This document shows positions 1 through 39,468 of a DNA stretch of 39,468 bases, piece after piece. The position numbers and the translations under genes were made by a program. The stretch is taken from NCBI GenBank assembly GCA_012517965.1, contig JAAYTZ010000011.1:1-39468 (forward strand). The letters are read 5' to 3'. A model generated the notes under the pieces. The model did not search any database, was not told the origin of the DNA, and was given only the letters and a program-made list of their open reading frames with translations. Position 1 is the first letter of the stretch. Each line of letters begins with the position of its first letter. Origin of the DNA: Propionibacterium sp. (GTDB lineage Bacteria > Actinomycetota > Actinomycetes > Propionibacteriales > Propionibacteriaceae).

Positions 1-139
1 CCGCCGCGTAGGGGTCGCCGGGCTCGCCCCGGCATCCTTGTTCGTCGAAGACATCGACACTCACTCTCGGGTCAGCCAGACCCCCACAGTGTGGTCTGAT
101 TCAAACCCCAAAATGCGACACGATCCCTGACGCAAGACA
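1..139 (-). mobile_element. Putative insertion-sequence end (truncated by window edge)
   Basis: On the minus strand the NERD reading frame is in good agreement with its family up to position 140 and then changes abruptly into sequence beginning TGTCTTGCGTCAGGG. The following stretch is not recognisable protein in the NERD frame. Further on, from about position 60 toward 1, an open frame begins GTG-TCG-ATG and encodes a start ending in PATPTRR, the kind of basic N-terminus seen in small transposase OrfA proteins, but it runs off the window. A 5'-TG end fits many IS families. No target-site duplication or second terminal repeat can be seen, so the family is unassigned and the element itself is inference. 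Confidence 0.4.
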
Positions 140-819
140 CCCCGGATCTCGAGCCGGTTCAGCAGCCGGGTCACCTTCAACAACTGCGCCTGCTCAGCCG
201 TGAGCCGCTGAGCGTGCTCCTCCCGGTCGGCCGCCAACTGCACCACATCCCGGGTCGGCGCGAACCGGCCAGCCAGGATCTCCAGAATCAACTCCACATC
301 GTCGGCGGTCGGGGGGCGGGCGTCCTTCTGCCACAGCGACGTCGAGTCGAACAGCCGCGTCCCCAACTCCGGCAGGTCGGACTTGCCGCTCACCTGCCAG
401 CGCGGCAGATCGGGCAAAGCGAAATCCGCGGCGACGCTGGTGCGGGCCAGCACCACATGATGACTCCACCGCACCCGCGTCCGGTTCCACCGCAGGTCGC
501 TCTCCACATAGTGGCGCAACGCGTACTGGGCATCCCGCGCCTGGTCGACGGGCTGAATCGGCACCGCCGACTCGCCACGCTGGATGAACCACCCACCGTC
601 CTCCACCCACACGTGGCTGCCCTTGACCTCCACCACCACCACACCGGAATCGGGCATCAACACCACCAGGTCCGCCTCGTGGTCCTTGTGCCGATCCGTC
701 ACCCGCAGATTGGCCACCACCACACAATCCGGCCCGAGCTGACGCACCACCCGCTGCCACACCTCACGCTCGGACACCGTCGCGAACGTGGGCTGCTCGG
801 GGAAGGATCGCGCGGTCAC
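61..819 (-). pseudogene. NERD-domain protein, truncated before its helicase part
   Basis: The 252-residue frame starts at a GTG (819) behind a clear GGGAGG Shine-Dalgarno. Residues of roughly 10-150 form a NERD (nuclease-related) domain: the E-x-E-V-W start, an acidic E-A-D-L-V-V core and the V-V-V-E-V-K-G strand, matching the restriction-like nuclease fold. After it comes LTAEQAQLLKVTRLLNRLEI, which in NERD/UvrD-like helicases directly precedes a Gly-rich Walker A loop. Here the frame leaves the family after RLEIRG, and the last 26 residues are unrelated sequence ending at 61. I read this as a helicase-type DNA-processing protein broken by an insertion (see 1-139). A stand-alone short NERD protein is possible but less likely given the residual linker. 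Confidence 0.65.
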
Positions 820-1043
820 CTCAGCCTCCCTTCGGGTGGGCGAACAGTCCCACTCAACCACGACCACGGGACCGACGCGAAAGTGTCGGTGGCAAGCCGG
901 AGGATGGTGCGACGACGAACTGCGGGCCCAGGTCAACCAGATCTTCGAGCACCTTGACCAGACCATGCCGGCGGGCGGATTCGTCCTGCGCTGCCGGCAC
1001 GGCTTCGTGACCGGAGAGCCCGAGACCCCCGAGGGCGTGTCCG

Positions 1044-1056
1044 TAGACTCGGGTGG
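1044..1056 (+). promoter_or_regulatory. Leaderless promoter of the hydrolase gene
   Basis: A -10-like TAGACT lies at 1044-1049, followed by 7 nt and then the GTG at 1057. No Shine-Dalgarno is seen. Spacing of 6-7 nt between the -10 box and the start codon is typical of leaderless actinobacterial transcripts and supports 1057 as the start. Confidence 0.45.
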
Positions 1057-1812
1057 GTGGCGGACCTGTTGAACAACCCGCTGATCGCCGCTCGGTACTT
1101 CTTCCCCGGCGGACGATCTCCGGCGTCCCGGTTCGACGTCGCAGTGGACGGTGCGATCTTGGCGTGTGGTCTCCACCGCGTCGACCCGGACGGCTTCACC
1201 GTGGTCCACTTCCATGGCAACGGCGAGGTCGTCGCCGACTGGCAAGGGACCCTTGATCGGTTCATCAACGGCCTGGGCTGGGATCTGCTTCTGGCCGAGT
1301 ACCGCGGCTACGGCGGTTCCACCGGCGCACCCCTGCTCGGCCGGATGCTCGACGACGTGGCCGAGGTCATCGCTGCGGCCGGCCCCCCGGAGAAGCTGGT
1401 GGTGATGGGGCGTTCGGTCGGGTCCATCTTCGCCCTCGAGGCGGTCAGCCGCTTCCCGACCATCGGGGGCCTGATCTTGGAGAGCGCGATCGCGGACCCC
1501 CTGGAACGCATCCTGCTCCGAGTCAGCCCGCGCGAGCTCGGCGGCTCCCGCGAAGACGTCGCCGCGCTGGAGGAGCGCCTCGATCACCGGGCGAAGATCG
1601 CCGGGTTCACCGGCCCCACGCTGATCCTGCACACCCGCTTCGACGGGCTCGTCGACGTCAGCCATGCCCTCCGGCTGCGGAAATGGGCCGGCGGCGACAC
1701 CACCCTGCGTCTCTTCGACCGCGGCGACCACAACTCGATCCTTTGGGAGAACACCGACGACTACCTCGCGGCGATCACCGACCTCCTCGACACGGTCCGG
1801 CCCCGCCCCTGA
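1057..1812 (+). CDS. Alpha/beta hydrolase, BEM46/ABHD13-like
   Basis: A 251-residue serine hydrolase of the alpha/beta fold. Visible landmarks in order are the oxyanion-side motif HFHGNGE, the Y-R-G-Y-G-G-S-T-G loop typical of the BEM46/ABHD13 group, the nucleophile elbow G-R-S-V-G, a late acid in HTRFDGLVD and the catalytic histidine in DRGDHNSI. All triad residues are present, so it should be active; the natural substrate is unknown. There is no signal peptide or membrane segment. The start is a GTG without a Shine-Dalgarno, consistent with the leaderless promoter just upstream. It is divergent from the truncated NERD gene, and nothing in the context indicates its pathway. Confidence 0.8.
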   Translation: MADLLNNPLIAARYFFPGGRSPASRFDVAVDGAILACGLHRVDPDGFTVVHFHGNGEVVADWQGTLDRFINGLGWDLLLAEYRGYGGSTGAPLLGRMLDDVAEVIAAAGPPEKLVVMGRSVGSIFALEAVSRFPTIGGLILESAIADPLERILLRVSPRELGGSREDVAALEERLDHRAKIAGFTGPTLILHTRFDGLVDVSHALRLRKWAGGDTTLRLFDRGDHNSILWENTDDYLAAITDLLDTVRPRP

Positions 1813-1893
1813 CACTGGGGCTCCGCTGCACCACCAGGCAGCCGCCCCCGGGAACCTCCGCGCCCGGCCCCGGCCGGTGGCCGCCTTGGCACC

Positions 1894-2098
1894 TCAAGTG
1901 CTGGCGGTGGTGTCGCTGGCGAGGCGTGCGTGCAGGTGTTCGTCGTGGTAGAGACCGTCGCCGTAGCGGTACGACTGGCGCAGCGTGCCCTCGTGGGCGA
2001 ACCCTGCCGCGCGGGCGACGGCGCACGAGGCCGGGTTGTCGGTCGAAGCCCCGTGCCCGGTCAGCCGGAGGGGGTTAAGCGCGCTCTCTCCGGTGAGG
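1894..2098 (-). pseudogene. C-terminal remnant of a GNAT acetyltransferase
   Basis: The minus strand encodes a block reading DNPASCAVARAAGF, then EGTLRQSYRYGDG and HDEHLHARL before a stop at 1894. This is the characteristic C-terminal third of RimJ-like GNAT acetyltransferases (acetyl-CoA pyrophosphate loop region and last strands). The N-terminal part and a start codon are missing: upstream in the same frame the sequence becomes unlike any GNAT and runs into a perfect hairpin at 2115-2145. I call it a decayed fragment rather than a gene. Confidence 0.6.
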
Positions 2099-2114
2099 TG
2101 GTATCTTCTTCCGC

Positions 2115-2145
2115 GGTCCTTGCCCAATCCCCCCGGGCAAGGACC
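2115..2145. repeat. Perfect 11-bp inverted repeat (hairpin)
   Basis: GGTCCTTGCCC at 2115-2125 is exactly repeated as its reverse complement at 2135-2145, with a 9-nt C-rich loop. There is no T-tract on either strand, so a standard intrinsic terminator is unlikely. It sits inside the degraded GNAT region and may be a short palindromic element. Confidence 0.7.
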
Positions 2146-2245
2146 CTTCACGTTCTGTCCTCCGACCTGCCGTGGCGGGAGGCGAGCGCCCTCACCCGGG
2201 AAGCTGGCGATCCGGTCGTCCAGAGCGGCGGCGAAAAGGTCGCGG

Positions 2246-2279
2246 CAGGCGTCCGGGTCGGGCAGGCGTCCGGGTCGAC
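2246..2279. repeat. 17-bp tandem duplication
   Basis: Two adjacent copies of CAGGCGTCCGGGTCG plus two bases, at 2246-2262 and 2263-2279, differ only at the end. Each contains the octamer GGCGTCCG that is abundant throughout the window. The 17-bp length is not a multiple of three, so the duplication shifts any reading frame. Confidence 0.7.
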
Positions 2280-2368
2280 GATGGCGGTGATCGTGAGGCG
2301 GTCGAGGTACTCGATGCCGACGCAGACCACGATCTTCGGCCGTCAACAGGCCGGACGCCGCGGGGTGC

Positions 2369-2845
2369 TCAGTCCTCGGCGAGCGTGAGCTCCAGGCCGC
2401 CGAGGATGTTCGCGGAGAGGTTGTAGAGGAACGCGAAGATCGTGGCCAGCGCGGTGAGGATCACCACGTTGATGACGGCGATCAGTGCGGTCACGCCCAT
2501 GACCTTGTTGGTGTTGACGTAGTCCTCGATGCGCACCTGCGTCTGGTCCTGCGGGCTGGCCAGCAAGTTGGTGAGCAGGCCGTTCAGGGTCTCCAGCAGC
2601 CCGGACGCCCCGATGACGCTCCACACCAAGTAGACGGAGATCCACGTCATGATGCCGAACGCGATCGAGAACAGGAACGACGTCTTCATGACCGACCACG
2701 GGTCGAGGCGCGAGATGCGCAGCCGAGCCCGCCGCGTGCGGCGCTCTCCTTGCAGCTTGGCCCGCGCCGGCACCGGGTCGGCGCCCGTCGCGAGCTGCAG
2801 CCCGTGATCCAGCCGCGCCGTGGCGCTCACCGTGCGGTCGCTCAC
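2369..2845 (-). CDS. DUF3566 transmembrane protein
   Basis: A 158-residue membrane protein. A basic, cytoplasmic N-terminal part (about 1-45) ends in a run rich in Arg. Then comes the family signature [12 protein letters not shown], a membrane helix at about 50-75 ([20 protein letters not shown]), an amphipathic segment and a second helix at about 115-145. This is the DUF3566 protein that follows gyrA in most actinobacteria (the Rv0007 position in Mycobacterium tuberculosis). Its biochemical role is not established. The GTG start overlaps the gyrA stop by 4 bp (GTGA), so it is translationally coupled to gyrA. Confidence 0.85.
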
Positions 2846-5502
2846 TCGTCCTCCTCGCCCTCGGGCGTCGCCGGCGCCGGCGCGTCCTCGTTCACGGCGC
2901 TCTCGTCGCCACCAGCCAGGGTAGCGCCCGCCTCGTCGGACGCCGACTCCCCATCATCCTTGGAGTCGGGGTAGAGAGCAATCACGGCCACCGAGTCGTC
3001 GCCCTTGAGGCCCACGAACCTCACGCCCATCGTGTCGCGGCCCTTCGCGGGCACCTCCGCCACCGCCGACCGGATGATCTGACCGGACGTCTTGATGGCG
3101 ATGACCTCGTCCTCCTCGCGCACCACGAGCCCGCCGACGAGCGAGCCGCGGTCCTCGTTGAGCTTCATGGCCTTGATGCCCAAACCGCCCCGGCCCTGCA
3201 CCCGGTACTCGCTGACCGGCGTCCGCTTGGCGAAGCCGCCGTCGGTCACCGTGAAGACGAACTGCTCGTCCTCGCTCACCGTCCGGTCGATGCTCGCCAT
3301 GCTGAGCAGCTCGTCACCGGCCCGGAACTTCATGCCGGTCACCCCGGACGTCGCCCGCCCCATGGGCCGCAACTGCTCGTCGGACGCCTGGAAGCGGATC
3401 GCCTGCCCCTTCTTGGAGATGAGCAGCACGTGATCGTCGGAACTGCAGGTGAGCGCGCCGATCAACTCGTCGTCGGCGTCGCGGAAGTTGATCGCGATCA
3501 GACCCGCCTGCCGGGGCGAGTCGTACGCCGTGAGCTCGGTCTTCTTCACCAAACCGCGCTTGGTGGCCAGCAGCAGGTAGGGCTGCTCGTCGTAGCTCGA
3601 CAGGGTGAGCACCTGCGCGATGCGCTCCTCCGGGAGGAACGACAGCAGCCCGGCGACGTGCCCGCCCTTGGCGTCCCGGCCGCCCTCGGGGAGCTGCCAC
3701 ACCTTGAGCCGGTACACCCGGCCGAGGTTCGTGAAGAACAGCAGCCAGTTGTGGCTCGACGTGGTGAACAGGTGATCGACCTCGTCGTCGGCGCGCAGGT
3801 TCGCCCCCTTCACCCCCCGGCCGCCACGCCGCTGGACGCGGTACTGGTCGGTCCGCGTCCGCTTGGCGTAGCCGCCGTGCGTGATGGTGACGACCATGTC
3901 CTCGTCGGGGATGAGGTCCTCGTCCGACAGGTCGCCGTCGGCGGCCACGAACTTGGTGTGGCGTTCATCCCCGTACTTGTCGGTGATCTCCTGCAGCTCG
4001 GTGGCGACGATCGTCCGCTGCCGCTCCGGTCGGGCGAGGATGTCGCTGTAGTCCGCGATGAGCCGCTCGTACTCGGCGAGCTGGTCGACGATCCGCTGCC
4101 GCTCCATGGCGGCGAGCCGGCGCAGCTGCAGATCGAGGATCGCCCGAGCCTGCAGCTCGTCGATGCCGAGCAGCTGCTGCAGCCCCTGGTTGGCGGAGTC
4201 GCTGTCGGGCGAGCGCCGGATCAGCGCGATGACCTCGTCGAGCATGTCGAGGGCCTTCACGTAGCCGCGCCAGATGTGCGCCTGCTCCTCGGCCTTCCGC
4301 AGCCGGAACGCCGTCCGCCGCTGGATCACCTGGATCTGGTGCCGCACCCAGTAGGTGATGAACTGGTCCAGGCGCAGCGTCCGCGGCACATCGTCGACCA
4401 GGGCCAGCATGTTGCAGCCGAAGGTGTCCTGAAGCTGGGTGTGCTTGTAGAGGTTGTTCATGACGACCCGCGGCTGGGCGTCCCGCTTGAGCACGATGAC
4501 GAGCCGTTGGCCGGTGCGGGCCGAGGAGTCGTCGCGGATGTCGGCGATTCCGGTCAGCTTGCCGGCGTTCACGAGTTCGGCGATCTTGACGGCGAGGTTG
4601 TCCGGGTTGCACATGTGCGGCAACTCGGTGACGACGAGCGACGTGCGCCCCTTCTTGTCCTCCTCCACCGAGATGACCGCCCGCATGATGACCGAGCCGC
4701 GGCCGGTGCGGTAGGCGTCCTCGATGCCCTTACGGCCGACGATCAGCGCGCCGTTGGGGAAGTCGGGCCCCTTGATGCGGGCCATGCAGGCCTCAAGGGT
4801 CTCCTCCTTGGACGCCTCGGGGTGCGCCAGCACCCACTGGGCCGCCTCGTTGACCTCGCGGAGGTTGTGGGTCGGGATGTTGGTGGCCATGCCGACCGCG
4901 ATGCCGGTGGACCCGTTGACCAGCAGGTTCGGGAACCGCGCCGGCAGCACGACCGGTTCGGTCTCCTTGTTGTCGTAGTTGGGCTGGAAGTCGACCGTGT
5001 CCTGGTCGATGTCGCGCACCATCTCCATGGCCAGGGGGTCCATGCGGCATTCCGTGTACCGCATGGCCGCGGCGCCGTCGTTGCCGGGAGAGCCGAAGTT
5101 GCCCTGCCCCTGCACGAGCTTGTGCCGCATCACCCACGGCTGCGCCAACCGGACGAGCGTGTCGTAGATCGCGCTGTCGCCGTGCGGGTGGTACTTGCCC
5201 ATCACGTCCCCGACGACGCGGGAGCACTTGTTCCAGCCCCGGTCGGGCCGGTAGCCGCCGTCGTACATCGTGTAGATGACCCGCCGGTGCACGGGCTTGA
5301 GCCCGTCCCGCACGTCCGGCAGCGCCCGGCCCACGATGACCGACATCGCGTAGTCGAGGTAGCTGCGCTGGATCTCCTCGTTGAGGTCGACTTCCTCGAC
5401 CCGCCCGGTCAGCGACTGCAGGGACGCCTTCCCGTCGGCGTCGGCGTCCGGTGCGGCGTCGATCTCGCGCGGATCCTCCGGACCCTGTGGGGTGTCACTC
5501 AT
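2842..5502 (-). CDS. gyrA: DNA gyrase subunit A
   Basis: The 886-residue breakage-reunion subunit of DNA gyrase; with GyrB it introduces negative supercoils using ATP. The N-terminal winged-helix/tower part contains [20 protein letters not shown] and the catalytic tyrosine (Tyr149) in [10 protein letters not shown]. The quinolone-determining helix reads [10 protein letters not shown], so Ser110 and Asp114 occupy the Escherichia coli Ser83/Asp87 positions, i.e. the sensitive-type residues. Mycobacteria carry Ala at the first of these. The C-terminal beta-pinwheel holds the GyrA box QRRGGRG needed for DNA wrapping, and an acidic tail ends the protein. The ATG at 5502 has an AAGG Shine-Dalgarno and lies 10 bp after gyrB. 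Confidence 0.98.
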
Positions 5503-5512
5503 GCCTTATCCC

Positions 5513-7555
5513 TTAAATGTCGAGGAACCGGACGTCCTTGGCGTTGCGTTGGATGAACGAGCGCCGCTGTTCCACGTCCTCCCCCATGAGGATCGAGAAC
5601 ATCTCGTCGGCCGCCGCGGCGTCGTCGAGGTTGACCTGCAGCAGCGTGCGCTGGTCGGGATCCATCGTGGTGTTCCAGAGGTCCTCGGCGTCCATCTCGC
5701 CCAGGCCCTTGTACCGCTGGATGGGGTTGACCTGGGGCAGCTTCTTGCCCGCGGCCAGCCCCTCGTCGCGCATCCGGTCACGCTGTTCGTCGGTGTAGGC
5801 CAGCTCGTGGGGGGCGTTCGTCCACCGCAGCCGGAACAGCGGAGGTTGCGCCAGGTAGACGTACCCGCCGGAGATCAGCGGCTTCATGAACCGGAACAGC
5901 AGGGTCAGCAGCAGCGTCCGAATGTGCGAGCCGTCCACGTCGGCGTCCGCCATCAGGACGATCTTGTGGTAGCGCAGCTTGTCCTCGTCGAAGTCCTCCT
6001 GCACCCCGGTGCCGAGGGCGTTGATGATCGCCTCGACCTCCTTGTTGGCCAGGATCTTGTCCAGCCGGGCCTTCTCGACGTTCAGGATCTTGCCCCGGAT
6101 CGGCAGGATCGCCTGGGTGCGGGGGTCGCGGCCGCCGCGGGCCGAGCCGCCGGCGGAATCTCCCTCGACGATGAACACCTCGCACTCGGCCGGGTTGCGT
6201 GAGCTGCAGTCGATGAGCTTGCCGGGCAGCCCGCCGCCGCCCAGCAGCCCCTTGCGGTTGCGGGCCAGGTCGCGCGCCTTCCGGGCCGCCGCGCGTGCCG
6301 TCGCGGCCTGCTGCGCCTTCTTGATGATCTCCTTGCCGTCGGCGGGGTTCTTCTCGAACCAGTCGCCGAGGAGGTCGTTGACGACCCGCTGGACGAAACC
6401 CTTCACTTCGGTGTTGCCGAGCTTGGTCTTGGTCTGCCCCTCGAACTGGGGCTCGCCAAGCTTGACCGAGATGATCGCGGTCAGCCCCTCGCGGATGTCG
6501 TCGCCCGACGGCCGGTCCTCCGGCTTCTTGATCAACCCCCACTGCTGACCCCAGCGGTTCACGGTGTTCGTGAGCGCCGCCCGGAACCCCTCCTCGTGGG
6601 TGCCGCCCTCGTGGGTGTTGATGGTGTTGGCGAACGTGTGCACCGACTCGGTGTACGAGTTGTTCCACTGCATCGCCACTTCGACGGCGAGCCGCGCCTC
6701 CTCGTTCTGGGCGTCGATCGCGATCACCGAGGGGTGGATGGTCTCCTTGTTGCCGGTCAGGTACCGCACGTAGTCGATGAGGCCCTGGTCGTAGCGGTAG
6801 GACACCTCGTGCGGGTGACCGTCGACGTCGTCGGGGAAGTCGTCGTCCGCCGCCTCGGGCACCGGCCGGGAGTCCACCAACCGGATCGTCAGCCCCTTGT
6901 TGAGGAAACACATCTCCCGGAAGCGGGTGGCGAGGGTCTCCCAGTTGTAGTGGGTCGTCTCGAAGATCGTCGGCGAGGCGAAGAACGTCACGGTCGTGCC
7001 GATCGCGTCGTCGGGCCCGAGCGGCTCCAGACGCTGCAGGTCGTAGACCGGTTCGCCCAGTCGGAACTCCTGCCGCCAGTGGTAGCCGTCGCGGCGCACG
7101 TCGACCTGGAACTTCTCGGACAGCGCGTTGACGACGGACGCCCCCACGCCGTGCAGGCCGCCCGACACCTTGTAGCCACCGGAGCCGAACTTGCCGCCGG
7201 CGTGCAGCACGGTCAACGCGAGGGTCACCGCGGGGATCTTCTCGGTGGGGTGCAGGTCGACGGGGAACCCCCGCCCGTTGTCGGTGACGCGCACGCCGTC
7301 GCCCGGCAGCAACTCGACGGTGATGAGGTCGCAGTAGCCGGCCAGCGCCTCGTCGACCGAGTTATCGACGATCTCGTAGACCAGATGGTGCAGGCCCCGC
7401 TCGCCGGTCGAGCCGATGTACATGCCCGGCCGCTTGCGGACCGCCTCGAGCCCCTCCAGCACCGTGATCGCGCTGGCGTCGTAGTTGCCCGCCTCGACCG
7501 CGGTGGACGACCTTGGCCGTCCCTCCTGCGCCTCGCCCGTTGCTGCTTCGCTCAC
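5513..7555 (-). CDS. gyrB: DNA gyrase subunit B
   Basis: The 680-residue ATPase subunit of gyrase. The GHKL ATPase domain shows the Asn of [10 protein letters not shown] (about residue 65), DNGRGFPVD and [15 protein letters not shown]. The TOPRIM domain shows EGDSAGG and the acidic [13 protein letters not shown]. The C-terminal GyrA-contacting motif [14 protein letters not shown] is intact. I place the start at GTG 7555, behind GGAAAGAG, because conserved sequence begins about 25 residues in and the upstream in-frame extension is leader-like. gyrA follows directly, so they form one transcription unit. The upstream region carries a -10-like box, two inverted repeats and paired DnaA-type boxes. 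Confidence 0.97.
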
Positions 7556-7577
7556 TGATTCTCTTTCCACGTGACGG

Positions 7578-7607
7578 CGCCGCCCTTCGCTCACGACGAG
7601 GGCGGCG
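7578..7607 (-). promoter_or_regulatory. Hairpin in the gyrB 5' leader
   Basis: CGCCGCCCT (7578-7586) and AGGGCGGCG (7599-7607) form a perfect 9-bp stem with a 12-nt loop. It ends about 22 bp upstream of the gyrB start, close to the Shine-Dalgarno. It could influence gyrB translation or termination; this is inference from position only. Confidence 0.5.
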
Positions 7608-7622
7608 TCTCCAGACCGCCTC

Positions 7623-7651
7623 ATCCTACCTGACGGGACGCGAAATCCCGT
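7623..7651 (-). promoter_or_regulatory. Putative gyrB promoter with overlapping inverted repeat
   Basis: On the minus strand a TAGGAT -10 box (7628-7623) is preceded by ACGGGA, seven bases, then TCCCGT: a perfect 6-bp inverted repeat at 7633-7651 filling the spacer and -35 position. No good -35 hexamer is visible. The arrangement suggests a regulated promoter about 70 bp upstream of gyrB. Confidence 0.45.
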
Positions 7652-7820
7652 GGTCGGACGCACCCTGCTCGGCCCGCCAACGGCGCCTGGACGCCGCTTG
7701 GCGGCTCGAACGGGGGTGGGGCTGGGGCTCCCCATGCCCCCGGGGTCTTCCAGGGGCTCTCCGCGCCATTCCTCGGCGTCCCGATCTCGTCGCCCGCCAC
7801 ACGATGGGGCGGCGCTGTCA

Positions 7821-7844
7821 TGATCCACAGCCCCCTGTGGACAA
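7821..7844. promoter_or_regulatory. Paired DnaA-type boxes upstream of gyrB
   Basis: TGATCCACA at 7821-7829 faces TGTGGACAA at 7836-7844. The second is the reverse complement of the actinobacterial DnaA box TTGTCCACA, and together they make the palindrome CCACAG-N4-CTGTGG. They lie between dciA and gyrB and could be DnaA binding sites regulating gyrB or an outlying origin element. Confidence 0.5.
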
Positions 7845-7851
7845 CCGGCCG

Positions 7852-8385
7852 TCAGCCGTAGGTGTCGCGCGGCCCGCGGCCGTCCCGCACGCTGCGCCGC
7901 CCGTGTTTCCAGCTCGGGGCGTCCGGGCCCTTCACGGTGATGCGCCGGATCGTGCCGTCGCCCAGGGCCGCGTTCAGCTTGGCCAGCAGCAGCGGCGTCA
8001 TCAGCCGCAACTGGGACGCCCACGCAGTCGAGTCGGTCCGGACCGTCACCACCCCCGCCGCGAAACTCTCCGGGGCGGAGTGCTGCGCGACGGCGTCCCC
8101 GACGAGGCTCGGCCAGCGGCCGAGCAGTGCGTGAACGCTGATCTCGGTCGACCAGCCCGCAGCCCGGATCACCTCCCCCAGCGCCTCCGCCAGCGGGGTC
8201 GGGTCGGCGTTCCGCTCCCGCCCGGACGCCTTCGGTCGCGGTCGGGCCTTCTTCCGGGGGCTCGCCGCCGGCGGCGGCGCGGCGTGGGCCACCTGGTCCG
8301 CGATGGTCCGGGCCAGATCCAGCCCGGTCGGATCGAAGGACACCGGCTCCGTCGGCGGGTCGTCGGGGTCCTCAGGCGTCCCCAT
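7852..8385 (-). CDS. dciA: DUF721/DciA-type helicase loader
   Basis: A 177-residue DUF721 protein. The first about 75 residues are low-complexity, rich in Pro/Ala and basic ([15 protein letters not shown]). The conserved KH-like DUF721 domain occupies about 80-150, with [10 protein letters not shown]-x-H-S-x-P and T-x-S-T-A-W-A-S-Q-L. DUF721 proteins include DciA, which recruits or loads the replicative helicase DnaB in bacteria lacking DnaC; that role is inferred here from family and location. The ATG has a strong GGGAGGTGAT Shine-Dalgarno and overlaps the recF stop by 14 bp, in the usual actinobacterial position between recF and gyrB. Confidence 0.85.
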
Positions 8386-9535
8386 CGGCGATCACCTCCC
8401 CGTCCGCCACGACGAACCGCCGGCCCGCCAGCGAGCCCGGCACGTCGCTCGCGACCGCGGCCGTGATCAGCACCTGCTCGGCGCCGCCGACCCGCTCGGC
8501 GAGTCGGGCCCGGCGCACCTCGTCCAACTCGGCGAACACGTCGTCGAGCACGAGCACCGGCTGCACCCCGTCGGCGCGCAGGAGCGCGTCCGAGCCGAGC
8601 CGCAGCGCCAACGCCAGCGACCAGCACTCGCCGTGCGAGGCGTACCCCTTGGCCGGGAACTCCCCCAGGCCGAGCACGACGTCGTCGCGGTGCGGCCCCA
8701 CCAGCGACAGCCCCCGCGCGATCTCCTCCCGGCGCCGTTCCCCCATGCGCTCCAGGTAGCGGGCCCGCAGGTCCTCCGCCCCCCAAGCCTCGGCGTCGGC
8801 CACGATGCCCTGCGTCTCGCCGGTGAGCGACGACGACCGGTAAGCCACCGAGGCGTCGCTGTTCGTGGGGGCGATCGCTCCGTAGGCGTCCGCGATTCCG
8901 GCGCGCATGTCCCGCAGGGTGTCGAGCCGCGCTCGGGTGAGCTCGGCGCCCAACCCGGCGAGCTGCTCGGAGAAGAACTCGAGCGTGAACTGGTCGCTCT
9001 CGCCGAGGCGGCCGCGGCCGTCCAGCGACTTCAGCAGCGACGACCGCTGCCGCAGCACCCGGTCGTAGTCGGCCCGCACGCCCGCCATCCGCGGCCAGCG
9101 GGCGGTGACCAGTTCGTCGAGGAACCGCCGGCGCTCGGCGGGATCGCCCTTGACGAGCGCGAGGTCCTCCGGGGAGAACAGCACCACCCGGAGCGCCCCC
9201 AGCAGGTCGCGCGGCCGCGCCAGTGGGCCGCGGTTCAGGAAGGCCTTGTTCGCGCGCCCCGCGTTGATCTCGACCTCCAGCACCAGCTGCCGCGGATCGT
9301 CGAGCCCCGCCTGCACCCGGGCCCGCACCACGGCCCGCGGCGCCCCCGCCCGGATCAGCGGCGCGTCGGTCGCGACGCGGTGCGACCCCAGCGTGGCCAG
9401 GTACTCGACGGCCTCGACCAGGTTGGTCTTGCCCTGCCCGTTACGCCCGGTGAACACCGTGACCCCCGGGCGCAACTCGACCTCCGCCACCGCGTAGCTG
9501 CGGAAGTCGGCCAGGGCGAGCTGCGTGACGAACAC
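8372..9535 (-). CDS. recF: DNA replication and repair protein RecF
   Basis: The 387-residue SMC/ABC-like ATPase that helps load RecA at single-strand gaps with RecO and RecR. It begins [14 protein letters not shown], a typical RecF start, which fixes the GTG at 9535. Walker A is GRNGQGKT (residues 30-37). The C-terminal part holds the ABC signature region and the Walker B/D-loop [12 protein letters not shown]. Its length is normal. It lies 42 bp downstream of dnaN and overlaps dciA, so dnaN-recF-dciA is probably one operon. Confidence 0.96.
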
Positions 9536-9577
9536 CTACCGACCCCGCTGAAGCCCGCGTCGCCCGCGCTCACCCAT

Positions 9578-10738
9578 TCACGACGGCAACCGCATCAGCA
9601 TGATGACGTGGCGGTAGTCGCCGGACGGCTCCCCGTCCAGCTCGACCAGTGGCGTCAGCAGGCAGGGCTTGCCGGGGGCGGTGAACGAGAAGTTCACGTA
9701 CGGCGCGTCGAGGGCGTTGAGGGCATCCGACAGGTAGTGCGGGTTGAACCCGGCGGCGGTCATCGCGGCGGCGTCCGGGTGGTGCCGCTCGACGACGGCC
9801 TCCAGCGCCTCGACGGCCTGCGCCTGGTCGCCCGTCGCGGCCTCCAGCGTGATCGCGCCGTCGTCGATGATCATCCGCAGGGAGGTGTTGCGCTCGGCCA
9901 CGAGCGCCACGCGCCGCACGGCCGCCAGGATCTCCTGCGTGTTCGCCCGGACGGTGACCGTGGGGGTGACGCTCATCAGGTGCCGAACCTTGGGGAACTC
10001 ACCGTCCAGCAGTCGCGTCGTGATCTCCCGGACGCCGCTGCTGCCGTCGCCGCTGAACCCGATCAACCCGTCGCCGGCCTCCCCGGACGCCAGGCTGAGC
10101 GTGACCTGCTCCCCCGACGTCATCGACTTGGCCGTCTCGTTCAGCACGCGCGCGGGCACCAGGGCGGCCCCGCCAGAGCGGCCCGACGTCGGCTGCCAGG
10201 AGATCTCCTTGAGGGCCATCCGATAGCGGTCGGTCGCCAGCAGCGACAGCGTGTCGCCGTCGATCTCCAACCGGACACCCGTGAACACCGGCAGCAACTC
10301 GTCGCGGCCCGCGGCCACGACGACCTGGGCGACGGCGCGCGCCAAGGCGTCCGACTGGATGGTGCCGGAGGCCTCCGGCATCGTCGGCAGCTCCGGGTAC
10401 TCGGTCACCGGCAGCAGTTGCAGGGTGAAGCGCGCGCTGCCGCAGGTCAGCTCCATGCGGGAGGCGTCGCAGGCGATCTCGACGGGCTTGGCCGGCAGCG
10501 ACCGGGCGATGTCGGCGAGCAGGCGGCCGGAGACCAGCGCCACCCCCTCCTCGGTGACGGTGGCCGGGACCGTGATCCTCGCGGAGGTCTCGTAATCGAA
10601 GCTCGAGAACACGACCTGATCGCCCTGCGCGGCGACCCTCAGGCCGGCCAGGATCGGCACGCTCGGCCGGTTGGGCAGGCTGCGGGCGGCCCACTGGACG
10701 GCATCGGCCAGGACGTCACGCTCGAGTCTGATCTTCAC
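9578..10738 (-). CDS. dnaN: DNA polymerase III beta sliding clamp
   Basis: The 386-residue ring-forming processivity clamp. It shows the three-fold clamp architecture: an N-terminal domain starting VKIRLERDVLADAVQWAARSL, a middle domain with TDRYRMA, and a C-terminal domain ending with the family's V-I-M-L-M-R-L-P tail that forms the partner-binding groove. The GTG at 10738 follows AGGAG with good spacing. It heads the dnaN-recF-dciA transcription unit, with oriC on its upstream side. Confidence 0.97.
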   Translation of the reverse strand: MKIRLERDVLADAVQWAARSLPNRPSVPILAGLRVAAQGDQVVFSSFDYETSARITVPATVTEEGVALVSGRLLADIARSLPAKPVEIACDASRMELTCGSARFTLQLLPVTEYPELPTMPEASGTIQSDALARAVAQVVVAAGRDELLPVFTGVRLEIDGDTLSLLATDRYRMALKEISWQPTSGRSGGAALVPARVLNETAKSMTSGEQVTLSLASGEAGDGLIGFSGDGSSGVREITTRLLDGEFPKVRHLMSVTPTVTVRANTQEILAAVRRVALVAERNTSLRMIIDDGAITLEAATGDQAQAVEALEAVVERHHPDAAAMTAAGFNPHYLSDALNALDAPYVNFSFTAPGKPCLLTPLVELDGEPSGDYRHVIMLMRLPS

Positions 10739-11202
10739 GGCTTCTCCTGAAGGTGCGTAGGGCTTTGCCTGGCGATCATATCGACGGCATCGGACGTTCC
10801 TTGCACAGCCTTGGGGCGCCGTGACTTTGAAGAGAAGGGATCTCTCTCTATTCGTCTTCATGGTCACTGCTGTGGATACGGTGGACAACCCGCATCGGAC
10901 GCCGTCGCGTCGCGTGTCGCGTCGCGGGGCGCCTGTGGAGAACGTCGGATGACCCGGGGAGGGGCTGGGGATCGGTCCGGCCCCGCCGAGAGTTTTCCCC
11001 AGGCCGACAGGGTTGTCCACAGCGTTGTGCGGGGTCGGCCGCACAGGGCGGCCATGGTCGACGCGGGTCCATTCGCCGGAAGCGTCCGTCCGAGGGCGTC
11101 CGGGGGTGGCGGTGAGTGTCGGTCGTCGGCACGGGGGCGTCCGGCGGGGACGCCGCGGGCGCCCGCGGGCGCCGCAGGGCCCGCGGGTACAGAAGGCCAG
11201 GC
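10739..11202. promoter_or_regulatory. oriC: Candidate replication origin oriC (dnaN-dnaA intergenic)
   Basis: This 464-bp stretch has no gene. DnaA boxes visible on the minus strand are GTATCCACA (10879-10871), TTGTCCACC (10888-10880, abutting the first) and TTCTCCACA (10942-10934). On the plus strand there is a perfect TTGTCCACA (11013-11021) and a degenerate TTTTCCCCA (10993-11001). The side next to dnaN, around 10825-10860, is the least GC-rich part (CTTTGAAGAGAAGGGATC, then repeated TC), a possible unwinding element. Actinobacterial origins usually occupy this interval. The dnaN promoter must also lie here. Three copies of octamer GGCGTCCG also occur (10896, 11095, 11136). Confidence 0.75.
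11153..11168. terminator. GC-rich 16-bp palindrome after dnaA
   Basis: CCGCGGGC followed by GCCCGCGG is a perfect 16-bp palindrome starting 35 bp beyond the dnaA stop. More CCCGCGGG sequence lies between it and the gene. No U-tract follows, but GC-only hairpins act as terminators in some actinobacteria. It could also be an origin structural element. Confidence 0.35.
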
Positions 11203-12591
11203 TCAGCGCGCGGAGCTCTTGATGCGGTTGGTGAGCTCGGTGACCTGGTTGTACACCGAGCGCCGTTCCCCCAGGAGTTGCCGGATCTTGCGATCGGCGT
11301 GCATGACCGTCGTGTGGTCGCGGCCGCCGAACAGTTGGCCGATCTTCGGCAGGCTCAGGTCGGTCATCTCGCGGCACAGGTACATGGCGATCTGGCGGGC
11401 CGTGACGAGGACGTGCGTGCGGCTGCTGCCGCCGAGGTCGTCGACCGAGAGGCCGAAGTAGTTCGCGACCTCACCGATGATCGCCTGCGGACTGATGGGC
11501 ATCTCGCCGGAGTCCGGGATGAGGTCCTTCAGGACGCTCTCGGCGATCGCCAGGTCGACCGGCTGGCCGTTGAGGCTGGCGAACGCGGTGACGCGGATCA
11601 GCGCACCTTCCAGTTCGCGGATGTTCGAGGAGATGCGGTCGGCGATGAACTCGAGCACGTCCGGGCTCGCGGTGAGGTGCTCGGCGACGGCCTTCTTCCG
11701 GAGGATGGCGATCCGGGTCTCCAGGTCGGGCGGCTGGATGTCGGTGAGCAGCCCCCACTCGAACCGGCTCCGCAGCCGCGGCTCCAGCGCCTCCAGCGCT
11801 TTCGGCGGCCGGTCGGACGTCAGCACGATCTGCTTCTGCGCGTTGTGGAGGGTGTTGAAGGTGTGGAAGAACTCCTCCTGGGTCTGGATCTTGCTCTCCA
11901 GGAACTGGATGTCGTCGATCAGGAGGACGTCGATCTCGCGGTAGGTCCGACGGAAGTCGGCCGTCCGGTTGTCGGAGATCGCGTTGATGAAGTCGTTGGT
12001 GAGCTCCTCGGTCGACACGTACCTGATGCGCAGGCCCTCCGAGTACGCCGACACGTAGTGCCCCACGGCGTGCAGGAGGTGCGTCTTGCCCAGCCCGGAG
12101 CTGCCGTAGATCATCAGCGGGTTGTAGGCCTTGCCGGGCTGCTCCGCGACGGCCATGGCGGCCGCCTGGGCGAACCGGTTCGACGAGCCGATGACGAAGT
12201 TGTCGAAGGTGTACTTGGGGTTGAGCCGGTCACCGCCGGTGGAGCCCACCCGCGGTGGCGTCGCCGCCCCGCCCAGGCCGAGCGTCAGCACGGGGATCGG
12301 CAGCTGCTGTGGTTCCTGCGCCGGCTGGTCCAGCTCGTGCTCGAGGTCGGGGTCGATCGTGACGGCGAGGGCGGTGGGGCGTCCGCGCAGCCCGGTGAGC
12401 TCCTGCTCGATCCAGGCGCGCAATCGGCTCTCGACGCGGTTGCGGGTGAAATCGTTGCCCACCGCCGCCATCAGGGTGCCCTCCTGGAGGGCCAGTGGGC
12501 GCATCAGCCGTAGCCAGCCGAGAGCAGCCGAATCGGCGTTGTGCAGCAGGTGGTTCCAGACGGCGCGCAGATCGGGGTCCAGCATGTCCAC
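11203..12591 (-). CDS. dnaA: Chromosomal replication initiator DnaA
   Basis: The 462-residue AAA+ initiator that binds DnaA boxes and melts oriC. Domain I covers about 1-85. Domain II is a short linker (about 85-125) compared with Streptomyces. The AAA+ core shows Walker A GSSGLGKT (163-170) and Walker [12 protein letters not shown]. The C-terminal domain IV carries the box-recognition signature [15 protein letters not shown]. The GTG at 12591 lies 7-8 nt after AAAGGGG; an ATG two codons later is an alternative. Three DnaA-type boxes just upstream (12615-12646) suggest autoregulation. Confidence 0.98.
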
Positions 12592-12909
12592 CGTGGCACC
12601 CCTTTACACACCCGCCATCCACACCGGTATCCACAGGTGTGGAGAAAAGCCGGGGAACTTCGACTCCGCTGCCGCGGCCCCCCGTGTGCACGGAACGGTA
12701 CTCACCCGCCGGGAGGCTCGCAAACCATTTGGCGGATCTTTGACGTGCTCTCGGCGTGTCGCCTCGACGGGTGGGAGGTCGAGCGTCTGGTTTGCCGCAG
12801 CCGTCGCCGAGCGCGTATCGTTGACCGGTCGCTGTCCTGGCGACGCCTGGGTCCACGTTGGGCGCAGTGATCCGTAAGCACACGATCGTCAGATAGTGGG
12901 GAGATTGGC
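12592..12909. promoter_or_regulatory. dnaA-rpmH divergent intergenic region with DnaA boxes
   Basis: This 318-bp interval contains no gene. Close to dnaA are CCATCCACA (12615-12623), GTATCCACA (12627-12635) and, in the other direction, TGTGGAGAA (12638-12646), a tight cluster suited to DnaA autoregulation. The remainder must carry the divergent dnaA and rpmH promoters. A TTGACC near 12820 could be a -35 element, but I could not match it with a convincing -10. Confidence 0.55.
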
Positions 12910-13047
12910 GTGAGCAAGCGCACTTTCCAGCCGAGCAACCGGCGTCGCAGCCGCACCCATGGCTTCCGTCTTCGCATGCGCACTCGCGCGGGCCGCGCGA
13001 TCCTCGCCGCCCGCCGGGCCAAGGGCCGCGTCCGCCTGGCCGGCTGA
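12910..13047 (+). CDS. rpmH: 50S ribosomal protein L34
   Basis: A 45-residue basic protein beginning [19 protein letters not shown], the diagnostic L34 sequence, and ending in an Arg/Lys/Ala-rich helix. The GTG start lies 6-7 nt after GGGGAG. It is the first gene of the plus-strand rpmH-rnpA-yidD-yidC-jag-rsmG cluster and diverges from dnaA, the conserved bacterial arrangement. Confidence 0.97.
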
Positions 13048-13068
13048 TCACGGACGCCGAGGCGCCCG

Positions 13069-13404
13069 GTGTTGCCCGTCGAGTCGCGGTTGACGTCCTC
13101 GGACGATTTCCGCGCCTGCGTGCGCCGGGGCGTCCGGGTGGGACGAGCGACGCTCGTCGTCCACGCGTTGCGCCGGCCCCACCCGCCGTCGCGCGCGGGG
13201 TTCGTGGTGTCGAAGGCCGTCGGGAACGCCGTGACGCGGAACCGGGTCAAGCGCCGGCTCCGGCATCTGGCCCGGGCTTCCCTGTCGGCCACGCCCTATC
13301 CCGTGGACATCGTCGTGCGGGCGCTGCCCCCTGCGACGACCGGGGACCTCTCGGGGGACTTCCGGGACGCTTTCGCCGCGGCCGTGGGGAGACTGGCCGC
13401 GTGA
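13069..13404 (+). CDS. rnpA: Ribonuclease P protein component
   Basis: A 111-residue protein subunit of RNase P, which with the M1-type RNA matures tRNA 5' ends. The RNR signature is visible as [16 protein letters not shown] (about residues 52-67), preceded by the conserved F-V-V-S-K strand. The start is GTG 13069, giving the usual short hydrophobic N-terminus; TTG one codon later is possible. It lies 21 bp after rpmH. Confidence 0.93.
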
Positions 13405-13456
13405 CCGGGTCGCGTGGGTGCGGTGGTGGCCGGCGGTTGGCCGGGAGTGGTGCGTC

Positions 13457-13729
13457 GTGAAGTACCTCCTCATCGGCCTGCTCAAGGCGTACCGGCTGCT
13501 CATCAGCCCGCTGTACGGCCAGGTCTGCAAGTTCTACCCAAGCTGCTCGGCCTACTCCTTGCAGGCGGTGCAGACCCACGGGGCCTGGAGAGGCTCCGTC
13601 CTGACGGTGAAGCGCCTGGCTCGCTGTCACCCCTGGTCGGCCGGGGGTTACGACCCGGTGCCGGGCACGGACCACGTGCACGACGCCGAGACCCGCGCCG
13701 ACTCCGCTCACGACCGAGGTGCCCCGTGA
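13457..13729 (+). CDS. yidD: Membrane protein insertion efficiency factor YidD
   Basis: A 90-residue protein of the YidD family. The core reads LISPLYGQVCKFYPSCSAY, followed by A-V-x-x-H-G and the R-C-H-P-W-S-x-G-G-Y-D-P motif. It has an amphipathic N-terminal helix for peripheral association with the inner membrane near YidC, and a His/Asp-rich tail. An in-frame upstream extension to 13418 exists, but the family begins near VKYLLIGLLKAYR, so I chose GTG 13457. Its stop overlaps the yidC start by 4 bp, indicating coupling. Confidence 0.93.
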   Translation: MKYLLIGLLKAYRLLISPLYGQVCKFYPSCSAYSLQAVQTHGAWRGSVLTVKRLARCHPWSAGGYDPVPGTDHVHDAETRADSAHDRGAP

Positions 13730-14874
13730 CCCTGACCCCCCTGCTCGTCCCCCTGGATCTCGGGGCTGACTTCCTGAACGCCCTGAACGTCATCATGCAG
13801 CCCATCTACTGGGCCATCTCGGGCGTCCTGGTGGGCTTCCACTCCCTGTTCTCCCAGTTCCTCGATCCGGCCGGCGGCCTGACCTGGGTGCTCTCGATCG
13901 TCAGCCTGACCGTGGTGGTCCGCACGCTGCTGATCCCGCTGTTCGTGCGGCAGATCAACAGCTCGCGCAAGATGCAACTCCTCGGCCCCAAGATGAAGGC
14001 CCTGCAGGAGAAGTACGGCACCGACCGGGAGCGGCTCGGCCAGGAGCAGATGAAGCTCTACAAGGACGAGGGCGTCAATCCCTTCGCCTCCTGCATGCCG
14101 CTGCTGTTGCAGATGCCGATCTTCATCGGCCTGTTCAACGTGCTCAACGGCGTCTCGAACGGCGTCGCGGTCGGCTACTTCTTCGAGCGGGAGCCCGAGT
14201 TGGTCGACTCGCTGCGCCAGGCCACCATCTTCGGTGGGGCGTCGCTGGCCGGCCTGTTCGCCCCCGGCGGCGACATCGGCCGCGCCTTCACCCAGTGGGG
14301 GGCGACGCAGACGGTGGCGGCGCTGCTCATCGTCGGCATGACGGTGACGCTGTTCATCACGCAGCTGCAGATGATGCGCAAGAACATGCCGCCGGAGGCC
14401 CTCACCGGTCAGATGGCGCAGCAGCAGAAGATCATGCTCTACACCTTCCCGCTGATGTACCTGTTCTTCGGCATCAGCGTGCCGATCGGCGTCATGATTT
14501 ACTGGTTCGCCTCGAACCTGTGGACGCTCGGGCAGCAGTGGATCCTGATCCACAACTCCCCTTCCCCCAACACCCCCGCCTACCTCGACTGGGAGGAGCG
14601 CTTGCGCGCGAAGGGCAAGGACCCGGAGGAGGTGCTGCGCAAGCGGCTCGGCATGGACCGCAAGCCGAAGGCCACCGTGGCCGACGATCCGACGAAGGTC
14701 GCCCGGCAGAACACCACCCGGCCGGCGAAGGCGACGCCCGCCGCGGAACCGGCCAAGACGGAGTCCCCGGACCCCACGACCCCGCCGGCGCCGGCACCGG
14801 CGTCCGGGGAACGACAGACCATCGCGCGCCAGCAACCCAGCCGGCAGTCGCGCGCCAAGCGCAAGAAGTCCTGA
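13726..14874 (+). CDS. yidC: Membrane insertase YidC/Oxa1
   Basis: A 382-residue polytopic insertase of the Gram-positive type, without the large periplasmic domain of Escherichia coli YidC. It shows the first conserved helix (WVLSIVSLTVVVRTLLIPLF), the cytoplasmic hairpin beginning R-Q-I-N-S-S-R-K-M with the Q-E-K-Y-G motif, and N-P-x-A-S-C-M-P-L-L-L-Q-M-P-I-F-I-G. Further helices end near residue 270. The hydrophilic arginine expected in the groove is within VVVRTLLIP. The long Pro/Ala/Lys tail ends RAKRKKS and probably contacts the ribosome. The GTG start overlaps yidD, with GAGGTG upstream. Confidence 0.95.
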   Translation: MTLTPLLVPLDLGADFLNALNVIMQPIYWAISGVLVGFHSLFSQFLDPAGGLTWVLSIVSLTVVVRTLLIPLFVRQINSSRKMQLLGPKMKALQEKYGTDRERLGQEQMKLYKDEGVNPFASCMPLLLQMPIFIGLFNVLNGVSNGVAVGYFFEREPELVDSLRQATIFGGASLAGLFAPGGDIGRAFTQWGATQTVAALLIVGMTVTLFITQLQMMRKNMPPEALTGQMAQQQKIMLYTFPLMYLFFGISVPIGVMIYWFASNLWTLGQQWILIHNSPSPNTPAYLDWEERLRAKGKDPEEVLRKRLGMDRKPKATVADDPTKVARQNTTRPAKATPAAEPAKTESPDPTTPPAPAPASGERQTIARQQPSRQSRAKRKKS

Positions 14875-14910
14875 CCTCGCCGTCCCGGCGGGACGCATGA
14901 ACGGAGTGAC

Positions 14911-15546
14911 ATGAGCGACGAGCAGACGATGCCGGAGGGCGTCGAGGAGGAGACCCTGGGGGTGCCGGTGGAGGCCGGATCTCCCGAGTCCCCCGAGTCG
15001 GTGGACTCCCCGGAGGACGCCGACGAGGCCGACGAGGGCGACGAGGGCGACGAGGGCGAAGCGTCGGCCGCCCCCACGCGCAGCAAGCGCGAGGAGGCGC
15101 TCACCAACGAGGGCGAGATCGCGGCGGACTACATCGAGGGGCTGCTGGACATCGCCGACCTCGACGGCGACATCGACACCTACAACGAGGGCGGCCGCGC
15201 CCACGTCTCGATCATCACCGACTCCGAGGTGCTGGTCGGGAAGAACGGCGAAGTGCTGGAGGCGCTGCAGGAGCTGGCGCGCCTGGCCGTCATGACCGAG
15301 ACGGGCCACCGCAGCCGACTGATGCTCGACATCGCCGGGCACCGGGAGAAGCGGCGGGTCGAGCTCCAGGACCTGGCGGCGGACGCCATCGGCGAGGTCA
15401 AGGAAACCGGTGAGCCGGTGCGGCTGGCGCCGATGAACCCCTTCGAGCGCAAGATCGTGCACGACGCGATCGCGGCGGCGGGGCTCGTCAGCGAATCCGA
15501 GGGCGAAGAGCCCAACCGGCGCGTCGTCGTGATGCCCAAGGCCTGA
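14911..15546 (+). CDS. jag: Jag/KhpB-like RNA-binding protein (KH and R3H domains)
   Basis: A 211-residue protein lacking the N-terminal Jag_N domain. Instead residues 1-60 are very acidic, with a four-unit 9-bp repeat (GACGAGGGC-type, 15022-15057) encoding D-E-G. The KH domain follows (VLVGKNGEVLEALQELARLA, with the GKNG loop), then the R3H domain (M-N-P-F-E-R-K-I-V-H-D). The family binds RNA and in firmicutes affects cell division and envelope gene expression; the actinobacterial role is less clear. ATG 14911 follows GGAG. The position between yidC and rsmG is conserved. Confidence 0.92.
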   Translation: MSDEQTMPEGVEEETLGVPVEAGSPESPESVDSPEDADEADEGDEGDEGEASAAPTRSKREEALTNEGEIAADYIEGLLDIADLDGDIDTYNEGGRAHVSIITDSEVLVGKNGEVLEALQELARLAVMTETGHRSRLMLDIAGHREKRRVELQDLAADAIGEVKETGEPVRLAPMNPFERKIVHDAIAAAGLVSESEGEEPNRRVVVMPKA

Positions 15547-15547
15547 G

Positions 15548-16174
15548 GTGGCCGAGGCCCCACCCGCGCCGCCGTTCGCGGCGGACGCCTTCGGCGCGGC
15601 CCTCCCCCTCGCCGAGCGCTACGCCGCGATCCTGGTGTCGCGCGGCGTCGAGTGGGGGCTGCTCGGACCGCGTGAAGCGGAGCGGGTGTGGGGGCGGCAC
15701 GTGCTCAACAGCCTCGCCGTGGCCGACGACGTGCCCGCCGGGGCGAGCGTGGTCGATGTCGGCAGCGGGGCGGGCCTGCCCGGCATCCCGTTGGCGCTGG
15801 CGCGGCCCGATCTGCGGGTCACGCTCCTCGAGCCGTTGGAGCGCCGGGCGGCCTTCCTCCAGTCAGCTGTGGCCGAGTTGGGGCTGGAGAACCGCGTGCG
15901 CGTCGTCCGCGGCCGGGCGGAGAACCACCTCGAGCACTACGACGCGGTGGTGTGCCGGGCCGTGGCCCCACTGAGCAGGCTACTCGGGTGGACGTCGCCG
16001 CTGTTCCTGCCGGGCGGCCGCCTGGTGGCGCTCAAGGGCGCGTCCGCCGCGGCCGACCTGAAGCGGGCCGCGGCCGACCTGCGCCGCCTGCAGGCGCGCG
16101 GCCGCGTCCGGGAGATTCGCCTTCCCCCGGACGCCGAGCCGACGTACGTCGTGGTGGTCACCCCTGCACGGTGA
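15548..16174 (+). CDS. rsmG: 16S rRNA (guanine-N7) methyltransferase RsmG
   Basis: A 208-residue SAM-dependent methyltransferase that modifies G527 of 16S rRNA; its loss commonly gives low-level streptomycin resistance. Visible motifs are W-G-R-H-V-L-N-S-L, the SAM-binding glycine loop VVDVGSGAGLPGIPLA, and the later C-R-A-V-A-P-L segment. The GTG starts one base after the jag stop. parA and parB normally follow rsmG in this cluster; here the next gene is a convergent, unrelated TspO-like gene 12 bp away. Confidence 0.95.
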   Translation: MAEAPPAPPFAADAFGAALPLAERYAAILVSRGVEWGLLGPREAERVWGRHVLNSLAVADDVPAGASVVDVGSGAGLPGIPLALARPDLRVTLLEPLERRAAFLQSAVAELGLENRVRVVRGRAENHLEHYDAVVCRAVAPLSRLLGWTSPLFLPGGRLVALKGASAAADLKRAAADLRRLQARGRVREIRLPPDAEPTYVVVVTPAR

Positions 16175-16186
16175 GCGTGACCGGCG

Positions 16187-16969
16187 TCAGGCGCGGGCCA
16201 GCGCGAGGCGGGGCCGGCGCGACGCGACCGCCGAGACCGCGACGATGAGAGCCGCCACCAGGGCCGCGACGCCGACCAGGGTCGACTCGGGCTCGGTGGT
16301 GAGCCGGGCGACCGCGATCCAAGTGAGCCCCCAGGCCAGCGCGGCCGCGACCGCGAGCCGCCCGCCCAGGGCCCGCGCGAGCAGGATGCCGACGCCCGCG
16401 GCGACGGCCAGGATCGCGACGGCCAGCGCCTGGTCGGCCACCGGGCCGAGCGTCCAACCGGAGGCCACCGCGGCCGCCGTGACGTTCGCGGCGGTGGCGA
16501 TCGACACCCAGCCGAGGTAGGCGCCGAAGGTGCCGTCCAGGATCACCCGGTCGGCAAGGTCGGCGGCGGGCAGGGCGGTGAGGCGGCGCACCAGGGTCAC
16601 CAGCGTCACCAGCAGGGCCACGATCACGCCCACGCTCAGCCAGATCAGCCCGTACTGGGTGACGAGCAACCAGCCGGCGTTGAGCAGCATCGAGACGCCG
16701 GCCAGCCAACCGGTGGCGCGGGCGCGCTCCGAGGTCTTGTTCGCCGGCAGCCACTGCCACACGGTGTAGGCGAACAGGCCCAGGTAGATCGCCGACCAGA
16801 TCGAGAAGGCCGGTGCGCCGGGGGCGAGCAGGGTGGCGTCGGCGGCCAGGCTGCCGCCCGAGGACTCCTCGACCCGGCGGCCGAGAACGCCGGTGCCGAG
16901 CAGGGTGCCGTAGATGCAGAGGGCCTCCGAGGCGGTGACCCAGAGTTGCCGTTGCCGATCGCGGTCCAT
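16187..16969 (-). CDS. TspO/MBR-like tryptophan-rich membrane protein
   Basis: A 260-residue integral membrane protein with about seven hydrophobic helices. The segment AFSIWSAIYLGLFAYTVWQWLP (residues about 54-75; key residues F-S-I-W-x-x-I-Y and the Trp pair) and the N-A-G-W-L-L turn match the larger actinobacterial branch of TspO/MBR proteins. TspO proteins bind porphyrins and other ligands and respond to light, oxygen or stress. ATG 16969 follows AAGGAG. It lies 45 bp downstream of the CarH/LitR-like regulator on the same strand, and an 11-bp-periodic repeat overlaps its likely promoter, so it is the probable regulatory target. Confidence 0.78.
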   Translation of the reverse strand: MDRDRQRQLWVTASEALCIYGTLLGTGVLGRRVEESSGGSLAADATLLAPGAPAFSIWSAIYLGLFAYTVWQWLPANKTSERARATGWLAGVSMLLNAGWLLVTQYGLIWLSVGVIVALLVTLVTLVRRLTALPAADLADRVILDGTFGAYLGWVSIATAANVTAAAVASGWTLGPVADQALAVAILAVAAGVGILLARALGGRLAVAAALAWGLTWIAVARLTTEPESTLVGVAALVAALIVAVSAVASRRPRLALARA

Positions 16970-17011
16970 CGGTCGCTCCTTCGTCGTGGGGAAGAGAACT
17001 TCTCGACGACT

Positions 17012-17052
17012 ACGTTACGCCCCGGCCCGCATTTTGTCCAATGTTTGTCCAA
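17012..17052 (-). promoter_or_regulatory. Promoter/operator of the TspO-like gene with 11-bp direct repeats
   Basis: On the minus strand two exact copies of TTGGACAAA stand 11 bp apart (17052-17042 and 17041-17031). The second copy's TTGGAC can serve as -35, with TAACGT (17017-17012) as -10 after an 18-bp spacer. The site overlaps the 3' end of the regulator gene. The word CAAACATTSGACAAA recurs upstream of the regulator gene itself. CarH is known to bind 11-bp direct repeats, so this is the likely operator. Confidence 0.6.
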
Positions 17053-17944
17053 GGTGGGTGTCGGGGGGGAGCCCCGAGCGGAGCTCCGTGGCGACCTCGC
17101 TCGCCGCCCGGGCCACCCCGGCCGGGAGCAGCCCGGCCCCGCGCAGGCGTCCCGCCAGCCCGCCGCCGACCCAGACGGCGACCGGGGGCGTCAGGGCCCG
17201 CAGCCGGTCCACCAACTCCTGGACGGGACGCACCCGGGCGCCCAGCGGGGCTCCGATCACGGCCGCTCGCGGACGGAGGGTCTCGGCCGCGGTCAGCCAG
17301 GCCGACACCGGCACGTTCGCCCCCAGGTAGACCACGCTGACGCCCGCCCGCCGCAGGCAGGCCGCGAAGGCCAGCAGGCCCAGTTCGTGGTTGGCGCCCT
17401 CGGCGAGCCCCACCAGCACCGGTGCCGTGCCCGGCTCGGGGGCCTCGTGGAAGATCCGGCCGAGCAGGCGGATCACCCCCGCGGTCACGAAGTGCTCGTG
17501 GGCCACGCTGATCTCCCCCGCCGCCCAGGCCTGCCCGAGCCGGGCAAGCTCCGGCAACAACCACGCGTCGACGACCTGCTCGAAGGGGGCTCGCTCCAAC
17601 ACCTCGGCCAGGAGGGCGTCGAGCCGCGCGGGGTCGAGGCTCAGGGCCGTCGCGACGAGGTCCAGGTCGGCGAGTGATCGAGCCTCGGTGGCGGAGGCGG
17701 CGGCCGTACCGAGCGGCGGCAGGCTCTTGGCGGCGACCGAGGCGGGCACCCCCTCCGCCACCAGGGCGGCCATCAGGCGGAGCCGCGCGACCTGGTCGTC
17801 GTCGTAGAGCCGGTAGCCGCCCGGTGAGCGCGTCGGAGTGACCACCTGGTAGCGGCGCTCCCACACGCGCAGGGTCGTCTCCAGGACGCCCGTCAGCGCG
17901 GCCACCTGTTTGACGGTGTAGCGTCCCTGATCGCCGGCTTGCAC
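17015..17944 (-). CDS. MerR-family cobalamin-binding regulator, CarH/LitR-like
   Basis: A 309-residue transcription regulator. The MerR winged helix is at 9-70 (YTVKQVAALTGVLETTLRVW, then PGGYRLY). A four-helix B12-capping domain follows, with the CarH signature Trp-x9-Glu-His (W140, E150, H151). The Rossmann B12-binding domain has His186 in NHELGLLA as candidate lower axial ligand; the usual Asp/Glu two residues before it is Ala. In CarH/LitR proteins adenosylcobalamin drives tetramerisation and repression in the dark, and light breaks the Co-C bond. The GTG start lies 6 nt after a TAGGCT -10 box, suggesting a leaderless transcript. It lies between an aldo/keto reductase and a TspO-like gene. 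Confidence 0.85.
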   Translation of the reverse strand: MQAGDQGRYTVKQVAALTGVLETTLRVWERRYQVVTPTRSPGGYRLYDDDQVARLRLMAALVAEGVPASVAAKSLPPLGTAAASATEARSLADLDLVATALSLDPARLDALLAEVLERAPFEQVVDAWLLPELARLGQAWAAGEISVAHEHFVTAGVIRLLGRIFHEAPEPGTAPVLVGLAEGANHELGLLAFAACLRRAGVSVVYLGANVPVSAWLTAAETLRPRAAVIGAPLGARVRPVQELVDRLRALTPPVAVWVGGGLAGRLRGAGLLPAGVARAASEVATELRSGLPPDTHLGQTLDKMRAGA

Positions 17945-17950
17945 GCGGTC

Positions 17951-17985
17951 AGCCTAGCAAACATTCGACAAAGTTTGGACGTTTT
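17951..17985. promoter_or_regulatory. Promoter and putative auto-operator of the MerR/CarH-like gene
   Basis: The minus-strand -10 box TAGGCT is at 17956-17951. Overlapping it, three plus-strand units with 11-bp spacing (17953, 17964 and 17975; the best one TTCGACAAAGT) resemble the TTGGACAAA units in front of the TspO-like gene. They share 14 identical bases of the 15-base word CAAACATTSGACAAA. Binding here would block transcription of the regulator. Confidence 0.55.
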
Positions 17986-18006
17986 TCGGTGCCGAATGAT
18001 TCCGGA

Positions 18007-18870
18007 TCAGTCGGCGAACACGGACGCGTACTCGGTCTCGGCCAGTCCGGCGAGCCGGTCCTCGGCGGCCGCCACGTCGATGCGCTGCGCCTCGGCGCGG
18101 ACGATCCGCTCCAGCAGCCGGGTCTCCCCGGCGGTGGCGATGCCCGTCACCTCGGGGTGACCGTCGAGCACCCACGACACGGCCGCGGTGATCGCGTCCT
18201 GCTCGTCGAACGGCTCGTACCAGGTCGCATAGCGTCGCTCCCCCTCGGGCCACGGCCGCCGGGCGATCGCCTTGATCGTCATCAGGCCGCGGTCGCCGGC
18301 CCGGACCTCGGCGGCGAGCGCGCGGAAGGCGTCCGCGAAGCCCTCGACGCGCCAGAGCCGCTCGTTCAGCGGCGTGAGCACCGTGTCGAAGTCGAAGCGG
18401 CGCAGCCCCTCGAGGTGGATCCGCGGGGCGTCATGGGTGTGGCCGGTGATCCCCAGGCCGGCCGTGAGGCCCTCCTCGCGCGCCCGGATCGCGGCCCGCA
18501 GGGCCCCGTCGGGCGCGGTGACCCGGTCGAGGATCTCCCAGGAACTGACGTTGTGCAGCTGCAGCAGGTCGAGGCGATCGGTGCGCAGGCGCTCCAGCGA
18601 CCGGTTGATCGACGCCCACGCGGCCTCGTAGTCGCGCTCCTCCACCTTGGTGGCGAGGAAGACCCGGTCCCGCCAGGACGGCAGCGTCGCGCCCAGGCGC
18701 TCCTCGGAGTCGCCGTAGGAGGCCGCCGTGTCGATGTGGTTGATACCGGACGCCAGAGCGAACTCGATCGACGCGTCCGCCACGTCCTGCGTCACCGCCC
18801 CCAGCGACGCCGCGCCGTAGATGAGAACCGAGGATGCGTGGCCGAGCCGACCCAGGCGCCTGTACTCCAT
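18007..18870 (-). CDS. Aldo/keto reductase
   Basis: A 287-residue NAD(P)H-dependent oxidoreductase of the AKR superfamily. The catalytic tetrad is complete: Asp47 and Tyr52 in HIDTAASYGDSEERLG, Lys75 in FLATKVEE and His106 in LLQLHNVSS. A conserved G-I-T-G-H and the late G-I-A-T-A-G-E motif follow. The substrate is unknown. ATG 18870 is 6 nt from a TACGAT -10 box and lacks a Shine-Dalgarno, so the transcript is probably leaderless. It runs divergently from the first radical SAM gene and lies 62 bp upstream of the CarH-like regulator, which has its own promoter. Confidence 0.85.
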   Translation of the reverse strand: MEYRRLGRLGHASSVLIYGAASLGAVTQDVADASIEFALASGINHIDTAASYGDSEERLGATLPSWRDRVFLATKVEERDYEAAWASINRSLERLRTDRLDLLQLHNVSSWEILDRVTAPDGALRAAIRAREEGLTAGLGITGHTHDAPRIHLEGLRRFDFDTVLTPLNERLWRVEGFADAFRALAAEVRAGDRGLMTIKAIARRPWPEGERRYATWYEPFDEQDAITAAVSWVLDGHPEVTGIATAGETRLLERIVRAEAQRIDVAAAEDRLAGLAETEYASVFAD

Positions 18871-18916
18871 GACCGGATCGTAGGGCCACCGCGTCCAGCC
18901 GCCGTACAGTCGGGTC
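18871..18916. promoter_or_regulatory. Divergent leaderless promoters (aldo/keto reductase and radical SAM)
   Basis: In this 46-bp gap the minus-strand box TACGAT (18882-18877) is 6 nt from ATG 18870, and the plus-strand box TACAGT (18905-18910) is 6 nt from ATG 18917. Both starts lack a Shine-Dalgarno. The -35 regions of the two promoters must overlap, which may link their regulation. Confidence 0.5.
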
Positions 18917-20224
18917 ATGAGGATCGCCCTCGTGCGACCGAGCATGTCGGGCGTCCGCGCCGGGGACGCCATGCAGCCGCTGGTGTTCGCGCTCCTGGCG
19001 GCCCTCACCCCCTCCGGGGTCGCCCTCACCTTCCACGACGAACTCGTCGAGCCGCTGCCCGAGGTGCCGGACGCCGACGCGGTCGCCCTCACCGTAGAGA
19101 CGTTCGCAGCCCGCCGCGCCTACCAGTTGGCCGACCGGTGGCGCGCGCGCGGCGTCCCGGTGATCATGGGTGGCTTCCACCCCAGCATGTGCCCCGACGA
19201 GGCCGCCGAACACGCGGACGCCGTCGTCGTCGGCGAGGCCGAGGACACCTGGCCGCGCCTGCTCGCCGACCTGGCCGCCGGGCGGCTCGCGTCCCGCTAC
19301 GACTCGACCTGCGCCGACGGGCTCGGCGGCGTCCGGTTCGACACGTCGGTCTTCGCCGGCAAGCGCTACGCGCCGCTGGGGCTGGTGCAGTTCGGGCGTG
19401 GTTGCCGGTTCGCGTGCGACTTCTGCTCGATCCACGCGTTCTTCGGCGCGCGCATCCGGACGCGGCCCGTCGCCGAGGTCGTCGCCGAGATCGCGCGTCG
19501 CCCCGAGCGGATGCTGTTCTTCGTCGACGACAACCTGTACGCCGACCCGGCCGCGGCGCGGGAGTTGCTCGAGGAGCTCGTGCCGCTGCGGCGGCGGTTC
19601 GCCTGCCAGCTCTCGATGGACGTCGCGGGAGACCCCGCGCTGCTCCGCCTGCTGCACCGGGCCGGCTGTCGGGTGGTTGTGGTGGGGTTCGAGTCGACGT
19701 CGCCGGCCACGCTGCGGGCCATCGGCAAGGGGGCCAACCTGCACGCGGACTACGAGCGGGTGATCCGGGCCTTCCACGCCGCGCGCATCATGATCTACGG
19801 AACCTTCGTCGTCGGGTACGACGCCGACTCCGCGCGCACCCCGGCGGACGCCGCCGACTTCGCCATCCGGCACCGGTTCGCGGTCGCCAATTTCAACCCG
19901 CTGATGCCCATGCCGGGCACCCGGCTGTACGACCGGCTCAAGGGGCAGGGCCGGCTGATCCACGACCGGTGGTGGATCGACCCCGCCTACCGCTACGGCG
20001 ACGCGATGCTGGTGCCGACGGGCATGACGCCCGCCGAGCTCACCGACGGCTGCCGGGCCGCGCGGTTCGCGTTCAACACCCCCGCCTGCATCGCGCGCCG
20101 GCTGGCGCACCCGGCGGCCAACGCCCACTCCCCGGCGAACGCCGCGCTGTTCCTCGCCGCCAACCTCGTGTCGCGCCGGGAGATCCGCGCGAAGCAGGGC
20201 CGGCGACTGGGGGCGTCCGGATGA
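18917..20224 (+). CDS. B12-binding-domain radical SAM protein (1)
   Basis: A 435-residue radical SAM enzyme. Residues 1-150 form a Rossmann-like B12-binding domain with GGFHPSMCPDEA and H-A-D-A-V-V-V-G-E-A-E, the pattern of BchE-type proteins; the classical D-x-H-x2-G cobalamin loop is not evident. The cluster motif is GRGCRFACDFC (Cys163, 167, 170). F-F-V-D-D-N and V-V-G-F-E-S follow in the TIM-barrel. The C-terminal end (SPANAALFLAANLVSRREI) is hydrophobic. Family members methylate or rearrange unactivated carbons in lipids, pigments and antibiotics; the substrate here is unknown. Its TGA overlaps the ATG of the next radical SAM gene by 4 bp. Confidence 0.88.
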   Translation: MRIALVRPSMSGVRAGDAMQPLVFALLAALTPSGVALTFHDELVEPLPEVPDADAVALTVETFAARRAYQLADRWRARGVPVIMGGFHPSMCPDEAAEHADAVVVGEAEDTWPRLLADLAAGRLASRYDSTCADGLGGVRFDTSVFAGKRYAPLGLVQFGRGCRFACDFCSIHAFFGARIRTRPVAEVVAEIARRPERMLFFVDDNLYADPAAARELLEELVPLRRRFACQLSMDVAGDPALLRLLHRAGCRVVVVGFESTSPATLRAIGKGANLHADYERVIRAFHAARIMIYGTFVVGYDADSARTPADAADFAIRHRFAVANFNPLMPMPGTRLYDRLKGQGRLIHDRWWIDPAYRYGDAMLVPTGMTPAELTDGCRAARFAFNTPACIARRLAHPAANAHSPANAALFLAANLVSRREIRAKQGRRLGASG

Positions 20225-21570
20225 GGGTCACCCTGATCAAGCCGAACCTGGGCCGCCTGATCGGACGCCGCGGTCCCGTGCGGTACGTCGACTCCGGGCG
20301 GATGGAGCCGCTGCAACTCGGGGTGCTGGCCGGGCTCACCCCGCCGGGGGTGGACGTCCGCCTCGTCGACGACCGGATGGAGGACGTCCCGTTCGACGCC
20401 CCGACCGACCTCGCCGCGCTCACCGTCGAAACCTTCACCGCGCGGCGCGCCTACGAGATCGCCGCGGAGTACCGCAGCCGCGGCGTCCCGGTCGTGCTGG
20501 GCGGGATGCACCCGACGCTGGATCCCGACGAGGCCGCCGGCCACGCCGACGCCCTCGTCACCGGAGACGCCGAGTCGGTCTGGGGGGAGGTGCTGGCGGA
20601 CGCCGCGGGCGGCCGGCTGCGGCCCCGCTACGACGGCGGGACGGCGGGAGTGCCGCAGGACGGCGTCCGGCCCCGACGGGACCTGTTCGCCGGCAAGGGG
20701 TACTTGCCGATCACGCTGACGCAGTTCTCGCGGGGCTGCCCGTACCGGTGCCACTACTGCGCGACGAGTTGCTTTTTCCACGCCACCCACCGACACCGGC
20801 CGGTCGACCAGGTCGTCGACGAGCTGCGCGCGCAGCGGCGTCGCTCGGTGTTCTTCGTCGACGACAACATCACCGCCGACCGCGAGGCCGCCAAGGAGCT
20901 GTTCGCCGCGCTGATCCCGCTGCGGCTGCGCTGGGTGTCGCAGGCGTCGATCGACATGCTCGCCGACCGCGAGCTCATGGACCTGATGGTGCGCTCGGGC
21001 TGTCAGGGGCACGTGATCGGCTTCGAGTCGCTGTCGGACGCCAGCCTGCGCGGCATGCGCAAAGGCCAGAACCGGGCGGCGGCCGCGGACGGGTACGCGG
21101 GCGCCGTCGAACGGCTGCGCGGCTACGGGCTGCAGACGTGGGCGGCGTTCACCGTGGGCCACGACGGAGACACCCTGGCGTCGATCCGGGCGACCGCCGA
21201 CTTCGCCCTCGCGAGCAAGTTCGCATTCGCGGCCTTCAACCTCCTGATGCCCTACCCCGGGACGCCGCTGTACGCCGAACTCGCCGCCGAGGGCCGCCTG
21301 CTCTACGACGGGCGTTGGTGGTTGCACCCCGACTACCGGTTCAACCACGCGGCCTTCGTGCCGGCCCGGATGAGCCCCGGCGAGCTGACCGCGGCGTCCT
21401 TCGAGTGCCGGCGGCGGTTCAACGCGCCGTCCTCGATCGTCTGGCGGCTCCTGGAGCCGCGGACCAACCTGCGCTCGCCGGGGGCGATGCTGCAGTACCT
21501 CGCCTACAACCCGCTCTTCCGCCGCGAGGTCTACAAGAAGCAGGACCTGGCGCTGGGGTACCGCGCGTAG
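20221..21570 (+). CDS. B12-binding-domain radical SAM protein (2)
   Basis: A 449-residue paralogue of the preceding protein with the same plan: an N-terminal B12-type domain (GGMHPTLDPDEAAGHADALV), cluster motif RGCPYRCHYC (Cys173, 177, 180), FFVDDN, VIGFES, then P-Y-P-G-T-P-L-Y and W-W-L-H-P-D-Y-R-F in the C-terminal part. The ATG overlaps the previous stop (ATGA), so the two are translationally coupled and may act in sequence or as partners. The N-terminal segment L-I-K-P-N-L-G resembles radical SAM protein 4 (31042) more than protein 1. Reaction and substrate are unknown. Confidence 0.88.
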   Translation: MRVTLIKPNLGRLIGRRGPVRYVDSGRMEPLQLGVLAGLTPPGVDVRLVDDRMEDVPFDAPTDLAALTVETFTARRAYEIAAEYRSRGVPVVLGGMHPTLDPDEAAGHADALVTGDAESVWGEVLADAAGGRLRPRYDGGTAGVPQDGVRPRRDLFAGKGYLPITLTQFSRGCPYRCHYCATSCFFHATHRHRPVDQVVDELRAQRRRSVFFVDDNITADREAAKELFAALIPLRLRWVSQASIDMLADRELMDLMVRSGCQGHVIGFESLSDASLRGMRKGQNRAAAADGYAGAVERLRGYGLQTWAAFTVGHDGDTLASIRATADFALASKFAFAAFNLLMPYPGTPLYAELAAEGRLLYDGRWWLHPDYRFNHAAFVPARMSPGELTAASFECRRRFNAPSSIVWRLLEPRTNLRSPGAMLQYLAYNPLFRREVYKKQDLALGYRA

Positions 21571-21792
21571 GCCCCGGGGCTGGGGCGCGGTGTTCATTCT
21601 CCGGGGGCGATCGGCTCGGTGGAACGATCGAATGCCGTCGCAGAGGCCGACAGACCCCGGGAAGTGAACACACCCGGCCGATCAGTCCGTTGCTGAGCGA
21701 TCGGCGTCGATTGGTCGCGGCCGGGGGCCCGTTCGTGGGAGATTCTGTCCGGGAACGTGCGGGACCGGCCCGCACCGCCGGAGGGGTCACAG
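21571..21792. promoter_or_regulatory. Upstream region of the carboxylase with long inverted repeat
   Basis: GTGTTCATTCTCCGGGG (21590-21606) and CCCCGGGAAGTGAACAC (21655-21671) form an imperfect inverted repeat, 14 of 17 positions pairing. Between and beyond the arms are repeated GATC-centred words (GCGATCGGC, ACGATCGA, GCCGATCAG). It may act as a terminator for the radical SAM pair or as an operator for the carboxylase. I found no convincing -35/-10 pair. Confidence 0.45.
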
Positions 21793-27303
<5,511 letters not shown>

Positions 27304-27306
27304 ACC

Positions 27307-27318
27307 TACCGTTGCTCC
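27307..27318 (+). promoter_or_regulatory. Leaderless promoter of the GNAT-like/GH3 pair
   Basis: TACCGT at 27307-27312 is followed by 6 nt and the ATG at 27319, with no Shine-Dalgarno. The carboxylase gene ends at 27303, so the box lies immediately after its stop. Confidence 0.4.
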
Positions 27319-28026
27319 ATGGCCCTGCACTGGGACGTCGTGGCCGCCGCGGACCTGACGACGGCCGACATCGACGCGATGTTCGCGCTGATGGACCTGG
27401 TCTACGACGGGATGCGCCGCGAGGCGTTCGAGGCCGACCTGGCCGGGAAGGATGAGGCGATCGTCCTGCGCACGGACGCCGGCCGGCTGGTGGGGTTCAG
27501 CACCCAGCGCGCGCTGAGCGTCCGCGTCGGGGAGGCCAGGGCGGCCGGGGTGTTCTCGGGCGACACGGTCATTCACCCCGAGCACTGGGGCAGCCCGGCG
27601 CTGCTGCAGGCCTTCGCCCGGCGCTACATCGTCGAGCGCGAGGAGCCGTTCTGGTGGTTCCTGGTCAGCAAGGGGCACCGCACCTACCGGTTCCTGAGCA
27701 CCTTCTTCACGACCTTCTGGCCGGACCGCCGCTCCCCCACCCCGCCCGCGGCCCGGGCCGTCATGGACGCCTACGCGACCGCCCTCTTTCCCGACGACTA
27801 CGACGCCGAGCGCGGCGTCCTGGCCTATCGGACGCCCAAGGACCGGCTGCGCCCCGGGATCGCCGGGGTCGGCGCACGCGACCTGACCAACCCTGACGTC
27901 GCCTTCTTCGTCGCGCGCAATCCCGGCCACGCGCTCGGCCACGACCTGGTCTGCCTGTGCGACCTGGCACCGGCCAACCTCAAGCCGCGGATGCGCCCGA
28001 TCCTGCTGGGCCAGCCGTGCGCCTGA
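27319..28026 (+). CDS. GNAT-like acyltransferase-type protein
   Basis: A 235-residue protein. The first about 70 residues read like a GNAT fold (MFALMDLVYDGMRREAFEAD, then DEAIVLRTDAGRLVGFSTQR), followed by a conserved-looking block FWWFLVSKGHRTYRFL and a C-terminal N-P-G-H-A-L-G-H-D-L-V-C-L-C. No classical Q/R-x2-G-x-G/A loop is obvious, so acyl-CoA binding is inferred from the fold resemblance only. Its stop overlaps the GH3 start by 10 bp, so the two proteins are co-translated and probably act in one pathway, with this one perhaps loading or accepting the acyl group. Function is otherwise unknown. Confidence 0.6.
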   Translation: MALHWDVVAAADLTTADIDAMFALMDLVYDGMRREAFEADLAGKDEAIVLRTDAGRLVGFSTQRALSVRVGEARAAGVFSGDTVIHPEHWGSPALLQAFARRYIVEREEPFWWFLVSKGHRTYRFLSTFFTTFWPDRRSPTPPAARAVMDAYATALFPDDYDAERGVLAYRTPKDRLRPGIAGVGARDLTNPDVAFFVARNPGHALGHDLVCLCDLAPANLKPRMRPILLGQPCA

Positions 28027-29543
28027 CCACCGCGGCCGCGAACGCGGCCATCGCGACGGCCTGCGCGCCGGCCCACGCGCGGCTGCTCGCGCTGGCGGGT
28101 GGGGACGGCCTGCGCCGGGCGCAGGCCAGGCTGCTCGGGCGGATGCTCGCGCGCAACGCCGGCAGCGAGTTCGGCCGGCGGCACGCCTTCGGACGCCTCC
28201 GCGGGGTGAGCGACTACGCCCGGGCCGTCCCGCTGTCGACGTGGGACGACTACGCGGACGCCGTCGCGCGGATCGCGGCGGGGACGCCCGGCGTGCTGAC
28301 CGCCGAGCCGGTGCGCCTGCTGGAACCCTCGTCGGGCTCGACCGCCGCCACCAAGCTGGTGCCGTACCCGGCCGGCCTCCGCGCCGACTTCGGCCGCGGC
28401 CTCCGACCGTGGCTGCACGACCTGGACCGGTCGTTCCCGGGGGTCCGGACGGGGCGCGCCTACTGGTCGGTCACCCCGGCGGTGTCGCGGCCGGCGGCCG
28501 CCGGGGGCGTCCGGGTCGGGTTCGACGAGGACGCCGACTACTTCGGCCCGTTGACGAAGCACCTGATGGGGGCCGTGTTCGCCGTGGGTGGGGACGTCGC
28601 CCGGGTGGCGACGATGGACGAGTTCCGGGCCCGGACGCTGACCGCGCTGCTGGCCGCGGACGACCTGGCGCTGGTCTCGGTGTGGAACCCGACGTTCTTC
28701 ACGCTGCTGCTCGACTGGGCGGCCGACCACGCGACGGGGCTGACCGCCGGGCTGCCGGCCCGGCGTCGGTCGGTCCTCGCCGGAGCCGTGCGCGCCGGCG
28801 ACTGGGCGGCCGTGTGGCCCCGGTTGACGGTCGTGTCGTGCTGGGCCGACGCGCAGGCCGCGCCGGCGGCGTCCGAGTTGGCGGGGAGGCTGCCCCAGGC
28901 GCTGCTGCAGCCCAAGGGGCTGCTGGCCACCGAGTGCATCGTCTCGGTGCCGATCGAGCGCGCCGGCGGGGCGGTGCTCGCCGCCCGCTCGCACTTCTTC
29001 GAGTTCGTGGGCGAGGGTGGCGGCGACCCGGTCCTCGCCCACGAGCTCGAGGCCGGCCGTCGCTACGCCGTCGTGGTGACCACGTCGGGCGGGCTGTACC
29101 GCTACCGGCTCGGCGACCTGGTCGAGGTCACCGGCCACTTCGGCGCGCTGCCGGTGCTGCGGTTCGTGGGCCGGGCCGACCGGGTCAGCGATCTCGTGGG
29201 CGAGAAGCTGGCGGAGGCGTTCGTGGCATCGGCGCTGGCCGCGGCGGGGGCGTCCGGGTTCGCGGTGCTGACCCCCGACGGACGCCGCGGGTACGTCCTG
29301 GTCACCGACGCTCCCTCCCCCGGGCTCGCCGAGCGCCTGGACGCCGCCCTGCGGCAGAACTTCCACTACGACTACGCCCGACGCCTCGGCCAACTGGACG
29401 CCGTGCGGGTGGCCGACGCCGGTCCCGACGCCGCCGAGCGCTACCTGGACGCCTGCGTGCGGCGGGGCCAGCGCCTGGGCGACGTGAAGGTGCCGGCGCT
29501 GGCGCTGGGCCGGGAGGCGGGGTCGCTGGTGGGCGGCGGGTAG
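28017..29543 (+). CDS. GH3-family acyl-adenylating amidosynthetase
   Basis: A 508-residue protein of the GH3 auxin-responsive-promoter family, part of the ANL adenylate-forming superfamily. The phosphate-binding loop is SSGSTAATK (105-113). The signature YRYRLGDLVEVTG and the GRADRVSDLVGEKL segment mark the end of the large domain. A C-terminal lid with NFHYDYARRLGQLD, R-G-Q-R-L-G-D-V-K and P follows. Plant GH3 enzymes adenylate a carboxylate and transfer it to an amino acid; bacterial members are mostly uncharacterised. The GTG at 28017 lies within the end of the GNAT-like gene. Together with nearby carboxylase and radical SAM genes it suggests biosynthesis of an acyl amide or ester. Confidence 0.87.
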   Translation: MRLTTAAANAAIATACAPAHARLLALAGGDGLRRAQARLLGRMLARNAGSEFGRRHAFGRLRGVSDYARAVPLSTWDDYADAVARIAAGTPGVLTAEPVRLLEPSSGSTAATKLVPYPAGLRADFGRGLRPWLHDLDRSFPGVRTGRAYWSVTPAVSRPAAAGGVRVGFDEDADYFGPLTKHLMGAVFAVGGDVARVATMDEFRARTLTALLAADDLALVSVWNPTFFTLLLDWAADHATGLTAGLPARRRSVLAGAVRAGDWAAVWPRLTVVSCWADAQAAPAASELAGRLPQALLQPKGLLATECIVSVPIERAGGAVLAARSHFFEFVGEGGGDPVLAHELEAGRRYAVVVTTSGGLYRYRLGDLVEVTGHFGALPVLRFVGRADRVSDLVGEKLAEAFVASALAAAGASGFAVLTPDGRRGYVLVTDAPSPGLAERLDAALRQNFHYDYARRLGQLDAVRVADAGPDAAERYLDACVRRGQRLGDVKVPALALGREAGSLVGGG

Positions 29544-29672
29544 ACCCCCGACGGGACGCCTCGGGTTGACGTCGCCTCCTCGGGCTGCTGCCCGAGCGGC
29601 CGTCGCCGGGGCGAGGCGTCCGGTGGCTGGCCCGAGGCGTAGGCTCGACCCAACCCGATGGAGGGAGCCGCC
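29544..29672 (+). promoter_or_regulatory. Intergenic promoter and nested inverted repeats before radical SAM 3
   Basis: ACGCCTCGGG (29556-29565) and CCCGAGGCGT (29631-29640) are perfect 10-bp inverted arms enclosing a second hairpin, CTCGGG-6-CCCGAG (29579-29596). A TAGGCT -10 box (29640-29645) begins at the end of the outer arm, and GGAGGGAG (29660-29667) precedes GTG 29673. The structure may terminate the GH3 transcript and/or regulate the next operon. Confidence 0.5.
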
Positions 29673-31031
29673 GTGAAGATCGCGTTCCTCGCCCCCGCCG
29701 GCGCCATGCACCGGCACCACGGCAGCTTCGGAATCGGCATCCACTACGCGCCGCTGACGCTCACCACCCTGGCCGCGCTCGTGCCGCCCGAGTTGAACGC
29801 CGAGGTGGTCGTCCACGACGAGACCGCGCACGCGATCCCCCTCGACCTCGACGCCGACCTGATCTGCATCACCGCCATCACCGGCACCTCGTCGCGCGCC
29901 TACGCGTTCGCCGACTACTTCCGCGCGCTGGGCCGCACCGTCGTGCTGGGCGGCGTCCACCCCACGATGCTGCCCGATGAGGCCGCCGCCCACGCGGACG
30001 CCGTCGTCACCGGCTTCGCGGAGCAGACGTTCCCGCAACTGCTGCGCGACTACGCCGCCGGCGCCCTCCAGCCGCGCTACCGCCAGAACGCCGACTACAC
30101 CATCGCGGGCAAGCCCTGGCCGCGCCGCGACCTGCTCGACAAGCGCCGCTACATCACCATGAACACCGTCGAGGTGGTGCGCGGCTGCGCGCTCGGCTGC
30201 ACGTTCTGCGCTTACCCGACGGCGTTCGGGTCGACGGTGCACCCCCGGCCGGTCGCCGAGGCCATCGCCGAGATCGAGGCCCTCCCGGGGCGCTACGTGG
30301 TGATCCCCGACATCAACCTGCTCACCGGCCACGCCTGGACCACCGAGTTCTTCACGGCGCTCGCCACGCTGAACAAGAGGTGGTTCGGCCTGGTCACCTC
30401 GGCGATCGGGTCGGACGACGCGCTGATCCGGCTGTTCGAGCGGTCGGGCTGCGAGGGGCTGCTGATCGGGTTCGAGTCGATCAACGCCGAATCCCAGAAG
30501 TTCTTCCACAAGCGGGTCAACAAGGTCGGCGGCTACCCGACGTTGATGCGCAAGCTCCACGACGCCGGCATCGTGGTGCAAGGGTGCTTCGCGTTCGGCG
30601 GCGACGACGAGGACGCCACGGTCTTCGAGCGCACCGTCGAGATGGTCGCGCAGACCCAGATCGACCTGCCGCGGTACTCGATCCTGACCCCGTTCCCCAA
30701 CACCCCCTACTACCGGCAACTGGAGGCCGAGGGCCGCATCTTCGAGCGGGACTGGGCGATGTACGACGTCGAGCACGTGGTGTTCAAGCCCAAGAGGATG
30801 ACCGAGGAGCAGCTCTACGACGGCATCACCTGGGCCTGGGACCAGACCTACACCCTGCCCGCGATCGCGAAGCGGCTCGCCCCCTACAACCGGGCGCTGC
30901 TGCCGTCCCTGGTGACCAACCTGTTCGGCTACCGCGGCTACGCCAAGAAGTTCGCCCAGTTCCCCCGGTCGCGGATGGTCGACAACTCCGACATCCCGCG
31001 CGTCGACCGCCCGGGCGTTCGGACGCCGTGA
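29673..31031 (+). CDS. B12-binding-domain radical SAM protein (3)
   Basis: A 452-residue enzyme with an N-terminal B12-type domain (VLGGVHPTMLPDEAAAHADAVV), cluster motif RGCALGCTFC (Cys172, 176, 179), LIGFES and a C-terminal domain with P-F-P-N-T-P-Y-Y. It differs from the other three in its GIGIHYAPLTLTTLAALVP start and in a longer, basic C-terminus (FGYRGYAKKFAQFPRSRMVD) like the DUF4070-type tails of BchE relatives. The GTG is chosen because a GGAGGGAG Shine-Dalgarno lies directly upstream; an ATG 15 bp earlier would overlap it. It heads a three-gene run with 31042 and 32381. Confidence 0.88.
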   Translation: MKIAFLAPAGAMHRHHGSFGIGIHYAPLTLTTLAALVPPELNAEVVVHDETAHAIPLDLDADLICITAITGTSSRAYAFADYFRALGRTVVLGGVHPTMLPDEAAAHADAVVTGFAEQTFPQLLRDYAAGALQPRYRQNADYTIAGKPWPRRDLLDKRRYITMNTVEVVRGCALGCTFCAYPTAFGSTVHPRPVAEAIAEIEALPGRYVVIPDINLLTGHAWTTEFFTALATLNKRWFGLVTSAIGSDDALIRLFERSGCEGLLIGFESINAESQKFFHKRVNKVGGYPTLMRKLHDAGIVVQGCFAFGGDDEDATVFERTVEMVAQTQIDLPRYSILTPFPNTPYYRQLEAEGRIFERDWAMYDVEHVVFKPKRMTEEQLYDGITWAWDQTYTLPAIAKRLAPYNRALLPSLVTNLFGYRGYAKKFAQFPRSRMVDNSDIPRVDRPGVRTP

Positions 31032-31041
31032 GGGCCCGGGC

Positions 31042-32373
31042 GTGAAGGTCACCTTCGTCGTCCCGGCGATCGGGAAGAAGCCGGGCCAGCGCTACATCGG
31101 CACCTGGAAGATGGAGCCGCTGACGGTCGCCGCCCTCCAGGCGCTGACGCCGCCCGACGTCGAGACCGAGTTGTTCGACGACCGCCTCGAGTTGATCGAC
31201 TACGACACCGCCACCGACCTGGTCGCGCTCCCGCTGGAGACCTACACGGCCCGACGCGCGTACGCCATCGCGGCTCGGTTCCGCGCCCGCGGTGTCCGGG
31301 TGGTGATGGGGGGCTACCACGCGACCCTCGCGCCCGACGAGACCGCCGAGCACGCGGACGCCGTCGTGGTCGGCAACGCCGAGTCCGTCTGGGCGACGCT
31401 GCTGGCCGACGCGGCGTCCGGACGCCTGAGGCGCCGCTACGAGGGCGGCGTGTGCGCCGCCCCTCCCCCACCCGACAAGCGCATCTTCGCCGGCAAGCGG
31501 TATCTGCCGGTGGGGCTGGTCGAGACCGGACGCGGCTGTGGGCACGTGTGCGAGTTCTGCGCGATCGCCGGCTTCTACCGCCACCGCTACCACCCCCGGC
31601 CGGTCGACGACATCGCCGCCGACCTGGAGCGGTCGCCGCACCGGTACCAGTTCCTCGTCGACGACAACCTGATGGCCGACCGGGAGCACCTCACGCGGCT
31701 GGCCGACCGCATCGCACCCCTGGGCAAGAAGTGGGCCGGGCAGGGCACCCTCGACCTCGCCCGCGACCCGGCCCTGTTGGCGCGGCTCAAGCGGTCGGGC
31801 TGCGAGCTGATCCTCATCGGGTTCGAGTCGCTCGAGGACGCTTCACTACGGCAGATGCGCAAGCCGTGGAACGCCGTCCTCGGTGAGCGGTCCGCCCTGG
31901 TGCGCCGCATCCACGACGCCGGCATCGGGATCTACGCGACGTTCGTCTTCGGCTACGACGGCGACACCGCGGCCACGTTCGAGCGGACGCTGGAGTTCGC
32001 CGAGGAGGCCCGCTTCTTCACCGCGGCGTTCAACCATCTGCTGCCCTTCCCCGGGACGCCGCTGTACGACCGGCTCGCCGCCGAAGGCCGGCTGCTGCAC
32101 GACAAGTGGTGGCTGGCGGAGGGCTACTCCTACGGGCAGGTGGCGTTCCGGCCGGCCACCATGAGCGCCGAGGAGTTGGCGTCCCGCTGCCGCGACGCCC
32201 GGAAGCGGTTCGCCGCGCCCCGCAACCTCGGACGCCGCGGGCTGGCGTCCCTGCGGCGTAGCGCGCCCCGGGAGTGGCCGCTGTTCTGGGCCATGAACAC
32301 CCGGCTCGGCGAGGAGGTCGACGAGAAGATGAACGTCCCCCTGGCCGCCAACCTCGACGCGTGGCCCAAGTGA
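31042..32373 (+). CDS. B12-binding-domain radical SAM protein (4)
   Basis: A 443-residue enzyme with a B12-type N-terminal domain (GGYHATLAPDETAEHADAVVV), cluster motif GRGCGHVCEFC (Cys166, 170, 173), LVDDN, LIGFESL and P-F-P-G-T-P-L-Y. Overall order and motifs are closest to protein 2 (20221), including T-W-K-M-E-P-L near the start and D-K-W-W-L near the end, suggesting an ancestral duplication. The GTG is 10 bp after the previous stop with AGGG upstream. The C-terminus (about 390-443) is basic and differs from the other copies. Reaction unknown. Confidence 0.88.
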   Translation: MKVTFVVPAIGKKPGQRYIGTWKMEPLTVAALQALTPPDVETELFDDRLELIDYDTATDLVALPLETYTARRAYAIAARFRARGVRVVMGGYHATLAPDETAEHADAVVVGNAESVWATLLADAASGRLRRRYEGGVCAAPPPPDKRIFAGKRYLPVGLVETGRGCGHVCEFCAIAGFYRHRYHPRPVDDIAADLERSPHRYQFLVDDNLMADREHLTRLADRIAPLGKKWAGQGTLDLARDPALLARLKRSGCELILIGFESLEDASLRQMRKPWNAVLGERSALVRRIHDAGIGIYATFVFGYDGDTAATFERTLEFAEEARFFTAAFNHLLPFPGTPLYDRLAAEGRLLHDKWWLAEGYSYGQVAFRPATMSAEELASRCRDARKRFAAPRNLGRRGLASLRRSAPREWPLFWAMNTRLGEEVDEKMNVPLAANLDAWPK

Positions 32374-32380
32374 GGCCGCG

Positions 32381-33424
32381 ATGAGCGAGCCGGACGCCGG
32401 GAGCGGCGCGGGCCGGTGGGGCGTCCGGGTCGCCGGGGACGGCGACGCCGCCGACCTGCTGCGCCTCTACGAGTGCGACGCGGCCGCGGGCGACCTGGCG
32501 GTGCTGACCACGCGGCGGCCCGATCCGCTGGCCTCGCTACGCACCGAGGGCGACCGGGTGGTGTTCCCGGTCGTCACCGACAACGAGTCGGGCCGCGTCA
32601 TCGGTGGCGGCGCCTGCGTGATCCGGCGGGCGTCGGTCGGCGGGGTGGACCGCACCGTCTGCTACCTCACCGGGCTCAAGCTGCTGCCCGAGTACCGGCG
32701 CCAGGTGCCGCTGATGGCCCGGATCTACGGCTGGGCCCGCGAGTTGACCGCCGACGTCGACCTGTACTACACGACGATCATGGCCGACAACGCGGCCGCC
32801 CAACGGCTCCTGACCGGACGCCGTCGGCGCGGCATGCCCGAGTACCGGCCGGCCGGCGGCTACACCACCTGGTGTTTCCGGACGCCGCCGGTCCGGCTCC
32901 CCCGGTGGGGCCTCCGGCTGGAGTTGGGGACGGCGTCCGACCTGGTCAGCCCCGGGTTCGACCTGGAGCCGGTGCGGCCGCTCGCCCCGGAGTCGTGGGT
33001 GCTGCGTGACCGGTCGGGTGCGGTGGTGGCCAGCGCGGGCGTCTGGGACCAGCGGGCCCACCGCCAGTACATCGTCCTGCGCTACGGCGGTGCGTACGAG
33101 CACCTGCACCGACTGCCGACCGCGCTGATCGGCTACCCCCGGCTGCCCCGTCCGGGGGCGGTGGCCGCGCAGGCGTCCGTGACCCAGCTGTGGGTCCGGG
33201 ACTGGGACCCGGCCCTGGCCCGGCTCTTCCTCGGGGCCCTGTCCCGGGTGCACCGGCGGTTCGACTACCTCGTCTGGGGCGCCCACGCGAGCCACCCGCT
33301 CGCGGGGCCGCTGGCCGGGCTTCGCGGCGTCCGGCTCGACAGCCTGCTGTACACCGTGCATTTCGACGACGCCTGCCTGCCGCTCTCGGGCGGGCCCGTC
33401 GGCCTCGACGTGGCCCTGCTCTGA
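32381..33424 (+). CDS. GNAT-family N-acyltransferase-like protein
   Basis: A 347-residue protein. The N-terminal half looks like a GNAT domain: a variable start, R-V-I-G-G-G-A-C-V strand, then YLTGLKLLPEYRRQVPLMARIYGW, where L-P-E-Y-R-R corresponds to the acetyl-CoA loop region (the usual Q/R-x2-G-x-A is degenerate), and I-M-A-D-N-A-A-A-Q-R-L-L. The C-terminal half has a second, GNAT-like rhythm with SVTQLWVRDWDP. The ATG is 7 bp after radical SAM protein 4, so it is the last gene of that run. It may transfer the acyl group made or modified by the neighbours; substrate unknown. Confidence 0.65.
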   Translation: MSEPDAGSGAGRWGVRVAGDGDAADLLRLYECDAAAGDLAVLTTRRPDPLASLRTEGDRVVFPVVTDNESGRVIGGGACVIRRASVGGVDRTVCYLTGLKLLPEYRRQVPLMARIYGWARELTADVDLYYTTIMADNAAAQRLLTGRRRRGMPEYRPAGGYTTWCFRTPPVRLPRWGLRLELGTASDLVSPGFDLEPVRPLAPESWVLRDRSGAVVASAGVWDQRAHRQYIVLRYGGAYEHLHRLPTALIGYPRLPRPGAVAAQASVTQLWVRDWDPALARLFLGALSRVHRRFDYLVWGAHASHPLAGPLAGLRGVRLDSLLYTVHFDDACLPLSGGPVGLDVALL

Positions 33425-33440
33425 GCGGGCCGGCCGCGGT

Positions 33441-33473
33441 TAGAGTGGGCGACAACGCCGAGAGGACAAGGCC
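33441..33473 (+). promoter_or_regulatory. Promoter and leader of the GHKL ATPase gene
   Basis: TAGAGT at 33441-33446 is a plausible -10 box. A 27-nt leader follows, carrying AGAGGA about 11 nt before ATG 33474. Unlike many single genes in this window, this start has a leader with a Shine-Dalgarno-like site. Confidence 0.4.
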
Positions 33474-35378
33474 ATGGCGATCCTCACCCTGCCGGTCGAC
33501 CAGCGGATCATCGACATCGATTCGCAGCGGTTCGCCTCCGTCGAGAAGGCGCTCGTCGAGCTCGTCACCAACAGCGACGACAGCTACAGCCGCCTCGAGC
33601 AGGCGCTCCCGTCGCCCGGCACGATCACGATCCGCTACGAGCGGCACGACCGCGGGGCCGTCATCTCCGTGACCGACGCCGCGGAGGGCATGACCCTCGA
33701 CCGGCTCCGCACCGTGCTCACCTACGGCGGCGCCCACAGCCAGTTGGCGTCCGGAGGAACGACCGGGCGCGGCTTCTTCGGCCGCGGCCTCAAGCAGGCC
33801 GTCTTCGGGCTGGGGCACGGCTGGGTGGAGTCGATCCGCGACGGCCGGCTGGCCCGCGTCGACCTGTTCCGCGACGAGTCGGGAAGCTACGTCTACGACG
33901 ACCAGGACGGCGACCGCGCCGCGGCGTCCGGGGACTACGCCGCCCTGGGGCTCGAACCCGGCGGGCACGGCACCCGGGTGACGATCGTCGTCGACAACCC
34001 CCAGGTGACCCTGCCGCTGTACCGGTCGCTGGTCACGGCGCTGAGCGGCAACTTCTACCTGCGCGACATCCTCGCGCGCCGGCGGCTCACGCTGATCAAC
34101 GGGAACCTGCCGCGGCGGCGCGTGGTCCCGACGCCGCTCCGGTACGAGGAGCCGCCGTCGGAGCTGCTGCTGGGGCCCGGGCTGGTGGGGTCGTTCGACT
34201 TCGACGGCCGGCGGCACGACTTCGAACTCACCCTGCGCAAGGCCTCCGCCGACCTCATCCTGCGCGGCGACGAGCGGGACAGCGGCCTGCTGGTCGTGTC
34301 GGGCACGGCCGTCCTCGACTGCCAGTTCTTCCGGTTCGAGGGGCAACTCGGCACCGAGTACCTGTTCGGCACGGTGAGCTGTCCGGACCTGGTCGCGGCG
34401 CTGGCGTCCGGACGCCCGGTCATCAGCGACGAGCGGGAGGGACTCAACCAGAAGGACCCCTTCGTCGCCGCCTTCGCGGCCGCCGTCAGCGAGGTCATCG
34501 AGCCCGTGGTCGAGAGCGAGCGGCTGCGGCTCAGCCACGTCGACCACGCGTCGACCTCGCGGCGGACGGAGGCGCTCCTCCAGCAGGTGCTGGGCCGGAT
34601 GAACCGGGTCGCGGTGGAGGATCTCGGCATCGTCCTGCCGCCCGGGCCCGGCACCGGCTCGTACGGCCCCTTCCCCACCGGCCGGCCAGCGCTGCTGCGG
34701 TTCACGACCCCCTTCTACTTCCGCCCGGTCGGGCGGGACTTCCGCGTCACGCTCGTCGTCGATCGGCCGCGGCTGCTCGACGAGACGCTCCTGCACGTCG
34801 AGCCGGACCTGCCGGCGTCCGTCACGATCGTCCCGGACGAGCCGCGGGTGCGCGTCGGCGACCTGCCCGCCGACGGACGCCTCTCCTGGACGCTCCGCGG
34901 CTCCGAGGCCGGCGCCAAGGGGCGGCTGCGGGTCACGGCCGGCCCGGCGGCGGCGTCCTGCGAGATCGTCATCGCCGCGGACGCCGCCCGGCACGCCGGC
35001 CATCACGAGCGGTCCGGTCCGCCGCGGCCGCACGTCCCGTGGGACCAGGACAACGCGACCGACCTGTTCGCCGGCTTCGAGCTGCGCAACCTCGACAACG
35101 ACATCGACCGGGCGGTGTACAGCCCGGCCGAGCGGCTCATCATCGTCAACACCGAGGCGCCGACCGTGCGGCTCTACGTCGACGGGCAGGGGCACTTCCG
35201 CGACAGCGCCCGGCTGCTGCTCGCCGAGTTGTTCCTCGACGTGATCGCGGGCGAACTGGCCCACCGCTACGTCGATCGCACCCTGCAGAAGGGGGACGCC
35301 GAGGCCTACGAGCAGGCCAAACACACGTTCATCCGGCGCTACGGGCTGGAGATCCACCGCATTCTGATGGGCCAGTGA
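33474..35378 (+). CDS. GHKL (Hsp90/MORC-like) ATPase of unknown function
   Basis: A 634-residue protein with an N-terminal Bergerat-fold ATPase: Glu29 and Asn33 in ALVELVTNSDDSY (Mg-ATP site), Asp68 in VTDAAEGM (the D-x-G-x-G box is altered, the central Gly replaced), and the glycine lid GRGFFGRGLKQAVFGLG (98-114). This order is that of Hsp90/MutL/MORC rather than histidine kinases. A long middle part (about 200-500) of beta-rich sequence and a C-terminal helical segment (about 560-634, SARLLLAELFLDVIAGELAH) follow; I recognise no nuclease or protease motif. Such solitary ATPases occur in phage-defence and conflict systems, but no partner gene is adjacent. It is convergent with the frameshifted flavin reductase. 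Confidence 0.75.
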   Translation: MAILTLPVDQRIIDIDSQRFASVEKALVELVTNSDDSYSRLEQALPSPGTITIRYERHDRGAVISVTDAAEGMTLDRLRTVLTYGGAHSQLASGGTTGRGFFGRGLKQAVFGLGHGWVESIRDGRLARVDLFRDESGSYVYDDQDGDRAAASGDYAALGLEPGGHGTRVTIVVDNPQVTLPLYRSLVTALSGNFYLRDILARRRLTLINGNLPRRRVVPTPLRYEEPPSELLLGPGLVGSFDFDGRRHDFELTLRKASADLILRGDERDSGLLVVSGTAVLDCQFFRFEGQLGTEYLFGTVSCPDLVAALASGRPVISDEREGLNQKDPFVAAFAAAVSEVIEPVVESERLRLSHVDHASTSRRTEALLQQVLGRMNRVAVEDLGIVLPPGPGTGSYGPFPTGRPALLRFTTPFYFRPVGRDFRVTLVVDRPRLLDETLLHVEPDLPASVTIVPDEPRVRVGDLPADGRLSWTLRGSEAGAKGRLRVTAGPAAASCEIVIAADAARHAGHHERSGPPRPHVPWDQDNATDLFAGFELRNLDNDIDRAVYSPAERLIIVNTEAPTVRLYVDGQGHFRDSARLLLAELFLDVIAGELAHRYVDRTLQKGDAEAYEQAKHTFIRRYGLEIHRILMGQ

Positions 35379-35394
35379 CTCCGGTCGGACGCCC

Positions 35395-36002
35395 TTAGCG
35401 CGGGCGCCGCAGGTCGAACCGCTGCTCGGCGCTGATCCCGAAGTAGGCGGTCGGGCCCCCGGCCCGCAGCGCCGGGTCCGCGGCGGCGGTGTCGAACACC
35501 CCGTCGACCAGGAGCCGGTCGTCGATGTGGACGGCGACGACCTCCCCGATCGTCAGCCAGGCTCGGGTCCGCGCGCCGGACGCGTCGCGCAGGTTGACGA
35601 TCTGGCTGAGGCGGCACTCGAACGAGACCGGGGAGGCCGCCACGCGTGGGGCGGCGATCTCGACCGACTCGGCCGACTCCAGACCTGCGCGCTCGAACTC
35701 GTCGACGTCGTCGCTGGTGGAGTTGCGTTCATGGCCTCCGCGAGGGCGCGCGTGACGAGGTTCCAGGTGAACTCGCCGGTCGCCTCGATGTTGGCGAGGG
35801 TGTGCTTGCGCTCGGTGCTGGAGAAGCCGACGAGCGGCGGGGTGTAGTTGAGGGCGTTGAAGAAGCTATAGGGCGCGAGGTTGCGCCGCCCGGCCGGGCT
35901 CAGCGTGCCGATCCAGCCGATGGGCCGGGGGGCGACGATCGCGTTGAACGGGTCGTGGGCGAGGCGGTGTCCCTCGGCCGGACGGTAGAAGTGCGTCCCC
36001 AT
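35395..36002 (-). pseudogene. Frameshifted flavin reductase family gene
   Basis: The minus strand from ATG 36002 encodes the FMN-binding split-barrel signature of flavin reductases: THFYRPAEGH, DPFNAIVAPRPIGWIGT, APYSFFNALNYTPPLVGFSS and T-x-N-L-V-T. After TRALAEAMNAT the frame fails, and the expected continuation (SDDVDEFERAGL, then SPVSFECRLSQIV and a normal C-terminus ending at 35395) is read in another frame. The slip lies within about 35716-35722. The 608-bp length fits a 1-base deletion or 2-base insertion. It is either a real inactivation or a sequencing error; otherwise the protein would be about 202 residues, the normal size. Confidence 0.8.
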
Positions 36003-36298
36003 GGGACCAGCAGACCAGATCGGCATGGCCACGAACAACGACGACGAGGGAGGACCCCGCCGTGGCTGTCTGGGCCGCTCCGAACTACAGGAATGTAGTT
36101 CTCCCCAGCGGTGTCCACAGCCTGTGGGTAACCGTGTTCACAGCCGCGGGCGCTCCTCCCGCCGGCTCGACGGCGGCGTGTCGTGGGGGGGTTGGCCGAC
36201 CGCGGTCGCGGTGGGACACTGGTGCGCTTCCCTGCTGCCCGTTGGGGGGACGCCCGCGGCGTCCGCACGGTGGCCGCACCTTCGAGAACGGAGCCGAG
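36003..36298 (+). promoter_or_regulatory. Upstream region of the uvrA-like gene with operator-like repeats
   Basis: This stretch is open in the uvrA frame but has no family similarity, so I treat it as a leader. It contains a perfect 8-bp inverted repeat (36082-36101) and, 13 bp later, CCACAG-C-CTGTGG (36115-36127) inside DnaA-box-like sequence TGTCCACAG and GTGGGTAA. Nothing else coding is evident. Confidence 0.5.
36082..36101. promoter_or_regulatory. Perfect inverted repeat GAACTACA-N4-TGTAGTTC
   Basis: GAACTACA (36082-36089), ggaa, TGTAGTTC (36094-36101). The ACTACA/TGTAGT half-sites resemble operators of BlaI/MecI/CopY-type repressors, though those usually have a shorter centre. It lies about 200 bp upstream of the uvrA-like start. 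Confidence 0.6.
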
Positions 36299-38683
<2,385 letters not shown>

Positions 38684-38880
38684 GGGCGGCCGCCCAGCGC
38701 CTCCGAGCTGCCCACGACCGCCCGGTGGGCGTGCGTGGGCTTGGCCGGTCGGTGCCGGGCGGACTCCTCGCCTCAGCCGACCACGGTCTCCGTCGGCACG
38801 CCGAGAACTCCAGCGGCAGGCGTCGGCCTGGCGGGGCGTCTGGGCGGCGGCGCCGGGCAGGGCGGGCCGTGCCTGGGGGG

Positions 38881-38896
38881 CTTTTCACGTGAAACA
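38881..38896. promoter_or_regulatory. parS: parS-like ParB binding site
   Basis: The minus-strand 16-mer TGTTTCACGTGAAAAG matches the bacterial parS consensus TGTTTCACGTGAAACA at 14 of 16 positions, including the whole central palindrome. parS sites cluster near oriC and load ParB for chromosome segregation. The candidate origin is about 27 kb away. No parA/parB gene lies in this window. Confidence 0.7.
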
Positions 38897-39084
38897 TGCC
38901 CGGGCGGGTTCAGCGTCATGGAGTGGAAGATGTAAAACAAGAAAGCGATAAAGGGGCGTGTGGCTGGGTGCAGGCTCGGTCCCAGGCGTGCGGGTCGGCT
39001 CCGCTGGAGCGCGGTCCGCCTGGGATCCCCTGGCTGTAGCTCCGACGTGACCCGGGTGGAGCCGCTGAGCGCCGGATCGGCGTC

Positions 39085-39169
39085 GCTGAGCCGGGACGAG
39101 GACCAGGGACGCGCGGTAGCCGTGCCGACGGCAGCCGTTGGGCGGTGCCCAGCCGACCGACGTTCCCAG
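39085..39169. repeat. 85-bp direct repeat, copy 1
   Basis: This runs from GCTGAGCCGGGACGAGGACC to ACGTTCCCAG and is repeated at 39245-39330 with a few substitutions and small indels. It contains CCGACGG-3-CCGTTGG, an imperfect hairpin that is perfect in copy 2. Confidence 0.75.
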
Positions 39170-39244
39170 CGGGGACGGGCCAGAGAGGTCCTCATGGGCA
39201 GGTTTCGGCGACGACCCGGGGGGAGTGCCCGACGCCGGACCATC

Positions 39245-39330
39245 GCTCAGCCGGGACGAGGACCGGTGATGCCCAGGTGACGGTGCCGACGGCAACCGTC
39301 GGGCGGTGCCCAGCCGACCGTCGTTCCCAG
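39245..39330. repeat. 85-bp direct repeat, copy 2
   Basis: The second copy, with a perfect CCGACGG-3-CCGTCGG hairpin. Its similarity to copy 1 stops exactly at 39330, after TTCCCAG, where sequence starting TGTCAAGG begins. Confidence 0.75.
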
Positions 39331-39468
39331 TGTCAAGGGCCATTGGTTTGTGCCCAGGGGCGGTCATGAAACCTGCCCGGTGACGGTCACGAGAATTGCC
39401 CGGTGGCGGCCATGGGATCTGCCCAGGGGGCTGCGGTCGCCACCGCGGTCGAGGCCGTGGTTAGTGCA
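39331..39468. mobile_element. Putative IS21-type element end with 23-bp tandem repeats
   Basis: Three adjacent 23-bp units start at 39353, 39376 and 39399, with the shared pattern CCCGGTGRCGGYCAYG followed by a variable AT-richer end and TG. A fourth begins at 39422. IS21-family elements carry several short repeats inside each end and have 5'-TG termini. The boundary at 39331 coincides with the loss of similarity between the two 85-bp repeats. No transposase is inside the window, so the assignment is tentative. Confidence 0.45.

Follow-up and report, generated by a model that had tools for sequence, protein, structure and literature searches.

A Conserved Cassette of GH3-Type, GNAT-Like, and B12-Binding Radical SAM Genes in Propionibacterium May Direct the Synthesis of a Lipid-Like Acyl Amide

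The window analyzed here is a stretch of 39,468 nucleotides from a Propionibacterium sp. contig (JAAYTZ010000011.1). Eight consecutive genes, whose existence was confirmed by the list of open reading frames, lie on its plus strand at positions 18917 to 33424 (Table 1). The first-pass annotation had described them as four B12 radical SAM enzymes, a giant carboxylase, a GH3 synthetase, and two GNAT-like proteins, and the reading frames and Pfam matches agree with that gene set. By their coordinates, rS1 and rS2 overlap by 4 bp, and gaps of 219, 15, 114, 10, and 7 bp separate rS2 from the carboxylase, the carboxylase from gn1, GH3 from rS3, rS3 from rS4, and rS4 from gn2, respectively. The GH3 gene probably begins at a GTG codon, which would give it a 10-bp overlap with gn1. 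On the minus strand, the start given for the aldo/keto reductase is our reading of the list of open reading frames; searches used positions 18007 to 18786 as the query and found homologues at E ≤ 1e-30 in 4 of 12 congeners. Neither this reductase nor the MerR and B12-binding regulator had a match in the stretches read of other cassettes (L005, L006, L007, L011, and L036). The window contained no tRNA and no Rfam match at gathering score. No ketosynthase or nonribosomal peptide synthetase (NRPS) domain was found among the Pfam matches of genes called between 17015 and 35378, in keeping with the earlier proposal that the locus is not a standard polyketide or nonribosomal pathway.

Table 1. Genes of the locus and its left flank, with positions in the window
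Gene	Position	Strand	Product or class	Basis
rS1	18917..20224	+	B12-binding radical SAM, type C	Pfam Radical_SAM 1.4e-13, B12-binding 6.2e-10; CxxxCxxC
rS2	20221..21570	+	B12-binding radical SAM, type D	Pfam; CxxxCxxC
Carboxylase	about 21790..27303	+	Fused acyl-CoA carboxylase, judged outside the cassette	Pfam BC, BCCP, ACC central, CT
gn1	27319..28026	+	Weakly GNAT-like protein; cassette marker	Without Pfam match
GH3	27957..29543 (start probably 28017)	+	GH3-type acyl-acid amido synthetase	PF03321, PF23571, PF23572; motifs
rS3	29658..31031	+	B12-binding radical SAM, type A/E clade	Pfam; trees
rS4	31042..32373	+	B12-binding radical SAM, type B	Pfam; CxxxCxxC
gn2	32381..33424	+	Weakly GNAT-like protein	PF00583 E 0.001
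Aldo/keto reductase	18007..18870	-	Aldo/keto reductase, divergent from rS1	PF00248
Regulator	17015..17944	-	MerR and B12-binding regulator, beside the cassette	Pfam

The GH3 protein matched the N, M, and C domain models of its family, all over the gathering score (PF03321, 2.6e-25; PF23571, 2.9e-18; PF23572, 2.6e-5). The family profile matched ten sequences of solved structure (E from 5e-30 to 6e-24), which we take to be plant-type enzymes and whose names refer to hormone, benzoate, or acyl acids. Motifs I (SSGSTAATK) and III (GLYRYRLGD) are clear, and a divergent motif II (KGLLATE) was assigned by reading. Motif III of the window protein is the same as that given for AtGH3.11 in PMC12493201, and its motif I is similar to the motif I given there. 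OlsH was the one NCBIfam GH3 family matched, with 49.1 bits against model NF052613 (cutoff, 620). That source describes OlsH of planctomycetes as a GH3-like enzyme that acts on fatty acids and uses ATP to form an N-acyl amino acid, from which a second acyltransferase of the OlsH/OlsI pathway completes ornithine lipid (PMC12493201). Identity with the ornithine-lipid synthetase OlsH was rejected on score and on the missing OlsI-type partner. No alpha/beta-hydrolase Pfam match was found among genes called between 17015 and 35378; an alpha/beta-hydrolase lies at 1057 to 1812, 17 kb off and far outside the cassette.

Seven of the eight genes (rS1, rS2, gn1, GH3, rS3, rS4, and gn2) form a conserved cassette. 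Side-by-side counterparts of all seven are present on a plasmid of Citrobacter portucalensis (NZ_CP134684) in the order gn1-GH3-A-B-gn2-C-D, where letters denote radical SAM genes, followed by a PAP2 protein and one further protein; a fifth radical SAM gene and a fatty-acid desaturase lie on the opposite strand. Two further genomes from the window's family, G013 (rS1-rS2-gn1-GH3-rS3) and G612 (partial rS4-gn2-radical SAM-gn1-GH3), carry subsets; both of these loci stop at contig ends, so that the gene sets seen may be partial. Since the gene set recurs in other organisms, the grouping is not a matter of chance. The neighborhood comparison that had been suggested as a check thus bore out the linkage of these genes, with the carboxylase excepted. 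A smaller core, gn1-GH3-gn2, was found in Burkholderia arboris and Acinetobacter, where the stretches read contained nothing that matched a radical SAM gene. The Burkholderia core adjoins three fatty-acid desaturases, a Rieske/VanA oxygenase, and a PF10118 protein, with aromatic-hydroxylase-like genes also nearby, and the Acinetobacter core adjoins HlyD/MFS/TolC-type export genes and SurE.

The gene set is rare. Searches with gn1 covered genomes of the window's phylum, plasmids, and viral contigs and found homologues in G013, G521, G612, Citrobacter, Burkholderia, and Acinetobacter and distant ones in Azospirillum; within the window's family, 3 of 197 relatives carry gn1. The G521 copy lies on a 3.4-kb contig in which no GH3 was matched. 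Among 72,556 plasmid records, GH3 was found in 6 (E ≤ 1e-5), gn1 in 12 (E ≤ 0.01), and both in 4. Two Streptomyces plasmid records had partial GH3 matches and no gn1, eight Azospirillum records had gn1 and no GH3, and two genomes (G084 and G098) had GH3 at E ≤ 1e-15 but gave no gn1 match in an equally large sample. These cases show that the gn1-GH3 association is not exclusive. Neither GH3 nor gn2 was matched in the stretches read around the Azospirillum gn1 relatives L013 and L014.

Weak similarity hints that gn1 and gn2 may be GNAT-like acyltransferases. The PF00583 match of gn2 falls just under the Pfam cutoff, three of five members of its family match the same model (best E, 0.00044), and one acetyltransferase in the PDB was matched at E 0.041; its structure prediction (pLDDT, 32.7) was uninformative. 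gn2 is 33% identical over 358 amino acids to the G612 protein, and related proteins are present in Citrobacter, Burkholderia, and Acinetobacter. For gn1 itself, Pfam and NCBIfam gave no match, and neither did the PDB up to E 1; within its family, a GNAT model is touched by 2 of 10 proteins, with 0.024 as the best E. For both proteins the earlier GNAT-like label is weak.

All four radical SAM proteins of the window matched the Radical_SAM and B12-binding domains (for rS2 and rS4, the latter at a score below the Pfam cutoff), and all contain CxxxCxxC and lack DxHxxG. rS1 is 60.5% identical to its G013 counterpart and 51.6% to Citrobacter C; the corresponding values are 73% and 54% for rS2 (Citrobacter D), 77.6% to a partial G013 copy and 43% for rS3 (Citrobacter A), and 61% to a partial G612 copy and 45% for rS4 (Citrobacter B). 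In trees, the cassette enzymes fell into two clades, both supported at 100/100, to which none of seven outside homologues belonged. Within these, rS2 paired with D (100/99), rS1 with C (100/99), and rS4 with B (92/90, and 82/89 in another tree), and rS3 grouped with Citrobacter A and E. More distant homologues were found in 41 of 395 other genomes of the phylum (E ≤ 1e-70, with no more than four candidates scored in each genome). At ten of these loci that were read, with identities of 33 to 42%, gn1, GH3, and gn2 were unmatched in every case, and housekeeping neighbors were named at two. The best model score of the four proteins was 88 bits, for rS2 against PhpK (cutoff, 600). Membership in HpnJ, HpnR, BchE, PhpK, and TIGR04072 was rejected, since all four proteins score far below cutoffs of 360 to 650; the hopanoid enzymes HpnJ and HpnR were likewise rejected on score. 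Because such families are touched only far below cutoff, methylation is conjectural, one of several B12 radical reactions that might be catalyzed.

The radical SAM genes and gn1-GH3-gn2 might instead belong to two unrelated pathways that are neighbors by chance, as could be read from the Burkholderia and Acinetobacter cores and from the weak forks linking the two cassette radical SAM clades, which need not be nearest kin. We consider this very improbable. The two kinds of gene are interleaved, in differing orders, in the window, G013, G612, and Citrobacter, and in the trees the cassette types of radical SAM enzyme separate from the seven outside homologues into their own clades. Furthermore, of the 72,556 plasmid records, the Citrobacter one, which carries gn1 and GH3 as well, is alone in having an rS2 homologue at E ≤ 1e-60.

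The carboxylase has a different distribution. This protein of 1,837 residues carries biotin carboxylase, biotin carrier, ACC central, and carboxyl-transferase domains in one chain (Pfam). Full-length or long partial copies, mostly 60 to 77% identical, were found in 31 of 56 relatives, including 9 of 12 congeners, and none of these 31 had a GH3 match. It was unmatched in the stretches read of five other gn1 and GH3 loci, Citrobacter, Burkholderia, Acinetobacter, and G612 among them. In G013, a 90%-complete draft, rS2 is followed directly by gn1, and the best match to the carboxylase there has 40% identity across residues 4 to 453. The first-pass annotation had counted the carboxylase in the pathway and had itself named an ordinary carboxylase as evidence to the contrary, which is what the distribution among relatives shows. 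On this distribution we judge it to be an ordinary neighbor outside the cassette and set it aside as a pathway enzyme, which spares effort on the wrong gene. Synteny is mixed: at three of eight carboxylase loci of relatives a flanking gene is shared with the window, and at five it is not, so the gene's ancestral neighborhood is only partly shown. Its present site is therefore not plainly ancestral, and all eight genes share a strand, with the carboxylase ending 15 bp ahead of gn1. These points would suit a single operon in this strain, in which the carboxylase would provide an amide lipid with its carboxylated extender or acyl precursor; given its occurrence in relatives without GH3, the G013 arrangement, and its absence from the other stretches read, we regard such a role as improbable. 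The carboxylase would then be a separate gene, common to relatives, with the cassette halves lying either side of it in the window genome.

The cassette has apparently spread between distant bacteria, and its occurrence both on an enterobacterial plasmid and in a few family genomes suggests a transferable trait. Its base composition gives no clear foreign signal, and a recent transfer into the window genome is at most a possibility. Phage or viral carriage was rejected: GH3 and gn1 relatives were absent in three scans of viral contigs, a further scan gave one weak radical SAM fragment, and of two GH3 matches in a phage collection, the one examined is recorded as an Acinetobacter phage, and the annotated genes flanking the match look bacterial. 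At the DNA level, blastn with the Citrobacter stretch from gn1 through GH3 to radical SAM A had no match in E. coli. A pattern scan of genome contigs with GH3, which detects close relatives only, found one, a C-terminal GH3 piece alone at the end of an Acidobacteria contig with no partner matched there.

We propose, with a probability of about 0.5, that the seven-gene cassette makes a lipid-like acyl amide. In the scheme and step order that we infer, each of the four radical SAM paralogues would modify a different unactivated C-H position on an acyl chain, most likely by C-methylation, or possibly through ring closure or another kind of C-C remodeling. By analogy with OlsH and plant GH3 enzymes, GH3 would adenylate that chain's free acid at the expense of ATP and pass the acyl group on to an amine, which is probably an amino acid. 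gn1 and gn2 may produce the amine partner, prime it, or attach a second acyl group taken from acyl-CoA or ACP. An acyl-amide or lipid product, as the first-pass annotation had suggested, remains the best reading because of the GH3 motifs and because desaturases or export genes adjoin gn1-GH3-gn2 elsewhere. A non-lipid product is unlikely but weightier than the other alternatives. In that case an amidated aromatic or small-molecule signal or antibiotic would be formed, with the radical SAM enzymes methylating a non-lipid part, in parallel with the plant GH3 enzymes, whose substrates are hormones. The names of the ten solved GH3 enzymes would fit such a product, as would the Rieske/VanA and aromatic-hydroxylase-like genes in Burkholderia and the export genes in Acinetobacter. 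On the other hand, fatty-acid desaturases adjoin the core in two lineages, Citrobacter has a PAP2 protein, and the sole NCBIfam GH3 family matched, OlsH, acts on fatty acids (PMC12493201).

Beyond the lipid-like amide proposed for this cassette, the gn1-GH3-gn2 triad could tentatively, at somewhat less than even odds, lie at the heart of an undescribed class of acyl-amide pathways that spreads horizontally and in which chain-tailoring modules are exchanged: sets of B12 radical SAM enzymes, desaturases plus a Rieske oxygenase, or a bare core with export genes. Its radical SAM branch would yield a lipid-like amide with several unactivated carbons methylated or cyclized, chain chemistry that to our knowledge is not known for GH3 products. 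No description of the GH3, gn1, gn2, and B12 radical SAM combination was found among the matches listed from the open-access literature. If this reading is true, gn1 would be a genetic handle for acyl amides missed by mining for polyketide synthase and NRPS modules, bacterial GH3 enzymes would be tied to radical chain chemistry, and a role would be suggested for one set of uncharacterized B12 radical SAM paralogues.

Among known systems, plant GH3 enzymes (JAR1, GH3.12, and GH3.8), which conjugate hormones, share with the window protein the same three Pfam domains and recognizable nucleotide motifs. The window gene, however, has acyltransferase-like and radical SAM genes as its cassette partners, and we know of no plant GH3 enzyme within such a cassette. 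The carboxylase is an ordinary member of the fused single-chain acyl-CoA carboxylases common to relatives. Like class 1 cobalamin-dependent radical SAM enzymes (HpnJ, BchE, PhpK, HpnR, and the TIGR04072 lipid family), the four radical SAM proteins have a B12-binding domain preceding the CxxxCxxC core; unlike those named families, they are four paralogues within one cassette and have far-below-cutoff scores. The OlsH/OlsI pathway of planctomycetes (PMC12493201) likewise has a bacterial GH3-like enzyme, but the window cassette differs in having no alpha/beta-hydrolase match among the genes called from 17015 to 35378 and in adding gn1, gn2, and four B12 radical SAM enzymes.

The window makes up an entire contig of a 3.27-Mb draft genome. 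ORF calls confirmed the eight genes reported by the first-pass annotation, and Pfam confirmed four B12-binding radical SAM proteins (rS1 to rS4) and a GH3 amido-synthetase-type protein. Pfam also identified the carboxylase as a fused protein of 1837 residues and gave gn2 a weak GNAT match; the second weakly GNAT-like protein, gn1, had no Pfam match. CxxxCxxC is kept in all four radical SAM proteins of the window, and none of them carries DxHxxG, the mark of the histidine loop. This pattern fits the class 1 cobalamin radical SAM enzymes; many members of that class have no histidine ligand to the cobalamin (PMC13331322). Directly after gn2 lies a protein with an HSP90/gyrase-type ATPase domain, which had no match at E <= 1e-10 in any of 12 congeners and no PADLOC match. 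The four B12-binding enzymes are adjoined by a MerR and B12-binding regulator, presumably CarH/LitR-like, for which no match was found in the other cassettes read.

Features of the window and best matches of the cassette proteins on Citrobacter plasmid NZ_CP134684
Feature	Position	Strand	Best match	Identity	Remark
rS1			C	51.6%	
rS2			D	54.2%	
Fused carboxylase	21790-27303				between rS2 and gn1
gn1			gn1	33.5%	
GH3			GH3	37.3%	
rS3			A	43.2%	
rS4			B	45.2%	
gn2			gn2	26%	over 224 residues
Alpha/beta hydrolase	1057-1812	+			17 kb from cassette
MerR + B12-binding regulator	17015-17944	-			
HSP90/gyrase-type ATPase protein	33474-35378	+			634 residues
UvrA-like ABC ATPase	36062-38683	+			PADLOC mad3 model, 231 bits
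Direct repeat, 55 bases	39115-39169 and 39276-39330				89% identical; near contig end

The left part of the window is an origin region whose genes match both ends of the chromosome record of the congener G001. We take these genes to include dnaA, yidC and jag; rsmG, in the same region, has a Pfam match. After rsmG the gene order departs from G001 (15548-18900): G001 has a PhzF-like gene, accompanied by what we assume to be parA and parB, whereas the window has the locus.

When gene neighborhoods were compared across genomes, genes of the seven-gene cassette (rS1, rS2, gn1, GH3, rS3, rS4 and gn2) stood side by side in a Citrobacter plasmid and in two members of the window's family. Among 72,556 plasmid records, the window GH3 matched 6 (E <= 1e-5) and gn1 matched 12 (E <= 0.01), and both occurred together in four (Burkholderia, Citrobacter and two Acinetobacter). 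The link is not strict: gn1 is missing from two Streptomyces records that match GH3 in part, and GH3 is missing from eight Azospirillum records that match gn1. On plasmid NZ_CP134684 of Citrobacter portucalensis the genes run gn1-GH3-radical SAM A-B-gn2-C-D-PAP2-unknown protein, and the opposite strand carries a fifth radical SAM gene (E) and a fatty-acid desaturase gene. Within the family, G013 carries rS1-rS2-gn1-GH3-rS3 up to a contig end at 60-78% identity, and G612 carries rS4 (partial)-gn2-radical SAM-gn1-GH3. In a third relative, gn1 (62%) sits on a contig of 3.4 kb, and the remaining window genes had no match there.

The carboxylase, proposed earlier as a pathway member, does not follow this pattern. 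It is full-length in 26 of 56 relatives and a long partial match (at least 60% identity) in 5, and these 31 include 9 of the 12 congeners. Among the same 56 relatives the only real GH3 match is in G013, outside the 31; a GH3 match in G046 covers 81 residues at 6e-4. In G013, a 90%-complete draft, rS2 and gn1 have no carboxylase between them; the best carboxylase match in that genome lies elsewhere, at 40% over residues 4-453. Synteny is mixed: a gene that flanks the carboxylase in the window recurs at three of the eight carboxylase loci examined in relatives, and at the other five no flanking gene is shared. A homologue of the UvrA-like gene comes after the carboxylase in G004 and, in G002, after one intervening called ORF; near the carboxylase of G004 and of G011 there is also a homologue of the gene at 16187-16969. 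As a rival reading, the carboxylase, which ends 15 bp before gn1, could still have been drawn into co-transcription with the cassette. The proposal of a biosynthetic locus is partly supported: for the gene set, which recurs in Citrobacter and as subsets in G013 and G612, but not for the independently distributed carboxylase.

In a radical SAM tree of 21 rows, including seven homologues from outside the cassette, the cassette enzymes formed two clades (each 100/100). rS2 grouped with Citrobacter D and rS1 with C (both 100/99), and rS4 with B (92/90, and only 82/89 in a 14-row tree). rS3 fell in one clade with A and E, inside which the branching order is weakly defined. The four types thus seem to predate the divergence between the window and Citrobacter versions, an argument for each enzyme having its own job. 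Support for the deeper forks is weak, and the rS3 clade may be closer kin of some outside homologues than of the other cassette clade. With at most four candidates scored per genome, such homologues occurred in 41 of 395 other phylum genomes sampled (E <= 1e-70; 38 with one match, 3 with two). Ten of these loci were read; their enzymes are 33-42% identical to those of the window, and gn1, GH3 and gn2 had no match in them. Two have housekeeping-named neighbors (gltX with riboflavin genes; EF-Tu).

A core of gn1, GH3 and gn2 also occurs with no radical SAM match in the stretches read. The Burkholderia arboris locus consists of gn1, gn2, a fatty-acid desaturase, GH3 and a Rieske/VanA oxygenase, and nearby lie a PF10118 protein, an FAD hydroxylase and two further desaturases. 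Two Acinetobacter loci have HlyD- and MFS-type exporter genes, gn1, GH3, a TolC-type gene, gn2 and SurE. Homology of gn2 across lineages is traced through a chain of matches, compared in bits because the database is tiny: window-G612 139, window-Citrobacter 48, Citrobacter-Acinetobacter 57 and Citrobacter-Burkholderia 56; the direct window-Acinetobacter match is weak, at 30. Two Azospirillum plasmids carry distant gn1 relatives (25-27%), one after an NAD_binding_4 reductase and two ABC-exporter-like genes; GH3 and gn2 had no match in either stretch. Fatty-acid desaturases among the exchanged tailoring genes are our main reason for inferring that the radical SAM enzymes act on an aliphatic chain.

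The marker gn1 is in 4 of 198 family genomes (window counted), 3 of 391 of the order and 1 of 396 in the phylum sample, the window itself. GH3 at E <= 1e-15 is in three of 396 genomes of a phylum sample: the window, G084 and G098, the latter two with no match in the gn1 phylum search. A set this rare and patchy, also present on a distant bacterium's plasmid, suggests horizontal spread. In GC3 (0.95-0.98 for its genes) and in tetranucleotide profile the cassette is not clearly distinct from the flanks, which counts against recent transfer, and repeated loss within the family is a possible explanation of the patchiness.

In the mechanism that we propose, the radical SAM enzymes would modify an acyl chain, GH3 would activate and amidate it, and gn1 and gn2 would transfer acyl groups. 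The locus combines known enzyme kinds in a new way, with gn1 as a marker family; among the papers listed by searches of the open-access literature, none described the combination. A known parallel is OlsH, which couples ornithine to fatty acids using ATP, and homologues of it from elsewhere may accept different amino acids (excerpts of PMC12493201). Identity of the window GH3 with OlsH was rejected on score (49 bits, against a cutoff of 620 for the OlsH model). OlsI of the OlsH pathway belongs to the alpha/beta hydrolase superfamily, as does the hydrolase 17 kb from the cassette. Judged by the adenylation motifs of plant GH3 and OlsH in the same excerpts, the window GH3 has a divergent motif II, SSGSTAATK as motif I and, letter for letter, GLYRYRLGD as motif III.
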